From the NCBI RefSeq assembly GCF_001741865.1, contig NZ_CP017147.1, forward strand, positions 4,703,001 through 4,767,000: DNA of 64,000 nucleotides. Reading direction: 5' to 3'. This DNA comes from Bosea vaviloviae. GTDB taxonomy: Bacteria; Pseudomonadota; Alphaproteobacteria; Rhizobiales; Beijerinckiaceae. Below the pieces are notes generated by a model. That model worked only from the letters and a program-made list of their open reading frames with translations. It did not search any database and was not told the origin of the DNA. Shown one piece after another: positions 1 through 64,000 of the stretch (positions are counted from its first letter, which is position 1; each line of letters starts with the position of its first letter). The position numbers and the translations under genes were made by a program.

Positions 1-147
1 GCTATCTAGTCTCTGCCGTCCTGCGACGGAAGGGCCAGGCGGAATAGCTACGCGGTCCCCGAGAGAAAGTGCTGTGGCGCGGCCAGCCCAATCCGTGCAA
101 TCTCCCCGGCCCGCGCTGACGAGGCGCGTCCCAGGGACGACCAGACC
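1..147. other. 5' edge intergenic sequence, nothing identified
   Basis: No convincing reading frame ends here and no RNA family was recognised. It contains a short purine-rich stretch (AGGGA near 132) that can act as ribosome binding site for the gene starting at 148. Confidence 0.4.
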
Positions 148-876
148 ATGCCGACCGAGTTGCTGTTTCGCCAGGACGCCTATCTGAAGGAGACGTCAGC
201 GCGCGTTGAGGCCGTGAATGAGCGCGGCGGGGTCATCCTCGACAGGACGGTGTTCTACGCGACCGGCGGCGGGCAGCCCGGCGACGCCGGCAAGCTCGTT
301 CGCGCGGATGGCAGCGAGATCGCGATCGGCACGGCGATCTACGATCCCGACGACAAGAGCCGCGTGATCCATGTTCCGCTCGCAGGACAGCTTGAAGGAC
401 AGGGCGCCCCGCAAGCCGGTGAGACCGTAACGGTCGTGCTCGACTGGGAGCGCCGGCTGAAGCGCATGCGCATCCACACGGCGCTGCATCTGCTCAGCGT
501 GGTCTTGTCCTATCCGGTGACGGGCGGGGCGATCGGCGAAGGCGACGGGCGGCTCGATTTCGACATTCCCGAAGGCGGACTCGACAAGGCCGAGATCGCC
601 GAGACGCTCAACGCCCTGATCGCCCGCAACGCCGCCGTCACCCAAAGCTGGATCACGGACGAGGAGCTCGACGCCAATCCCGGCCTGGTCAAGACGATGT
701 CGGTGAAGCCGCCGCGCGGCTCGGGCCGTGTCCGATTGGTGGCCATCGGCGACATCGATCTGCAGCCCTGCGGCGGAACCCATGTCCGCAACACCGCCGA
801 GATCGGCCTTGTCGCGGTCACGGATATCGAGAAGAAGGGCAAGCAGAACCGGCGTGTCCGCATCGCGCTCGCCTAG
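148..876 (+). CDS. Alanyl-tRNA editing protein (AlaX-type deacylase)
   Basis: A 242-residue free-standing editing domain of the class II AlaRS/ThrRS additional-domain family, which hydrolyses mischarged Ser- or Gly-tRNA(Ala) in the cytoplasm. The sequence shows the glycine-rich TGGGQPGD segment near residue 40, the zinc-binding HTALHLL motif near residue 111 and the second zinc motif CGGTHV near residue 208. The length fits short AlaX proteins lacking the C-terminal AlaRS domain. A second, diverged member lies at 55251-55976. It stands alone, followed by a repeat-like intergenic region. Family assignment is secure; the exact mischarged substrate is not shown. Confidence 0.9.
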   Translation: MPTELLFRQDAYLKETSARVEAVNERGGVILDRTVFYATGGGQPGDAGKLVRADGSEIAIGTAIYDPDDKSRVIHVPLAGQLEGQGAPQAGETVTVVLDWERRLKRMRIHTALHLLSVVLSYPVTGGAIGEGDGRLDFDIPEGGLDKAEIAETLNALIARNAAVTQSWITDEELDANPGLVKTMSVKPPRGSGRVRLVAIGDIDLQPCGGTHVRNTAEIGLVAVTDIEKKGKQNRRVRIALA

Positions 877-1020
877 AGCATTTTCGAGCGAAGTGGAGAC
901 CGGTTCCCTCGCGACAAACGCGAAGCGTTTGCGCGGAGAAAATGCGATAAAACAAAGAGGTAGAGTATTTCCGCGCTTCGGAGAAACGCGGAAATACTCA
1001 AGATCCAAAAGTTGAGAGCA
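874..1020. repeat. Interspersed intergenic repeat (GAGCATTTTCGAGCGAAGTGG type)
   Basis: This non-coding stretch begins with the hyphenated AGAGCATTTTCGAGCGAAGT motif and continues with imperfect inverted blocks (GCGAAGCG and GCGCGGAG; CCGCGCTTCGGAG and CGCGGAAATACTC). The motif is familiar as a dispersed intergenic repeat of Hyphomicrobiales genomes. Only one copy is seen in this window, so the repeat call rests on recollection of the family. Confidence 0.4.
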
Positions 1021-1080
1021 TTGCTCTGAAGCCAGGTCCAGCCGCAGATAAGCGGCCGCAACGTCAAGGAAATGCCGATC

Positions 1081-1938
1081 ATGGCCAGCGACAACGTCTT
1101 CGTCTCCACGGAATGGCTCACTGAGCGCCTGAACGCGCCCGATGTCGTCGTGGTCGACGGCTCCTGGTACCTGCCCGTCCATGGCCGCGACCCGCATGCC
1201 GAATATGCGCAGCGCCGCATCCCCGGCGCGCTGCGCTTCGACATCGACGCCGTCAAGGATACCAGCTCCGACCTGCCGCATATGCTGCCGCGGCCGGAGG
1301 CTTTCGCCGCCGCCGTCGGCGCGATGGGCATCGGCGACGGCATGCGCATCGTCGTCTATGACGGGCTCGGGCTGTTCTCGGCCCCGCGCGTGCGCTGGAC
1401 CTTCAAGACCTTCGGCGCCAAGGACGTGGTCATCCTCGAAGGCGGCTTCCCGAAATGGCAGGCGGAAGGCCGCCCGATCGAGGAAGGCCCGCCGCGCTCC
1501 CGCTCGGCCCGCAGCTTCACCGCACGCCTCGACCATTCCGCCATCGCCGACGCCAACGACGTCGAGCGTGCGCTCGGCAGCGGCGCGATCCAGGTCCTCG
1601 ATGCCCGTCCCGCCGACCGCTTCCGCGGCGAGGCGCCCGAGCCGCGTGCCGGTGTGCGGTCGGGCCATATGCCGGGCGCGCTCAACCTGCCCTTCCCCGC
1701 CATCATGCAGGACGGCAGGCTGAAATCGCCCGAGGCGATCGCGGCCGCCTTCGCGGAGGCCGGCGTCGATCTCGACAAGCCCCTGATCACGAGCTGCGGC
1801 TCGGGCGTTTCGGCGGCGATCCTCTCGGCCGCGCTGGAGACGATCGGAAAGCCGGCGCGCGCCATCTATGACGGCTCCTGGGCGGAATGGGGCTCGAGCG
1901 AGCGCCCGATCGCCACCGGCCCGGCCAGGAAGGGCTGA
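1081..1938 (+). CDS. sseA: 3-mercaptopyruvate sulfurtransferase (rhodanese tandem)
   Basis: A 285-residue tandem rhodanese that transfers sulfur from 3-mercaptopyruvate (or thiosulfate) to a thiol acceptor. Two rhodanese domains are visible: an N-terminal structural domain (about residues 5-140) and a C-terminal catalytic domain. The active-site loop CGSGVSA near residue 240 matches mercaptopyruvate sulfurtransferases (CGSGVTA type) rather than thiosulfate rhodaneses. The start at 1081 is preferred over the in-frame ATG at 1072 because AAGGAA sits at a proper distance only from 1081. The cupin gene begins five bases after its stop codon. Confidence 0.9.
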   Translation: MASDNVFVSTEWLTERLNAPDVVVVDGSWYLPVHGRDPHAEYAQRRIPGALRFDIDAVKDTSSDLPHMLPRPEAFAAAVGAMGIGDGMRIVVYDGLGLFSAPRVRWTFKTFGAKDVVILEGGFPKWQAEGRPIEEGPPRSRSARSFTARLDHSAIADANDVERALGSGAIQVLDARPADRFRGEAPEPRAGVRSGHMPGALNLPFPAIMQDGRLKSPEAIAAAFAEAGVDLDKPLITSCGSGVSAAILSAALETIGKPARAIYDGSWAEWGSSERPIATGPARKG

Positions 1939-1942
1939 GATC

Positions 1943-2467
1943 ATGTCCGGACACGACCATTCCGATCACGACCATCCGCACGACCACCCACACGCCCACT
2001 CCCATGACGAGCCGCGCTGGAAACATGACGGCGTGCGCGTCATCACCGGTGACAAGCTCGACCCGAACACGGCGCAGACGCCGGGCATGTTCCGGCAGGC
2101 GGCGATCAACCACGCCCGCGTCGGCGCCCAGAAGATCTGGGCCGGCACGGTCTCGATCCAGCCCAACGCCAAGACCGGCGTGCACCACCATGGCGAGCTG
2201 GAGAGCGTGATCTATGTCGTGCGCGGCAAGGCTCGCATGCGTTGGGGCGAGCGGCTCGAATTCGTCGCCGAGGCCGGCCCGGGCGACTTCACCTACGTGC
2301 CGCCCTTCGTGCCGCATCAGGAGATCAACGCCAATCCCGACGAGCCGCTGGAATGCGTGCTGGTGCGCTCGGACAACGAAGCCGTGGTCGTCAACATCAC
2401 CGATGTCGACCCGGTCGAGGCGCCAGAGGCGGTCTACTGGGTCGATCCGATCCACAAGCACCCGTGA
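1943..2467 (+). CDS. Cupin-domain protein with His-rich N-terminus
   Basis: A 174-residue protein. Its first 25 residues are a histidine/aspartate-rich tail (HDHSDHDHPHDHPHAHSH), plausibly a metal-binding segment. A single double-stranded beta-helix cupin follows: motif 1 as GVHHHGELES near residue 75 and motif 2 as PPFVPHQEIN near residue 125. The ATG at 1943 lies just after the stop of the sulfurtransferase gene, so the two are probably co-transcribed. The longer frame opening at 1868 would overlap that gene and is not supported. The substrate is unknown; a small mononuclear-metal dioxygenase or isomerase, or a metal-sensing protein, are both possible. Confidence 0.8.
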   Translation: MSGHDHSDHDHPHDHPHAHSHDEPRWKHDGVRVITGDKLDPNTAQTPGMFRQAAINHARVGAQKIWAGTVSIQPNAKTGVHHHGELESVIYVVRGKARMRWGERLEFVAEAGPGDFTYVPPFVPHQEINANPDEPLECVLVRSDNEAVVVNITDVDPVEAPEAVYWVDPIHKHP

Positions 2468-2889
2468 TGATCCACCAGCCCTCATCCTGAGGAGCTGCAT
2501 CAGCTGCGTCTCGAAGGATGGTTCGGAAGGGCGCTGGAGCGCACAGCCCGAGCCGTCATTGCGCGCGCAGCGAAGCAATCCAGGGAGGCGTAGAGCGAGC
2601 CCTCCTGGATTGCTTCGTCGCTCACGCTCCTCGCAATGACGGGGCGGGCGGCCCGTGCCACAGCCCTCATCCTGAGAAAGCCGGCTTGAATGAAGCCAAT
2701 AATTTCGGCGGCTCACAGGATGAGGGCTGGAGGAGTTTCCCACCGCGCCTTGGCTCCGCTCAGACTGGAAACAAACCCGCCCCCGACACGATGACGTTGC
2801 GTCGGCTGGCATCGGCCATGCTTTCAGCAACTGGACGGGCGGCCGCTGCCCGGCTCATATATCGCGACCCCATCAAGGCGAAAACGATC
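2468..2889. repeat. Intergenic mosaic of short palindromic repeats
   Basis: This 422-bp gap holds no credible gene. It contains copies of two repeat families seen elsewhere in the window. One is a CCTCATCCTGAGGAGC / CGTCTCGAAGGATG type unit (near 2480-2522 and 2664-2730). The other is an inverted-repeat unit beginning GTCATTGCGCGCAGCGAAGC and ending in the reverse arm GCTCCTCGCAATGAC (2556-2641). They would form long hairpins if transcribed. Confidence 0.7.
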
Positions 2890-4311
2890 ATGGACAACCG
2901 AAACGATCTTTGGCGGCATGTGGATGCGAGCAAGCAGCGCTTCATCGAACTGAGCGACCGCGTCTGGGGCATGCCCGAGGTCTGCTACACCGAACAGCGC
3001 TCGGTCGCCGAGCATCTCGCCGAGCTGAAGCATCAGGGCTTCAAGGTTACCGAGAATATCGCCGAGATCCCGACCGCGGTGATGGGCGAAGCCGGCGAAG
3101 GCGGCCCCGTCATTGCGTTCCTCGGCGAATACGACGCCCTGCCCGGCCTGAGCCAGGAGGCCGGCCTCGCCGAGCATCGCGAGGTTGAAGCCGCCGGTCA
3201 TGGCCATGGCTGCGGCCACAACCTGCTCGGCTCGGCTGCGCTGCTCGCCGCGACCGCGATGAAGAACTGGCTCGCCGAGAACAAGATCCCCGGCCGCGTG
3301 CGCTATTATGGCTGCCCGGCCGAGGAAGGCGGCGCTGCAAAAGCCTTCATGGTCCGCGCCGGCGCCTTTGACGATGCCGATGTCGCGATCACCTGGCATC
3401 CGTCGAGCTGGTGGGAGGTCGCCCCGCCGCTGGCGCTCGCCAACACCCGCGCCGATTTCATCTTCACCGGCCGCGCGGCGCATGCCGCCGCCAGCCCGCA
3501 TCTCGGGCGCAGCGCGCTCGACGCCGTCGAACTGATGAATGTCGGCGTCAACTACATGCGCGAGCACATGCCCAGCGATGCGCGCGTGCATTATGCCCTG
3601 CTCGACACCGGCGGCATCGCACCCAACGTCGTCCAGGCCCATGCCCGCGTGCGCTATTCGATCCGCGCGCGCGACCTGCGTGGCATGCTCGAACTCGTCC
3701 AGCGCGTGAAGAAGATCGCCGAAGGCGCTGCCCTGATGACGGAAACCAAGATGGAGATGCGCATCATCAGCGCCGTCTCCGACCTGCTCGCCAACCCGCC
3801 GCTCGAACAGGCGCTGCACGGGATCATGGAAGAGCTCGGCCCGCCGCATTTCGACGACGCCGACAAGGCTTTCGCCGAGGAGATCCGCAAGACGCTGTCG
3901 CCGCAGGAGATCGCCTCGATCTGGCGCACCATCGGCATGGACGATTCGGGCGCGCCGCTGGCCGATTTCCTCGTTCCGATGGACGCCAAGCGCAACCCCG
4001 CCATCGGCTCGACCGATGTCGGCGATGTCAGCTGGGCCGTGCCGACCGTGCAGGCGCATGCGCCCACCGTCGCCGTCGGCACGCCGTTCCACACCTGGCA
4101 GGTGGTCTCGCAGGGCAAGCAGCCGGCTGCCCATAAGGCGATGATCCATGTCGCCAAGGCGATGGCGGCGACGGGTGCTGCCGTGCTCTCCGACCCCGCC
4201 TTGATGGCGGCCGCCAAGGCCGACCACAAGAAGCGCCTGGGCAAGGAAGGCTACACTTCGCCGCTGCCGGCCGAGGTCAAGCCGCCGCTGAAGATGTCGC
4301 TCGGCGGCTGA
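2890..4311 (+). CDS. M20-family amidohydrolase, AbgB-like
   Basis: A 473-residue M20 metallopeptidase resembling subunit B of p-aminobenzoyl-glutamate hydrolase, which cleaves acyl-amino acid amide bonds in the cytoplasm using a di-metal site. Visible motifs are GEYDALPG (near residue 83), GHGHGCGHNLLG (near 105), the catalytic GCPAEEGG (near 145) and a dimerisation lid domain with GRAAHAAASPH. The start at 2890 is chosen because the family begins close to this point; the upstream 124 codons translate repeat DNA. No AbgA partner is present, so the true substrate may be another N-acyl amino acid. Confidence 0.85.
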   Translation: MDNRNDLWRHVDASKQRFIELSDRVWGMPEVCYTEQRSVAEHLAELKHQGFKVTENIAEIPTAVMGEAGEGGPVIAFLGEYDALPGLSQEAGLAEHREVEAAGHGHGCGHNLLGSAALLAATAMKNWLAENKIPGRVRYYGCPAEEGGAAKAFMVRAGAFDDADVAITWHPSSWWEVAPPLALANTRADFIFTGRAAHAAASPHLGRSALDAVELMNVGVNYMREHMPSDARVHYALLDTGGIAPNVVQAHARVRYSIRARDLRGMLELVQRVKKIAEGAALMTETKMEMRIISAVSDLLANPPLEQALHGIMEELGPPHFDDADKAFAEEIRKTLSPQEIASIWRTIGMDDSGAPLADFLVPMDAKRNPAIGSTDVGDVSWAVPTVQAHAPTVAVGTPFHTWQVVSQGKQPAAHKAMIHVAKAMAATGAAVLSDPALMAAAKADHKKRLGKEGYTSPLPAEVKPPLKMSLGG

Positions 4312-4655
4312 ACACCGCCCACTCCAACCGTAACGTCATCCCGGATCTCCGCCTCGCAGTATCCGGGATGGGCTTGCCAGACGGGGCGCGGCGACCAACG
4401 GGGCCGATTTGGGCTCGGAGCCGGATTGGAAATTCGAGCCCTCATCATTGTCGGCCAGGCTCTGAGGAGGCTGTGGTTCGGAGGGCTGTGGCACGGGCCA
4501 CCCTGTCATTGCGAGGAGCGTGAGCGACGAAGCAGAGGGCTCGCTCTACGCCTCCCTGGATTGCTTCGCCGCGCTCGCAATGACGGCTCGGGCTGTGCTT
4601 CGAGACGCCGCTACGCTGCTCCTCAGGATGAGGCCTCGAATGTCCAAACTGCCTC
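4312..4655. repeat. Intergenic repeat cluster
   Basis: There is no gene in this 344-bp gap. It carries a GTCATCCCGGATCTCC...ATCCGGGATGG palindrome (about 4336-4371) and, at 4503-4585, an inverted copy of the GTCATTGCGAGGAGCGTGAG unit also found at 2556-2641. It also has CTCATC/CTCAGGATGAGG fragments (4440-4460, 4602-4645). These are the same families that fill the gap upstream of the amidohydrolase gene. Confidence 0.65.
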
Positions 4656-4856
4656 TCAGCCTCGCGGTCGCGCCTTTGACCGCCCGGTGATGGCCGCGAT
4701 TGCCGCCGCGATGATGAAGACGAAGCCCAGCCCGCCATTGAGCAGCTCGGCCCAGCCGGGACCATAGGAATCGCCGAGCGCGGTCAACGGCTTGGCCAGC
4801 CCGGTGAAGACGCCGGGCATGATCAGGATCAGCGGCAGGATCGCGCTTTTCGCCAT
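4656..4856 (-). CDS. Small two-helix membrane protein, unknown function
   Basis: A 66-residue protein with two predicted hydrophobic segments (about residues 5-25 and 40-60) and a basic tail (GRSKARPRG). It starts 15 bp after the stop of the XRE-cupin regulator on the same strand, so it is probably its co-transcribed partner. An AAAGAAG sequence lies just upstream as a possible ribosome binding site. No family was recognised. It could be a spurious frame, but the hydrophobic pattern and the operon-like spacing favour a real small protein. Confidence 0.5.
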   Translation of the reverse strand: MAKSAILPLILIMPGVFTGLAKPLTALGDSYGPGWAELLNGGLGFVFIIAAAIAAITGRSKARPRG

Positions 4857-4871
4857 GGGCTTCTTTGCTTG

Positions 4872-5459
4872 CTACAGGCTGGTGACCCAGAGCACCCGCG
4901 TCTCGCGCTCCGCCGCATTGGCGAAGCAATGCGGGCGCGAGGACAGGAAGCGGAAGCTGTCGCCCTCCAGCAAGGTCCAGCTCTCGCTTTCAACCTTGAG
5001 CAGCATGGCGCCTTGCATGACGAGCCCGGCCTCCTCGCCCTGATGCGTATAGGGTTCGTCGCCGGTGTTCGCGCCCGGCTCCAGCTCGACCATATAGAGG
5101 TTGAGCTTCGAGCTCTCCGAAAGCGGGGTCAGCAAATGCTTGCGGATGCCCGAGCGCCAGAGCTGCAATTCGCTCCGGTCGGCGCCGCGGACGATGGTCG
5201 CGGGCTGGTCCTGCGGCGGCGTGCCATTGGGAAAGAGATCGGCAAGCCCGACGCCGAACGCATCCGCCATGCCGACGAGCACGCGCAGGGTCGGCGAGGA
5301 CAAGCCGCGCTCGATCTGGCTAAGGAATCCGATCGACAAATTGGTGCGGGCTGCGACATCGACCAGCGAAAGGCCGCGCGCACGCCGCAATCTGCGTAAG
5401 CCCGCGCCGATCTCCTGGTCGACCGGCTGGCTGGCTCCACTGGCGGCAGGGGCGCTCAT
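4872..5459 (-). CDS. XRE-family regulator with C-terminal cupin (PuuR-like architecture)
   Basis: A 195-residue regulator. It has an N-terminal lambda-repressor-like helix-turn-helix (about residues 15-70, with the LSIGFLSQIERGLSSPTL region) and a C-terminal cupin sensor (about 110-190, with PYTHQGEEAG). Proteins of this shape, such as PuuR, sense small amines or amino acids and repress adjacent catabolic and transport genes. It is transcribed divergently from an amino acid-type ABC transporter and an FAD-dependent amine/amino acid oxidase. Two copies of a TTCATGcaCATGAA palindrome lie in the shared promoter region, which fits autoregulation plus control of the transporter. Confidence 0.88.
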   Translation of the reverse strand: MSAPAASGASQPVDQEIGAGLRRLRRARGLSLVDVAARTNLSIGFLSQIERGLSSPTLRVLVGMADAFGVGLADLFPNGTPPQDQPATIVRGADRSELQLWRSGIRKHLLTPLSESSKLNLYMVELEPGANTGDEPYTHQGEEAGLVMQGAMLLKVESESWTLLEGDSFRFLSSRPHCFANAAERETRVLWVTSL

Positions 5460-5481
5460 GAACTCTCCATCTCCGCCTCTA

Positions 5482-5497
5482 TTTCATGCACATGAAA
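5482..5497. promoter_or_regulatory. Palindromic operator, copy 1
   Basis: TTTCATGcaCATGAAA is a perfect 7-2-7 inverted repeat in the gap between the divergent regulator and substrate-binding protein genes. A second copy lies 49 bp away centre to centre. Two copies beside a helix-turn-helix gene make it the probable binding site of the 4872-5459 product (inference). Confidence 0.7.
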
Positions 5498-5531
5498 TCG
5501 CTTGCAGGCAAGTTTGTCCTATGCTCGTATC

Positions 5532-5545
5532 TTCATGCACATGAA
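5532..5545. promoter_or_regulatory. Palindromic operator, copy 2
   Basis: TTCATGcaCATGAA is the same 6-2-6 core as the first copy, with a C instead of T just outside its left arm. It lies nearer the ABC transporter start, about 50 bp upstream of the ATG at 5597. The spacing of roughly five helical turns suits cooperative dimer binding (inference). Confidence 0.7.
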
Positions 5546-5596
5546 AATCATGGCCGGACGCGCTAGCCAGCGCGCCGCAAGCGAGGGGATATCGCG

Positions 5597-6367
5597 ATGG
5601 AACGTCGGACCTTCCTGTCCATGCTGGCCGGCAGCGCCATGGCTGCGGGAATCCTGCCCTCCGGAATCTTGCCCGCCCGGGCGCAGTCCGTGCTCAAGGT
5701 CGGCTCGACCCCGACAGGCAGCCCCTTCACCTTCCTCGACACCAAGACCAACACCATCGAGGGCGTGATGGTCGACCTGATCAAGGCGATCGCGGCATCC
5801 TCCGACTTCAAGGTCGAGGTCGAGGGCATGCCGTTCGCGACGCTGATCGCCTCTCTGACCAGCAACAAGGTCGATATCGTCGCCGCCGCGATGTACATCA
5901 CCCCGCCCCGCAAGGAGGTGATCGACTTCTCGGATCCGATCTACACCTATGGCGAAGGCCTGATCGTACCGGCCACCGACACCAAGGACTACGTTACCTT
6001 CGAGGATATGAAGGGCATCACGATCGGCGTGCAGATCGGCACGGCCTATGTCGATGTGCTGCAGAAATCCGGCCTGTTCTCCGAGGTCAAGCTCTACAAG
6101 ACCCTGCCCGACATCCTCGCCGACGTGAACGCAGCGCGCGTCCAGGCCGCCGTCTTCGACCTGCCGATCATCGCCTATAACCTGTCGCAGGGGCAATTCC
6201 CGAAGATCCGCATCGTCAAGTCGTACAAGCCGGTGATCTCCGGCTCGGTCGGCATCGGCGTGCGCAAGAGCGACGGTGAATTGCTCAAGAAGATCAACAC
6301 CGGCCTCGCCAAGCTCAAGGCCGACGGCACCGTCGACAAGATTTTGGCGAAGTGGGGCCTGGCCTGA
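5597..6367 (+). CDS. Amino acid/amine ABC transporter substrate-binding protein (family 3)
   Basis: A 256-residue periplasmic binding protein. An RR-containing signal peptide of about 28 residues ends at ARA, looking Tat-like (ERRTFLS). The mature part has the family 3 fold: KVGSTPTGSPFTF at the start, then YTPPRKEVIDFSDPIY, EDMKGITIGVQIGT and a C-terminal DKILAKWGL. Such proteins deliver polar amino acids or amines to a two-subunit inner-membrane transporter, here encoded by the next two genes. Transcription is probably controlled through the two TTCATGcaCATGAA sites. The ligand cannot be read from sequence; the PuuR-like regulator and the oxidase downstream hint at a polyamine or related amine. 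Confidence 0.87.
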   Translation: MERRTFLSMLAGSAMAAGILPSGILPARAQSVLKVGSTPTGSPFTFLDTKTNTIEGVMVDLIKAIAASSDFKVEVEGMPFATLIASLTSNKVDIVAAAMYITPPRKEVIDFSDPIYTYGEGLIVPATDTKDYVTFEDMKGITIGVQIGTAYVDVLQKSGLFSEVKLYKTLPDILADVNAARVQAAVFDLPIIAYNLSQGQFPKIRIVKSYKPVISGSVGIGVRKSDGELLKKINTGLAKLKADGTVDKILAKWGLA

Positions 6368-6397
6368 ACGCGCATCGACGATAGACTCCACGCGCCG

Positions 6398-6560
6398 TCA
6401 TCCCGGACGCAGCCCTCGGGCCCGATCTTCGATCGGCCCAGGGATAAACTCCGCGAAGATCCGGGATCTGAGACGCGTCATGGTCGGGCTTGACCCGACC
6501 ATCTCGGAAACCAGAGCGTTCTGGTCATGAGATTCTCGGGGCAAGCCCGAGAATGACGTT
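6398..6560. repeat. Intergenic palindromic repeat cluster
   Basis: This non-coding stretch between the binding protein and permease genes contains imperfect inverted units: GTCATCCCGGACGCAG with GATCCGGGATCTGAG, and CATGGTCGGGCTTGACCCGACCATC, a perfect hairpin. A further unit is GATTCTCGGGGCAAGCCCGAGAATGAC. It may stabilise or attenuate the message so that the periplasmic binding protein is made in excess over the permease. Confidence 0.6.
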
Positions 6561-6629
6561 CTAGATTGCCCCCCGGACAGCCCGAATATCGCAAAACCCG
6601 CCAGATTCACTCCGACCATCAGAACCCCT

Positions 6630-7292
6630 ATGCAGACCTTCCTGCGCGACGCCACCCAGTTCCTGCCGCTGCTGCTGCAGGGCGTGAAGTTCACGCTGAT
6701 CGTGGCGCTTGGCTCGCTTGCGCTCTCGACGGTGCTCGGCCTCGTCTGGGCCTTGATGCGGGTGTCAGGCATCGGTTGGCTCGGGACCATCGCGAAGGTG
6801 ATCGTCAACACGCTGCGCGGCATCCCCATCCTGGTGCAGCTCTTCTACATCTACTTCGTCCTGCCCGAATTCGGCATCGCGCTCTCGGCCTTGCAGGCCG
6901 CGATCATCGGCCTCGGCATCGCGTACTCGGCCTATCAGTCCGAGAATTTCCGCGCCGGCATCGAGGCTGTCGACCATGGCCAGGTCGAGGCGGCGCAATC
7001 GATTGGCATGGGCTGGGGCCTGACCATGCGCCGCGTGATCCTGCCGCAAGCGATCCGGCTCGTCTTGCCGCCCTACGGCAACATCATGGTGATGATGCTG
7101 AAGGATTCCTCGCAAGCCTCGACCATCACTGTCGCCGAACTGACCTTGCAAGGCACGTTGATCGCCTCCTCGACCTTCAAGAACATGACCGTCTATTCGC
7201 TCGTCGCCCTGCTCTATCTGGCGATGTGCCTGCCGCTGATGGGCTTCGTCGGCTGGCTGGAGCGGCGCTTCGGCAAGGGGACGCGGCGATGA
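6630..7292 (+). CDS. Amino acid ABC transporter permease
   Basis: A 220-residue inner-membrane permease of the HisM/GlnP family with about five transmembrane helices. The signature EAA loop is seen as [17 protein letters not shown] (near residue 112), followed by the IVLPQA-like stretch [11 protein letters not shown]. The start region has the usual [12 protein letters not shown] opening. It overlaps the ATPase gene by four bases (ATGA), so the two are translationally coupled. A single permease gene suggests a homodimeric channel. Confidence 0.9.
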
Positions 7293-8032
7293 GCACTTCG
7301 ATGATCGAGATCACCGGCGTCACCAAGAGTTTCGGCGCCTTTCCCGTCCTGAAAGGCATCACCGCCAATGTGAACAAGGGCGAGGTGGTCTGCCTGATCG
7401 GCCCGTCCGGCTCGGGCAAATCGACCATCCTGCGCTGCATCAACGGGCTCGAATCCTATGATGGCGGCGCGGTCACCATCGACGGCGTCCGGGTCGATCG
7501 CAGCCAGCCCTCGATCACCGGCATCCGCACGGCGATGGCGATGGTGTTCCAGCGTTTCAACCTGTTCCCGCACCGCACGGCGCTGGAAAATGTCGTCGAG
7601 GGGCCGATCTTCGTGAAGAAGGAGCCGGCCGCGCAGGCCATAGCGCGCGGACGCGACCTGCTCGCCCGCGTCGGCCTCGGCGACAAGGTCGACGCTTATC
7701 CCGGCCAGCTCTCGGGCGGGCAGATGCAGCGCGTCGCGATCGCACGCGCGCTCTGCATGCAGCCCAAGGCGATCCTGTTCGATGAGCCGACCTCGGCGCT
7801 CGATCCCGAGCTCGTCGGCGAGGTGCTCAGCGTGATGAAGAGCCTCGCCGAGGACGGCATGACCATGCTCGTCGTCACCCATGAGATGGGCTTTGCCCGC
7901 GAGGTCGCCGACCGCGTGCTCTTCCTCGATGGCGGCGTCATCGTCGAGCAGGGCCCGGCCCGCGATGTGCTGGGCGCGCCGAGCCATCCGCGCACCCAGG
8001 ATTTCCTGCGCCGCGTGCTCAAGCCGATCTGA
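7289..8032 (+). CDS. Amino acid ABC transporter ATP-binding protein
   Basis: A 247-residue nucleotide-binding subunit of the GlnQ/HisP class. It has Walker [10 protein letters not shown] (near residue 37), the signature LSGGQMQR (near 142), Walker [13 protein letters not shown] and the switch histidine in [11 protein letters not shown]. It powers uptake with the preceding permease and binding protein. The start at 7289 is set by the ATGA overlap with the permease; the longer frame from 6566 is read-through across the permease gene. A perfect hairpin follows the stop codon. Confidence 0.93.
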
Positions 8033-8086
8033 AGCATGGCTCATGCGAAGAACCGGGTATCGGTTTTTCGCATGAGCCATGCTTTT
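8033..8086 (+). terminator. Long perfect hairpin with short T tract
   Basis: A 17-bp perfect stem (8033-8049 with 8067-8083) encloses a second small AACCG/CGGTT stem and is followed by three further Ts. It lies directly after the transporter ATPase stop and 20 bp before the oxidase start. It can act as a transcription attenuator between them; the T tract is short, so termination may be partial. Confidence 0.6.
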
Positions 8087-8106
8087 CAACGCCTAAGGAG
8101 GCCGTC

Positions 8107-9408
8107 ATGGCCGAACCGTTCCCGCTTGCCCCCTCGCTCTGGCATGCGACGGCGCCCGCAGCCGCGCCGACGCCGCCGCTCGCCGCGGATGCCAGCGCCG
8201 ATGTCTGCGTGATCGGCGCCGGCTATGCCGGGCTCTCGACCGCGCTCCATCTCGCCGAGGCCGGCGTCTCCGTCATCGTGCTGGAGACGCATGAGCCGGG
8301 GTGGGGCGGCTCGGGCCGCAATGGCGGGCAGGTCATTCCCGGCATCAAATATGATCCCAGCGAGATCGCCGCGAAATTCGGCCCCGCCGCGGGTGAGGCG
8401 CTGACGCGCTTCGTCAGCACGACCGCCGATCTCGTCTTCGACCTGATCGCCAGGCACGGCATGGACGTGCCGCATAAGCGCACCGGCTGGATCCAGGGTG
8501 CGCATACGCCAGCCATGCTCGAGACGGTGAAGCGCCGCGCCGGCGAATGGCAGGCGCGCGGCGTCGATGCGGAGTATCTCGACAGCGACAGCGTCGCGCG
8601 CCTGCTCGGCACGGAGCGCTATCTCGGCGGCTGGATCGACCGGCGCGCCGGCGGCGTGCAGCCGCTCGCCTATGCGCGCGGGTTAGCCAAAGCCGCGCTC
8701 AAGGCCGGCGCGACGATCCATGGCGGGAGCCCGGTCGTTTCGCTGAAGCGCCAGGGCGAGACCTGGATCGTCCGCACCGCCCAGGGCGCGAGCGTCACCG
8801 CTCCGCGCGTCGTCGTTGCGACCAACGGCTATACCGGCGACCTGATCCCGAAACTGCGCCAAACCGTGATCCGGCCGAACACCTTCATCGTCGCGACCGA
8901 GCCACTCTCGGACAACATCGCCGGCACGATCCTGCCCGAGGACCAGGTCACCTCGGATACCAGGCAATTGCTGCTCTATTTCCGCAAGGACCACACCAAC
9001 CGCCTCCTGATGGGCGGCCGCGGCCCCTTCCGCGAGCCGAAGGACGCCTCCGACTGGGCCCATCTCGAACGCGTCATCGGCAAGATGTATCCTCAGGCCA
9101 AGGGTATCGGCTTCGATTTCCGCTGGTGCGGCCGGGTGGCGCTGACGCGCGATTTCCTGCCGCATCTGCACGAGCCCGAGCCCGGGCTGCTGGTCGATAT
9201 CGGCTGCATGGGCCGCGGCGTCGGCCTGCAGAGCGCGATGGGCAAGGCGATGGCGGAGTATCTCGCCAGCGGCGACAAGAGCCGCCTGCCCTTCCCGGTG
9301 GTGCCGATCAAGCCGCTGCCGCTGCACGCGCTCAACGAGCTCTATGTCTCGGCGATCATCACCTGGTACCGGCTGACCGATGGCGGCATGAAGGACAAAG
9401 CGGCGTAA
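8107..9408 (+). CDS. FAD-dependent amine/amino acid oxidase (DadA/PuuB family)
   Basis: A 433-residue D-amino acid oxidase-fold protein. The dinucleotide-binding GAGYAGLSTALHLAEAG motif lies near residue 38, with GSGRNGGQV shortly after and a C-terminal flavin-contacting segment (GCMGRGVGLQSAMG). It resembles gamma-glutamylputrescine oxidases and related imported-amine oxidases. The reaction would be oxidative deamination of an amine or amino acid carried in by the preceding transporter. A strong AAGGAGG ribosome binding site stands at 8095-8101. Context (PuuR-like regulator, ABC importer) supports the role, but the precise substrate is unknown. Confidence 0.85.
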   Translation: MAEPFPLAPSLWHATAPAAAPTPPLAADASADVCVIGAGYAGLSTALHLAEAGVSVIVLETHEPGWGGSGRNGGQVIPGIKYDPSEIAAKFGPAAGEALTRFVSTTADLVFDLIARHGMDVPHKRTGWIQGAHTPAMLETVKRRAGEWQARGVDAEYLDSDSVARLLGTERYLGGWIDRRAGGVQPLAYARGLAKAALKAGATIHGGSPVVSLKRQGETWIVRTAQGASVTAPRVVVATNGYTGDLIPKLRQTVIRPNTFIVATEPLSDNIAGTILPEDQVTSDTRQLLLYFRKDHTNRLLMGGRGPFREPKDASDWAHLERVIGKMYPQAKGIGFDFRWCGRVALTRDFLPHLHEPEPGLLVDIGCMGRGVGLQSAMGKAMAEYLASGDKSRLPFPVVPIKPLPLHALNELYVSAIITWYRLTDGGMKDKAA

Positions 9409-9419
9409 AAAAACAACAC

Positions 9420-9540
9420 CGGCGTCGCGTCATTCCGGACAAGCCGCGTCAGCGGCGCAGATCCGGAATCCATCGGAGGCCACTGTGCTTTACGATGGAT
9501 TCCGGGTCTCCGCTTCGCTGCGCCCGGAATGACGGCGCGG
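9420..9540. repeat. Palindromic intergenic repeat, CATTCCGG family
   Basis: This gap between convergent genes holds GTCATTCCGGACAAGCCGC ... GATCCGGAATCCATC and its inverted partner GATGGATTCCGGGTCTC ... CGCCCGGAATGAC. Together they form a long stem and can act as a bidirectional terminator. Related copies lie at 24535-24650 and, as a fragment, near 20025-20065. Confidence 0.65.
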
Positions 9541-9556
9541 GTGTGGTCGTCGTCCC

Positions 9557-10141
9557 CTAACGCAGCCCGTCCTCGCCCTTGATCTCGTGCTTCTGCAACC
9601 CGCCGATGCGCGGCAGCGGGCGGCCCGAATCGGTGATCGCGATCGCCACCAAAATCTCGCCGGCGCGCGGCGCGTCGGTGATCCGGACCTCGACCGCATC
9701 GAAATGCGAGCGCACGAAGGCTGCGTCCTTGTGGCCGAGCGGCACGTCGATCGGTGTGCCGAGCCCGCCGCGCTTCTTCGCCGAGGGGATCAGCGCCGGC
9801 CCCTTGCCGAGCGCCGCACGCACCGGCGTGCCCAGCTTGGGATGGAGGATGGCGGCTGCATGCTCGAGTTCGCCGCCCTCGCCGACGATCGCCGCCTTGC
9901 CGAAGCTCTCGGCCTGGTCGGGCGCGATGTTCAGCGCCGCAAGGCAGCGCTTGGTCAGGAGGTCGCCGAGCTCGACGCCAATCTCGGTCAGCTCCGAGAG
10001 GTCTTCCTGATAACGCCCGGCGAACGGGTTGGCGATCACGGCGCAGGCCACGGCGCGCCGCGTCGGCGGGCTGATCGTCTGGCCCATTTCGAGATGGATT
10101 TCATCGACTTGCGTCAAGATCTTGCGGATGTCTGCGGGCAT
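9557..10141 (-). CDS. PF06684 'amino acid synthesis' family protein, copy 1
   Basis: A 194-residue protein of the family formerly DUF1185. Family features are a conserved N-terminal half (VACAVIANPFAGRY), the KAAIVGEGGELEHAAAILHP segment near residue 90, the PSAKKRGGLGTPIDVPLGHKDA stretch and a final GRPLPRIGGL. No biochemical function is firmly established for the family. It is the last gene of a minus-strand group with a paralogue (10351-10938) and an enamidase. The paralogues are similar through most of their length but clearly diverged, so duplication was not recent. A role in handling the enamidase product is possible but unproven. Confidence 0.8.
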   Translation of the reverse strand: MPADIRKILTQVDEIHLEMGQTISPPTRRAVACAVIANPFAGRYQEDLSELTEIGVELGDLLTKRCLAALNIAPDQAESFGKAAIVGEGGELEHAAAILHPKLGTPVRAALGKGPALIPSAKKRGGLGTPIDVPLGHKDAAFVRSHFDAVEVRITDAPRAGEILVAIAITDSGRPLPRIGGLQKHEIKGEDGLR

Positions 10142-10164
10142 GGCGGAGGGACTCCAGCGTCAAG

Positions 10165-10330
10165 TCAGGCGCGGGGAACCCCTCTCCTGTAAGGAGAGGG
10201 GCAGGGGTGAGGTGTAGGCCGTTGGACGAGGAAGGCGCGGGCTAAAGATAGGCGTGCCAATCTGGTTTCCTGGCCTGCCCTCACCCTGCCCTCTCCCACA
10301 CGGGAGAGGGTTCCCCGCGCCTCTTTTGGC
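10165..10330. repeat. Inverted repeat pair, CGCGGGGAACCC family
   Basis: Two arms, CGCGGGGAACCCCTCTCCTG (10171 on) and the reverse-complement-like GGGAGAGGGTTCCCCGCGCC (10303-10322), flank a spacer between the two PF06684 genes. The same unit occurs at 19708-19757 and 19853-19903. It is a dispersed repeat in this genome. Confidence 0.65.
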
Positions 10331-10350
10331 AAGAAAGGGAGAGCTGTCCA

Positions 10351-10938
10351 TCACCGCTGCCCGTCGCCAACGCTGATCTGGTCGGCGCGCAGGCCGCCGA
10401 CGCGCTCATGGATGCGCGCGCCCGTCGTCATCACCAGGACGAAGACGAGTTCATCCGCTTGCGGCGAGCCCGGCACGCCGATCTCGACCGCGCCGAAATG
10501 GCTGCGGACATAAGATGCGTTGATATGGGTGACGGGAATGTCGATGCGCGCGCCCGGCCCCGCCACCTTCTTGGTCGAGGGCACAATCGCTTTCGCATTG
10601 CCGAGAATCTCGCGCATCGCGTAGCCGCCCGGCACATGCCAGAGCGCGCCATGCTCCAGTTCCCCGGCGGAGCCGACGATTGCGCCCTTGCCATAGCCCT
10701 CGACGGTCCCGGGATCGCCGCCGAGCGCGTTGAGGCAACGCGTCGCCATGTCGAGGCCGGCAGCCTTCAGCGCTTCCATCATCGGCAGGATGTCGGGCGC
10801 GTAGCGCCCGGCATAAGGGTTGGTCAGCACGGCGCAAACCGAGGCGATGCGCTCGGTGCGGCCGGGGCGCGGACCGAATTCGTGGAAGATCTCCTCCACG
10901 CTGGTCTGGACCCGACGGATATCGATGAGCTCAGTCAT
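10351..10938 (-). CDS. PF06684 'amino acid synthesis' family protein, copy 2
   Basis: A 195-residue paralogue of the neighbouring 9557-10141 product, with the same order of motifs: VCAVLTNPYAGRY, GKGAIVGSAGELEHGALWHVPGG, PSTKKVAGPGARIDIPVTH and a closing GARIHERVGGLRA. The ATG at 10938 is chosen over an upstream TTG because GAGGGG lies just before it. It starts eight bases after the enamidase stop and is therefore co-transcribed with it. Function is unknown; tandem retention of two diverged copies beside the enamidase suggests related reactions or a hetero-oligomer. Confidence 0.8.
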   Translation of the reverse strand: MTELIDIRRVQTSVEEIFHEFGPRPGRTERIASVCAVLTNPYAGRYAPDILPMMEALKAAGLDMATRCLNALGGDPGTVEGYGKGAIVGSAGELEHGALWHVPGGYAMREILGNAKAIVPSTKKVAGPGARIDIPVTHINASYVRSHFGAVEIGVPGSPQADELVFVLVMTTGARIHERVGGLRADQISVGDGQR

Positions 10939-10946
10939 GATGCCCC

Positions 10947-12143
10947 TCAATGCCCGACCAGAACGGGCGCGGTGTGCGATGGCGGCGTGTTGCGCGAGCG
11001 GCCGGTGCGGATGATGCCGTCGATCACCACCATGCCGATACCCGGAATGTCGCCGAGCGAGACGGCGTCGAGCAGATGCTTTCCGGCCGAATGCTGCGGC
11101 TTGTCGAGAAAGACGAGATCGGCCGGCATGCCGACCGCGATGAAGCCGGCATCGAGCTTGCGCACCCGCGCGGTATTGCCGGTCGCCATGCAGAAAGCGA
11201 CCTCGGGCGGCACGTCACCGAGGCTCGACAGGAAGGCGATCATCCTGAGGATGCCGAGCGGCTGCACGCCGGAACCCGCCGGCGCGTCCGTGCCGAGGAT
11301 GACCTTGTAGGTCAGGTTCAGTTCGGTCGCGGTCTTGATGGCTTCGAGCGCGGCGCGCTCATTGCCGTTATGGACGATCTCGATCGCGCCCCTCGCCTGC
11401 TCGCAGAGCCGGCAGATGCCGGAAAAGCGGATCGAGGTATGGCCGCCATTGATGTGGCTGATCACATCGGGCTGGGCCTCCAGCACGATGTCCTCGCTGA
11501 TCAGGCTCGACCCCGCGATCGACGGCCCGCCAGTATGGATGATCGTCTCCATCCCGTATTTTCGGGCCCAATCGACATGCTTCTTCGCCTCGGGCCCGGT
11601 GTTGACGGTGCCGAGCCCGATCTCGCCGATCATCTTGACCCCGGCGCGGGCCATCTCGGCATAATCCTCCTCGACCATGCTGGTCTCGGCGATCGGCGCG
11701 CCGGCATGGATCTTCGCCCCCGTCGGCCGGAAATTCGCGAAGGTGCGCTGTGCCGTGATGGCGAGCGCCTTGACGCCGATGGGATCCTTCGGCCGGCCGG
11801 GCAGATGCACTTCGCCGGCCGAGACGAAGGTGGTGACGCCGCCATTGACGCAGGAATCGATCCAGCCCATCTGCCCCTGCCGCGGCGTCCAGTCGCCGAA
11901 GACCGGGTGGCAATGGCTGTCGATCAGCCCCGGGGCGACCGGCGAGCCCTGCGCATCGATGATGCTGTCGGCCCGATCACAATCGAGATCGGCGGCCCGG
12001 CCGATGGCCGTGATGCGGCCGTCGACCGCGATGATCGTATCGGCGTCGAGGATCGGCTGGTTGAGATCGCCCGAGAGCACCAGGCCGAGATTGCGGATGA
12101 CGAGCTTGCCCTTGGCCGGGCCTGCCGCGACGTCGTGAGCCAT
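10947..12143 (-). CDS. ena: Enamidase-like amidohydrolase (nicotinate pathway)
   Basis: A 398-residue amidohydrolase-superfamily enzyme. It matches the Eubacterium barkeri enamidase in order and wording of motifs as I recall that sequence: GRPKDPIGVKALAIT, GEIGLGTV, HTGGPSIAGSS, PDVISHINGG, CMATGN, DIPGI and a C-terminal SRNTPP. Metal-ligand candidates are H77 and H79 in DSHCHP and the later HTGG and HING histidines. Enamidase opens 1,4,5,6-tetrahydro-6-oxonicotinate to ammonia and 2-formylglutarate. The start at 12143 has GGAGG seven bases upstream. It leads a minus-strand operon with two PF06684 genes and is divergent from a MarR regulator. Confidence 0.82.
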   Translation of the reverse strand: MAHDVAAGPAKGKLVIRNLGLVLSGDLNQPILDADTIIAVDGRITAIGRAADLDCDRADSIIDAQGSPVAPGLIDSHCHPVFGDWTPRQGQMGWIDSCVNGGVTTFVSAGEVHLPGRPKDPIGVKALAITAQRTFANFRPTGAKIHAGAPIAETSMVEEDYAEMARAGVKMIGEIGLGTVNTGPEAKKHVDWARKYGMETIIHTGGPSIAGSSLISEDIVLEAQPDVISHINGGHTSIRFSGICRLCEQARGAIEIVHNGNERAALEAIKTATELNLTYKVILGTDAPAGSGVQPLGILRMIAFLSSLGDVPPEVAFCMATGNTARVRKLDAGFIAVGMPADLVFLDKPQHSAGKHLLDAVSLGDIPGIGMVVIDGIIRTGRSRNTPPSHTAPVLVGH

Positions 12144-12196
12144 CTGGTCCTCCGCTCGAAACGTATAGCACAATCATGCCTGCGAGACAGGCGATG

Positions 12197-12219
12197 TTTG
12201 AATGTGTAATAACAATCAT
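12197..12219. promoter_or_regulatory. Putative MarR operator, site 1
   Basis: TTTGAATGTGTAATAACAAT lies between the divergent enamidase and MarR genes. Over the last 18 bp it matches site 2 (12855-12878) at 14 positions, including the heptamer TAACAAT. It overlaps the 5' end of an over-long MarR reading frame, which supports the later MarR start. Assignment as an operator is inference. Confidence 0.45.
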
Positions 12220-12294
12220 GGACAGCGTTTCGGCGGCTGGCAAGAGGCGATGCGGCAGGGCCGGAGGCGCGGCCCGCGCGGCGGCGATCAGGGG

Positions 12295-12801
12295 ATGAGG
12301 ATGAGCAGGCAGGACAGCGTGGCGGACACAGCCGCCAAGCCGACCGCAAGGCAGCGCAAGCCGTCCTCGGCCAGCACTGCCGCCCCAACGGGCTATATCC
12401 TCGACGAGCAGGTCGGCTTCCTGATGCGCCGCGCCCAGCAGCGCCATATCTCGATCTTCCAGCGCATCATGGGCGATGACGGCCCGACGCCGACGCAATT
12501 CGCCGCCATGTCGAAACTGAGCGCCGGCGAGGAGATTTCGCAGAATCTGCTCGGCCGCATGACGGCGATGGACCCCGCCACCATCAAGGGCGTGATCGCG
12601 CGGCTGGAAGAGCGCGGGCTGGTCGAGCGCCTGCCCGACCCCGACGATCAGCGCCGCGTCCGCGTCCGGCTCAGCGCCAAGGGGCACGAGGCGATTCCTG
12701 GCCTGCTCGAGAAGGCGAAGGCGATCACCGCCGCGACCCTGGCACCGCTTTCGCGCGAAGAGGCCGAGCGCCTGCTCGCGCTGCTGGCGCGCCTCGATTG
12801 A
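12295..12801 (+). CDS. MarR-family transcriptional regulator
   Basis: A 168-residue winged-helix regulator. A basic N-terminal tail precedes the MarR core (about residues 40-165), with PTPTQFAAMSKL, the recognition-helix area MTAMDPATIKGVIARLEERG and the wing DPDDQRRVRVRLSAKG. MarR proteins of aromatic catabolism (NicR, BadR, HcaR type) are usually relieved by a pathway intermediate or its CoA ester. The start is 12295 or 12301; AGGGG precedes both, while the ATG at 12202 would place the operator-like site inside the gene. Its position between enamidase and the FNR operon makes it the probable regulator of this cluster, analogous to NicR, which responds to 6-hydroxynicotinate. Confidence 0.87.
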   Translation: MRMSRQDSVADTAAKPTARQRKPSSASTAAPTGYILDEQVGFLMRRAQQRHISIFQRIMGDDGPTPTQFAAMSKLSAGEEISQNLLGRMTAMDPATIKGVIARLEERGLVERLPDPDDQRRVRVRLSAKGHEAIPGLLEKAKAITAATLAPLSREEAERLLALLARLD

Positions 12802-12854
12802 GCAGCGCCCTGCCTGATTGGAGCAGGACTTGCCTGCAAAATCCGCTTGCGCAA

Positions 12855-14010
<1,156 letters not shown>

Positions 14011-14011
<1 letters not shown>

Positions 14012-14325
14012 TGCATGTCCGCGTCACCGATCGCGAAGGCGAGCAGCGCGAACTCGAGGCGCTCGAAGGCTGGCGATTGATGGAAATCATCCGCGACTGG
14101 GGCCTGCCGATCAAAGCCGAATGCGGCGGAGCCTGCGCCTGCGCCACCTGCCATGTCTATGTCGCGGCGGACTGGGTCGATAAATTGCATCCGCCGCGCG
14201 AGGAGGAGCTGGAGCGCCTCGACGAGGCCTTCGACGTGCGCCCGAACTCACGCCTCGCCTGCCAGATCCTGTTCTCACCCGAGCTCGACGGGCTGACGGT
14301 CGTGCTGGCGCCGGAACTGGACTGA
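14011..14325 (+). CDS. [2Fe-2S] ferredoxin, adrenodoxin type
   Basis: A 104-residue soluble electron carrier. Cluster ligands are C38, C44, C47 and C84 in the C-x5-C-x2-C-x36-C pattern of bacterial adrenodoxin-type ferredoxins. The acidic C-terminal half (EEELERLDEAFDV) suits docking to a reductase. It is translationally coupled to the FNR gene and precedes the molybdenum hydroxylase genes. The E. barkeri 6-hydroxynicotinate reductase is ferredoxin-linked, so this protein is the likely immediate donor (inference from context). Confidence 0.93.
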
Positions 14326-14354
14326 GACAGCACGCTGACGAGGAGCAGACGGTC

Positions 14355-15230
14355 ATGACGCGCTATCTTCGCCCCCGGACACTCGATGAAGCTCTGGCGC
14401 TCAGAGCCGGCGACGGCCCGCTGACGATCCTGGCGGGCGGCACCGACGTCTATCCCGTCCGCACCCAGCGCGCCGCCTGGTTCGAGCCCCATAATCGCGA
14501 TCTGCTCGACCTCAGCCTCATCCCGGAGCTCGCCGGCATCGATCACGCCCCAGAGGGCATCCGTATCGGCGCGATGGCGACATGGAGCGCCATCGCCCAG
14601 GCCGATCTCCCGCCCGCCTTCGACGCCCTGAAACAGGCAAGCCGGCAGGTCGGCGGCGTCCAGATCCAGAACCGGGCTACGATCGGCGGCAATCTCTGCA
14701 ACGCCTCGCCCGCCGCTGACGGGGTGCCGCCGCTGCTGGCGCTTGATGCCGAAGTTGAGCTGGCGAGCCCTGGCGGACGCCGACGACTGCCGCTCGCCTC
14801 ATTCGTGCTTGGGAACCGCAAGACCGCGCTTGCGCCTGATGAATTGCTGGTTGCCATCCACGTGCCGGCACAGCCGGCGGAAGCGCGCTCGACTTTCAAA
14901 AAGCTCGGCGCGCGCGCCTATCTGGTGATCTCGATCGCCTCCGTCGCCATCAATCTCGCCCTGGATGCGCAAGGGCGCATCGCTTCGCTGCGGATCGCTG
15001 TGGGAGCCTGCGCGGCCGCGCCGCAGCGATTGAGCGCGCTCGAAGCCCGGCTGCTCGACCAAGTGTCCTCGCGTGCGCTGGCCGAGAGCCTCAGCGCCGC
15101 CGATCTCGCGCCTCTGTCGCCGATCGACGATGTCCGCGCCAGCGCCGCCTATCGCCGCGACGCCGCGCTCGTCCTGGTGCGGCGCGCGCTCGCCGGTTTG
15201 CTGTCTTCGCCGCTGGAGGTCGCCGCGTGA
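14355..15230 (+). CDS. Molybdenum hydroxylase FAD subunit (nicotinate dehydrogenase-like)
   Basis: A 291-residue FAD-binding subunit of the xanthine dehydrogenase family (CoxM/NdhF type). The FAD pyrophosphate-binding segments are visible as TILAGGTDVYP (near residue 25) and QIQNRATIGGNLCNASPAAD (near 103), with the C-terminal CO dehydrogenase flavoprotein domain (about 175-280). It takes electrons from the [2Fe-2S] clusters of the next protein. GGAG stands before the ATG, and its end overlaps the next gene as GTGA, so the two subunits are made together. Confidence 0.88.
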   Translation: MTRYLRPRTLDEALALRAGDGPLTILAGGTDVYPVRTQRAAWFEPHNRDLLDLSLIPELAGIDHAPEGIRIGAMATWSAIAQADLPPAFDALKQASRQVGGVQIQNRATIGGNLCNASPAADGVPPLLALDAEVELASPGGRRRLPLASFVLGNRKTALAPDELLVAIHVPAQPAEARSTFKKLGARAYLVISIASVAINLALDAQGRIASLRIAVGACAAAPQRLSALEARLLDQVSSRALAESLSAADLAPLSPIDDVRASAAYRRDAALVLVRRALAGLLSSPLEVAA

Positions 15231-18058
15231 ACGTCCATGATCGCTCCACCCTCAGCTCCTCGGCTCCGGCCAGCGACGGCATCGCCTTCCGGCTCAACGG
15301 CGCGAACGTCTATCTGGGCGACGCGCCCGACACGCGGTTGAGCGAAGCGCTGCGCGGGAGCCTCAGCGCCACCGGCACCAAGATCGGCTGCGACGCCGGC
15401 GATTGCGGCGCCTGCACGGTGCTGATCGACGGCGCACAGGCCTGCGCCTGCCTGACGCCGATCGGACAGGTGGAAGGCCGCGAGATCATCACGGTCGAAG
15501 GCCTGGCGCAGGACGCGCTCGGCTCAGCCCTGCAGAAGGCGTTCCACGCGCATGGCGCGGCCCAATGCGGCATCTGCACGCCCGGCATGCTGATGGCGGG
15601 CTACGATCTGCTCAAGCGCAGCCCACAGCCCAATGAGGCCGAGACGCAGGATGCACTCGGCGGCGTGCTCTGCCGCTGCACCGGCTATCTCAAGATCGTC
15701 GAGGCCGTGCGCGACGCGCATCTTTTCATCGAGCCCGCTCCGATCGCGCCTGCCGCGAGCACTGCGTCGGTCGGCGCGCGCATGACCCGCCTTGACGGAG
15801 AGCCCAAGGTCGCCGGCACGGAGGTCTATGGCGCCGATGCCGCGCCGGTCGACGCGCTCTGGCTGCGCGCCGTGCGCAGCCCCCATCCCCGCGCCCGTTT
15901 CGCGCTGGGCGATCTCGACGCCTTCGTCGCAAGCCACCCGGGCCTCGTGCGCATCTTCACCGCGAAGGACGTGCCGGGCGAGAACTCCTTCGGCATCTAC
16001 CCGCATCTCAAGGACCAGCCGGTCTTCTCGACTGGCGAAACGCGCTATCGCGGCGAATGCGTGCTCGCCATCGTCGGCGAGAAGGATGCGGTCGAGGCGA
16101 TCAGGCTGGACGAGTTCCCGATTGCCTGGGAAGCGCTGCCGCCGATGGTCGGCGTCAAGGCGGCGCTGGGCGAGAGCGCCTTCACCCTTCATGATTTCGC
16201 GCCCGACAATGTGCTGACGCGCGGCCGCGTCGAGCGCGGCGATGTCGAAGCCGGCTTCGCGCAGGCCGCCCATCTCGCCACCGGCAGCTTCGAGACCGGC
16301 TTCGTCGAGCACGCCTATATCGAGCCCGAGGCTGGTTACGCCCGGCGCGTCGACGACACGATCGAGGTTTTTGCCTGCACCCAGGCGCCTTATATGGACC
16401 GCGACGAGGTCGCCCGCGTGCTCGGCCTGAAGCTCGACGATGTCCGCATCATCCCTTCGGCTTGCGGCGGCGGCTTCGGCGGCAAGCTCGACGTCTCGCT
16501 GCAGCCGATGCTGGCGGTCGCGGCCTGGGTCCTCGACCGGCCGGTGCGTTGCGTCTTCGGCCGCATCGAATCGATGATCTCCTCGACCAAGCGCCACCCC
16601 TCCTCGATCGAAGCCAGGGCTGCCTGCGATGCGGACGGCCGCCTCGTCGCCTTCGCCATGGAAGGCGATTTCGACACCGGCGCCTATTCCTCCTGGGGCC
16701 CGACGGTGGCGGGCCGCGTGCCGGTGCATGCGACCGGTCCCTACAAGGTGCCCAATGTCTGCAACCTGTCGCGCGCGGTCTACACCAACGGCCCGCCGGC
16801 AGGCGCCTTTCGCGGCTTCGGCGTGCCGCAGGCCGCGATCGCGCAGGAGAGCCTGTTCGACGATCTCGCCACTGCTGCCGGCCTCGACCGGCTGGAATTC
16901 CGCCTGATCAACGCAATCCGCGCCGGCGATACGACACCGACCGGCCAGGTCCTGCTGGCCAGCGCCGGCCTGGCCGAATGCCTGGAGAAGCTCAAACCCC
17001 ACTGGCAGGCCCTGCTCGCGGATGCAGCGGCCTTCAATGCCAGCGAAGGCCGCACGCGCCGCGGCGTCGGCATCGGCTGCATGTGGTACGGCATCGGCAA
17101 CACCGGCATGTCGAACCCTTCGACCATGCGGATCACGCTCGACACCATGGGCCAGCTCACCTTCTGGAACGGCGCGGTCGATATCGGCCAGGGCTCGACC
17201 ACGGTGCTGACCCAGATCGCGGCCGACGCGCTCGGCCTGCCGGTCGAGGCCTTCACGCTGGTCATCGGCGACACGTATCTGACCTTCGACGCCGGCAAGA
17301 CCTCGGCCTCGCGCCAGACCTTCGTCTCCGGCCGCGCCTCGGAGGCTGCCGCCGCCGCGTTGCGCAGCGAGATCCTGCGCCTGACCAATGCCGGCCCGAG
17401 CGCGACCCTGACGCTCGCGGGCACGCAGCTGCTGGTCGAGGAGAACGGCGTCATCGCGCGCATCGACCTCGCCGCCCTCCCCGCCAAGGCCGATGGCATC
17501 GTTCTGGAGGGCATCGGGAGCTTCGACCCGCCGACCGTGCCCTTGGACGAGAAAGGCCAGGGCATCCCCTACGCCACCTATGGTTTTGCGGCGCAGATCG
17601 CCTCGCTCGACGTCGATCTCGATCTCGGCACGGTCAAGCTCAACCGCATCGTCGCGGCCCATGATGTCGGCCGCGCGATCAACCCGATGCTGGTCGAGGG
17701 CCAGATCCATGGCGGCATCGCCCAGGGCATCGGGCTGGCGCTGCTGGAGGAATACCTGCCCGGCCGCACCGAGAATTTGCACGATTACCTGATCCCGACC
17801 GCCGGCGACGTACCGCCGATCGACATCATCCTGGTCGAGGATGCCGAGCCGCTCGGCCCCTCCGGAGCCAAGGGCATCGGCGAGCCGGCTTTGGTGCCGA
17901 CCGCGCCGGCGATCCTCGGCGCGATCCGCCACGCCACCGGCGTGACGCCCCGGCAGGTCCCGGTGCTGCCGCATCGGTTGTGGGAATTGCTGCGGGCCAA
18001 AGATATTGGCGACACGGATATGGGCGACAAGGATATTGGCGAGGAGACTCAGCCGTGA
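15227..18058 (+). CDS. Molybdenum hydroxylase: fused [2Fe-2S] and molybdopterin subunits
   Basis: A 943-residue protein joining two normally separate subunits. Residues 18-170 hold two [2Fe-2S] clusters: C55, C60, C63, C75 and C114, C117, C149, C151. Residues about 175-920 are the molybdopterin-binding part, with GGGFGGKLD, GAFRGFG, a QGSTTV loop and the catalytic glutamate E886 in GIGEP. Members hydroxylate N-heteroaromatics with water as oxygen donor; the neighbours indicate nicotinate to 6-hydroxynicotinate. The GTG start overlaps the FAD subunit stop. The last 20 residues are a near-repeat DIGDTDMGDKDIG tail, outside the catalytic domain. The substrate assignment rests on context. Confidence 0.85.
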   Translation: MNVHDRSTLSSSAPASDGIAFRLNGANVYLGDAPDTRLSEALRGSLSATGTKIGCDAGDCGACTVLIDGAQACACLTPIGQVEGREIITVEGLAQDALGSALQKAFHAHGAAQCGICTPGMLMAGYDLLKRSPQPNEAETQDALGGVLCRCTGYLKIVEAVRDAHLFIEPAPIAPAASTASVGARMTRLDGEPKVAGTEVYGADAAPVDALWLRAVRSPHPRARFALGDLDAFVASHPGLVRIFTAKDVPGENSFGIYPHLKDQPVFSTGETRYRGECVLAIVGEKDAVEAIRLDEFPIAWEALPPMVGVKAALGESAFTLHDFAPDNVLTRGRVERGDVEAGFAQAAHLATGSFETGFVEHAYIEPEAGYARRVDDTIEVFACTQAPYMDRDEVARVLGLKLDDVRIIPSACGGGFGGKLDVSLQPMLAVAAWVLDRPVRCVFGRIESMISSTKRHPSSIEARAACDADGRLVAFAMEGDFDTGAYSSWGPTVAGRVPVHATGPYKVPNVCNLSRAVYTNGPPAGAFRGFGVPQAAIAQESLFDDLATAAGLDRLEFRLINAIRAGDTTPTGQVLLASAGLAECLEKLKPHWQALLADAAAFNASEGRTRRGVGIGCMWYGIGNTGMSNPSTMRITLDTMGQLTFWNGAVDIGQGSTTVLTQIAADALGLPVEAFTLVIGDTYLTFDAGKTSASRQTFVSGRASEAAAAALRSEILRLTNAGPSATLTLAGTQLLVEENGVIARIDLAALPAKADGIVLEGIGSFDPPTVPLDEKGQGIPYATYGFAAQIASLDVDLDLGTVKLNRIVAAHDVGRAINPMLVEGQIHGGIAQGIGLALLEEYLPGRTENLHDYLIPTAGDVPPIDIILVEDAEPLGPSGAKGIGEPALVPTAPAILGAIRHATGVTPRQVPVLPHRLWELLRAKDIGDTDMGDKDIGEETQP

Positions 18059-19587
18059 ACGAACTCAACCCCGTTCCCGCAGCGGATGCGGCGCTCGCCG
18101 AGCGCTCGCGCAAATTCGGCGCGTCAGAGGGCAATGAAGGCATCGTCCGCTGCGACGCCTGCCCGGTCCTGTGTCGCATTCGCCCCGGCCGCTCCGGCGC
18201 CTGCTCGCGCTACGCCAATGACAACGGGCTGCTGGTGCGCACCGATCCGGTCGTGCTGCTGGCCGAGGCCGTCGAGGTCGGCGGCCCTGTCGTGCCCTTT
18301 GCCGAAAACGCCGAGGATTGGGACGGCAAGATTTTGCCGGCGAACCGCGCCTTCGTCACCGGCATCGGCTCGGGCACGACCTATCCCGACTACAAGCCCG
18401 CCCCCTTCATCGTCTCCTCGCAGCATGAGGGGGTCGACACCGTCACGGTCGTGACCGAGGGCATTTTTTCGTATTGCGGCGTCAAGGTGAAGATCGACAC
18501 CGACCGCCATCTCGGCCCGGAGACCGCTGCCGTACGCGCCAATGGCGAGCAGATCGGCCATGTCACCACGGCCGAGTACGGCTCGCAGATGCTTTCGCTC
18601 GGCGGCGTGCGCCATCTCACCGGCGGTTCCAAGAAGGAAGGCAACGCCACCTGCGAGGCGATGCTGAAGCTCAGCAATGGCGAGGCAGTGGAACTGACCA
18701 TCGATGGCGGCCATGGCGTGATCGTGCAGGCCGGCCACGCTCCGATCGTCGACGGCAAACCGGAGACGCGCATGCGTGTCGGCTGCGGCTCGGCCACCAT
18801 CGGCATCTTCGCCAAGCAGTGGCAGGGCCATGTCGACGAGGTCATCGTCGTCGACGATCACATCACCGGCGTGCTGACCGAGCATCAGGCCGGCCGCGTG
18901 CTCGACATGAAACCCGCCGGGATTCGCGTGCGCGGGCGGAAATCGACGCCTGGTCGCTATTTCCAGGTCGCCCAGCCCGGCCTCGGCTGGGGCGGCACCG
19001 ACATCACCGAACCGCTCTCGATCATCCAGAAGATCGATGCAGGCCTCGCCTGGCCCGGCATGCGCCTCTTGATGACATCGACCACCGGCGAGGATTCGCT
19101 TTATTGCGTGCTCGACGAGAACCTGCTGCCCGTCGAAGCCGAGATGCCGGCGGCCGTGCGGCAGGTCGTCGAGCGCATCGGCGAGAATTGCGAGCCCTCG
19201 CTCTGCACCGTCACCTTCATGGCCGGCGCCGGCGGCAGCTTGCGGGCGGGTGTGACTGAGAATCCCGTGCTGCTGACGCGCTCGGTTCAATCAGGCACGA
19301 CGCGGGTCACGATGGGCGGCGCGCCGGTCTATGTCTGGCCCGGCGGCGGCATCACCGTGATGGTCGATGTGCTGCGCATGCCCAAAAACGCCTTTGGCTA
19401 TGTGCCGACGCCGGCAATCGTCGCGCCGATCGAATTCACCCTGTCGCGCGAACTCTATCTCGCCTCGGGCGGGCATGCCGACGAGATCGTCCCGATGGAA
19501 GAGATTTTGCGCGCCCATGGCGGGCAGGCGCGGATCGAGAACGCGGTGGCGGAGAATCCCTGGCCGCTCCGGCGGGATGTGGGGTAG
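18055..19587 (+). CDS. hnr: 6-hydroxynicotinate reductase-like Fe-S flavoprotein
   Basis: A 510-residue protein recognised as the 6-hydroxynicotinate reductase type. In E. barkeri that enzyme reduces 6-hydroxynicotinate to 1,4,5,6-tetrahydro-6-oxonicotinate with ferredoxin electrons and carries Fe-S clusters plus covalently bound flavin. Here the N-terminus has a clustered motif C33-x2-C36-x3-C40-x9-C50, a likely [4Fe-4S] site. Two SGTT tetrapeptides (residues 106-109 and 413-416) resemble ApbE-type flavinylation sites. The GTG start overlaps the previous stop and GAGGAG precedes it. Neighbouring FNR, ferredoxin and enamidase genes support the role. Other cysteines are scattered, so the full cluster content is unclear. 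Confidence 0.75.
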   Translation: MNELNPVPAADAALAERSRKFGASEGNEGIVRCDACPVLCRIRPGRSGACSRYANDNGLLVRTDPVVLLAEAVEVGGPVVPFAENAEDWDGKILPANRAFVTGIGSGTTYPDYKPAPFIVSSQHEGVDTVTVVTEGIFSYCGVKVKIDTDRHLGPETAAVRANGEQIGHVTTAEYGSQMLSLGGVRHLTGGSKKEGNATCEAMLKLSNGEAVELTIDGGHGVIVQAGHAPIVDGKPETRMRVGCGSATIGIFAKQWQGHVDEVIVVDDHITGVLTEHQAGRVLDMKPAGIRVRGRKSTPGRYFQVAQPGLGWGGTDITEPLSIIQKIDAGLAWPGMRLLMTSTTGEDSLYCVLDENLLPVEAEMPAAVRQVVERIGENCEPSLCTVTFMAGAGGSLRAGVTENPVLLTRSVQSGTTRVTMGGAPVYVWPGGGITVMVDVLRMPKNAFGYVPTPAIVAPIEFTLSRELYLASGGHADEIVPMEEILRAHGGQARIENAVAENPWPLRRDVG

Positions 19588-20090
19588 CGGCTCGATCGCC
19601 CACGCACCGTCATATCAAGCCCACGACTATCCGGTTCGCTGCAAGCGCCCGATCGAAGAGCACCGTTCATTGAAGGCTTTCCAGCGGGCGGTGACGAATG
19701 AGACAGGCGCGGGGAACCCCTCTCCCGTGTGGGAGAGGGGCAGGGGTGAGGGCAGGCCAGATAACCAGATCGCGCAAGCGGCTCCGCATCGTCTCCTGTG
19801 CTTTCAGGATGAAGCCAGTGCTGCGGCACGGTCGCGCCTCAATAATCGGCGGCAGGCCCTCATCCCTGCCCTTCTCCCATCCGGGAGAAGGGTTCCCCGC
19901 GCCCTTCATCCAGCACTTCGCGTCACCTTCGCCCGCGAGGGGAGAGCCGTGCATGATCCGCTCAGGGGTCAGAACTCCAACCGGACAGCAGTGGGTCAAG
20001 CCCGACCATGACGCGCTCCAGCATGGATTCCGGATCGGCGCCGCTTCGCGGCTTGTCCGGAATGACATGGTGTTTCCATATGAAGTCACC
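19588..20090. repeat. Intergenic repeats between hnr and the UPF0280 gene
   Basis: This 503-bp gap has no credible gene. Copies of the CGCGGGGAACCC / GGGTTCCCCGCGCC family lie at 19708-19757 and 19853-19903, in inverted arrangement, and a GGATTCCGGATCGG...TTGTCCGGAATGAC fragment lies at 20022-20065. The repeats separate two genes that are otherwise likely in one transcription unit and may modulate read-through. Confidence 0.65.
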
Positions 20091-20960
20091 ATGCGCCCCT
20101 CATTGAAAACCCATCGCATCGCCCGCCTGCCCGGCAACCGGCTGCATCTGCAGGAGGGGCCGAGCGATCTCGTCATCGCGGCCTTCGGTCCCAAGCCGCG
20201 AATCGAGCGGGCCTATGTCGCGGCCGAGGCGCGTTTCGATGGGCTTTTGACCGAACTCGCCGGCGAATTGCGCCTGCTGCGCCAACCGCTCGACCATCAG
20301 CCGCCCTCCCTGAAGGGCGCGACGGCGCAACGCATGGCGCGCGCCTGCTGGGCTTTCCGGTCGCAATACATCACGCCGATGGCGGCGGTCGCCGGCGCAG
20401 TGGCGGATACGGTCCTCAGCGCGATGCTCGCAGCCGAACCCCGGCTCGAGCGCGCCTATGTCAATAATGGCGGCGATATCGCGCTGCACGTCACGCCCGG
20501 TTACCCGCTCGACATCGGCGTCGTGCCCTCGCTTGCCCGCGCCCGGCCGGAGGGTTTCCTGCGGCTCGATCCGGCAAGCCACGCGCGAGGTATCGCAACC
20601 AGCGGCTGGCGCGGGCGCTCCTTCTCGCTCGGCATCGCCGACGCCGTCACCGTGCTGGCGCGCTCGGCGGCCGAGGCCGACGCAGCCGCGACCGTCATCG
20701 CCAATGCCGTCGATGTGAAGGACGCGGCAATCCTCCGCCGGCCGGCGCGTGAACTCGATCCCGACAACGATCTCAGGGGGTTGGCGGTGACGGTTGAAGT
20801 GGGGCCGTTATCACCAACGGCAGTGGCGACGGCGCTGGAGAACGGCGTCAGGGTTGCGCAACTGCTGCTGTCCGAGGGGCTGATCGAGGGAGCCCTGCTG
20901 GCACTGGCCGATGAGTGGCGCAGCGTGGGTGGGGCGACCAGCCTGACCACCTCCGGATAA
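20091..20960 (+). CDS. UPF0280 family protein (ApbE superfamily)
   Basis: A 289-residue protein of the UPF0280 family (COG2122), related to the flavin transferase ApbE. Visible features are the QEGPSDLVIAAFG start, a conserved PMAAVAGAVADTVL segment near residue 100, YVNNGGDIALH near 122 and GIATSGWRGRSFSLGIADAVTVLA near 165. The last is equivalent to the ApbE region that closes the active site. Function is unproven. Its place directly after a reductase whose relative has covalent flavin suggests a flavin transferase or cofactor-insertion role. The ATG at 20091 is chosen because upstream codons only translate repeat DNA. Confidence 0.82.
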   Translation: MRPSLKTHRIARLPGNRLHLQEGPSDLVIAAFGPKPRIERAYVAAEARFDGLLTELAGELRLLRQPLDHQPPSLKGATAQRMARACWAFRSQYITPMAAVAGAVADTVLSAMLAAEPRLERAYVNNGGDIALHVTPGYPLDIGVVPSLARARPEGFLRLDPASHARGIATSGWRGRSFSLGIADAVTVLARSAAEADAAATVIANAVDVKDAAILRRPARELDPDNDLRGLAVTVEVGPLSPTAVATALENGVRVAQLLLSEGLIEGALLALADEWRSVGGATSLTTSG

Positions 20961-20964
20961 ATCG

Positions 20965-21090
20965 CGACGTCATCCTGGCCGTAGCGAAGCGGAGCGCCGG
21001 GATCCATCGTAGGGCCAGACTCGTCAAAGGATTGGCCCTCCGATGGATCCCGGGACGACCTTCGGTCGCCCAGGATGACGCGAGGGTGTT
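20965..21090. repeat. Palindromic intergenic repeat, GTCATCCTGG family
   Basis: GTCATCCTGGCCGTAGCG ... GGGATCCATCGTAGGGC is followed by the inverted CGATGGATCCCGGGACGACC ... CCAGGATGACGCG, giving a long stem between convergent genes. A close relative lies at 31592-31702. It probably serves as a bidirectional terminator. Confidence 0.65.
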
Positions 21091-21104
21091 AGGCACGTTG
21101 GCGC

Positions 21105-21815
21105 TCACACCGACAGATACTGCGTCCTGACCGCCTCGTTGGCCTTCAATTCATCCATCGTGCCGGTGAAGCGGATCATGCCCTTCTCGATGATCGCGGC
21201 GCGGTCAGCGACATTGCCGGCGAAGTGCAGGTTCTGCTCCGAGATCAGCACCGAAAGCCCTTCAGCCTTCAGGGCCAGGATGGTCTTGGCCATCTCCTCG
21301 ATGATGACCGGCGCCAGCCCCTCGGACGGTTCGTCCAGCAGCACGAGCTTGGGGTTGCCCATCAGGGTCCGCGCGATCGTCAGCATCTGTTGCTCGCCAC
21401 CCGACATCGCCCCGCCCGGCCGGTCGCGCATGCGGCCGAGATTGGGGAAGAGCGCAAACAGCCGCTCCGGCGTCCAGTGCGGCGCGTCAGAGCGCGCCGG
21501 ACGCTGCGCGACCGAAAGGTTCTCCATCACGCTGAGTTCGGAGAAGACGCGCCGGTCCTCCGGCACATAGCCGATGCCGAGCCGCGCGATCTCGAAGGGC
21601 TCGCGCCCCTGAACCGCCCGCCCCTCGAAGGTCACGGTGCCGCCGGCTGGGGGCACCAGGCCCATGATCGCCTTCATCGTGGTCGATTTTCCGGCGCCGT
21701 TGCGGCCCATCAGCGCCAGCACCTCGCCGCGGTTCATCGTGAAGCCGAGGCCCTGCAGGATATAAGCACGGCCGTAATAGGCGTCGAGACCGACGATTTC
21801 GAGTAGCGCACTCAC
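21105..21815 (-). CDS. HAAT-type ABC transporter ATPase, LivF-like
   Basis: A 236-residue ATPase of the hydrophobic amino acid transporter family. It has Walker A GRNGAGKST (near residue 36), signature MSGGEQQM, Walker B LVLLDEPSEGLAP and SEQNLHFA at the switch region, all typical of LivF. The GTG at 21815 is preferred: it overlaps nothing upstream and has GGAGGG about nine bases before it, whereas the frame from 21899 runs into the LivG gene. It is the distal gene of a four-gene operon whose promoter shares a 12-mer with the nicotinate operon, so it may power uptake of nicotinate or a relative. Confidence 0.92.
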   Translation of the reverse strand: MSALLEIVGLDAYYGRAYILQGLGFTMNRGEVLALMGRNGAGKSTTMKAIMGLVPPAGGTVTFEGRAVQGREPFEIARLGIGYVPEDRRVFSELSVMENLSVAQRPARSDAPHWTPERLFALFPNLGRMRDRPGGAMSGGEQQMLTIARTLMGNPKLVLLDEPSEGLAPVIIEEMAKTILALKAEGLSVLISEQNLHFAGNVADRAAIIEKGMIRFTGTMDELKANEAVRTQYLSV

Positions 21816-21816
21816 C

Positions 21817-22620
21817 TTAATGCCCTCCCGAGGTCGCGCCGGAGCCGAGATAGACGGCGCGGACATTGGGGTCGCGCCTGACCTCCTCGGCCGTGCCATG
21901 GGCGATCAGCCGGCCACGATCGAGCACGATGACGCTGTCGGAATGGGTGAAGACGACATCCATGTCGTGCTCGGTGAAAAGCACGGCAATGCCCTTGGCG
22001 GCAGCGATATCGGCGGTCAGCGCCATCAATGCGATGCGCTCGCGCGGCGCCATGCCGGCGGTCGGCTCGTCCATCAGCAGGAGTTTCGGCTGGTTGGCCA
22101 GCGCGACCGCAAGCTCGACGCGCTTGAGGTCGCCATAGGCGAGCACGCCGCAGGCTCGGCTCCCTTGTTCCAGCATGCCGACCTGGGCGAGCAGCGCGTC
22201 GGCGGCCTCGGCATGGCGGTCGCGGGCGCGCCCGAACGGGCTCCAGATCCCGCCGGCATGGGAGATCAGCGCCATCTGGACGTTCTCGCGCACGGTCATC
22301 GAGGTGAAGGTCGCGGTGATCTGGAAGGTACGACCGACGCCCATGCGCCAGACCACGCGCGGCTTCATGCCGGTGATCGACCTGCCTGCCAGCAAAACCT
22401 CGCCGCCATCGGGCCTGAGCTGGCCGTTGAGCATGTTGAAGCAGGTCGTCTTGCCCGCACCGTTGGGGCCGATCAGCGCCAGCATCGTGCCGGCCTGGAC
22501 GGAGAAGGAGACGCCGTCGACCGCGCGCACGCCGCCGAAGGATTTCTGCAGATCGCGCACGACCAGGACCGGGTCGGGCGCCACGGCGGGGATCGCCTGG
22601 AGCTGCGGGACCGCGTTCAT
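21817..22620 (-). CDS. HAAT-type ABC transporter ATPase, LivG-like
   Basis: A 267-residue ATPase. It has Walker A GPNGAGKTT (near residue 51), the LivG hallmark GRTFQITATFTSMTVREN, LAYGDLKRVELA at the signature position, Walker B LLLMDEPTAGM and FTEHDMDVVF. The signature reads AYGDLKR rather than SGGQ, as is common in LivG. The ATG at 22620 overlaps the permease stop (ATGA); the longer frame to 23361 is a shadow of the permease gene. It pairs with the LivF-like subunit. Confidence 0.92.
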   Translation of the reverse strand: MNAVPQLQAIPAVAPDPVLVVRDLQKSFGGVRAVDGVSFSVQAGTMLALIGPNGAGKTTCFNMLNGQLRPDGGEVLLAGRSITGMKPRVVWRMGVGRTFQITATFTSMTVRENVQMALISHAGGIWSPFGRARDRHAEAADALLAQVGMLEQGSRACGVLAYGDLKRVELAVALANQPKLLLMDEPTAGMAPRERIALMALTADIAAAKGIAVLFTEHDMDVVFTHSDSVIVLDRGRLIAHGTAEEVRRDPNVRAVYLGSGATSGGH

Positions 22621-24506
22621 CGTCCGCCCTCCACTGCCAGCCGGGCGGCAGGCTCGGGCTGCCTCGTCCAGCGCTCGCGCAGCAGCAGCGACGCACCGAC
22701 CAGCCCACGCGGGAACAGGATGACGAGCAGCACGATCGAGAGCCCGAGCCCAAAGCGCCAATACATCGTCGCCTTCATCAACTGCTCGCTGAGGCCCGCA
22801 TAGGCGAAGGCGCCGATGACCGGGCCCGCCACAGTCTGCACGCCACCGAGCAGCACCATCAGCAGCGCATCGACCGAGCGCGGGATCGCCATATAGGTCG
22901 GGAAGACCGAGCCCTTGAAGAAGGCGAAGAGCGCGCCCGCGATGCCCGCTGCAAAGGCCGCGACCGCGAAGGCGACCCATTGGATGCGCATCACGTCGAG
23001 GCCGATGGCCTCGGCCCGCAGCGGGTTGTCGCGCCCGGCCCGCAAGGCATAGCCGAGCGGTGAGAAGATCGTCAGGCGCAAGGCGAGGATCGAGAGCACG
23101 CAGACGCCGAGCGTAAGGTAGTAGAAATTCAGCTTCGAGACGGCCCAGGCCGAGGGCCAGACGCCGAGAATGCCGTTGTCGCCACCGGTCAGCTCGACCC
23201 ATTGGAAGGCGGTCGCCCAGGCGATCTGCGCGAAGGCGAGCGTCAGCATGGCGAGATAGACGCCCGAGAGGCGCACGCAGAACCAGCCGAAGACAACGCC
23301 GGCGATGCCTGCCAGGAAGGGCGCGAAGATCAGGGCGGGCTCCATCGAAGCGCCCAACCATTTCACCGCCAGCGCCGCGCCATAGGCGCCGAGCCCGAAA
23401 TAGGCGGCGTGGCCGAAGGACGCCATGCCGCCGGGGCCCATCATGAAATGCAGCGAGGCCGCGAAGAGCGCGAAGATCACCAGCTCGGTCAGCGTCAGCA
23501 GGATATGGTCTGGCGCGACCAGTGGCGCGAGCACGAGCAGCAGGAGCGCGATCAGGCCGGCAAGCCTGGTCAGCTTGTCGGCCGGCAGCAGCAGCGGCTC
23601 GGCCGGGCCATGGCCGCGCGCCCCGCCGATCGGCGCCTTGCCCATCAAACCATAGGGCTTGACCACCAGGACCACCGCCATCACCAGGAAGACCAGCACC
23701 AGCGTGATCTTGGGGAAGATCAGGATGCCGAAGGCGTGCAGGATGCCGATCAGCACGGCGGCGAGATAGGCCCCCGTCACGCTGCCCAGGCCGCCGACGA
23801 CCACGACCACGAAGACCTCCGAGATCATCGACAGGTCCATATGCAGGTTGACCGCCTCGCGCGGGAGCTGCAGCGCGCCGCCAAGGCCTGCCAGCATCGA
23901 GCCGAAGGCAAAGACCGAGGTGAAGAGCAGGCGCTGGTTGACGCCGAGCGCTCCGACCATCTCGCGGTCCTGCGTCGCAGCCCGTACCAGCGTGCCCCAG
24001 CGCGTCTTCTGGAACAGCAGCCAGAGGATGAGCAGCACCAGCGGCCCGACCGCGATCAGGAAGAGCTCATAAGTCGGGAAGCGGTTGTCGAACAGGATGA
24101 CGAAGCTCTTGAGGCCGGGCGCGCGCGGCCCGAGCTTGTCCTCCGGCCCCCAGGTCGCAAGCGCCAGGTCCTGCAGCATCAGCACGACGCCGAAGGTGGC
24201 GAGCAATTGGAAGAGTTCCGGAGCCTGGTAGATTCGGCGCAGCACCAAGACCTCGATCACGACGCCGAGGAGCCCGACGAGCAGCGCCGCGAGCAGCACG
24301 CCGCCCCAGAAGCCGAATGGCTCCGCCGCGCCGAAGTAGCTCACCAGCGTCCAGGCGAGATAGGCGCCCAGCATATAGAGCGAGCCATGCGCGAAATTCA
24401 CGATGCGCGTGACGCCGAAGATGATCGACAGCCCCGACGCAACGAGAAAGAGCGAGGAGGCCGAGGCCAGCCCGTTCAGCGTCTGGGTGAGGATGAGGTC
24501 GATCAT
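22617..24506 (-). CDS. Fused LivH-LivM permease of a HAAT-type ABC transporter
   Basis: A 629-residue membrane protein joining the two permeases normally encoded separately. The N-terminal part (to about residue 300) is LivH-like, opening with TQTLNGLASASSLFLVASG and IVNFAHGSLYMLGAYLAW. The C-terminal part (about 300-610) is LivM-like, with FMMGPGGMASFGHAAYFGLGAYGAAL. A loop near residues 295-325 joins the halves. The start at 24506 is taken at MIDLIL; upstream codons lie in repeat DNA. Both gates in one chain fixes a heterodimer-like arrangement. No sign of a sequencing frameshift is seen across the junction. Confidence 0.9.
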   Translation of the reverse strand: MIDLILTQTLNGLASASSLFLVASGLSIIFGVTRIVNFAHGSLYMLGAYLAWTLVSYFGAAEPFGFWGGVLLAALLVGLLGVVIEVLVLRRIYQAPELFQLLATFGVVLMLQDLALATWGPEDKLGPRAPGLKSFVILFDNRFPTYELFLIAVGPLVLLILWLLFQKTRWGTLVRAATQDREMVGALGVNQRLLFTSVFAFGSMLAGLGGALQLPREAVNLHMDLSMISEVFVVVVVGGLGSVTGAYLAAVLIGILHAFGILIFPKITLVLVFLVMAVVLVVKPYGLMGKAPIGGARGHGPAEPLLLPADKLTRLAGLIALLLLVLAPLVAPDHILLTLTELVIFALFAASLHFMMGPGGMASFGHAAYFGLGAYGAALAVKWLGASMEPALIFAPFLAGIAGVVFGWFCVRLSGVYLAMLTLAFAQIAWATAFQWVELTGGDNGILGVWPSAWAVSKLNFYYLTLGVCVLSILALRLTIFSPLGYALRAGRDNPLRAEAIGLDVMRIQWVAFAVAAFAAGIAGALFAFFKGSVFPTYMAIPRSVDALLMVLLGGVQTVAGPVIGAFAYAGLSEQLMKATMYWRFGLGLSIVLLVILFPRGLVGASLLLRERWTRQPEPAARLAVEGGR

Positions 24507-24534
24507 GAGGGAACCGCCTTGGGGCCAAAGCTCT

Positions 24535-24655
24535 GCCGTCATTCCGGGCGCGGCGAAGCTGCGACCCGGAATCCATCATAGAGCACCGTCGAGCCCGTCG
24601 ATGGATTCCGGATCTGCGCGGCTTACGCCGCTTGTCCGGAATGACGGAGGTTCAA
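24535..24655. repeat. Palindromic intergenic repeat, CATTCCGG family
   Basis: GTCATTCCGGGCGCGGCG ... CCCGGAATCCATC is followed by GATGGATTCCGGATCTGC ... TTGTCCGGAATGAC, the same unit as at 9420-9540. It lies between the substrate-binding protein and the permease, a usual place for a stabilising or attenuating hairpin that lets the binding protein be made in excess. Confidence 0.65.
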
Positions 24656-24674
24656 GTGCGAGCGGGAAATGTCA

Positions 24675-25892
24675 CTACCCCGCCGGGCGCAGCAGCTTCA
24701 CCTCGGCATCGCTCGGCAGGTATTTCGCGCCGTCGGCATAGCGCCAATCGACCATCACACCCTTGCCGTCCTTGAGCGCGGTCTTGCCGACAAACGCGCC
24801 CAGCGTCGACTGATGGTCGATAGCGCGATATTCGGCCTGACCGAAGGCGGAGGCGAATTTCAGGCCTTTCATAGCATCGACCAGCTTCTCGGTGTCGGTC
24901 GAGCCCGCCTTGGTGAGCGCCGCCGCGATCGAGTTCATCGTGTCGAAGCCGACGACCGAGCCGAGGCGCGGGTAGTCGTTGAACTTGGCCTTGTAGGCGT
25001 CGCGGAACTTGACGTGCTCCGGCGTCTGGATGTCGGCATGGGGATAGCCGGTGACGATCCAGCCAACAGGCGCTTCCGCACCGAGCGGATCGAGATATTC
25101 AGGCTCGCCGGTCAGCATCGAGACGACCGCCCTGCCCTCGAACAATCCGCGCGTATTGCCCTGGCGGACGAAGTTCGAGAGATCGGCGCCGAAGGTGACG
25201 TTGAAGATCGCGTCGGGCTTGGAGGCCTCCAGCGCCTGCACGGTCGCACCCGCATCGATGCGGCCGAGCGCCGGGAACTGCTCGGCGACGAACTCGACAT
25301 CGGGCTTGGCCTTCTTCAGCAGCTCCTTGAACCACTTCACGCCGGATTGGCCGTACTCGTAGTTCGGCGCGACCAGCGCCCATTTCTTTGCGGGAAGCTT
25401 GGCGGCTTCCTCGACCAGCATCGCCGCCTGCATATAGGTCGAGGGGCGCAGGCGGAAGGTGTAGCGGTTGCCCTTGGCCCAGACGACCGCATCCGAGAGC
25501 GGCTCGGAAGCGACATAGAGCCGCTTGTTCTGGGCGGCGAAGTCGGCGATCGCGAGCCCGACATTGGAGAGGAAGCCGCCCGAGAGCAGATCGACCTTCT
25601 CGGCATTGATCAGGTCGCCGGCATGGCGCACCGCGTCTTCCGGCTTGCCGCCATCGTCGCGGAAGATCGTCTCGATCTTGCGCCCGAGCGCGCCGCCTGC
25701 CGCATTGATCTGCTCCAGCGCCAGCTCCCAGCCCTGGCGATAGGGCTTCAGGAAGGCGGGTTGCGCCGTGTAGCTGTTGATCTCGCCCACCTTGATGGGC
25801 CCTGCCCCTTGTGCCCGCACCAGGGCCGGCGCAGCGATCAAGGCAGCGCCGGCGGAGGCGCCGGCTAGAAGTGACCGACGGTCGATCGTCAT
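24675..25892 (-). CDS. HAAT-type ABC transporter substrate-binding protein
   Basis: A 405-residue periplasmic binding protein of the Leu/Ile/Val-binding (COG0683) type. A Tat-like signal (DRRSLLAG, cleavage after VRA near residue 27) is followed by PIKVGEINSYT, GGALGRKIETIFRDDGGKPEDA and PNYEYGQSGVKWF. This family binds branched-chain amino acids but also aromatic acids. It is the first gene of the transporter operon. An exact 12-mer shared with the nicotinate operon promoter lies 90 bp upstream of its start, so nicotinate, a hydroxynicotinate or another pyridine carboxylate is a reasonable ligand (inference). Confidence 0.87.
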   Translation of the reverse strand: MTIDRRSLLAGASAGAALIAAPALVRAQGAGPIKVGEINSYTAQPAFLKPYRQGWELALEQINAAGGALGRKIETIFRDDGGKPEDAVRHAGDLINAEKVDLLSGGFLSNVGLAIADFAAQNKRLYVASEPLSDAVVWAKGNRYTFRLRPSTYMQAAMLVEEAAKLPAKKWALVAPNYEYGQSGVKWFKELLKKAKPDVEFVAEQFPALGRIDAGATVQALEASKPDAIFNVTFGADLSNFVRQGNTRGLFEGRAVVSMLTGEPEYLDPLGAEAPVGWIVTGYPHADIQTPEHVKFRDAYKAKFNDYPRLGSVVGFDTMNSIAAALTKAGSTDTEKLVDAMKGLKFASAFGQAEYRAIDHQSTLGAFVGKTALKDGKGVMVDWRYADGAKYLPSDAEVKLLRPAG

Positions 25893-25981
25893 CGCTGTTC
25901 CCCGTTCTGGCCCGGTGGCGAAACGCCCCGATGCTCATTGACAGATGTCGCATGCCGGCGCCGCTGCGTCAGCCGGCATAA

Positions 25982-26000
25982 TCATTTGTATACCTATGAA
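25982..26000. promoter_or_regulatory. Putative MarR operator, site 3
   Basis: TCATTTGTATAC (25982-25993) is an exact copy of the 12-mer at 12857-12868. The surrounding ATAATCATTTGTATACCTAT is AT-rich in an otherwise GC-rich genome, consistent with a promoter. It stands 90 bp upstream of the substrate-binding protein start. Operator function is inferred. Confidence 0.6.
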
Positions 26001-26113
26001 TTTGAAGAGCCCTAAATCGCTTGTCAACGCCTAAAAAACATCAGCCTCTGCGCAAGCCGAAGGCAGGATTCAAGGCGCCGTTTACGCTCCGGACAGGCCG
26101 CTCCGGCTGAGCT

Positions 26114-27856
<1,743 letters not shown>

Positions 27857-28160
27857 GGCGCTCTCATAGCAGTTTGCGCCCGGCTTGTGCCCGGTTTTTC
27901 ATGGGCGACCGGCATGCCGGAACGAGGGGCCTAGAGGCTGTTTGGACATTTCCTGAGCCCTCATCCTGAGGAGCCATTCCTTTTGGAATGGCGTCTCGAA
28001 GGATGTTTCAGGAGGCTCTGGAACCATCTGGCGCATCCTTCGAGACGCCGCTTCGCGGCTCCTCAGGATGAGGGCTGGAGTTTCCAAGCGATCTTTTTGC
28101 CCATTCAAACTGCCTCTTTAGCGACCAGTCCCGCCAAATATGACAAAACGGCGCATTTAT
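27857..28160. repeat. Repeat-bearing intergenic region
   Basis: No gene is seen. At 27956-28010, CCCTCATCCTGAGGAGCC...GCGTCTCGAAGGATG is followed at 28035-28080 by its inverse CATCCTTCGAGACGCCGC...CTCAGGATGAGGGC, which together form a long stem-loop. The same family occurs at 2480-2730 and 4602-4645. Confidence 0.65.
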
Positions 28161-28167
28161 GGGCAGG

Positions 28168-28325
28168 ACGATTAAATTAGGGACAGCCATGCTGTCCCTT
28201 TCCCCTTGTGCGGGTCCAAAAGAAGCCCTATCTCTTGTGCACCGCAGCAGAGATGCTGTGTCGCCCTCCTTGGGCGTTTCCTCCCTAGACTTCGGGCTGC
28301 GCTTCGGCGTAGCCCTTTTTTCTTT
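28168..28325 (+). ncRNA. Candidate structured small RNA ending in a strong terminator
   Basis: No protein gene on this strand explains the terminator at 28294-28321. Upstream of it lie several hairpins in order: AGGGACAGCcatGCTGTCCCT (about 28179-28199), ATCTCT...AGAGAT (about 28229-28253) and CGCCCtccttGGGCG (28262-28276). A transcript of about 150 nt with four stem-loops would result. No RNA family was recognised and no promoter was identified, so this is a weak prediction. Confidence 0.3.
28294..28321 (+). terminator. Intrinsic terminator upstream of tRNA-Gln
   Basis: GGGCTGCGC (28294-28302) pairs with GCGTAGCCC (28307-28315) around a TTCG tetraloop, with one G-T pair, and is followed by six Ts (28316-28321) and more Ts after one C. 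This is a textbook factor-independent terminator on the plus strand. Confidence 0.75.
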
Positions 28326-28471
28326 TGGGGCTGCGTGCAGCGCGTTCGGCTGCGCAAAGGCCTCCTTAATCCGTCGTCGGGACGGATCGTCCACAAGCTC
28401 GCATTCTGCACTTGCCATCCGGGCTCGGTTTGATTAGACCCCGGCTCACCAACGCGAACGCACCGCGCCGT

Positions 28472-28545
28472 TGGGGGATCGTCTAACGGTAGGACCCCAG
28501 ACTCTGACTCTGGTTGTCTAGGTTCGAATCCTAGTCCCCCAGCCA
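28472..28545 (+). tRNA. tRNA-Gln (anticodon CUG)
   Basis: A 74-nt cloverleaf. The acceptor stem TGGGGGA pairs with TCCCCCA, the discriminator is G and CCA is encoded at 28543-28545. The D arm holds CTAACGGTAGG and the anticodon stem CCAGA/TCTGG encloses the loop CTCTGAC, so the anticodon is CTG. The T arm GGTTCGAATCC is standard. The AT-richer island begins just downstream, but no copy of the tRNA 3' end was found at its far side. Confidence 0.95.
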
Positions 28546-29024
28546 CTTCGCTAGTGGCTCTCTAAAGTGAAATAAAATCAATAGTTCATCGGCGTCGGAA
28601 ATCGCTCTGGTAGCCCAGCGGTAGCTCATTTTCGTAGCCCAGCAGCACCGCTTCTTTCTCGCGTGTTCAGGCTGTCGACTGAACTTCTCGCAACGTCCGT
28701 TGATCTGCTTCCTGCTGGTTCTTACTGAGACGGGCGTTGGCCGAACGCCGACCGAAAGAGGGTTGGCATTCTCGTCCCATCTCGCGAGTCACATACGAGA
28801 GTTGTGCGTCTCACGTTGCATATACATATTTCGCTACGCGACGAACGACGGCTTCGTTCACATACGTAAGCAGTCCTTGTCACCAATGCGGTCGACCGCC
28901 CACAGCACCTCTGGGATCCGGGGTTATGGATTCCATTCTGTGATGTCGCCGCGCCGAGCTTTCCACACGTCGGGCCGGATGACATCATGGGCCAAAATGG
29001 GCGGCCGGGGGCACGGGCAAGAGC
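28546..29024. other. Gap downstream of tRNA-Gln, nothing identified
   Basis: This 479-bp stretch has mixed composition, AT-richer than the backbone, and no convincing reading frame. A GGTAGCCCAGCGGTAGCTCA fragment near 28611 looks like the 5' half of another tRNA but has no matching 3' half. It may be degraded acquired DNA at the tRNA border. Confidence 0.4.
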
Positions 29025-29993
29025 ATGGCAGAAACTAAGGAACGCCTGAGGCGTATCGCCGAGTGGCAAGCCCGAATGGGCCGCTCTCACTATCAACACG
29101 AATCTTACGCGGCGTTGGTGGAGTTACTCGTGCTCTGCGCAGAACTAAGCAAAGAAAAAATTCCCGCTGAACGTTCGCTTCTTTTTGACGTTTTTGCTTT
29201 GCGAGCCGTCGCTAACATCGAAGTTTTCATAAGAGTGAGGCTAAAAGAAATAATAGACCATGGCTCACCATACCTCGAAAACGCTGCAAAGCTTTCTGAC
29301 AAAATAAAGCTAGATCACCTGATTACGAGCGCTTTGCAAAAACGCACAGTGACAGTTGGCGATCTGATCGCGCACGAAGTGCCCATTAGTTCACATTGGG
29401 ATTTAGTCCGGCATTTCGACACTGTTTGCGGGGGCGGATTTAAGCGAGCCTTAGTCGAGGCTAAAAGCCCGAGTGCCGATGAGCAGACGCCCGACGAGCA
29501 GACGCCGATCATTCGTGATTTCGAACGGCTATTTAGCAGCCTGAACCGCCTATTTGAGATACGCCACAAGCTGGCCCATGAGGCTGGGAGAGAGCCGATT
29601 TACACACAAGAGGAGCTTCCGGAGCTGTTGAGCGCGGCGGCGACCTATGTTGCTGCTTGTGATGAAGTCATCTCCTTCCGCCTACACGGGCCACAGCCCC
29701 GGACCCAATCAGGCCTAAACTCTCGTAGAGCGGAGCTCCTCGTCGAGGCTGAACAACAGCTCGCCGCTGAAATCATAAGAGCTAAAGCGTCCGGAAACGT
29801 TGATCCCGATGACTTTGACGAAGCACAGGCCGCATGGAAGGAGTTCGCGGTGAAGGAAGCAAACCTTCACGCCGCTCTCGTACCCGGAGGGTCCATGGGG
29901 CCGATGGTGTACGCTAACTCCTTGACCGACTTAACTAAGTCCCGCTTGGAACGGGTGAAATGGTGGTCAGAATTGGAAGAAGGCAACGTTTAA
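29025..29993 (+). CDS. Hypothetical protein with HEPN-like and LprI-like regions
   Basis: A 322-residue soluble protein encoded in DNA of lower GC than its neighbours. The N-terminal two thirds is helical and contains FEIRHKLAHEAG (about residues 181-192), an R-x4-H arrangement like the active site of HEPN ribonucleases. The C-terminal part (about 245-318) has AQAAWKEFAVKE, GGSMGPM and LTKSRLERV, resembling the LprI/DUF1311 domain but without its cysteines. Neither similarity was checked by profile search. Codon usage and its location next to a tRNA suggest horizontal acquisition, with a defence or stress role possible. Confidence 0.65.
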   Translation: MAETKERLRRIAEWQARMGRSHYQHESYAALVELLVLCAELSKEKIPAERSLLFDVFALRAVANIEVFIRVRLKEIIDHGSPYLENAAKLSDKIKLDHLITSALQKRTVTVGDLIAHEVPISSHWDLVRHFDTVCGGGFKRALVEAKSPSADEQTPDEQTPIIRDFERLFSSLNRLFEIRHKLAHEAGREPIYTQEELPELLSAAATYVAACDEVISFRLHGPQPRTQSGLNSRRAELLVEAEQQLAAEIIRAKASGNVDPDDFDEAQAAWKEFAVKEANLHAALVPGGSMGPMVYANSLTDLTKSRLERVKWWSELEEGNV

Positions 29994-30106
29994 GCCGAGC
30001 AATGATAGGCGGGATTGATCAAGGCCACTTTGGCCAAGGGGACCAGCACCCAGCCATCCGGCCCCCCCAAGGCCTTCGGCGCAGACCTCGCAGGGGACCG
30101 CCAAAT

Positions 30107-30436
30107 TCATACCGCCCAATCCATCACCATCAGTCCCGGCACGCGTTCGAATTCCTTCTTGTTCAAGGTCACCAGCGCGGCGCCGTGGCGACGGGCCTGG
30201 GCGGCGATGAGGTAGTCATAGGGCCCGATCGGCATGCCGCTCATTTCCAGCGCGGCGCGGATGTCGCCGGCATGGGCGGCATCGTCCTCCTCAAAGGGAA
30301 GAACGGCGATGCCGAGGCTGAGGAACTTCTCCAGGAGCTGTTCCGCCTGCTCGCGCCGCTCGCTCTTGGCGAAGCCGTAGCGCAGCTCGTAGAGCGCGAC
30401 GACCGGCAGCGCGATCGGCGTGCCGGCGCGCAGCTG
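30107..30436 (-). pseudogene. vapC: VapC toxin, C-terminal fragment
   Basis: 110 codons encoding the body of a PIN-domain ribonuclease, opening QLRAGTPIALPVVALYELRYG and ending with PYDYLIAAQA and EFERVPGLMVMDW before a TGA. It lacks the N-terminus with the first catalytic aspartate. That missing piece lies at 31098-31166, on the other side of the 661-bp element; joined without the element the two pieces give one 132-residue frame. As it stands the toxin cannot be made whole. Confidence 0.8.
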
Positions 30437-30510
30437 CTAGCGGTGAAAATCTGACGCTTGGTACCCGCCGCGAATGCAGGAGACACCCCTTTCCTGACCG
30501 GGCTGGAAGA

Positions 30511-30642
30511 CTATGGGAGGCCGTATTTTATTACGATGCTGGCCGCTAACATGAGCAGCGCCAAAGCCACGCCCCGTTTCGACATGAAGAAGCGAGCGGT
30601 GGCCTTATATTCATTACCCAGTGCTTCGACGAATTGCTTCAT
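30511..30642 (-). CDS. Small single-span membrane protein inside the element
   Basis: A 43-residue frame starting at ATG 30642 with GAGGG eight bases upstream. A polar N-terminus (MKQFVEALGNEYKA) is followed by one hydrophobic segment (about residues 24-40, VALALLMLAASIVIKYG). No family was recognised. It is one of the few plausible coding frames in the element and could be cargo; a chance frame cannot be excluded. Confidence 0.4.
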   Translation of the reverse strand: MKQFVEALGNEYKATARFFMSKRGVALALLMLAASIVIKYGLP

Positions 30643-30789
30643 TAGCGTACCCTCAATGGCGCCCTGCTGGCCTTTTGATCTCACTAAGCGCACGCAGATG
30701 CTGCTACGGCAAATCCCGCTTTCGACCCACTTCGGGCTCAACACATCGAGCTGGCAGGCCGACTTGGATCCCCGACGGTATCTCTTGAA

Positions 30790-31007
30790 CTAGCGCCTAG
30801 AGATAAACCACCAAAACCCAAGACAGCCGACAACTGCGATAGACATTAGTAGCCGACTGCTGAGCGAGGCTTCATTCGTCGCATGCACAACCAACTTTGC
30901 CACTGACCTGATTTATGAGCGAGCCAGAACGTAAAGATGGCGAACATAACGAGCGCGGCGATAAGTAAGACCGTCGTTTGCCCGTACCTGACTTCACGGT
31001 GGCGCTA
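30790..31007 (-). pseudogene. Frameshifted small membrane protein remnant inside the element
   Basis: Two overlapping frames together read like a small membrane protein. The first gives EVRYGQTTVLLIAALVMFAI and FTFWLAHKSGQ; the second, after a shift near 30910, gives VAKLVVHATNEASLSSRLLM and SIAVVGCLGFWWFISRR before a TAG. No start codon is seen ahead of the first part. This is a reconstruction by eye and may be coincidental. Confidence 0.3.
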
Positions 31008-31097
31008 CACCGCCTTATATCGCGCCGGTTAAGGTCAGCTTCCCACCCTATAGCGGCTGTCTCCGTTGGGTACCAAGCATCAGACTTTCACCACTAG

Positions 31098-31166
31098 CCG
31101 ATCCGGTGGCGCTGAGCTGCAGCCGCTGACGATCCAGAGAACGATATTGGTGTCGAGGCAGATCAT
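31098..31166 (-). pseudogene. vapC: VapC toxin, N-terminal fragment
   Basis: 23 codons starting at ATG 31166, which overlaps the vapB stop by three bases as in intact vapBC operons. It encodes MICLDTNIVLWIVSG, including the conserved DTN aspartate of the PIN active site. The frame is interrupted at 31097 by the inverted-repeat element and resumes at 30436. Confidence 0.8.
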
Positions 31167-31438
31167 CCGTCGAAGAACACGCGCGGATCGGGCTCAACAG
31201 GCGCATCCTCCGGGATGCCCTCGGGCAGGAAGTCCTTGGCGCCCATCGCGTTGAGCTCGGCCCAGAACCGGTCGAGGTCGACCGGCGGCTTCTTCATCGG
31301 CTCCAGGATGACCTTATCGCCGACCTTGCTGACGCGAACCTCCTTGCCCTCGAAGCGGAACTCCTTGGGCAGGCGCACAGCCTGGCCGCGGCCATGCATG
31401 AACAGCTTCGCAGTGGGTTTTTCGGCTGCCGTCGGCAT
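31163..31438 (-). CDS. vapB: VapB antitoxin, AbrB-like fold
   Basis: A 91-residue antitoxin. The N-terminal swapped-hairpin DNA-binding region (about residues 8-48) has AKLFMHGRGQAVRLPKEFRF and VRVSKVGDKVILEP. The acidic C-terminal tail (DLDRFWAELNAMG to VEPDPRVFF) would wrap the toxin. The start at 31438 is preceded by AAGGAAG. With the toxin gene broken, the antitoxin remains as an orphan, perhaps still repressing its own promoter. Confidence 0.87.
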   Translation of the reverse strand: MPTAAEKPTAKLFMHGRGQAVRLPKEFRFEGKEVRVSKVGDKVILEPMKKPPVDLDRFWAELNAMGAKDFLPEGIPEDAPVEPDPRVFFDG

Positions 31439-31589
31439 CGCGCGCTTCCTTCGACATCTACCCGAGATAGATATCAAATCGCGAGTGCTTCGGTCGACTC
31501 TTTGGGCATCGCCGGCAGGCCTTTCCAGCGGATGCGATGATCCTAACGACGAGGTAAGTTACCTTCGTCAATCGGCTCGCACATAACCG

Positions 31590-31705
31590 CGCCGTCATCC
31601 TGGACAAGCCGCGCAAGCGGCGCAGCTCCGGGATCCATCGTAGGACTCAGCGCTTTACGATGGATCCCGGGACTTCGCTGCGCGAAGCCCAGGATGACGG
31701 CGGTG
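31590..31705. repeat. Palindromic intergenic repeat, GTCATCCTGG family
   Basis: GTCATCCTGGACAAGCCGCG ... GGGATCCATCGTAGGAC is followed by ACGATGGATCCCGGGAC ... CCCAGGATGACG, a long inverted pair like the one at 20965-21090. It lies just beyond the stop of the GSCFA gene and may terminate it. Confidence 0.65.
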
Positions 31706-31718
31706 GTTCCGAGTCTAA

Positions 31719-32756
31719 TTAAGCCGCTTCCGAGCGCGCCGCCTCGCCGCTGAGATAGCTGCGCTCGAAATGGCTCATCACGCAGGAGACCATGTCGCGC
31801 GCGACATGGAGCTGGTCTTCCTGGAAGGCGAGCGCGCGTGGCGAGTTGAGCACGATCTCGTAGCTCGGGAAGTAGTCGACGAAGTCGAAGCGCCGGAAGA
31901 GCTCTTCGGCGACTGCCCGCAGCACCGATTTCGAGCCGCTATTGGCGACGATGACGTCGGCGTCCTTAAAGGTCGCGCCCAGCGGCACCGGCGAGACGGT
32001 GACGACGAAGCGCATCTCGGGATGGCAATGCTCGCGGATCATCGAAATGATCTGCAGCATGTCGGCAAGCGTCGCCTCATAGCCGTAATCGATGAAGCGG
32101 AAGCGCTCCGGCATGCGCGCGAGCCAAGCCGGCCCGGGATGGGCGTTCATTGCAAGCCCCGTCTCCGCATCGAGCCAGGTCTCGGTCAGGCCCAGGGTGA
32201 AGAAGCAGATGCGTGCCTGCTTGATCGTCGCGGTCGCGGCGCTCAAGCGCTGGCGGTTGGCGAAGGCGGTCTCGCGGTCGAGCAGGCGCAGGCCACTCGC
32301 ATGCGGATCGAACCACTGGTCCGGCGCGAGCTCGATCAGGCCGTCATGCGGGTAGCTCTCATCGAGCAGCACGCGCTTCAGTTCATGCGTCATCGAGCGC
32401 ACGGAGTATTTGTTCAGCGCACCCCGGCTCAACTCACCGCCGGCGGCCCCGCCGCCGCGCCCGGTCGTCGCATCCCAGGTCTCGAAATGCTCGGCCGGCA
32501 CGCCATGGCCCCTGGTGACCAGCGACAGGCCGCGCATCATCAGGACATTCTCGACCTCGCGCGCGAAGCAGGAGCCCATGGTGAAGATCGGCCAGGACGG
32601 ATCGATCTGGAATTTCGGCTTGTGCTCGATCTGGACGAAATCGCCGGTGGTCAGCCGGGATTTCGCCATCCGCTCGGCCTTGCCCGAGGTCCAGCCGCGA
32701 ACCGGGTTGCCGCGCATGATCGAGAGCGCGGTACCTGCGTCGTATTCGATCTTCAT
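31719..32756 (-). CDS. GSCFA-family protein
   Basis: A 345-residue protein of the GSCFA family, a GDSL/SGNH-like fold linked to glycan modification. The naming motif GSCFA is at residues 61-65, with FTLGLTETW near 180 and VVTVSPVPLGATF near 250 as further conserved blocks. No signal peptide is seen, so it is probably cytoplasmic. It has an AGGAG ribosome binding site. A strong terminator at 32825-32857 separates it from the glycan operon upstream, so it may have its own promoter or depend on read-through. An acyl- or sugar-modifying esterase role is likely but not defined. Confidence 0.8.
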   Translation of the reverse strand: MKIEYDAGTALSIMRGNPVRGWTSGKAERMAKSRLTTGDFVQIEHKPKFQIDPSWPIFTMGSCFAREVENVLMMRGLSLVTRGHGVPAEHFETWDATTGRGGGAAGGELSRGALNKYSVRSMTHELKRVLLDESYPHDGLIELAPDQWFDPHASGLRLLDRETAFANRQRLSAATATIKQARICFFTLGLTETWLDAETGLAMNAHPGPAWLARMPERFRFIDYGYEATLADMLQIISMIREHCHPEMRFVVTVSPVPLGATFKDADVIVANSGSKSVLRAVAEELFRRFDFVDYFPSYEIVLNSPRALAFQEDQLHVARDMVSCVMSHFERSYLSGEAARSEAA

Positions 32757-32811
32757 CGGTATGCTCCTGCCGCTACTGGCCGCCGGCGTCGCCGCCGCGG
32801 ACCCCCTCTAG

Positions 32812-32857
32812 AAAAAAACTGATCGGCAGGGCCGCCGGCGCGAGCCGGCGCCCTGCC
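32812..32857 (-). terminator. Intrinsic terminator of the glycan operon
   Basis: Read on the minus strand, GGCAGGGCGCCGGC pairs with GCCGGCGGCCCTGCC (one bulge) around a short loop (32825-32857) and is followed six bases later by seven Ts (32818-32812). It stands directly after the stop of the pyruvyl transferase gene at 32861. Confidence 0.8.
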
Positions 32858-32860
32858 TGC

Positions 32861-34321
32861 TCACATCCGGTGCGGCACGCCGTTCGTCGCCAGGAAATTC
32901 CGCATGCGGTCATAGGACTGGGCATAGGATTTAGAGAGCGCGTTCAGCGCTGCCTCCTGGTAGACGGCGCGCCAGCCGCCCTCCGCCAGCGCCGCTTCCG
33001 GCACGACCGGGATCTTCAGCGTCTCGGCCAGTTCCTGGCTGCGCGTGTCATAGGCAACGAGCACGCCGGGCACGCCATGCGCCACGGCCGGCAGGACGCC
33101 ATGGACGCGGTAGCCGACCGCGAGGTCGAGGCCAGCAGCGAATTCGTCGTAGCGCTCGACATCGAAGAAGCTGAACAGCTTCTTCTCGTAGATCTCGCGC
33201 ATGCGCGCATCGTCGGGCCCATCCCACCAGCCGGAATGGACGAACTCGGCGACGGCCTTGGCCTTGGCGGCATCGTCGCGCAGGAAGAAGGCCTTCTCCT
33301 CCTGCTCGCCATGCGAGGACATCACCATGTCGCTCTGGCTGTCGACCTTGAGCAGAGCCTGGCGCTGGTTGCGGATATAGGTCTCGGGATTGGCCGTGTA
33401 GCTGCTGTCGAACTCGCGGCGCAGGCTGAAGGCGACCTTGCGGATCTCGCGCTGGTCGGGAATCTTGATGGCGAGGTCGCGGTTACGCGTGCGGAAGATC
33501 GAGGGGCAGCCGACGACCTCGACATTCTTGACGCCGTTATGCCGCAGCGTCTCGGCGCTGAAGGCGCCGCGCACGCCGATGGCGGCGCAGCGATCCCCGA
33601 CGATGCTCCAGAACCGCTTCGAGCCCTCGGAGAGCTCGATCGCGCGGTTCAGGCTCGCCTGCGCGCCGACGCCGATGGCATAGACCGGCAGCTTGACGCG
33701 CTCCAGCACCTCGACGGCGCGGAACCACTCCATCTTCTCATGGATGAAGTTCGAGCCGCGCACGAAGACATAGTCGAACTCGCTGGCGTAGCGCTCGATA
33801 TCGGCCTCGGTCGGGTTCATGATCTTCATCGGCTCGAGATGCGCGTAGCGCAGGAGCTTCAGCGTCGAGTCGTAGACGATCATGTCGCCGATGTTGAAAT
33901 AGTCGGAGAGCAGCTTCTCCATCGGCGCGCGATACCAGCGCACCTTGTCATGGTCATAGACCTCACCGGCCGGATAGATCACCAGCGCCCTGAGCGCCTT
34001 CGTGGTCGCGACAGGCCTCAGATACGAGCCAGGGGCGAGCGCTCCCGTCGCCGCATCCATGACCGCGACCGAATGCGGGCGCCCGTCGGGCAGGCGCGGC
34101 AGCGGTATGGTGAGCTCGGCAACAGTCGCATCGCCGGGGACCAGGGAGCCTGGATGAATCGTGGCGTAGTCCTGCCCATCGAGCAGAAGGCGCAAATCCG
34201 GCCAGCCGCCCTCCGGCCGGCGGGAGGCCGAGACGACGATCTCGTTCGTCGTTGCGCGCAGGATCTTCACGGCCTGCCCTGTCGAGCTGGCGGTGGCGAG
34301 GTTGAGGACGGGCGCGTTCAT
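32861..34321 (-). CDS. Polysaccharide pyruvyl transferase family protein, copy A
   Basis: A 486-residue protein with about 140 N-terminal residues of unrecognised, probably beta-rich sequence ahead of a polysaccharide pyruvyl transferase domain (about 145-440). Shared blocks with the paralogue at 35502-36689 are GEVYDHDKVRWY, FVRGSNFIHEKMEW, VYAIGVGAQ and YRVHGVLPAVAHGVP. The family transfers pyruvate ketals from phosphoenolpyruvate to sugars of surface polymers, or does related glycosyl transfer. The ATG overlaps the previous stop (ATGA). It is the last gene before the operon terminator. Confidence 0.82.
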   Translation of the reverse strand: MNAPVLNLATASSTGQAVKILRATTNEIVVSASRRPEGGWPDLRLLLDGQDYATIHPGSLVPGDATVAELTIPLPRLPDGRPHSVAVMDAATGALAPGSYLRPVATTKALRALVIYPAGEVYDHDKVRWYRAPMEKLLSDYFNIGDMIVYDSTLKLLRYAHLEPMKIMNPTEADIERYASEFDYVFVRGSNFIHEKMEWFRAVEVLERVKLPVYAIGVGAQASLNRAIELSEGSKRFWSIVGDRCAAIGVRGAFSAETLRHNGVKNVEVVGCPSIFRTRNRDLAIKIPDQREIRKVAFSLRREFDSSYTANPETYIRNQRQALLKVDSQSDMVMSSHGEQEEKAFFLRDDAAKAKAVAEFVHSGWWDGPDDARMREIYEKKLFSFFDVERYDEFAAGLDLAVGYRVHGVLPAVAHGVPGVLVAYDTRSQELAETLKIPVVPEAALAEGGWRAVYQEAALNALSKSYAQSYDRMRNFLATNGVPHRM

Positions 34322-35505
34322 TGTGTCTCCTTCACGATCCGGACCTTGATCCGGACGAGATCGCGATCCGGCCCGATCTTGCAGTCTTTGACATGTAGCT
34401 TCGTCATGAACAGGAAGGCCTCGTCGCCGGTCGTTTCGAAATTGCGTGAGGGCGAGGCCGGGTCGGCGATCGCGCCATAGGCGTAGCGCTGCTGGTCGCT
34501 ACAATCCTTGCTCCACATCGTTGGATGCGTGGTGAGCGTCTGCAGTGGCGTCCACTTCAGCAGGTCGCTCGACCAGCTATAGGCGACGCGCCCGCCGACG
34601 ACGCCCTTGGCCGGGTCGGGGCCGAGATGGAAGATCGCGAGCCAGCGCCCGCTGGCCTCGTGCCGCGTCACCGAGCCGACTGTCGTCGGCAATTCCTTGA
34701 GGGGCTGGCAGGGTTTTGCCTGCGACAGGTCGCCGCGATAGGGATCGACCGCGCGCAAGGTGAAATCCGCGCCGTCGAAGGCCCGCCAGCTGGTCGCATC
34801 CTCGATCGTCGTCGTCCGGAACAGGCAGACGCCGGGCTTCTGCCCCTCGCCGCCCGTCGTCGCGATCAGCGCGTACCAGGCGCCGTCACGCTGGACGATG
34901 TTGGAGGGGTTGAAGAAGCCGCGATGGCGCCCCTGCCCGACATCCTGCCGAAAGGTCGGGGCCGCGACCACCGTCGGCGGCTGATCGGGAGCGAAGCTGC
35001 GCCCGCCGTCGCGCGAACGCGCCGCGGTCACGACATTGTACCAGCAGCTCATCGCCTCCTTGAAGCGACAGGCGCCGGGATGCTCATTGGCGTGATACTC
35101 GTCATGCATCAGCGCGAAGACGTCGCGGCCATTGCCGGTCCAGGTCGCGCCGATCCAGCTGAAATCGCTGAAATCGCTGGGGTTGGCGCTGCGCTTGGCC
35201 TGGAAGGAAATGGCGCAGGACGAGGCGACCCGATCGAGCCCGCGGCCGATCATGGCGCGGCTGCGATGGTGGCTGGCAAATGCGACGACCTCGCCGCGGT
35301 CGTCACGATAGGCTCGCAGCGGCGCGTCCGGGATATCCCATTGCTCGCAGCGCTGACGGGCCCAGTCGAAGACGATCTCCTCCTGCGCGCCGGGTACGAT
35401 CTCGACGCGGTAGCCCGGCACTTGGGCGAACAAGGCGGAGGGCGCCGCAAGCAGCAGCAGTGCCGCCAGCGGACCCGCAAGCTCGGCGCGACATCGCCTC
35501 ATCAT
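34318..35505 (-). CDS. Secreted protein, beta-propeller glycosidase-like
   Basis: A 395-residue protein with a clear Sec signal peptide (LAALLLLAAPSALFAQ, about residues 11-27). The mature part has repeated W/Y-rich blade-like segments (SWIGATWTGNGRDVFALMHD, GGRSFAPD, FFNPSNIVQRDGAWYALI, VAYSWSSDLLKWTPL), the pattern of five-bladed propellers of GH43/GH32-like enzymes. Several cysteines suggest disulfides. No catalytic residues could be assigned. The start at 35505 overlaps the upstream stop. It sits between the two pyruvyl transferase paralogues and may trim or bind the exported glycan. Confidence 0.65.
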   Translation of the reverse strand: MMRRCRAELAGPLAALLLLAAPSALFAQVPGYRVEIVPGAQEEIVFDWARQRCEQWDIPDAPLRAYRDDRGEVVAFASHHRSRAMIGRGLDRVASSCAISFQAKRSANPSDFSDFSWIGATWTGNGRDVFALMHDEYHANEHPGACRFKEAMSCWYNVVTAARSRDGGRSFAPDQPPTVVAAPTFRQDVGQGRHRGFFNPSNIVQRDGAWYALIATTGGEGQKPGVCLFRTTTIEDATSWRAFDGADFTLRAVDPYRGDLSQAKPCQPLKELPTTVGSVTRHEASGRWLAIFHLGPDPAKGVVGGRVAYSWSSDLLKWTPLQTLTTHPTMWSKDCSDQQRYAYGAIADPASPSRNFETTGDEAFLFMTKLHVKDCKIGPDRDLVRIKVRIVKETQ

Positions 35506-36689
35506 GCGACCTTGCGCTCCGGCTCGCCGGTCGCAGCCGGCTGCCCGAGCATCTTGTTGTCGACGCGGTTCTCGACCAGGAAGTCGCGCATCGCGCCATA
35601 GACCTGGGTGTAGTTGGCGTTGAAGCGGTCGAAGCGCGCCTGCTCCCAATACTCCTCCAGGCGGAACTCCTGCCCGGAGAAGACGTCGAAGCTCGGGATC
35701 TTGAAGGTTTCCGCGAATTCGACGGTCCGGCTGTCATAGGTGAAGTAGATCGACGGCGTGCCATTGGCGAGCGCCATCAGATTGCCGTGCAGGCGGTAGC
35801 CCAGCACGAGGTCGAGCCCGCGCACGAGCTGCTCATACTCGGCGACCACGTCGGAATAGAACATCCGGCTGCGGTAGAGCCGCTCCATCTCCTCATCGAG
35901 GAACCATTCATTCGCCCAGCCATTTTCCCGCAGAGCGGCGATCGCCTCCTCCTTCTGCTCGGGCGTGCCGAGCGCGAGCTTCTTCTCCTCGACCTCGCCC
36001 TGGGCCATCAGGGTCACGTCGAAGCGGCCCGCCATCGTCTTCACCAGATCACGATGGAAGGTGAGGTAGCGCTGGATGTCCTGGGCATAGTCCCTGGAGA
36101 CCTCGCGCCGCATCGTCACCCCGACCGTCTTGACCTGGTCGAGCGCCGGCAGCCGGATCGCGAGATTGGGGTTGTTGGCGCGGAACGCCGTCGGGCAGCC
36201 GATGATGCGGACGTTCTTGATGCCGAGCTCATTGAGCACCTCGGCGGAATAGGTGCCGCGCACGCCAAGCGAGGCGGTGGAATCCGCGATCAATCGCAGC
36301 ACGGTCTTGGTATCCTGGCTCAGCTCGAGCTTGCCGCTGACGGGCGCTTGGGCGCCGATGCCGAAGGCGATCACCGGGATCTTGAGCCGGCGCAGGACAT
36401 CGACCGTCCGTTCCCAGTCCATTTCGGCATGGACATAGTTGGAACCGCGCAGGAAGACGTAGTCGTATTCGGCGTTCAGGCGGTCGATCGCCGCCGGGTC
36501 GACATGGCTGATCGGCAACGCGTCGAGCTGCTCGAAGTTCAACAGCTTGAGCGAGGAATCGAAGACGAAGGCGTCGCCGATGTTGTGATAGTGGTTGATG
36601 TGGCTGGCGAGCTGACTGTGGTCGTACCAGCGCACATTATCGTGGTCGTAAACCTCCCCGGATGGGCTGATAACGAGGATGCGGGCCAT
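35502..36689 (-). CDS. Polysaccharide pyruvyl transferase family protein, copy B
   Basis: A 395-residue enzyme opening directly with the family domain: ARILVISPSGEVYDHDNVRW, VFLRGSNYVHAEMDW, VIAFGIGAQAPV and LGYRLHGNLMALANGTPS. It lacks the N-terminal extension of copy A. The start at 36689 has AAAGGGAAAAG upstream; an alternative ATG at 36722 would overlap the previous stop (TGATG) and add 11 residues. The expected role is ketal pyruvylation of a cell-surface polymer, which would add negative charge. Confidence 0.83.
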   Translation of the reverse strand: MARILVISPSGEVYDHDNVRWYDHSQLASHINHYHNIGDAFVFDSSLKLLNFEQLDALPISHVDPAAIDRLNAEYDYVFLRGSNYVHAEMDWERTVDVLRRLKIPVIAFGIGAQAPVSGKLELSQDTKTVLRLIADSTASLGVRGTYSAEVLNELGIKNVRIIGCPTAFRANNPNLAIRLPALDQVKTVGVTMRREVSRDYAQDIQRYLTFHRDLVKTMAGRFDVTLMAQGEVEEKKLALGTPEQKEEAIAALRENGWANEWFLDEEMERLYRSRMFYSDVVAEYEQLVRGLDLVLGYRLHGNLMALANGTPSIYFTYDSRTVEFAETFKIPSFDVFSGQEFRLEEYWEQARFDRFNANYTQVYGAMRDFLVENRVDNKMLGQPAATGEPERKVA

Positions 36690-36721
36690 CTTTGCTTTTC
36701 CCTTTTTATGTCCGCTTGGCA

Positions 36722-38032
36722 TCAGGCGATCATTGGCGTCGCCGTGCGGCTTGCTGGTATCGGCATGCCTCGCTCCGCGATCAGGCGCTGGTAGAGCGAG
36801 ACATGGGTCGCGGCGCATTCGACATGGTTGAGCGGCGGGGTGATGCCGCCGCGCAGCCGTGACCACAGATCCGGCTCGGTCAGCGCCCTGGTCATGCAGT
36901 CGACGAGATCCTCCGGGCTGCCGGAGCGGAAATGCAGGCCGTTGACCTCATCGGTGATCTTCTCGGCCATGCCGCCGAGATTGCTGGAGAGGATCGGCCG
37001 GCCGTGGAAGAAAGCTTCCTGGATGACGATCGGCGAATTCTCCCACCAGACCGAGGGCATCACCACCCAGTCGACCGAGCGCATCAGGTTCGGCATCTCA
37101 TGGTTCTGGAAGGCGCCGCAGAAGCGCACGCGCCGGCCGGCGCTCTCGACGAGCTTGGCGAACTTGTCCTGATAGGCCTGCGGCTGGCGTTCGAGATTGC
37201 CGCCATAGACCAGCAGGATCGAATCCTCGCCCCAGACCGCGTCGGGGATGCGCGTCACGGCGTCGATCAGCACATCGGCGCCCTTATAGGGCGTGAGCTG
37301 TCCGAAATAGGCAAAGCGCGAGCGCCGCGCCGTCGGCTCCGGCAGCGAGCGCGGCGGCGCGACCTCGGCAACGTCGATCCCGTTCTCGATCACCGAGAAG
37401 CGCTCCTTCGGCAGTCCCCAGGCCTGGTAGCGTTCAGCCAGGAAACGGCTCGGCGAGACATAGTGGTCGGCAAGGCCGAGCACGCCCTTGATGAAGGTTT
37501 CCCGCGCCAGGAAGCGAGCCGGCGAGATATCGGGAAAACAGGCGTTGCAATCCGTCGGCGAGGCCCGGTAGCAGAGCTTGAAGGCGCCGGTCTTCACCAT
37601 CTGGCCGTGATGGTTGCAGATCGCGAGGTATTCGTGGAACGTCACCACGATCAGCGCATCGGGCAGCGTGTCGCGCACGGCGAAGATGCATTCGAGCCCG
37701 AGCCCGATGAAATGGTGGAAATGCACCACATCGGGCTTGAGGTCGCGCAGAGCCCGGATGAAATCGCGCTCGATCTCCTCCGTGGCGCGGTTCGAGATCA
37801 GGAAGTGATCATAATCCTCGGCATAATAGAGCAGTTCGCCCCCTTGCTGGCGCAGGCTCATCAGCGCGGTCCCGGCATGGCGCGGCGTGGGCGCGCCGAC
37901 GCGGGCGAGATAATTCGTATCGACGCCCTCATGCGCCTGCAGGCCCTTATGCAGGTTGTAGGACGCGATCTCCGCGCCGCCGAGCGAAAACGACGGATGC
38001 GCATGGGACACAACAAGAACCCGCATCTTCAT
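36722..38032 (-). CDS. Glycosyltransferase, GT4 type
   Basis: A 436-residue GT-B glycosyltransferase. The N-terminal domain has VLVVSHAHPSFSLGGAEIAS, and the C-terminal nucleotide-sugar domain (group 1) has FAYFGQLTPYKGADVLIDAV and the EX7E-like region PSVWWENSPIVIQEAFFHGR followed by GMAEKI. It is closely related to the protein at 40967-42220. Both have a cysteine-rich insert (LCYRASPTDCNACFPDISP). The start overlaps the next-upstream gene as ATGA. It probably adds a sugar to a lipid-linked surface glycan on the cytoplasmic side. Confidence 0.88.
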   Translation of the reverse strand: MKMRVLVVSHAHPSFSLGGAEIASYNLHKGLQAHEGVDTNYLARVGAPTPRHAGTALMSLRQQGGELLYYAEDYDHFLISNRATEEIERDFIRALRDLKPDVVHFHHFIGLGLECIFAVRDTLPDALIVVTFHEYLAICNHHGQMVKTGAFKLCYRASPTDCNACFPDISPARFLARETFIKGVLGLADHYVSPSRFLAERYQAWGLPKERFSVIENGIDVAEVAPPRSLPEPTARRSRFAYFGQLTPYKGADVLIDAVTRIPDAVWGEDSILLVYGGNLERQPQAYQDKFAKLVESAGRRVRFCGAFQNHEMPNLMRSVDWVVMPSVWWENSPIVIQEAFFHGRPILSSNLGGMAEKITDEVNGLHFRSGSPEDLVDCMTRALTEPDLWSRLRGGITPPLNHVECAATHVSLYQRLIAERGMPIPASRTATPMIA

Positions 38033-40221
38033 CCTCTCATGTTCGAGATTGCGAGCGCCCAGCGGCGGTCGAAACTGGTCCGGTCAGCGAGCTGCGCCAG
38101 CGCCCCGATATGAGGCCGCGCCATCTCGCCGTCGTCGACGACATAGACCTCGACCTCGGGCACCCAGAGCGAGGGTGCGCCGCCCATCCTGAGCTTGAGG
38201 CAGAGATCGAGCCCCTTCTCGCCGGTGGTGAAGTAGTTCCGCGCGAAGCCGCCGGCTTCGATGAAGGCGGCGCGCGACATGACGCAGCATTCGGTCGCCC
38301 CGGCCGCTACCTCCATCGGCCCGAGATTGCCGATGGCCTCCAGGGGATAGCCGACATAGCGGTTGGAGACGCGCCGGTTCGCCCCCTCGCCATCGAGCCA
38401 GGCTCCGGCCCAGCGGATCGAATTATCCTCGAACAGCAGGGTCGGGCTGGCGACGCATTGCCCCCCTCGCCCGCGGAAGGCGCGCTCGAGCCGGCCCAGC
38501 CAGCCCGGCATCCTGATCTGCGCGGCGCCCGAGAGCAGCGCCACCGTCTGGAAACGGCAGGCGCGCACGCCGGCCTCCAGCGCGTCGCAGGCGTCCTCGA
38601 CGCCCTCGACCAGGACGAGCCTGACGGAAAGCCCGTAGAACCGCGCCAGGCGCCGCGCCTCCGCGCCGATACGGTCGAAGCTCTCGCCCGGCGCCGCCAG
38701 CACGATCGGAATCGGGCGGACCTCGGGATCGATCGCGAGCAGCGCGAACAAGGCGGACAATTCGCGGTGGCGATGATCGAGCCCGATCACCAGGCCGAGC
38801 GGCGCATCCGGGTCGAAAGCTCCGACATCGAAGGTCTCGACCACGCGCGGCGGCGCGATCTCGGCCGCCTGCAAGGCCGGGGCGACCTGTCGCTCGACCA
38901 CGACGTTGGCCGTCGAGGAGCGCGGATCGAGCAGGCCGAAGATGCGTTCCAGCGTCGGGCGTGCCTGGCCGCGGTCAGGCTCCAGCGGCAGGAAGGCCGG
39001 GCCGGAGCTCTCGATCTCGAACTCCAGATAGAGCGGCTGTCCGGGCTCCGGTATCAGTTTCGGCGCAAAGACGATGAAGCCGTGGCTGCTGCGGCGCGCG
39101 GCGAGAGCAGGACCGAAACGCGGATCCTCCATGAAGGCCGCCGAGACGTCGGGCCGCGTCACACGCGTCCAGAGCCGGTCGATGACGCAGGATTGCGCGC
39201 CGCTGCGCAAGGTGACCGCACTGACCTTACGCTCCGGATCGAACAGCCAGCCGATGATCAGGACGCCGGCGCTCTCGATGATGGTGGCGCTGTCGATGCC
39301 CGCGCGCACGGGTACGTCCAGCAGGCAGACCGTGTCGCGGCCGTCGAAGCGCTGCGAAGCCCGGCGCAGCTTGTCGGTCGTCGCCTGCGGGGCCGTGCCG
39401 CGCTGCAGGCCATCACGCAGATGGCCTGGAACGGTGATCGGCTCGAGCAGGACATAGCGCTCATAGACTTCGAGCGCGCGCCAGCCATCGGTGCCGCGGA
39501 AGAACAGGCGCTCGATCTCGCTGGGATGGCGGATGGCGCAATCCTCCAGCATGCCGAAGAAGCCGCGCGCACCCTCGCCGAGATCGTCGCGCTCGAAGGT
39601 GCCGGCCTCCAGCGCCGCCGGCGCAAGCCCCCCACTGGCGATCAGCAGCTTTGTGCGCCCAGCGGCGAAGTTCGAACTCCAGCCCTGAAGGAAGACGCCC
39701 TCGTCGAGCGCGCCCATCACCTCGACGAAACCGCCGGGCTTGGCGACCGATTGCAGCAGCATCCCGACCGCGCGCAGCCGGCGCGGATTAGATTTGCCCG
39801 CCAGCAGGATCTCCAGCAAGCCGTCGACCACGGTCGGGAAGGACTGGCCCGCCTCCTCCGCCAGCGCGGCCAGGAAGGCCTGCAGCGGCAGCGGCTTCGG
39901 CGATAGGATCAGGCGCAGCGGCCGGCCCGGACGCCCAAGCAGGATGGCGCCTGAATCAGCCCGGTCGGCCGAGGGCGCGGGTGCCAGGCACAGGAAGCCC
40001 ACGGCCATGGCAGGCTCGGCCTGGGGCCGGCGCCAGGTCAGCGCCATGGTCTCGACCTTGTTGCGCGGATTACCATCGACCGCGACCGGAACCTTGCCCG
40101 GTATAGCGTCGCAGGCGCTCATGACCAGGATCGCGTTCTCGCCCAACGGCGTCCAGGCGACGGTCGGGGCCGGGCTGAGGCGGGTCCGTTCGGGAACGAT
40201 GACTTCGCTCATGGACATCAC
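38029..40221 (-). CDS. Large protein with degenerate GT2-like C-terminal domain
   Basis: A 730-residue protein with an uncharacterised N-terminal half and a C-terminal region (about 490-720) aligning by eye with the GT2 domain of the 760-residue protein at 43059-45341. The metal-binding NSD of that protein (LALVNSDVIP) is replaced here by LLSGAAQIR near residue 562, and its YEDSDL block by EKGLDL. Catalytic activity is therefore doubtful. The GTG start overlaps the upstream stop; an ATG three bases later is equally possible. It may be a structural partner of the active transferases. Confidence 0.72.
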   Translation of the reverse strand: MMSMSEVIVPERTRLSPAPTVAWTPLGENAILVMSACDAIPGKVPVAVDGNPRNKVETMALTWRRPQAEPAMAVGFLCLAPAPSADRADSGAILLGRPGRPLRLILSPKPLPLQAFLAALAEEAGQSFPTVVDGLLEILLAGKSNPRRLRAVGMLLQSVAKPGGFVEVMGALDEGVFLQGWSSNFAAGRTKLLIASGGLAPAALEAGTFERDDLGEGARGFFGMLEDCAIRHPSEIERLFFRGTDGWRALEVYERYVLLEPITVPGHLRDGLQRGTAPQATTDKLRRASQRFDGRDTVCLLDVPVRAGIDSATIIESAGVLIIGWLFDPERKVSAVTLRSGAQSCVIDRLWTRVTRPDVSAAFMEDPRFGPALAARRSSHGFIVFAPKLIPEPGQPLYLEFEIESSGPAFLPLEPDRGQARPTLERIFGLLDPRSSTANVVVERQVAPALQAAEIAPPRVVETFDVGAFDPDAPLGLVIGLDHRHRELSALFALLAIDPEVRPIPIVLAAPGESFDRIGAEARRLARFYGLSVRLVLVEGVEDACDALEAGVRACRFQTVALLSGAAQIRMPGWLGRLERAFRGRGGQCVASPTLLFEDNSIRWAGAWLDGEGANRRVSNRYVGYPLEAIGNLGPMEVAAGATECCVMSRAAFIEAGGFARNYFTTGEKGLDLCLKLRMGGAPSLWVPEVEVYVVDDGEMARPHIGALAQLADRTSFDRRWALAISNMRG

Positions 40222-40970
40222 CGATCAACCAGCGTCACGGCAAGCGTGATAAAGGAGAGGAGAGCGGCAAGCCCCGACAGAAAGCCGAGAATGACGGTGA
40301 CCTGCCGCATCGGCGCACGCGCCTCCTTGCGGATCGAGACCAGCCGCTCGTCGAAGCTCGCCAAGGTCGCGTCGAAGCGCAGCTGGAAGATGTCGAGCTC
40401 GGCGAGACGCCGGGTGATGTGATCCTCCCGCGCCGCCTCCACTTCGGCATCCCGCGCCGGGGCGCGGTCCTCGTTCAGGCGCAGCGCGATCTGGTCGAGC
40501 TTTTCGCCAAGCTCCTTCTGCGCGATCTGCGTGCGCCGGTTCAGTGCGATCAAAGCTTCGACACGATCGAAGAAACGGGCCAGCGGTACGGCGATCGCCG
40601 CCTCGGCCGCAAGCTCCGCCGGCGGCGGCAGCCTGAGTTCGAGCTCTGCGCCCGTGCTCGGCGAGACGCCGATGATGGTCAGGTGGTCGCGCGCCGCAGC
40701 GACGGCATCGTCGAGTTCCATGGCGAAGGCGTGCTTGCCGTCGCCGATGCCGTTGCGGCGCAGATCGATCCGAGCCTGATCGGCCGTCGCCTCCTGGACC
40801 GGCGCGCCATCACGCAGCAGCCTGACCGTCAGGCGCTCCTCGGGGCGCGCCTCGTCCCAGATCCAGCCATGCAGCCGGTTGCCGTCGAGCGCATCGACGC
40901 GACCGTTCAGGCGGGCCGGCGTGACATTGGGCATGCGGATCGTGTCCTCCTGGTTCTGCGCCATCGTCAT
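40218..40970 (-). CDS. Coiled-coil protein with C-terminal membrane anchor
   Basis: A 250-residue protein in three parts. Residues about 15-115 form a beta-rich module with LNGRVDALDGNRLHGWIWDE and GDGKHAFAMEL. Residues about 120-215 are a charged helical, probably coiled-coil, region. Residues about 225-247 are one transmembrane helix (ILGFLSGLAALLSFITLAV) at the extreme C-terminus. No enzyme motif is visible. It overlaps both neighbours by 4 bp. The architecture suggests a tail-anchored scaffold that gathers the glycosyltransferases at the membrane (inference). Confidence 0.75.
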   Translation of the reverse strand: MTMAQNQEDTIRMPNVTPARLNGRVDALDGNRLHGWIWDEARPEERLTVRLLRDGAPVQEATADQARIDLRRNGIGDGKHAFAMELDDAVAAARDHLTIIGVSPSTGAELELRLPPPAELAAEAAIAVPLARFFDRVEALIALNRRTQIAQKELGEKLDQIALRLNEDRAPARDAEVEAAREDHITRRLAELDIFQLRFDATLASFDERLVSIRKEARAPMRQVTVILGFLSGLAALLSFITLAVTLVDR

Positions 40971-42220
40971 GCCGCCACCGGGAGCTTGAGCCTGTCGAAC
41001 AGACCAAGATGCGTCACCGCGCAATCGGCCATGCCGGATTGCGGTGCGATGCCGTCGACGAGGCGCTGCCAGAGCCCGTCTTCCTCGATCGCGCGGCGCA
41101 AAATGCGGGCAAGATGCGCCGGATCGCCCGGCCGCGCATGCAGGCCGTCAACGCCGTCGCGCACCATCTCGGCCATGCCGCCGATGCCGCTGGCGATCAC
41201 CGGGCGACGATGCTGGAACGCCTCCTGGATGACGAGCGGCGCGTTCTCCCACCAGATCGAGGGCATCACCACCCAGTCGATCTCGCTCATCAGGGCCGGC
41301 ACGTCCTCGCGGCGATAGGGGCCGCAATGGGTCACCACGCCGCCGGCCGCCGCAAGCGCCTGGCTGAAAGCCGTGGTGAAGGCTTCGGTCTGGAACGGCG
41401 CGCCGCCATGGATGCGGAGTTCGAAGCCGGTGTCGCCGGCGGCCTTCATCAGCTTCGCCGCCTGCAGCAGGGGCAAGGCCCCCTTCCAGGGGTTGATGTT
41501 GCCGAAATAGCCGAAGCTCGTCCTGCGTCCCTCGGTCGGGCGGTGCGCGACGGCGTCCTGCGCCGGCCGGGCATTGGCGATGACCTCGATCTTCTCGCCG
41601 GGCAGTCCCCAGTCCAGATAGCGCTGGCGCAGGAAGTGGCTCGGCGCGACGAAGCGATCGACCGCGGCCAGATGGGTCTTCAGGAAACGCTCGCGCAGCA
41701 GGAAGCGATCCGAGCCGATCTCGGGGAAGCAGCCATGGCAGGCCGTCGGCGAGGCGCCGGAACAGCGTTGCTTGTCGGTCGGCCGCACCATCAGCCCGTC
41801 ATGGTGGCAGATCGAGTAATAGTCGTGCAGCGTCATCACGATCGCCGCGTTCGGCAGCAGCCGGCGCGCCAGCGGCAGGAATTCCGCGCCGATCAGGACG
41901 AGGTGGTGGATGTGGACGACATCCGGCCTGAACTCCTGCAGCAGCGTCGCGAGGTCCTGCAATGTGCCGTAATGATCGATCTGGCTGAGATGGAAGCGGT
42001 CGAAATGGCCGCTCCAGAGCAGCACGTCGCCGCTCTCGCCGGTCGCCTGGAGGGCGGTGCCGGGATGGGGCTGCCGGTGAATGCTGTTGGTGGCGCCCAG
42101 GAACAGCACCTCGCAGCCCTGCTCGCGATAGCCCTGAGCCAGGTCATGGGCGAAGATCTCGGTCCCGCCCGGATGCAGGTCCGGGTGATTATGCGCAACG
42201 ACGAGGATACGGCGCGTCAT
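40967..42220 (-). CDS. Glycosyltransferase, GT4 type
   Basis: A 417-residue GT-B enzyme paralogous to the 36722-38032 product. It has ILVVAHNHPDLHPGGTEIFA at the start, a Cys-containing CSGASPTACHGCFPEIG insert, SFGYFGNINPWKGALPLLQA and PSIWWENAPLVIQEAFQHRR in the donor domain. The ATG overlaps the upstream methyltransferase stop, and its own stop overlaps the coiled-coil gene. It presumably transfers a different sugar of the same glycan. Confidence 0.88.
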   Translation of the reverse strand: MTRRILVVAHNHPDLHPGGTEIFAHDLAQGYREQGCEVLFLGATNSIHRQPHPGTALQATGESGDVLLWSGHFDRFHLSQIDHYGTLQDLATLLQEFRPDVVHIHHLVLIGAEFLPLARRLLPNAAIVMTLHDYYSICHHDGLMVRPTDKQRCSGASPTACHGCFPEIGSDRFLLRERFLKTHLAAVDRFVAPSHFLRQRYLDWGLPGEKIEVIANARPAQDAVAHRPTEGRRTSFGYFGNINPWKGALPLLQAAKLMKAAGDTGFELRIHGGAPFQTEAFTTAFSQALAAAGGVVTHCGPYRREDVPALMSEIDWVVMPSIWWENAPLVIQEAFQHRRPVIASGIGGMAEMVRDGVDGLHARPGDPAHLARILRRAIEEDGLWQRLVDGIAPQSGMADCAVTHLGLFDRLKLPVAA

Positions 42221-43062
42221 AGGCTACGCTCCGGGCCGCGCTCCGGCTTGATGGCGATCAGCAGGTCCTGGTAATGCGCCGCGCTGATCCCGCGCCAATG
42301 GCCGCGGCTCAGGCTGGAGACGGCCAGGCCGGCATTCTGCGTCGTCTCGAGCAGGAAGCCCGCATCGATGCCGGCAGCCGCCAGCGGCGCCTCCTCGATC
42401 GCGTACCAGCCCGGCCCGTCCTGCCAGCGCTTGAACTTCAGGCGCTCCTGCCCCGTGCTCTGGCCGTCGATCGCGAAGGCGGTCAGGAAGAGCCGGCCGC
42501 CGGGAGCCAGCAGGCGCGAGGCCTCGTTGACATAGACCACGAGCTCGTCGGGCGGCAGATGCGTGGCGACCGACACCATCGTGATGAAATCGAAGCTGCC
42601 ATTGGCAAAGCCGAACTGCACCTCCGTACCAGGCAGCGAGCCTTGCGGATTGTAGAGCGGATGGGCGATGTCGAGCCGCTGGAAGTGGAAGCGCGGATAG
42701 GCCGGCGTGATCGTCTGCGCGCACCACAGGATGCCGTCCATGACCGGATCGACGCCGTCATAGCTGCCGCGCTCGGGGTCGAGGTACTGCGTCAGCGGCA
42801 CAGCCATGCGGCCGATGCCGCAGCCGATGTCGAACACGCGCTCCGTCGGCGACAGCCGGCCCAGACGGACGAAATGACCGAGGAATTCCGCGCCGATCGC
42901 ACGATAATCGCCATCGCCGACAAAAATGCTGTCCGGCGGCGGATGCGGCAGGAAGCGGTTGGTCTGGACCGAAGCCAGCAGCCAGTCGAACTCCGGCCCG
43001 ACCGGGCAGCTGGGGAGCGCCGGTTCGGGCGCTATGGGTCTCAAGGCCAGTGTCGCCGTCAT
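42217..43062 (-). CDS. Class I SAM-dependent methyltransferase
   Basis: A 281-residue methyltransferase. Motif I is VFDIGCGIGRMAVPL (near residue 96), the acidic loop is YDGVDPVMDGI, and post-motif FDFITMVSVATHLPPDE (near 175) is followed by GGRLFLTAF. Inserted in the glycan operon with 4-bp overlaps on both sides, it may methylate a sugar of the polymer or cap the chain. It is not related to rRNA methyltransferases in the window. Confidence 0.87.
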   Translation of the reverse strand: MTATLALRPIAPEPALPSCPVGPEFDWLLASVQTNRFLPHPPPDSIFVGDGDYRAIGAEFLGHFVRLGRLSPTERVFDIGCGIGRMAVPLTQYLDPERGSYDGVDPVMDGILWCAQTITPAYPRFHFQRLDIAHPLYNPQGSLPGTEVQFGFANGSFDFITMVSVATHLPPDELVVYVNEASRLLAPGGRLFLTAFAIDGQSTGQERLKFKRWQDGPGWYAIEEAPLAAAGIDAGFLLETTQNAGLAVSSLSRGHWRGISAAHYQDLLIAIKPERGPERSL

Positions 43063-45341
43063 GCTGCTGTCGCTCTCCTGAGATTGGCGCGGGGAAGGAT
43101 GTCGGGCTCGCGCAGGGACGGCTTGCGCACCGATGCCGGGGCGTCGATCTCGCCCATCAGCAATTCGATCTGCGCGTCCCAGCGCCGGGTCTGGAGCCAG
43201 GAATTATGCTGCGAGGCGACGCCGCGCGTGTAGTCGAGGCTCTTCGAGATCGACTGCCGCTCGAGATGGTAGAGCGCCACGCTGGGCGCATAGACGATGT
43301 TGAAGCCGGCGCGCCGGATCTTCAGGCAAAGATCGCTGTCCTCGTAATCGCCGATGACATAGGCGTCGTCGAAGCCACCGATCTCGGTGAACAGCGCCCG
43401 GGACATCACGATGCAGGCACCGGTGACGCCCGGAACCGGTCGCTCGACATTCGCCGGAGCGTAATGGCCCGGCATGCCCTTGAAGTAATGATGGTTGAGC
43501 CAGCAGCCTTTGCTGTCGCGCTTGAAGTAGAGCCCCGCATGCTGCAGCGAGCCGTCGTCATAGAGCAGCTTTGGGCCCACGGCGCCGACGCGATTGCGCC
43601 GGTCGAGCTTGCGAATGAGTGCCGGCAGCCAGCCGTCGCTGGCCGGGATCACATCGGAATTGACCAGCGCCAGCGCGTCGCCGCGCGCCACGTTCGCCCC
43701 CGCATTGCAGGCGGCCGAGAAGCCGCCATTGCGGCCCATGACGACGAGCTGCATCGGCAGGCCATAAGCCAGGTGAAGCCCGCCCAGGAGATGCGCGACC
43801 TCGGCTTCATGCTCGGGCGAGTCGAGCACATAGATCAGCTCGGCCTTGTCAGCGAACCAGGAATCCCCGGCGAAGGCCGGAATCTGGACGCGCAGGAACT
43901 CATAGGCGCGGTAGAGCGGAATCACGACCGAGGCAGCCGGGCGCGCCGGCGCCTTGCCGAAACGCTTGATGCGCGGCTCCGGCCGATCCTCGCGCAACTG
44001 CGCCTGGCAGGCGGCGAGCATCGGGGCCAGCGTCCGCTCCATGATCTCGGCCGTCAGATGCTGAGGCGGGATCGCGGCGAGCGCCCGGGCGCGAACCGAA
44101 ACCACATCGGCCGGCTGGAGGGCCGGACGCAGGAACAAAGACGTGCCGGATTTCAGCTTCAGCTCGCAGCGCGGTTGCAGAACCGGTGCCCCGGCTGCAT
44201 AGCCGGGAACGAGGGCGGCAAACCCCGTCGCGGAACGAGGCTCAATGCCGGGACCTCCCGGCAGCAGCGCCGGAAAACGCTCCAGGCGGTCAAGGATCGG
44301 GGTCGCAGCCCCCTCGCCGCGATGAAGCAGCATCTGATCAAGCAGGCCGTCGGGATCGCGGAACCAGCCGCCCAGCAGCAGGCCGCCCGCATTGCACAGG
44401 GCGATATCGAGCTCCGCCGAAGGCAGGTCGTCGCTGCGGCGGACATTCTGCACTGCGAGCGGCGCGCGCCGCTGCATCTCGATCGCGAGCAGCCTGCCCT
44501 GCTCCGACAATCCGGAGAGCTGCTCGACGATCCAGTTGCGCAATCCGTCGCGCGTGCTGGACTTGCCGGCCCACCAACGGCCGAGCGATGGGGCCGCCTG
44601 GCGTGTCGGCAAGGCGCGAATGACGAAACCGGTCTCGCTTTGGAGAAGGAGCAGACCGGCGCTGCGCGCCGGCGCCTCGTCCAGGATGAAATGCAAGGCA
44701 CGCTGCCCCGCCCGGTCGATGGCTCCCAGGCGCGGCCGGGCGTCGAGGCGGTTGAGGCCCGCGCTGTCGAGCCGGTGGATGGATTTGATCGGGCTGAGCC
44801 CGCCTTGCACCGAGGTTTCGACAAGGACCTTGCCCTCGACCAGCGCGGCCACGGGCAAGGCCGGCGCGGGCTTAGGCGAAAGGCAGAGCAGGAACTGGCG
44901 CAGAAACGAGAGATAGCTCGCCGTCGCCGACAGGCCGAACAAGGACGGCCAGGGACCGACAAGCGCGCTGGCAAGGGCCAGCCTCGCCTTCGGCGTCAAG
45001 TCGCGCAGAATCTCCACAGGCTCGGTCATGCCATGGACCAGGGCCGGATCGAACCGCGCGGTGATGTCGCCCGTCGTGCCTTGATCGGAGAGCGTCGCGA
45101 CGATGCCGTCATGCCCGCCATGGCGGAAAGCGACGACGACGCGCTCGCGGCCGTCACTCAAGCCGAGCGTGACCGCAGCCGAGGCCAGGCGCCTGCCACC
45201 ACCGACCAGCGAGACGCCGGGACGGCCGAAAGACGGCGCATCGAGCGTCCACGACAACAGGAAGACCGATCCGCTGAGCCGGAACAGGTCGAGATGCGTT
45301 GATCCAGTGTCCACCACTTGGGCGGGCGCAAGTGTAAGCAT
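43059..45341 (-). CDS. Large GT2-family glycosyltransferase
   Basis: A 760-residue protein with an N-terminal half of unknown fold and a C-terminal GT-A glycosyltransferase (about residues 466-715): ASVVIPLYRAYEFLR, GRNGGFSAACNAG, the metal-binding LALVNSDV near 560, GVTGACIVMSRALF and the catalytic YEDSDL. The order matches rhamnosyltransferase-like GT2 enzymes. It is the first gene of the overlapping operon, just downstream of the RTX gene and a GC-rich hairpin. A similarly built but degenerate paralogue is at 38029-40221. Confidence 0.87.
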   Translation of the reverse strand: MLTLAPAQVVDTGSTHLDLFRLSGSVFLLSWTLDAPSFGRPGVSLVGGGRRLASAAVTLGLSDGRERVVVAFRHGGHDGIVATLSDQGTTGDITARFDPALVHGMTEPVEILRDLTPKARLALASALVGPWPSLFGLSATASYLSFLRQFLLCLSPKPAPALPVAALVEGKVLVETSVQGGLSPIKSIHRLDSAGLNRLDARPRLGAIDRAGQRALHFILDEAPARSAGLLLLQSETGFVIRALPTRQAAPSLGRWWAGKSSTRDGLRNWIVEQLSGLSEQGRLLAIEMQRRAPLAVQNVRRSDDLPSAELDIALCNAGGLLLGGWFRDPDGLLDQMLLHRGEGAATPILDRLERFPALLPGGPGIEPRSATGFAALVPGYAAGAPVLQPRCELKLKSGTSLFLRPALQPADVVSVRARALAAIPPQHLTAEIMERTLAPMLAACQAQLREDRPEPRIKRFGKAPARPAASVVIPLYRAYEFLRVQIPAFAGDSWFADKAELIYVLDSPEHEAEVAHLLGGLHLAYGLPMQLVVMGRNGGFSAACNAGANVARGDALALVNSDVIPASDGWLPALIRKLDRRNRVGAVGPKLLYDDGSLQHAGLYFKRDSKGCWLNHHYFKGMPGHYAPANVERPVPGVTGACIVMSRALFTEIGGFDDAYVIGDYEDSDLCLKIRRAGFNIVYAPSVALYHLERQSISKSLDYTRGVASQHNSWLQTRRWDAQIELLMGEIDAPASVRKPSLREPDILPRANLRRATAA

Positions 45342-45366
45342 GAGGCGACATCCGGCTGAGCAGGGA

Positions 45367-45395
45367 GCGACGCCGGCCGGAGAGGCCGGCGTCGC
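45367..45395 (-). terminator. GC-rich hairpin between RTX gene and glycan operon
   Basis: GCGACGCCGGCC (45367-45378) and GGCCGGCGTCGC (45384-45395) form a perfect 12-bp stem seven bases after the RTX stop. There is no T tract, so it may attenuate rather than end transcription. The glycan operon has only about 60 bp ahead of it, so partial read-through from the RTX promoter is likely. Confidence 0.6.
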
Positions 45396-45401
45396 AGTTC
45401 A

Positions 45402-46223
45402 TCAGGCGACCGAGAAGTAGGAGTGCGGATCGCTCTGGACGTCTTCGGCCGTGACGCCGACCAGGGTCAGCGTATCGCCATGGCCGAGATCGATGATGGC
45501 GTTGCCGCCAACCGTCGTCGCACGCGCCGCCACATCCTCGGCGGAGTGAACGCCGGTGCCGTTGATGTCCGAGGCGATCTGCAGCATGTCCGAGCCGGCC
45601 TGGAAATCGAGCACGACATCGTTGCCGCCGCCACCGGCGAAGACGAAGACGTCATGGCCAGCGCCACCCGAAAGGATGTCGTCGCCCGCGCCGCCGAACA
45701 GCAGGTCATCACCCGCCCCACCTTGCAGGAGGTCGTTGCCGGCACCGGCAATGAGCACGTCACTGCCCGCACCGCCCTGCAGAAGGTCGTTGCCTGCGCC
45801 ACCGAGAAGCAGGTCGTTGCCGGCGCCACCTTGCAGGATATCGTCCCCGGCACCGCCGAGCAGGATGTCATTGCCGGCGCCGCCCTGCAGGATGTCGTCC
45901 CCGGCACCACCGTCCAGGACGTCGTTGCCGGCTCCACCGGTCAGGAAATCGGAACCGTCATCGCCGAACAGGGCATCATTGCCCGCATCGCCGGTCAGGA
46001 AGTCGTCGCCTTGTCCCCCGAAAAGGACATCGTCGCCGCTCCCGCCGAAGATGGCGTCATCGCCGGTATCACCGAAGGCCACGTCATTGCCGCTGTCGCC
46101 GAAGAGAAAATCACCTCCGCCGCCACCGTGAATGACGTCATGCCCCGCGGCGCCATGAATGACGTCGCTGAATCGGCTACCGATCAAAAAGTCGTCGAAT
46201 GCACTTCCCTCTATCGTGGCCAT
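45402..46223 (-). CDS. RTX protein composed almost entirely of calcium-binding nonapeptides
   Basis: A 273-residue protein. After six N-terminal residues come 21 uninterrupted in-register nine-residue units (residues 7-195) of the GGxGxDxLx calcium-binding type, degenerate at the first two (SAFDDFLIG, SRFSDVIHG). A C-terminal domain of about 78 residues follows (VFVFAGGGGNDVVLDFQAGS, then DTLTLVGV), the usual uncleaved type I secretion signal region. No signal peptide is present. A strong AGGAGGTGA site precedes ATG 46223. There is no enzymatic or adhesive domain, so it is likely a calcium-dependent surface or matrix protein exported by the adjacent HlyD/ABC pair. Confidence 0.9.
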   Translation of the reverse strand: MATIEGSAFDDFLIGSRFSDVIHGAAGHDVIHGGGGGDFLFGDSGNDVAFGDTGDDAIFGGSGDDVLFGGQGDDFLTGDAGNDALFGDDGSDFLTGGAGNDVLDGGAGDDILQGGAGNDILLGGAGDDILQGGAGNDLLLGGAGNDLLQGGAGSDVLIAGAGNDLLQGGAGDDLLFGGAGDDILSGGAGHDVFVFAGGGGNDVVLDFQAGSDMLQIASDINGTGVHSAEDVAARATTVGGNAIIDLGHGDTLTLVGVTAEDVQSDPHSYFSVA

Positions 46224-46550
46224 ATAGTCACCTCCTAGGCGATCTGAAAGCACCGCCAGGTCTACGGAACCGAGCCGCAGCGCCCCCTGGATTTCGGTGC
46301 CGTTCCGATGACGCTAAAGAAGCACGCCATCGCTCGACAGGCCAAAGAGTAGCCAATATGTGCAGCGCAGCAAGCCTTTTATTGTGACCATTTTGCGATG
46401 CAGCAAGATTTATACTTTAAGTAGCGCGGTTTAATCTGGAAAACGCTCCAAAATAATCTCGAAATTCGAAACGATAAATCCGGAGCAATCTTCTAAAATT
46501 AACGCAATATCCAACAAACGCCGCCCAACAGATTGATTTTGTTACTGAAA
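46224..46550. promoter_or_regulatory. AT-rich promoter region of the RTX gene
   Basis: A 327-bp gap, clearly more AT-rich than its neighbours over 46380-46545, as expected of a regulated promoter. It contains CTCGAAATTCGAAACGAT at about 46463-46480, whose TTCGAAAC half also appears near 49835 in the T1SS/regulator gap. No -35/-10 pair could be assigned with confidence. Confidence 0.4.
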
Positions 46551-47909
46551 TCAGTCTTCGCGGAAGGCTCGGTGGAAGCTGTCCGTGATGGGCGCAAGCA
46601 GATAATCCACCGCGCGGCGCGAGCCGTTGACGATCAGCACCTCGGCCGCCATGCCGGCCTGCAGCGATATTTTATTTTCGGCGAGGCTCTCGGGCTTGAT
46701 CTCGGCGCGCACGATGAAATAGGCCGCGCCAGTCTTTTCGTCGACGAGCTGATCGGCGGCGACATAGTTGACTGTCGCCTGCAGGGGCGGCAGCAGCCGC
46801 GCGTTGAAAGCGGTGAGCCGGATACGGGTTTCTGCCCCCATCCGCACGACGTCGATGTCGCGCGGATCGACCTTGGCCTCGACGATCAGCGGCTCATGCT
46901 CGGGCACGATGTCGAGAATCGCCTCGCCCGCGGCGATGGCGCTGCCGGCGGTGCGCATCCGGATATTGGCGACGATGCCCTCCTGCGGCGAGAGCACGAC
47001 GAGACGCCGCAGGATATCTTGGGCCTGGATGATCCGCTCGACCACTTCCGACAGCGAGAGTTGAGTGTCCTGCAGATCCTTGGCGATCTCGCTCTGGCGA
47101 TCGAGCCCGATCGAGAGAATCTCGAGATTGGCGCCGGCCACCGCCTGCTCGGCCTTGGCCTTGCGCGCCGCCATCTCGCCGGCGCGCCCGGTCAATTCGC
47201 TCTGCTTGGTCTGGAGGTCGACGAGCTGGGTGCGCTTGGCGTAGCGTTTCTCGTAGAGCTCGCCGACAATGCGTGTTTCCTCGTCGATCAGCGAGCGCTG
47301 ATAGCGCGTTGCCTCGATCTGGGCCTGAAGCGCCTCGGATTCGGCCTGGAACTGCTCGATGACGCGCTGCTGGATACGGATCTTGCCGTCATAGACCTGC
47401 CCGCGGGCGCGAAACAGCGTGCGCTCGGCGACGACGACCTCGCGCGCGATCGGCGTCTGCGCCCTGTCGATATCATCGGGAAAATCGATCTCGGCGGCGC
47501 TGGTCTGCTCCGCCTTGAGCCGGGCGAGCTTGGCCTCGAAACCGACCCGCTTGCCCTGGAGCTGCTGCAGCTCAGCCTTGGCGCGGGCATCCTCCAGACG
47601 CAGCAGCGGCTCGCCCTGGGTAACGCGATCGCCTTCGCCCTTGAGCAGCATCTTGAGGACGCCGCCCTCGAGATGGCTCACCGTCTTGCGCTTGCTGTCG
47701 ACGATGACGGTGCCGACCGCGACCGCCGCATTGTCGAGATGGGCGGTCAGTGCCCATGCGCCGAAGCCGCCGAAGCCGACGGCGACCGCCGTCACCCCGG
47801 CCAGGATGAGGCTGCGCAGCGTCGGCACGCGCTCATCGTCCGGCTCCTCCGCCTGCGAGAACGGGACGAGCGACCGGCCAGGCTCTTTCAGCATCGGAAG
47901 CCCACTCAT
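46551..47909 (-). CDS. prsE: HlyD-family type I secretion periplasmic adaptor
   Basis: A 452-residue membrane fusion protein with one N-terminal transmembrane helix (about residues 31-55), a lipoyl half-motif (HLEGGVLKMLLKGEGDRVTQ), a long alpha-helical hairpin (about 110-300) and a beta-barrel domain with SPQEGIVANIRMRTAGSAI. This is the PrsE/HlyD type. It links the inner-membrane ATPase to a TolC-like outer-membrane pore, not encoded here. It overlaps the ATPase gene (ATGA). Its cargo is probably the RTX protein encoded next. Confidence 0.92.
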   Translation of the reverse strand: MSGLPMLKEPGRSLVPFSQAEEPDDERVPTLRSLILAGVTAVAVGFGGFGAWALTAHLDNAAVAVGTVIVDSKRKTVSHLEGGVLKMLLKGEGDRVTQGEPLLRLEDARAKAELQQLQGKRVGFEAKLARLKAEQTSAAEIDFPDDIDRAQTPIAREVVVAERTLFRARGQVYDGKIRIQQRVIEQFQAESEALQAQIEATRYQRSLIDEETRIVGELYEKRYAKRTQLVDLQTKQSELTGRAGEMAARKAKAEQAVAGANLEILSIGLDRQSEIAKDLQDTQLSLSEVVERIIQAQDILRRLVVLSPQEGIVANIRMRTAGSAIAAGEAILDIVPEHEPLIVEAKVDPRDIDVVRMGAETRIRLTAFNARLLPPLQATVNYVAADQLVDEKTGAAYFIVRAEIKPESLAENKISLQAGMAAEVLIVNGSRRAVDYLLAPITDSFHRAFRED

Positions 47910-49657
47910 GCCGTCACCTCCCGCACTGGCTTGGGCTGCTCGGCTTGCTTGGCCGGCTCCATCTCGACCAGGCCGCCGGGCGTGATCATGCCGGCGATCG
48001 CTGAACGCGGGCCGAACTGGTTGATGCGGCCCTCGCGCAACACCAGAATCTTGTCGACCACCTGCATGATCGAGGGCCGGTGCGCGATCAGCACCACGAT
48101 CGCGCCGCTCTCGCGCGCCGCGTTGACCGCGCGGATCAGGCCCTGCTCGCCCTCGGCGTCGAGATTGGCGTTGGGCTCGTCGAGCACGACCAGACGCGGC
48201 GAGCCGTAGAGCGCGCGCGCCAGCCCGATACGCTGGCGCTGGCCGCCGGAAAGCTTGAAATCACCGTCATTGACATTGGTGTCGTAGCCGAGCGGCATGC
48301 GGCCGATCAGCTCATGCACGCCGGCGATGCGCGCCGCCTCCAGGATGGCGTGCGGATCGGGATTGCGCATGCGCGCTATGTTCTCGGCGATTGTGCCGTT
48401 CAGCAGCGAGACCGATTGCGGGAGATAGCCGACCATGTCGCCGAAGGAGCTACGCTCCCAGAGAAAGACATTGTGGCCGTCGAGATAGACGCCGCCGACA
48501 TTCGGCTTGAGCACGCCGACGAGCAATCGCGCCAGGGTCGACTTGCCGGCGCCCGACGGCCCGACGATGCCCAGGACCTCACCCGGCTCGAGCGTGAAGG
48601 AGACGCTCTTGATCACGGTCTGCTCGGAGCCTTGCGGCGCGAAGACGACGCGGTCGATGACGAGATCGCCCTGCGTCCGCGGCGTCGGCACGGTCTGGCG
48701 TTGCGAGACGCGCGACTGCACCAGATCGCGCACCCGCTTCCAGGCGGAGGCCGCCAGCACCCATTGCCGCCAGTCCCCGATCATCGAATCGAAGGGCGCC
48801 AGCAGTCGGCCGAGCAGGATGCTCGCCGCCATCAGCGTGCCTGCCGAGACCTCGTTGCGGATGATCAGCACGGCTCCGGTGGCGTAGATCGCCAGCTGCA
48901 TCGTCATGCGCGAGGAGCGCGTCAGCGCGGCGATGAACTTGCCGCGCCTTGTGCCGAGGTCGAGATGCTCGATCATGGCCAGTTGCTGGCCGCGCCAGCG
49001 CTTGGCCAAGGCCGGCAGCATGCCCATCGCCTCGATCGTCTCGGCGTGCCGCAGGCTGGCGCCGACCTCGTTGATGCTGGCGACGCCCGCCTCGTTGGCC
49101 TCCTTCAGGATACGCCGCGTCAGCAGGTCTGAGAGCACACCGAGGATGAGCAGGATCAACAGCGATACGGCGCCGACGAGCCCGTAGATCGGGTGGAAGA
49201 TGAACAGCACCGCCAGGAAGATCGGCGACCAGGCCGCCTCCAGCGGCGTCGCGATCGCCGAGCTCGCAATGAAATAGCGGATGTCGTTGAGATCGCGGAT
49301 CGCCTGCGTGGACTGGCCGGAGCCCTGCTCGAGCGAGGCCGAGACCGCCGCCTGCAGTGCCGGCAGGTTGAGCCGGCGCGCAAAGATGCTCGCCATCGCC
49401 TGGAACGTCAGGGAGCGAATGAACTCGATCGTGCCATAGAGCGCGAGCGCCCCGACCGCGATCACCAGGAGCATGGTCAGCGTGTCCAGGCTGCGGCTGA
49501 CCACGACGCGCTCCTGCACCTGGATCATGAACAGCGGAACGGTCAGCAGCAGGATATTGACGCAGAAGCTCAGGAAGCCGGCATAGGCCAAGCCCCCCGC
49601 AAAAGAGCGCTGCAAATCTCGAATCAAGGCGTCAGGCGCCTGGGTTGCAGCCTTCAT
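47906..49657 (-). CDS. prsD: Type I secretion ABC transporter ATPase/permease
   Basis: A 583-residue half-transporter of the PrsD/HasD type. The transmembrane domain (about residues 20-320) has no N-terminal C39 peptidase or long RTX-type appendix. The ATPase domain has Walker A GPSGAGKST (near 367), signature LSGGQRQR, Walker B LVVLDEPNANLD and AHRPSIM. It exports unfolded RTX proteins through the inner membrane with the HlyD partner. The upstream gap with the divergent LdtR-like gene holds the promoter. Confidence 0.92.
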   Translation of the reverse strand: MKAATQAPDALIRDLQRSFAGGLAYAGFLSFCVNILLLTVPLFMIQVQERVVVSRSLDTLTMLLVIAVGALALYGTIEFIRSLTFQAMASIFARRLNLPALQAAVSASLEQGSGQSTQAIRDLNDIRYFIASSAIATPLEAAWSPIFLAVLFIFHPIYGLVGAVSLLILLILGVLSDLLTRRILKEANEAGVASINEVGASLRHAETIEAMGMLPALAKRWRGQQLAMIEHLDLGTRRGKFIAALTRSSRMTMQLAIYATGAVLIIRNEVSAGTLMAASILLGRLLAPFDSMIGDWRQWVLAASAWKRVRDLVQSRVSQRQTVPTPRTQGDLVIDRVVFAPQGSEQTVIKSVSFTLEPGEVLGIVGPSGAGKSTLARLLVGVLKPNVGGVYLDGHNVFLWERSSFGDMVGYLPQSVSLLNGTIAENIARMRNPDPHAILEAARIAGVHELIGRMPLGYDTNVNDGDFKLSGGQRQRIGLARALYGSPRLVVLDEPNANLDAEGEQGLIRAVNAARESGAIVVLIAHRPSIMQVVDKILVLREGRINQFGPRSAIAGMITPGGLVEMEPAKQAEQPKPVREVTA

Positions 49658-49983
49658 TCACGTCTCCGGATGAAAATCTGCGACGGCCGGACGCGAGCCC
49701 TGGGACCGAAGCGACAGTTTGCATGCACAATTAACAGCATGCCCTTCAACTCGTGTCGAGAGTATGACAGAATAGGTTGTCATAACAATTGAACAAAGCC
49801 GACAATTAAGTCAAAAAGATGCGATAGTTTGAATTTCGAAACAGTTCAGATCTATCCACAGGTTGCTAAAATCTTACGCCCACGGCATCTTGGGTGGCAT
49901 GTGCTTTGCGTATAGGCTATTTGACGGTGGTAGGGGATTCTTGGGGGATAGATTGCACATTTTGAAATCAGGCGGAGTAGGGA
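49658..49983. promoter_or_regulatory. Divergent promoter region (T1SS and LdtR-like regulator)
   Basis: A 326-bp AT-rich gap between the secretion ATPase gene and the regulator. GTTTGAATTTCGAAAC (about 49828-49843) is a near-palindrome (7-2-7 with one mismatch), the best operator candidate. Its right half TTCGAAAC recurs in the RTX promoter region. Nothing else was assigned. Confidence 0.4.
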
Positions 49984-50604
49984 ATGCATTCCAAACCGCA
50001 CAGCGGCGATCAAATCCTAGGCACGGCCTTCAACGGCGACCACAGGAGTCCGACCAGACGAAGCGACGCAGACACTAATCCGATGCGCGGCTTCGTCTCC
50101 CAGCTCGACCTCGCTCGCATGATCGAGCGGGTCAGCCGGCGCTTCCTCGACTATTTGCGGCTTGAATTGACCAAGCTCGGGGTCGACGACATCTCACCGT
50201 CACAGGTGATGGTGCTGCTGACGATCGGTGCGGGCGAGATCGCGGTGCGCGATCTGCTCGACCGGGGCCACTATGTCGGGTCGAACGCATCCTATAATCT
50301 CAAGCAGCTGGTCGAGAGCGGCTACCTCGATCGCGGCGCCTCGCCGCGCGACCGGCGCCTCGCCCGAATCTCGCTCTCGCCCAAGGGGCAGCTTCTCTGC
50401 GAGCGGCTGCGCCTGCTCGACGAGACCAGCCAGTTCGGCCAGAATCCGGAGATCGACATCGAAACCGATCTTCAGACCACCCACGACACGCTGCGCCGCC
50501 TGGAACAATGGTGGAGCGATGCGTTGCGCTATGGAGGGGTCCTGCTCGCCTCATGCACATCTTATTCGTTCATCGTTCAGGATCAGGTCAATTTGCTCAC
50601 CTGA
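49984..50604 (+). CDS. MarR-family regulator, LdtR-like
   Basis: A 206-residue winged-helix protein. Its core (about 38-165) resembles LdtR of the Hyphomicrobiales: ISPSQVMVLLTIGAGEIAVR, DRGHYVGSNASYNLKQLVES and SPRDRRLARISLSPKG. LdtR-type proteins control cell-envelope and surface genes. The ATG at 49984 has GGAG upstream; a second ATG at 50083 begins right at the conserved core. It is divergent from the secretion operon and overlaps the next glycosyltransferase gene by 52 bp, which links it to surface glycan synthesis. Confidence 0.83.
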   Translation: MHSKPHSGDQILGTAFNGDHRSPTRRSDADTNPMRGFVSQLDLARMIERVSRRFLDYLRLELTKLGVDDISPSQVMVLLTIGAGEIAVRDLLDRGHYVGSNASYNLKQLVESGYLDRGASPRDRRLARISLSPKGQLLCERLRLLDETSQFGQNPEIDIETDLQTTHDTLRRLEQWWSDALRYGGVLLASCTSYSFIVQDQVNLLT

Positions 50605-51767
50605 TCGCGCGCCTCGTCGCCGAAGGCGCCGAGGTCACGCTCATCACCGAACGGGCCGAGCAGGAGCGGCCGGGCCTCAGGCAGGTGATCTATTCCGTCG
50701 GCGAGCCGTCGACGGCCCATGCCACGCTGGCGGCGACCGACTACCATGTCCGGACCGGAGAGGCCGTGGCGGCCGAACTCGCACGGCTGCGGCGCCATGA
50801 TCCGCCCGACGCCGTCATCGGCCATATCGGCTGGGGCGGCCTGCTCTTCGCGAAGGATGCGATGCCGGGCGTGCCGCTGATCGGCTATTGCGAATATTAC
50901 TATAACGGAACCGGCTCGGATCTCGACTTCGATCCGTCTTCGCCGGTCTCCGATGCGGAGCGCCGGCGCATCCGCATGCGCAACGCGGCCCAGCTCGTCA
51001 CGCTGGAGACGCTCGACGCCGCCTATGCGCCGACGCGCTGGCAACAGCTGCAATATCCCCGCAGCCTGCGTTCGCGCATCGCGATCTGCCATGACGGCAT
51101 CGACATGACGGCGTGCCATCCCAACCCGGACGCGAGCTTCACCTTGCCCGACGGGCGCAGGCTGCGGCGCGGCGATCCGGTCGTGACATTCGCCGCGCGC
51201 GATCTCGACCCCTACCGCGGTTATCCACAGTTCATGCGCGCAGCAGCTCTCGTCGCGCGCAAACGACCTGACACGATCTTCGTTGCAGTGGGCGGTGACG
51301 GGCCCGGCTACGGCCGGCCGCGTCCGGATGGGCGGCCTTGGCGCCAAGCCATGCTGAATGAGACGGGGCTGGACGCACAGATCGTCCATATCCCCTGGCT
51401 CGCCTATGAGGCGCTGATCCGGCTGTTCCAGGTCTCGGCCGCCCATGTCTATCTGAGCACGCCCTTCGTGCTGTCCTGGTCGGTGCTGGAAGCGATGGCT
51501 TGTGGCAGCCTCGTCATCGGCTCGCGCACGCCCCCGGTCCAGGAGGTGATCACGGATCGGGTCAACGGCCTGCTGGTGCCGTTCTTCGATGAAGCGGCGC
51601 TAGCTGGCACCATCGATGAGGCGCTGGAGAAGCAGGCCTCCTTCGCGGGGCTGCGCCAGGCGGCTCGCAACTCGGTCGTGGCGAAATACGATCTCCAGAC
51701 CTGCCTCGACCGGCAGCGCGGCCTGATCGGGCGCCTCGTCGCGCAGGACGACCTGCTCCTGGCCTGA
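50553..51767 (+). CDS. Glycosyltransferase, GT4 type
   Basis: A 404-residue GT-B enzyme. The N-terminus is MHILFVHRSGSGQFAHLIAR, and the donor domain has VTFAARDLDPYRGYPQFMRA and TPFVLSWSVLEAMACGSLVI (an E-x7-E-like loop), followed by PVQEVI. The first methionine of the family sits at 50553, inside the 3' end of the regulator gene, giving a 52-bp overlap and likely coupling. Its branch differs from the two minus-strand GT4 enzymes. It probably acts on the same surface polymer. Confidence 0.85.
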   Translation: MHILFVHRSGSGQFAHLIARLVAEGAEVTLITERAEQERPGLRQVIYSVGEPSTAHATLAATDYHVRTGEAVAAELARLRRHDPPDAVIGHIGWGGLLFAKDAMPGVPLIGYCEYYYNGTGSDLDFDPSSPVSDAERRRIRMRNAAQLVTLETLDAAYAPTRWQQLQYPRSLRSRIAICHDGIDMTACHPNPDASFTLPDGRRLRRGDPVVTFAARDLDPYRGYPQFMRAAALVARKRPDTIFVAVGGDGPGYGRPRPDGRPWRQAMLNETGLDAQIVHIPWLAYEALIRLFQVSAAHVYLSTPFVLSWSVLEAMACGSLVIGSRTPPVQEVITDRVNGLLVPFFDEAALAGTIDEALEKQASFAGLRQAARNSVVAKYDLQTCLDRQRGLIGRLVAQDDLLLA

Positions 51768-51811
51768 CGGCGACCTCCTGGCCTGACAGGCTATCTGGCC
51801 CTCTTATCGAG

Positions 51812-52123
51812 CTACTGTAGCCGCCCCATCCCCGCCCGGCGGAACGTCATCGCCTCAGTGATGAAGCGCCCGCTGCGTACCGGCCTGAAACCAGCCTCCT
51901 CCCAGCCATTGGCGGCCATGAGGCGCGCAACCATGTCATGCAGCCGCCGCAGGTGATCTTCACGATCATCGTCCAGCCATTGGCCCCACCACTCTTCAAT
52001 CAATCCGATCAAAGGCTCAAGTGGAGGAGCGCCCCCTTCCGCTGCGTATTGCAACGCAGCATTCCCGGCGGGGGAGGATATGATTTCCCAAATCTGGAGA
52101 GGTTCAGTTCCTCTCAACATCAA
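51812..52123 (-). CDS. Hypothetical small protein
   Basis: A 103-residue acidic, tryptophan-containing protein (LIEEWWGQWLDDDREDHLRR in the middle) with no recognised family, signal peptide or membrane segment. It runs convergent to the glycosyltransferase gene and has ordinary codon use for the window. It could be a soluble regulator or orphan; a chance frame is possible. Confidence 0.45.
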   Translation of the reverse strand: MMLRGTEPLQIWEIISSPAGNAALQYAAEGGAPPLEPLIGLIEEWWGQWLDDDREDHLRRLHDMVARLMAANGWEEAGFRPVRSGRFITEAMTFRRAGMGRLQ

Positions 52124-52558
52124 TACAGACCCCTAATCGTGCCAGCCCCGCCCGCTGGCGTCCTACCCTGGAGGCAATACTAATTGATGCTGAGGTGGGA
52201 TGCAAAGCGGGAAGCCCTCGCCATCGCTAGATTAGGTTACAGAACACGAAACCGAATACAACACCAACGGCCGGTTCTCATATTGTCTGGCAGCTTGACC
52301 GGCCGGCGATCCATATCATGGATCGCCGGCGATTGTTCATATATCGCCGGTTAATGCGGCGATGATAGTCCTGAATTAATTCAGATTTTGTTCGAATTCG
52401 TCACCTTTCCGGAGAAAACAAATCTTTGCGATCTTCCGGAAAGCCCCGCCCGGAGGCCGCGCAGCTCCGGCAAGAGCAGCCCTCCTGCAAATTTAGCCAA
52501 TAACCGTGCCCGCACGGGCCTACACTCCCCCGATCCATGACGAAGCGGAGGATTGGGC
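52124..52558. other. AT-richer gap with several palindromes
   Basis: No gene was found. It contains a perfect 12-bp hairpin CCGGCGATCCAT-atc-ATGGATCGCCGG (52303-52329). Further CGCCGG blocks follow, and then an imperfect CTTTCCGG...CCGGAAAG pair (about 52407-52442). The latter may act as a terminator or attenuator ahead of the acyl-CoA dehydrogenase gene. Confidence 0.5.
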
Positions 52559-54232
52559 ATGCCGTCGATGATCGATGCGCGGATTTATCCTGCGACGACA
52601 CATGAGGTCACGAACCAGTCCAGCGCTCTGACCGGCGTCAATCTTTTCGATATGGACCAGATCCTGCGCGAGGCGGTCGAGCGCGAAGGAGCGGGATGGG
52701 TCGCAGACCGCGCCTCAAGGCTCGGCGCCGCCGCCGGCGACCCGGAGATTCAGGAACATGCCCATCTCGCCAACAAGCACGGCCCCGCGCTGAAAAGCCA
52801 TGACCGCTTCGGGCACCGGATCGATGCCGTCGAGTTTCACCCGAGCTACCACGCCTTGATGGGGCTCGCCTTCGGGTCGGGCGTGCATTCCCTCGCCTGG
52901 ACGGCGAACCGGCCCGGCGCCCATGCCGCCAGGGCCGCGCTCAGCTATCTCTGGAACGAAATCGAGAATGGCGTCGGCTGCCCCACCGGAATGGCCTATT
53001 CGGCGATACCAAGCCTGCGCCTCGTGCCCGCCATTCGCATGCTATGGGAAGGCAAGGCTCTCGCGGAAGCCTATGATCCGCGCGCCATTGCCGCGACAGA
53101 CAAGGCCGCCGTCACGATCGGAATGGCCCTGACCGAGAAGCAGGGCGGCTCGGATCTGCGGGCCAACACGACACGCGCCATACCGGTCGATGGCGGCGGA
53201 GCCGGCGGCGAATACCGGCTGACGGGCCATAAATGGTTCTGTTCGGCGCCGATGAGCGACGCTTTCCTGACGCTCGCCCAAACCGAGAAGGGGCCATCCT
53301 GCTTCTTCGTGCCGCGCTCATTGCCGGACGGGACGCGCAACCGCTTCTTCATCCAGCGGCTCAAGGACAAATGCGGCAACCGCTCCAACGCCTCGAGCGA
53401 GGTCGAATATGACGACACCTATGCCATCTTGCTGGGCGAGGACGGGCGCGGCGTCCGGGCCGCGATCGAAATGGCCCATCTGACCCGGCTCGACTTCGCC
53501 ATCGGCTCGGCCGGGCTGATGCGCTGGGCCTTGAACCTGACGCTGCACCATACGCATGGCCGCCGGGTCTTTCAGCGCGTGCTCGCCGACCAGCCCTTGA
53601 TGCGCAATGTGCTGGCCGACCTCTGCCTCGAATCCGAAGCTGCAACCGTGATCGCCTTCCGCCTCGCCCGCGCCGTGGACGAGAGCGCAGCCGGCTCGGA
53701 ACAGGCCCGCCTCCTGGAACGCATCCTCACACCGGTCGCGAAATTCTGGAACTGCAAGCGTGTGCCGGCCTTCATCGCCGAAGCCCTGGAATGCCATGGC
53801 GGCAACGGCTTCATTGAGGAGCAGCCGATGGCGCGGCTCTATCGCGAGGCGCCATTGAACGGAATCTGGGAGGGTACCGGCAATGTCATCTGCCTCGACG
53901 TCCTGCGCGCCCTGCAGCGCGAGCCCGATTCAGTCGCCGCACTGCTCGACGAGCTCGCCTTGGCGCGGGGCGTCGACCATCGTCTCGACACCGCGATCGA
54001 TGCCCTGGAAGTCGAACTCTCCGACCCGCTCGAACTGGAGCACCGCGCGCGCCAGGTCACGACGATGATCGCAACCGTCCTGGAGGCCTCGCTGCTGCTG
54101 CGCCACTCGATCCCCGCCGTCGCCGACGCCTATATCGCCTCGCGATTGGATGGCTTGTCGAACCGGGCTTTTGGCAGCTTGCCGCGCGGCGTTGATGCTG
54201 CGGCGATCATCGCGCGGTCGCGGCTGCAATAG
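52559..54232 (+). CDS. aidB: Acyl-CoA dehydrogenase family protein, AidB-like
   Basis: A 557-residue flavoprotein close to E. coli AidB in length and motifs: MTEKQGGSDLRANTTRA, GHKWFCSAPMSDAFL, SCFFVPRSLPDGTRN and LKDKCGNRSNASSEVEY, with the C-terminal GGNGFIEEQPMARLYREAPL and GIWEGTGNVICLDVL. AidB proteins bind FAD and DNA and are linked to protection from alkylation, while their acyl-CoA dehydrogenase activity is weak. The ATG at 52559 has GGAGG eight bases upstream. It stands alone; an AraC regulator follows. Confidence 0.88.
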   Translation: MPSMIDARIYPATTHEVTNQSSALTGVNLFDMDQILREAVEREGAGWVADRASRLGAAAGDPEIQEHAHLANKHGPALKSHDRFGHRIDAVEFHPSYHALMGLAFGSGVHSLAWTANRPGAHAARAALSYLWNEIENGVGCPTGMAYSAIPSLRLVPAIRMLWEGKALAEAYDPRAIAATDKAAVTIGMALTEKQGGSDLRANTTRAIPVDGGGAGGEYRLTGHKWFCSAPMSDAFLTLAQTEKGPSCFFVPRSLPDGTRNRFFIQRLKDKCGNRSNASSEVEYDDTYAILLGEDGRGVRAAIEMAHLTRLDFAIGSAGLMRWALNLTLHHTHGRRVFQRVLADQPLMRNVLADLCLESEAATVIAFRLARAVDESAAGSEQARLLERILTPVAKFWNCKRVPAFIAEALECHGGNGFIEEQPMARLYREAPLNGIWEGTGNVICLDVLRALQREPDSVAALLDELALARGVDHRLDTAIDALEVELSDPLELEHRARQVTTMIATVLEASLLLRHSIPAVADAYIASRLDGLSNRAFGSLPRGVDAAAIIARSRLQ

Positions 54233-54277
54233 GCAGCGGAACGAAAGATCGCGCCGGCGACCGGCTTTGGTTATGCT

Positions 54278-55129
54278 GTGATCTGGGAGATTGGCGGTTT
54301 GGCTCGGATCGATACGCGCAACAGTTCGCGCTACTGGCGGGACCCCCATGTTCCCGGCCTGAGCTGCCTTGCGGCCGATTTCACCAGCCATGAATACGCG
54401 CCGCATAGCCATGACGCCTTCGTCGTCGCGGTCACCGAGGCCGGCGGCTCGGAATTCAAGAGCCGGGGTTCGACCGAGGAGGCAAGCGCTGCCACGCTTC
54501 TGGTGTTCAACCCGGCCGAGCCCCATTCGGGACGCATGGGCTGGAGCAAGCGCTGGCGCTATCGCGGACTCTATCTGAGTAAGCCCGCCATTGAGGCGGT
54601 GGGCCGTTCGCTCGGCATTGGCGCGACGCCCTATTTCACAGCCAATGCCTTCAAGGATGAGGCGCTCGTCGCCTCCTTCCTGGCCCTGCACCAGGCGCTC
54701 GACGACGGCCGCGACGCGCTGGAGGAGCATGAACTGCTCGTGAGCAGCTTCGGCGTGCTGTTCCGCCGCCATGGCAGCGGCGGCGAGCCCATTCCCGCCG
54801 CGCCGCGCGACCGGGAGCTCGCGGGCCTGGTCCAGGCGCTGATGAACGAGCGCTACAGTGAAGAGCTCACGCTCGACGAAATGGGCACGGTCGTTGGCCT
54901 GACGCCGTTTCAGCTCATCGGATTGTTCAAGCGAGCGACAGGCCTGACGCCTCACGCCTATCTGACGCAGGTCCGGCTCAAGGCCGCGTTCCGCGAGCTC
55001 AAGGCCGGCACGCCGATCGTCGAAGCCGCCCTCGCCGCCGGATTTTGCGACCAGAGTGCGCTCAACAAGCACTTCAAGCGCTGCTTCGGCATCACCCCGC
55101 TGCAATGGCTGCGCGCGGCGCGGGGCTAA
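54278..55129 (+). CDS. AraC-family transcriptional regulator
   Basis: A 283-residue regulator with an N-terminal cupin-like sensor (about residues 20-145, with SHDAFVVAVTEAGGSEF) and a C-terminal double helix-turn-helix (about 185-283: LTLDEMGTVVGLTPFQLIGL, then AALAAGFCDQSALNKHFKRC and GITPLQWLR). The start at 54278 is a GTG; no ATG lies nearer. Neighbouring genes do not reveal its target; the AidB-like gene just upstream or the AlaX/DMT pair downstream are candidates. Confidence 0.85.
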   Translation: MIWEIGGLARIDTRNSSRYWRDPHVPGLSCLAADFTSHEYAPHSHDAFVVAVTEAGGSEFKSRGSTEEASAATLLVFNPAEPHSGRMGWSKRWRYRGLYLSKPAIEAVGRSLGIGATPYFTANAFKDEALVASFLALHQALDDGRDALEEHELLVSSFGVLFRRHGSGGEPIPAAPRDRELAGLVQALMNERYSEELTLDEMGTVVGLTPFQLIGLFKRATGLTPHAYLTQVRLKAAFRELKAGTPIVEAALAAGFCDQSALNKHFKRCFGITPLQWLRAARG

Positions 55130-55250
55130 ACGCCACGCAATTCCAGCCAATAGCGCCTGTCGCGATTCTGCCAGGCTGTCCTGAACACCGGGCCGCCGGC
55201 TGCCGCTATGGAGCGGCGGCCGGCGGCTCAAGCCTCAGGACATCACCGGC

Positions 55251-55976
55251 ATGGCCCGCCATTACTGCCTCGACAATCCGGACACGCTCACACTCACCAC
55301 CACGGTGACGGAAACGGCGCCCGGGCGTTTGCTCCTCGATGAGAGTCCGTTCTACCCGGGCGGCGGCGGGCAATTGCCCGATCGCGGCCTCCTGCGCTGG
55401 ACCGGCGGCGAGAGCCGGATCGTCGGCTTCGAAGCGCAGGGAGGCAAGCTCTGGCATGTCCTGGCGGAGCCTGTCGAACTGCCCCCGAGCCCGGTCGAGG
55501 CCGTCGTGGATCCGGTCTTCCGCCAGCTCATGCGCGAGCTCCATACCAGCCTCCATATCGTCAACGCGCTGGTCTACCAGTCCTTCAACGGCGCGCTCGT
55601 CACTGGCGTCCAGATGAACGAGGACGGCAGCGCCCGAATCGATTTCGACCTGCCGGAGGCCGATAATGACCGCCTGCGCGCCCTTGAGCCGGCGATCAAC
55701 GACGTCATCAGGCAAAACCTGCCCGTCCGCGACAGCTACATCACCGAAAGCGCGGCCTTCGACGAACCGGGCCTGATCCGCTCGCGCTCGGTTGCGCCAC
55801 CGCCGGCCCCCGACGGCACGATCCGCATCGTCGAGATCGTGGGGCTCGACCGCCAGGCTTGCGGCGGGACGCATCTCGCCGCGACCGGGGCGTCACGCCC
55901 GATCCGCATTCTCAAGATCGACAACAAGGGCCGCCACAATCGCCGCCTGCGCATCGGCCTCGATGGTGCGGCATGA
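55251..55976 (+). CDS. Alanyl-tRNA editing protein (AlaX-type), second copy
   Basis: A 241-residue deacylase domain with the same framework as the protein at 148-876 but clearly diverged. The opening is PFYPGGGGQLPD, the first zinc motif is HTSLHIV near residue 99, and the second is CGGTHLA near 204. Two editing proteins in one genome usually serve different mischarged species (Ser versus Gly, or D-amino acids). Its stop overlaps the DMT exporter start (ATGA), so it is co-expressed with an exporter, perhaps of the offending amino acid (inference). Confidence 0.87.
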   Translation: MARHYCLDNPDTLTLTTTVTETAPGRLLLDESPFYPGGGGQLPDRGLLRWTGGESRIVGFEAQGGKLWHVLAEPVELPPSPVEAVVDPVFRQLMRELHTSLHIVNALVYQSFNGALVTGVQMNEDGSARIDFDLPEADNDRLRALEPAINDVIRQNLPVRDSYITESAAFDEPGLIRSRSVAPPPAPDGTIRIVEIVGLDRQACGGTHLAATGASRPIRILKIDNKGRHNRRLRIGLDGAA

Positions 55977-56932
55977 CACATCCCGTCCCGGGGCTCGCGG
56001 CTCGCCTCTGGGCGCGTCCTGCGCTTCTGCTCTGCCTGCCGCCCTTGTTCTGGGCCGGCAACCTCGTGCTCGGCCGGGCGCTCGGGCCGACCTTTCCGCC
56101 GGTCTCGCTCGCCGTCGGGCGCTGGCTCGTGGCGTTCGTCGTGCTTGCCCCCTTTGTAGCGCGGCGCGCCTATGAGCAGCGGCAGCTCCTGCGTCAGCAT
56201 GCTCTGCTGATCCTCGCCTGCGGAGCCTTCGGCGTCGCCGGCTACAACGCGCTGGGCTACCTCGCCCTCCAGACCGTGCCGGCGGCCAGCGTTGCCTTCC
56301 TGAACTCGACCTTGCCGCTGATGGTGCCGCTCGCCGCCTTCGCGCTCGGTGTCGAGCCCGTGGGGCCCAAAACCCTGTTCGGTATCGCCCTCTCCTTCCT
56401 GGGCGTCACCTGGATCGTGTCGCGCGGCGATCTTGGCAGCCTCGGGCATCTCTCGCTCGGCGGCGGCGAGATCCTCGTCCTGATCGCGGTCGCGAACTAC
56501 GCGCTCTACTCGGTCCTGATCCGGCGCAAGCCCGCCGCGCTGGACCCGCTCGTCTTCCTCGCCGCGACGATGGTGACGGGCCTGCTCGTGCTGATGCCGT
56601 TCTGGGTGACCGAACTCGCTCGCGGTGCGACAATCCCGCTCGATGCCGGCTCGATCGCCGCCGTGCTCTATATCGGCGTCTTCGCCTCGCTCCTGGCCTT
56701 CGTGCTCTGGAATCGTTGCGTCGCCATGCTGGGAGCGACCGTCACCGGCGCGTCCTTCCACCTCGTCGCGCTATTCACGGCGACGCTCGCTTTCCTGCTG
56801 CTGGGCGAGCCCGTCCGCTCGTTCCATCTCATCGGGATCGCGCTGATTTTGGCGGGCTTTGCCGTCGCGACCGCCAGCAGGCAAGCGCCAGCCCCTCGGC
56901 TCGACCAGGTCGACAGCCCCTCCCCGCCCTGA
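55973..56932 (+). CDS. DMT-superfamily (EamA) transporter
   Basis: A 319-residue inner-membrane protein with about ten transmembrane helices in two EamA repeats (about residues 15-145 and 160-300). It has PPLFWAGNLVLGRAL at the start and PAASVAFLNSTLPLMVPLAA near residue 100. Members export amino acids, purines or metabolites. The ATGA overlap with the AlaX gene sets the start and suggests functional coupling. Substrate unknown. Confidence 0.87.
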   Translation: MTHPVPGLAARLWARPALLLCLPPLFWAGNLVLGRALGPTFPPVSLAVGRWLVAFVVLAPFVARRAYEQRQLLRQHALLILACGAFGVAGYNALGYLALQTVPAASVAFLNSTLPLMVPLAAFALGVEPVGPKTLFGIALSFLGVTWIVSRGDLGSLGHLSLGGGEILVLIAVANYALYSVLIRRKPAALDPLVFLAATMVTGLLVLMPFWVTELARGATIPLDAGSIAAVLYIGVFASLLAFVLWNRCVAMLGATVTGASFHLVALFTATLAFLLLGEPVRSFHLIGIALILAGFAVATASRQAPAPRLDQVDSPSPP

Positions 56933-56944
56933 CCCTCAACAAGC

Positions 56945-57835
56945 TCAGCGCGAGAACCTGACAGGCACGGCCAGCGCGATCGTCCCGCCGCCGACGCCTT
57001 GCGGCGGGGCCGGAACCGGGCTCGCCCGCCGGACCATCGCCACGGCCTCCTCGTCGAGGATCGCATCACCCGAGGAACCCGCCAGGCGCGCCGAGAGCAC
57101 GCGCCCGCCGCGATCGATGCTGAAGGCGACCTGCACCGTGCCGGGGCTCGCCCCGCCGGGGAAGCGCTTGTAGCGGTTGAGATGGGCGATCAGCGTGCCG
57201 CGCCAGCTCGCCGGCGACACCGACGGCGCGGAGGCAGCCCCGGCCGAGGGCGCGGCCATGCTGGGCGCCGTCTGGGCCTGCGCGCTCGGCGGAGCGGATG
57301 TCTGGCGCATCTGCGGGCGGTCGGGCTCGATCGGCTTGCGCCTCTCGGCCACGCGCGGCTTCGGCGGAGGCGGCTTGCGCTGCACCACCGGGCGCGGCGG
57401 CGGCGGAGGCGGCGGCAGCACCACCGGAGCATCGGCGATCTGCGGCATGTCGGGCAGCTTGATCTCGGGCACGGGATGCACCACCGGCAGCGGAACCTCC
57501 GGCGTCGGCTCGACCGGCTTCACCACCGGCTCAGGCTCGGGCGGCGTCGCCTCGGGCGGCTTCTCGACGACCTCAGGCGCAGGCTCTGGCTGGGCCTCGA
57601 CCATTTCGGGACCGGGAGCGACCTCCTGCGGCGGCGCTTCGGGTGCAACTGCGATCGGCGCGAGTGCGATCATCACGGCCGCCGGCGGCTCACCCACCGC
57701 AGCCTCGGCCTGCTGCCAGTTCAGGATCATCCAACCGGCCCCGGCATGGGCGCCGGCGACGACGAGGGCCGCCACGCTCCAGCGCAGGGCACCCGGCCAG
57801 AAGCGCGAAGCGCTCACATCGCGCCCCATGCTCAT
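56945..57835 (-). CDS. tonB: TonB-family energy transducer
   Basis: A 296-residue protein with one N-terminal transmembrane helix (about residues 14-36, ALRWSVAALVVAGAHAGAGW). A long proline/glutamate- then proline/lysine-rich periplasmic spacer (about 50-200) has PEPVVKPVEPTPEVPLP and PPPPPPPRPV runs. A C-terminal TonB domain (about 210-295) has RYKRFPGG and VAFSIDRGGRVLSARLAG. It couples the ExbBD proton motor to outer-membrane receptors; neither is in the window. The start is ATG 57835 or 57829; the longer frame begins at a TTG. Confidence 0.9.
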   Translation of the reverse strand: MSMGRDVSASRFWPGALRWSVAALVVAGAHAGAGWMILNWQQAEAAVGEPPAAVMIALAPIAVAPEAPPQEVAPGPEMVEAQPEPAPEVVEKPPEATPPEPEPVVKPVEPTPEVPLPVVHPVPEIKLPDMPQIADAPVVLPPPPPPPRPVVQRKPPPPKPRVAERRKPIEPDRPQMRQTSAPPSAQAQTAPSMAAPSAGAASAPSVSPASWRGTLIAHLNRYKRFPGGASPGTVQVAFSIDRGGRVLSARLAGSSGDAILDEEAVAMVRRASPVPAPPQGVGGGTIALAVPVRFSR

Positions 57836-58594
57836 GGCCGCCGCATCGACGCTGCGCCGCAATCGAGATCGCAACGTGCCTGCTCGCTACGGCGGGCCTT
57901 GCCCTGCCGGTTCGCTGCCAGGCGGATGACACGCTTCCTACGATCCATCGCGGAGTCTGGTCCCAATAATCGTCAGCGCCCTGGGTCCTTACGGTCCCGT
58001 TGCGGCTTAAATCCGACACGGCCAAGGGGGCGCATATCCAAGAAACGGCTGGCTCACCCCAAAACGAGCTGGCTGTGAAGGCTCGGACATCGCCGAACCA
58101 CGCTCAATTCTGCATGGCCACGGCAACTCATCGATATTGCGGCGTGCCATAGCAAATCGAAATTTCTTCTGCAACAACAGTAGTTTATATCGATTCTAGA
58201 CAAGCCTGGAATCCCGAACCGGATACTGCACGGGCCTGCGCGCAACGCAGCCCGGCGCCCGCTCAATGCAGGGGCGGACAGGCAAGCCATGGAGCGCTCG
58301 GACAGAGCGTGCCGTCATCCCTGCAAAATAGGCCTGCGCCCAATGCTGCAACGCATGACGAAACGCGATGCTGCAACCATGATGAGGTAGCGCAACGCAG
58401 GATTGATATTATACCTGCATAAATGAATCGCGGGCTTCCCAAACAGGCTCGAAATCTTCGAAAAGTGAAGATGTCTTCTCTATATAACCAATTTCGGACT
58501 ACTGATCCGACAAATCGGCCGCGCTGGCTGCGGCAGCGTCGTTGCGGCCCGTCATGGCCTGCGGTCTGGACCAGCTTAGCAAAACGTCACGAGC
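57836..58594. other. Long gap between tonB and Crp/Fnr gene
   Basis: 759 bp without a convincing gene. The stretch 58120-58210 and 58390-58500 is AT-richer than the backbone. A reiterated GCAACGCA-like motif (58348, 58371, 58392) stands upstream of the Crp/Fnr gene. Divergent promoters for both flanking genes must lie here, but no operator or RNA family was recognised. Confidence 0.4.
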
Positions 58595-59272
58595 ATGATG
58601 ATGCCTGACATCGCCATATCGGCGCTGAGGACATTCGCGATGTTCTCCGGCGCACAGGAAAGCACGCTGCGCGAGCTCGCGCCGAGCTGCATCTTCCAGT
58701 CCTTCTCGGCCGGCATCGAGATCAATAGGGTCGGCCAGGTTCCGCGCTACATCTACTGCCTAAGCTCCGGCTCCACCGAAGCCTGGGCCCGGTTGAACGA
58801 TGCCGAAACCATCCTCGCCACGACGACCGCGCCGATGGTGTTCGAGGTGGCCGCGACCATGCGAAATCAACCCGCCGCGTTGTCGATCGTCACGCGCGAG
58901 GCTTGCGAAGCCATCGCCATCGAAACAGGGGCCTTCCTGAAGGCGGTGCGCGACGACCAGGCCGTCTGCAACGCCGCGCTGATTCATGTTTCAGGGACAT
59001 ACCTGGCGATGACGCACCGGCTTCTCGATCAGAAGCTGCGGACGGCGGAACAGCGGCTCTCGCAATGGATTCTGGCCAAGATGGACCCGAGCGGTCGCTC
59101 CGCGACCGTCGAGATCGTCTTCTCGAAACGCGCTTTGGCCTATGAACTCGGCATGTCGCCGGCCAATCTGTCGCGGCTGTTCAATGTCCTGCGCGAGCAC
59201 GGCATCGCGGTCGACGGCAAGACCATGACCATCACCAACCTCAAAAAGCTCGAGGCATTGGCTCAAGGCTGA
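58595..59272 (+). CDS. Crp/Fnr-family transcriptional regulator
   Basis: A 225-residue regulator. Residues about 15-135 are a cyclic nucleotide-binding-like barrel (FQSFSAGIEINRVGQVPRYI), and 150-220 are the Crp winged helix (FSKRALAYELGMSPANLSRL, VLREHGIAVDGKTMTI). There is no N-terminal cysteine cluster for oxygen sensing as in Fnr, and the barrel lacks a clear cAMP phosphate-binding motif. The signal is unknown. It faces a long AT-rich upstream region and converges on glpK. Confidence 0.86.
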   Translation: MMMPDIAISALRTFAMFSGAQESTLRELAPSCIFQSFSAGIEINRVGQVPRYIYCLSSGSTEAWARLNDAETILATTTAPMVFEVAATMRNQPAALSIVTREACEAIAIETGAFLKAVRDDQAVCNAALIHVSGTYLAMTHRLLDQKLRTAEQRLSQWILAKMDPSGRSATVEIVFSKRALAYELGMSPANLSRLFNVLREHGIAVDGKTMTITNLKKLEALAQG

Positions 59273-59281
59273 GAATGGAGT

Positions 59282-60784
59282 TCACGCTCCACTCAAGGTC
59301 CGGCGCACGCTGTCGCGCCAGCCTGCGACCTTGCGCTCCCGCTCGCTCCCGGCCATCGCCGGCGAGAAGCGCCGGTCGAGCCGCCAGAGATCGGCGAAAC
59401 GATCAGGCTCCGGCAGCAGCCCCGCATCCAGCCCGGCGAGATAGGCCGCACCCAGCGCTGTGGTCTCCAGCACTAAGGGGCGGTCGACGGCAAGGTCGAG
59501 AATGTCGGCCAGCCGCTGCATCGTCCAGTCCGAGGCCACCATGCCGCCATCGACCCGCAGCACCGACTGGCCCTGCCCCGCCGCCGGCCAGTCGGCCCGC
59601 ATCGCCTCGATCAGGTCGAGCGTCTGGTAGCAGACGCTTTCGAGCGCAGCCCGGGCGAATTCGCGCGGACCGCTGTTACGCGTCAGTCCGAACATCGCGC
59701 CGCGCGCCTGCGCATCCCAATGCGGCGCGCCAAGCCCGACGAAAGCCGGCACCAGATAGACCTCCTGCGCCGGATCGGCCGCTTGCGCCAAGGGGCCGGT
59801 CTCGCTGGCCTTTTCGATGATGCCGAGCCCGTCACGCAGCCATTGCACCGCTGCTCCCGCGATGAAGATCGAGCCCTCCAGCGCATAGGTACGTTCGCCG
59901 CCGAACTGGTAGGCGATGGTGCTGAGCAGCCGGTGCTTCGAGACGACCGGCGCAGCTCCCGTATTGAGCAAGGCGAAGCAGCCCGTGCCATAGGTCGACT
60001 TCACCATACCGGGCGAGAAGCAGGCCTGCCCGATCGTCGCCGCCTGCTGGTCCCCGGCAATGCCGCGCACCGGGATCGGCTTGCCGAAATGCTCCGGCAC
60101 GCTCTCGCCAAACAGCGCCGCGCAATCCTTGACCTCGGGCAGGAGCGCGGCTGGGACCCCAAACAGAGCCAGCAACTCCGCATCCCAGACGCCGCGCCTG
60201 ATGTCGAACAGCATGGTGCGCGCCGCATTGGTCGCATCGGTCGCATGCACCGCCCCGCCGGTCAGCCGCCAGAGCAAAAATGAATCGACCGTCCCGAAGG
60301 CGAGTTCCCCGGCCTCCGCCCGGCGGCGGGCGCCGGGCACATTGTCGAGCAGCCAGGCGATCTTGGTCGCGGAGAAATAGGGGTCGATCCGCAGGCCCGT
60401 CCGCTCGGCGACGAGAGCCTCATGCCCTGCCTCGACCAGCGTCGCACAAGCCTCCGCCGTGCGCCGGTCCTGCCAGACGATGGCGCGATGGATCGCACGG
60501 CCGGTGCTGCGGTCCCAGACCAGCGTGGTCTCGCGCTGGTTGGTGATTCCGATCGCCGCGACGTCGCCCGCGCCGAGGCCGGCCTTCGCGATCGCCGCGC
60601 GGCAGGTCGCCAGCACGCTCTCCCATAGGTCCTCGGGCTCATGCTCGACCCAACCTGAGGCGGGAAAATGCTGCGTGAACTCCTGCTGGGCGCTGGCAAC
60701 GGCGCGCAGCCCCTCATCGAACAGAATCGCGCGCGAGGAGGTCGTCCCCTGGTCGATCGCGAGGATATGGCGTGCTGCGCCCAT
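59282..60784 (-). CDS. glpK: Glycerol kinase
   Basis: A 500-residue FGGY kinase that phosphorylates glycerol to sn-glycerol 3-phosphate with ATP. It has [13 protein letters not shown] near residue 10, [17 protein letters not shown] near 40 and the second FGGY signature region ([20 protein letters not shown]). The length equals the family norm. The start at 60784 is the family methionine; the longer frame to 60943 adds 53 unsupported codons. No glpF or glpD lies nearby, so regulation cannot be inferred from an operon. Confidence 0.93.
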
Positions 60785-61084
60785 GAGGCTTCCGTCCCTG
60801 CCCAATTGACGATCGACTTGCTGCGACCTGCCCGCAGACTGGCCGAAACCGGGAGCGCGCGGCAAGAGCATGTGGCAAGAGCATGATGACCAGCATGATG
60901 GCCTGGGTCGACTGCGGCGAAAGGTTCCGCTTGGCACTGCCATCGTGCTGTTGTTACGCTCGCCTCCGAAGCAAGCGGCCGGGCGTATTGTCCGGCTCCC
61001 GTCGCAGCGTGAAAGCGCCAGCAGGCGGCCAGGGGATTAGAAGCGGTGGCGGTGGAGGACCGGCAGGAGCAAGGCGTCGCAACC
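60785..61084. other. Divergent gap between glpK and ppx
   Basis: 300 bp of GC-rich sequence without a credible gene. It must hold promoters for both divergent genes. No operator or repeat was recognised. Confidence 0.35.
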
Positions 61085-62170
61085 ATGGCGCCGGTGCAGG
61101 CCCATAGCGTCGATTCGCTCAGGATCGGCGCGATGCCCCATGACGCGGTCGCTGCCTCGCCCGTGCACGCCTATGCGCAGCGTCCGCCCGCCGCCACTTA
61201 TGCCGCGCTCGACCTCGGCACCAATAACTGCCGCCTGCTGATCGCCAGACCCGCGCAGCACGGCTTTCGCGTCGTCGACGCCTTTTCGCGCATCGTCCGG
61301 CTCGGCGAGGGCCTGGCCGCGAGCGGCAAGCTTGGCGAGGCGGCGATGGATCGCGCCGTCGAGGCGTTGAAGGTCTGCCAGACCAAGATGGCGAATCGCG
61401 GCGTCACCCGCGCCCGGTTGGTGACGACGGAAGCCTGCCGCGCCGCGACCAACGGGCTCGAATTCGTCCGCCGCGTCTCTGACGAAGCCGAGCTCGAGCT
61501 CGAGATCGTCGACCAGCGCACCGAGGCCTCGCTCGCAGTCTCGGGCTGCGCCGCGCTCGCCGACCCGGCCGCCGAGGGCGTCATCGTCTTCGACATCGGC
61601 GGCGGCTCCACCGAGATCGTCTGGATGGGCGGGCGCAACGAGGCGCGTGATCCAGCCGGGCGCATCCGCGAATGGGCTTCGCTGCCGATCGGCGTCGTCA
61701 CAGTCGCCGAGCGCTATGGCGGTGTCGATGTCGATCGCGCCCTCTTCGAGCGCATGGTCGAGGATTGCACGCAGGCGCTCGAGCCCTTCGCGAAGAAGGC
61801 CTGCGCAGTGCGCTGCGCCAAGAGCTTCCATCTGCTCGGCACCTCGGGCACCGTGACCACCGTCGCCGGCATCCATCTCGGCTTGGCCCGTTATGATCGC
61901 CGCGTCGTCGATGGTTTATGGATGCGGCAGGAAGATATCCTGACGGTCATCGACCAATTGATCGAGATGGACTATGCCGCTCGGGCGGCGAATGCCTGCA
62001 TCGGCCGTGAGCGCGCCGATCTGGTGCTCGCGGGCTGCGCCATCTTCGAGGCGATCCGCCGGGCCTTTCCGAGCGACCGTGTCCGCATCGCCGATCGCGG
62101 CCTGCGCGAGGGCATCCTGCTCAGGATGATGCACGAGGATCGCGCCTGGTGGCGGCGCAGGCAGGCATGA
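61085..62170 (+). CDS. ppx: Ppx/GppA phosphatase family protein
   Basis: A 361-residue actin-fold phosphatase that hydrolyses polyphosphate or pppGpp. It has AALDLGTNNCRLLI near residue 38 (phosphate 1 loop), IVFDIGGGSTEIVW near 165 (phosphate 2), and LLGTSGTVTTVAG near 250. It is shorter than E. coli Ppx and lacks the C-terminal HD-like domain, as usual in alphaproteobacteria. ATG 61085 with AGGAGCAAGG upstream is chosen over a GTG at 61046. RlmE follows 59 bp later, a common pairing in this order. Confidence 0.9.
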   Translation: MAPVQAHSVDSLRIGAMPHDAVAASPVHAYAQRPPAATYAALDLGTNNCRLLIARPAQHGFRVVDAFSRIVRLGEGLAASGKLGEAAMDRAVEALKVCQTKMANRGVTRARLVTTEACRAATNGLEFVRRVSDEAELELEIVDQRTEASLAVSGCAALADPAAEGVIVFDIGGGSTEIVWMGGRNEARDPAGRIREWASLPIGVVTVAERYGGVDVDRALFERMVEDCTQALEPFAKKACAVRCAKSFHLLGTSGTVTTVAGIHLGLARYDRRVVDGLWMRQEDILTVIDQLIEMDYAARAANACIGRERADLVLAGCAIFEAIRRAFPSDRVRIADRGLREGILLRMMHEDRAWWRRRQA

Positions 62171-62228
62171 GGCCGGCACGACGATGAAAGCTGGCTGAGC
62201 GCCGGCAAAAGGATATGGGCGAACAGCC

Positions 62229-62963
62229 ATGAGTGTCGGCAAACTGGGCGGCAAATCGAATGTCGCCGGAGCCCGCGACCTGCGGGTCAAGGTCAAGAAG
62301 GCGGGGAAGCTCAAGCATTCCTCGCAGCTCTGGCTCGAGCGCCAGCTCAACGATCCCTATGTCAAGCGGGCCCGCGAACTCGGCCATCGCTCGCGCGCCG
62401 CCTTCAAGATCGAGGAGATGGACGACCGCTACAAGTTCCTCAAGACGGGACAGAAGCTGATCGATCTCGGCTGCGCGCCCGGCGGCTGGTGCCAGATCGC
62501 AGCCAAGCGCGTCGGCCTCGAACAGGGCAAGGGCCGCATCGTCGGCATCGATCTGCTCCATGTCGATCCGATCCCCGGCGTCGATCTGATCGAGATGGAC
62601 TTCATGGCGGAGGAGGCCCCCGCCCTCCTGACCGAACGCCTTGGCGGGCGCGCCGACGGCGTGATGTCCGACATGGCGGCCAACACCACCGGCCACAAGA
62701 AGACCGACCATCTCAAGATCATCGCGCTGGCCGAGGCCGCGCTCGAATTCGCCAACGGCATCCTGGCGCCGGGCGGCTTCTTCTTGGCGAAACTCTTCCA
62801 GGGCGGCGACAGCGCCGAACTGCTCAAGCAGCTCAAGCGCGATTTCACGTTGGTGCGCAACGTCAAGCCAGCGGCGAGCCGTCCGGATTCCTCGGAGCTT
62901 TACGTGCTGGCGACGGGATTTCGGCGCAAGCCCGAACCCAGCGACGCAGCGCCGACCGACTGA
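62229..62963 (+). CDS. rlmE: 23S rRNA 2'-O-methyltransferase RlmE
   Basis: A 244-residue methyltransferase that methylates U2552 in the 23S rRNA A-loop. The N-terminal RNA-binding tail (about 1-45) is basic. The SAM motif IDLGCAPGGWCQIA (near residue 78), GIDLLHVDPIPGVDLIEMDF and DMAANTTGHKKTDH (near 155) are typical, and the catalytic K-D-K-E set can be placed. The length is slightly above E. coli RlmE because of the N-terminal extension common in this order. Confidence 0.94.
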   Translation: MSVGKLGGKSNVAGARDLRVKVKKAGKLKHSSQLWLERQLNDPYVKRARELGHRSRAAFKIEEMDDRYKFLKTGQKLIDLGCAPGGWCQIAAKRVGLEQGKGRIVGIDLLHVDPIPGVDLIEMDFMAEEAPALLTERLGGRADGVMSDMAANTTGHKKTDHLKIIALAEAALEFANGILAPGGFFLAKLFQGGDSAELLKQLKRDFTLVRNVKPAASRPDSSELYVLATGFRRKPEPSDAAPTD

Positions 62964-62964
62964 G

Positions 62965-63924
62965 ATGACGGGCCTTCCGTTGTTGGAGACCGGGCAGGCT
63001 TTCGTGGCCTGGCGTACGGACACGGCACGCTGGTTGCCAGCGGCGCTCGACATCGCGCGCAGCCATGGCTTGCCTGCGGGCAATCCTCATATCTTTGCCA
63101 CGGGCACCAATCTCGTCCTGGGTCTCGGCCCGGGTCTCGTCTTGAAGATCTTTCCCCCGGCCCTCAGGAGTCAGTTCGTCTCGGAACGTGCAACGCTGAA
63201 GCAATTGCACGGACGGCTCGATATCCCCACGCCCGAGATCGTCCTCGAAGGCGAGCGGGATCAGTGGCCCTATCTCGCAATGACCCGCCTCAGCGGCACG
63301 CTCGGCTCGGAAGTCTGGCCACTTTTGACGGAAAGCTGGAAGGAAACCGTTCTCCGTCAGATCGGAGAGACGATCGCCCAGGTCCAGCGGGTGCCGATCG
63401 GCGAGCTCGCGCTCATTGAGCCCGGCTGGGCCGAGTTCATCTCCCGGCAGATCGCGGGCTGCCGGGCCCGCCAGATCCGCTTGGGATTGCCGGAGAAATA
63501 CTGGGACGAGCTCGATGCGCTGATCGCCGCCGCCCCGGCCCTGATCCCGATGAAAGCTGCCCCCGTCATCCTGACCGGCGAATATATCCCCGAGAATTTC
63601 CTGCTTGAGCCCGACGGCGATGGCTGGCGGCTCGCCGGCCTCTTCGATTTCGGAGACGTCCTCGCCGGCTGGAGCGAGTATGATCTTCTGGGCCCCAGCG
63701 CCTTCATGACCGAGGGACGACCAGGCCGCGTGCGCAACCTGCTGCAGGGTTTCGGCTATTCGCCCACCGAGATCGATCCGGCCCTGACGCGGCGATTATT
63801 GACGCTGACTTTCCTGCATCGCGCCAGCGATCCCATGAGCAAGATCGCCATCCCGGGCTGGCACGCCAAAGCGGCGACGCTGGCCGAGCTCGAACGCATG
63901 CTGTGGCCGCTCGACGCAATCTAG
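62965..63924 (+). CDS. Aminoglycoside phosphotransferase-fold protein with altered catalytic loop
   Basis: A 319-residue protein of the APH/choline kinase fold. The N-lobe has GLGPGLVLKIFPP (lysine near residue 56). The usual catalytic HGD-x4-N loop reads LTGEYIPENFLLE near residue 209, with histidine replaced by threonine and aspartate by glutamate. The metal-binding aspartate follows in LFDFGDV (near 231). Activity is therefore uncertain, or glutamate may substitute. It starts one base after the rlmE stop codon and is probably co-transcribed. A resistance role should not be assumed. Confidence 0.75.
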   Translation: MTGLPLLETGQAFVAWRTDTARWLPAALDIARSHGLPAGNPHIFATGTNLVLGLGPGLVLKIFPPALRSQFVSERATLKQLHGRLDIPTPEIVLEGERDQWPYLAMTRLSGTLGSEVWPLLTESWKETVLRQIGETIAQVQRVPIGELALIEPGWAEFISRQIAGCRARQIRLGLPEKYWDELDALIAAAPALIPMKAAPVILTGEYIPENFLLEPDGDGWRLAGLFDFGDVLAGWSEYDLLGPSAFMTEGRPGRVRNLLQGFGYSPTEIDPALTRRLLTLTFLHRASDPMSKIAIPGWHAKAATLAELERMLWPLDAI

Positions 63925-63956
63925 CCGCGCGCCCGGCTTTGCCCGCCAAGGCCACG

Positions 63957-64000
63957 TCACCCGAGAAGTGCGTCGAGCGTGGCTGCTGCGGCACGCAACG
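63957..64000 (-). CDS. C-terminal end of a gene cut by the window edge
   Basis: Reading the minus strand in from the edge gives LRAAAATLDALLG and a TGA at 63957-63959, an alanine/leucine-rich tail with coding-like composition. Too little is present to name the protein, and a chance frame is possible. Confidence 0.35.
   Translation of the reverse strand, partial: LRAAAATLDALLG

Follow-up and report, generated by a model that had tools for sequence, protein, structure and literature searches.

The window, a stretch of 64,000 nucleotides from the 6.7 Mb genome of Bosea vaviloviae, was analysed by means of its open reading frames and of Pfam and NCBIfam searches. From these data a gene unit could be delimited which extends from about position 9557 to 25892 and is wider than the region 10947–20960 described in the first-pass annotation. 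All genes named there, i.e., those for a molybdenum hydroxylase, a 6-hydroxynicotinate reductase (HNR)-like protein, an enamidase-like protein, a ferredoxin-NADP reductase (FNR), a [2Fe-2S] ferredoxin, and a MarR regulator, were recovered in that region. Left unmentioned were the gene of a UPF0280 protein, which lies inside the same region, two PF06684 genes, and an ABC transporter with its binding protein.

The two PF06684 genes and the enamidase gene are situated on the minus strand, and the genes for the MarR regulator, FNR, ferredoxin, the two chains of the molybdenum hydroxylase, HNR, and UPF0280 on the plus strand. After UPF0280 follow, again on the minus strand, a branched-chain-type ABC transporter and its binding protein (Table 1). 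With the TTG start, the gene of PF06684 protein B shares 4 bases with the enamidase gene, whereas with the ATG at 10938 there is no overlap; the stop codon of the FNR gene overlaps the ATG of the ferredoxin gene by 1 base. The nearest named HNR locus is that of Bosea psychrotolerans, with an HNR identity of 98%.

Table 1. Features of the putative nicotinate unit (positions refer to the window)
Feature	Position	Strand	Basis
PF06684 (AA_synth/DUF1185) protein A	9557..10141	-	Pfam E 1.1e-71
PF06684 protein B	10351..10950	-	Pfam E 4.6e-65; PDB 3BYQ E 2.7e-61
Enamidase (ring-opening amidohydrolase)	10947..12143	-	PDB 2VUN E 1.6e-110
MarR regulator	12202..12801	+	Pfam; BpsR ligand positions are Y65, F73, R76, H82
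Thioredoxin-reductase-type ferredoxin-NADP reductase (FNR)	12968..14011	+	close homology to solved FNR of this type, PDB 5YGQ E 2.1e-171; start picked by eye
[2Fe-2S] ferredoxin	14011..14325	+	Pfam Fer2
Molybdenum hydroxylase FAD subunit	14355..15230	+	Pfam FAD_binding_5, CO_deh_flav_C
Molybdenum hydroxylase fused [2Fe-2S] + Mo chain, probable nicotinate hydroxylase	15227..18058	+	Pfam; 3HRD chains A, B, D
6-Hydroxynicotinate reductase (HNR)	18055..19587	+	homologue names; GTG start picked by eye
UPF0280 (COG2122), ApbE-fold protein	20091..20960	+	NF003322 351.6 bits, cut-off 290; model and fold
Branched-chain-type ABC transporter, ATPases and fused permease, putative nicotinate importer	21105..24542	-	ORFs; permease Pfam BPD_transp_2; ATPases read from sequence
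Periplasmic binding protein of the ABC transporter	24675..25892	-	Pfam Peripla_BP_6

The enamidase was matched to 2VUN with 373 bits over residues 23–402 of 408, and the next amidohydrolase reached only an E value of 2.8e-6. The fused chain of the molybdenum hydroxylase matched all three non-FAD chains of the nicotinate dehydrogenase of Eubacterium barkeri (3HRD chains A, B, and D with 259, 211, and 118 bits, respectively), the Fe-S and Mo domains being fused in one chain in Bosea and located on separate chains in the E. barkeri enzyme. The top single-chain match was an aldehyde oxidoreductase (354.6 bits); consequently, the substrate of this chain is not fixed by the scores alone. No Pfam or NCBIfam family was found in HNR at an E value of 0.001; its identity is taken from the name "6-hydroxynicotinate reductase" carried by many among the 120 homologues listed. 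Eight cysteines are invariant in 47 HNR sequences. In 46 of the 47, an N-terminal Cys motif (residues 30–59) weakly resembles AmmeMemoRadiSam radical SAM proteins, with a best E value of 0.0011 that is far under the family cut-off. The 503 bases between HNR and UPF0280 (19588–20090) look by eye like a G+C-rich intergenic repeat.

The ring-reducing enzyme HNR nearly always travels with UPF0280. Among 385 alphaproteobacterial genomes, HNR (E <=1e-20) and UPF0280 (NF003322, E <=1e-10) were detected in the identical 68 genomes, and no genome contained one of them alone. Sixty-five of the 68 UPF0280 matches are above the family cut-off, and the three below it (G064, G087, and G292) each have a match split over two contigs. 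In 200 Pseudomonadota genomes both proteins were again found in an identical set, comprising 15 genomes that all belong to the class of the window and five of which were already in the 385-genome set. Because the genomes share ancestry, these co-occurrence counts overstate independence. In the one-contig genome G028, HNR consists of two overlapping matches in different frames, split mid-protein (C1:2969781-2971261).

A search of 72,556 plasmids gave HNR in 26 and UPF0280 in 27. Twenty-five plasmid records were listed for each protein; 23 of the HNR records recur among those for UPF0280, and the remaining two have UPF0280 adjoining HNR. One UPF0280 record without an HNR match stems from Hydrogenophaga sp. 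BPS33 (NZ_CP044550.1, 150000-199000; L153), where three annotated repeat units about 10.8 kb apart hold UPF0280, a Rieske protein, a PDR/VanB oxidoreductase, and MarR; IS1071 transposases lie next to these units.

The gene order is conserved as well. In all 65 loci in which both were found, UPF0280 lies downstream of HNR in the same orientation; three further loci are located on contigs of 6.5–9.0 kb. Between the two alignments (HNR end, UPF0280 start) there are 15–531 bases with a median of 63, and the 531 bases of the window are the largest value of the 65. UPF0280 was present near HNR in 78 of 80 named loci, the top-ranked ones out of 334 relatives, many of which are truncated at contig ends; in the loci L068 and L079 it was not found on the 2.6 and 6.5 kb available after HNR. 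Three loci titled as Gammaproteobacteria or Thiotrichales MAGs (L050, L067, and L071) have UPF0280 not adjacent, starting 3.1–5.6 kb after the HNR start. In the class-wide set all 46 loci of about 20 kb contained UPF0280. A link between UPF0280 and HNR was not found in print in the literature searched, which leaves most subscription journals outside. Seen in all 68 HNR genomes of the class-wide survey, the linkage offers a well-defined and testable partner for a family of uncertain function. We regard it as the interesting part of the locus, which otherwise encodes an ordinary pathway with a local variant of electron supply.

What could UPF0280 contribute to HNR? The HNR of E. barkeri reportedly carries a covalent flavin, and we know of no attachment enzyme for it. 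By model and fold comparison, UPF0280 has the fold of the flavin transferase ApbE. On the basis of the shared genomes, this fold, and the covalent flavin reported for the E. barkeri enzyme we propose that UPF0280 matures HNR. Tentatively, the UPF0280/COG2122 protein might be a dedicated cytoplasmic maturation enzyme which covalently flavinylates HNR through a modified ApbE chemistry that needs neither the canonical histidine nor the target motif. The D-x-x-x-T metal ligands are kept in UPF0280 (D197 in 57 of 57 and T201 in 56 of 57 sequences) and align with the ADAxAT of ApbE; in E. coli Ftp the metal ligands are given as D280 and T284 in the available part of PMC4767422. The pair differs from the ApbE/Ftp flavin transferases in two respects. 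First, the stretch of ApbE that holds the catalytic histidine corresponds to a gap in UPF0280 in the profile alignment; second, the ApbE target motif D-x-x-[ST]-G-A-[ST] was found in none of the 47 HNRs. A canonical ApbE (PF02424) was not detected in the Bosea genome itself.

Alternatively, UPF0280 could be a sulfur-trafficking or Fe-S maturation factor for HNR that transfers no flavin, as proposed for the archaeal protein MA1715. According to the available part of PMC12068725, MA1715 serves L-aspartate semialdehyde sulfurtransferase in sulfur trafficking, that of PMC5764234 states that the ApbE homology seemingly stops short of the flavin-binding region, and the invariant cysteines of HNR fit Fe-S clusters. 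However, the HNR-linked UPF0280 proteins have no conserved cysteine, the top column holding Cys in 29 of 57 sequences, and they keep the ApbE-type D/T metal ligands. We consider a role in sulfur or Fe-S delivery unlikely.

As far as described in the accessible parts of PMC5764234 and PMC12068725, the partner of the COG2122 proteins of methanogens and Desulfovibrio (MA1715, DVU1097/2O34) is DUF39/COG1900 and not HNR. DUF39 (PF01837) was found in none of 249 Pseudomonadota genomes. Likewise, no PF01837 match was obtained with the 47 HNRs in a Pfam search at E <=10, the filters of which drop most weak matches. A kinship of HNR to DUF39/HcyBio, if real, would explain UPF0280 as a partner of both. 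If UPF0280 is indeed a flavin-attaching maturation enzyme, the DUF39 proteins of methanogens and sulfate reducers would be further clients of the same family, and a family whose currently stated role is sulfur trafficking would have one function.

The cluster as a whole is very probably a nicotinate catabolic unit of the reductive type known from Azorhizobium and E. barkeri. Gene content, homology, conserved linkage, and the regulator pocket were observed; every substrate, the path of the electrons, the step of the PF06684 proteins, and the role of UPF0280 are what we infer. The ABC system would import nicotinate, and the molybdenum hydroxylase would convert it to 6-hydroxynicotinate, which would release the MarR repressor. 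HNR would then form 1,4,5,6-tetrahydro-6-oxonicotinate, here probably with electrons that pass from NADPH via the local FNR to ferredoxin. Enamidase would open the ring to yield 2-formylglutarate and ammonia; the PF06684 proteins may act on the ring-opened product or just after, and the carbon would continue elsewhere via glutarate. UPF0280 would be needed for the maturation of HNR, most likely for flavin loading.

The nicotinate fermentation cluster of E. barkeri is said to contain nicotinate dehydrogenase, HNR, and enamidase. The Bosea locus has an enamidase, an HNR recognised by the names of its homologues, and a molybdenum hydroxylase that is the putative counterpart of the dehydrogenase. 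In contrast to E. barkeri, no fermentative lower-pathway enzyme was found among the 13 window proteins scanned for families. The first-pass annotation had proposed the reductive route, which is backed by homology, the regulator pocket, and the conserved neighbourhood. This pathway was already known: the available part of PMC3511419 (2012) describes a nicotinate cluster conserved in A. caulinodans, B. japonicum, R. palustris HaA2, and strain SG-6C, reports 42% identity between the HNRs of SG-6C and E. barkeri, and refers to earlier work for a route via glutarate in A. caulinodans. The earlier statement that the lower pathway must differ is consistent with this published glutarate route. Compared by gene content with the cluster as given in the same part of PMC3511419, the Bosea locus has an extra FNR-ferredoxin pair.

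The glutarate hydroxylase CsiD (PF08943) had no match in the Bosea genome itself. On a plasmid of Sulfitobacter pontiacus (L155, positions 1-5791) genes for an SDR, an acyl-CoA dehydrogenase, an enoyl-CoA hydratase, a 3-hydroxyacyl-CoA dehydrogenase, and an AMP-binding protein adjoin an enamidase-type cluster; they are a candidate glutaryl-CoA lower pathway.

The extra pair had been put forward as the power supply of HNR. This is plausible in view of the FPR-type reductases that recur beside HNR, but it is not general, since the pair is present in only 6 of the 80 named loci. Over 1026 bases the FNR gene shares 97.7% identity with another FNR gene of the same genome (C1:5333393-5334439), the match lying inside the coding region. 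A general FNR copied into the operon beside the ferredoxin gene would fit a supply role. The recurrence of FPR-type reductases, which are of another family, also fits: they were found in the HNR clusters of Chthonobacter (L036) and Azospirillum (L073) and in L156, L203, and L218, and by annotation in those of Neorhizobium and Sulfitobacter. Most HNR loci show no such reductase gene close by. FNR and ferredoxin were each detected in 6 of the 80 top-ranked loci out of 334 relatives, a set with many truncations at contig ends; of the 46 class-wide loci with about 20 kb of sequence, three had an FNR or FPR-type match, in a search that would miss reductases unlike the FNR and FPR queries.

The scarcity of these matches would also be expected if the pair were a chance insertion which does not feed HNR, a housekeeping ferredoxin being the supplier. 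The near-identity of the local FNR to the second genomic gene points in the same direction, as does the Bosea clade of the HNR tree, where the pair was not found in L012, L013, L014, and L016 (three named Bosea and one "Rhizobiales bacterium"). Nevertheless, a chance insertion appears doubtful: FNR and ferredoxin also occur together, in a different arrangement, in a Kiloniellaceae locus (L078), and other HNR clusters carry reductases of the FPR family. The L156 cluster additionally holds an enamidase and a NicB-like gene, 58% to its Neorhizobium counterpart; for a fused molybdenum hydroxylase there was no match above threshold.

The enzyme that opens the ring is not constant. Among the 80 named loci (those ranking highest of 334 relatives, with many truncated at contig ends) the large chain of the molybdenum hydroxylase was present in 73 and enamidase in 34. 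Forty-five of these loci had both flanks: 26 contained enamidase, 15 HyuA or HyuB, none both, and four neither; of the proteins tested with Pfam, three were confirmed as HyuA and two as HyuB. In the class-wide set, 46 of the 68 loci offered about 20 kb; 15 of these contained enamidase and 16 HyuAB, none had both, and 15 had neither, although some loci with neither in the stretch carry a ring opener further off or cut. A tree was built of 58 HNRs, from the window and 57 loci; one locus with a short HNR and 22 lacking both ring openers were left out. On this tree the enamidase/HyuAB label requires five changes, and at least four of them are forced by well-supported branches. The Bosea-type enamidase clade of seven groups with 14 HyuAB rows (support 99/97). 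Hence the ring opener has been exchanged around a stable HNR-UPF0280 core. The swap provides a natural comparison of two openings of the same kind of reduced ring.

The second-best PDB match of the MarR regulator is BpsR (6PCP/6PCO). According to the available part of PMC6837509, BpsR binds 6-hydroxynicotinate via Tyr15, His23, Arg26, and His32 and controls the aerobic nicC/nicE pathway in Bordetella. At these positions the window regulator has Tyr, Phe, Arg, and His; it thus shares three of the four ligand residues, His23 being Phe, with a protein whose own pathway is a different one. Among 22 regulators from loci of the enamidase type, 13 retain all four residues. A histidine occupies position 32 in 20 of 22 loci of this type, compared with 1 of 7 HyuAB-type loci (Fisher p 4e-4, indicative only as the loci are related); seven loci of unknown type were left out of this count, and one of the two enamidase-type exceptions is a misaligned translation. 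Since HyuAB-type clusters, some with HNRs close to that of the window on the tree, mostly lack His32, substrates may vary, but action of the cluster on a related N-heterocycle instead of nicotinate is very improbable, as the Bosea locus belongs to the enamidase type, Tyr15, Arg26, and His32 are retained in its regulator, and a HyuAB-type cluster, that of Neorhizobium, carries genes annotated nicA-nicB within 12 kb.

PF06684 was found anywhere in the genome in 59 of 68 genomes with HNR versus 6 of 80 without HNR, and near HNR in 54–55 of the 80 named loci (again the top-ranked of 334 relatives, with frequent truncation at contig ends). Our guess is that its step lies at or after ring opening. 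One genome (G082) has a close enamidase and PF06684 but no match to HNR or UPF0280. Finally, as the branched-chain-type transporter here belongs to a nicotinate locus, the existing name of the PF06684 family (AA_synth) may mislead.
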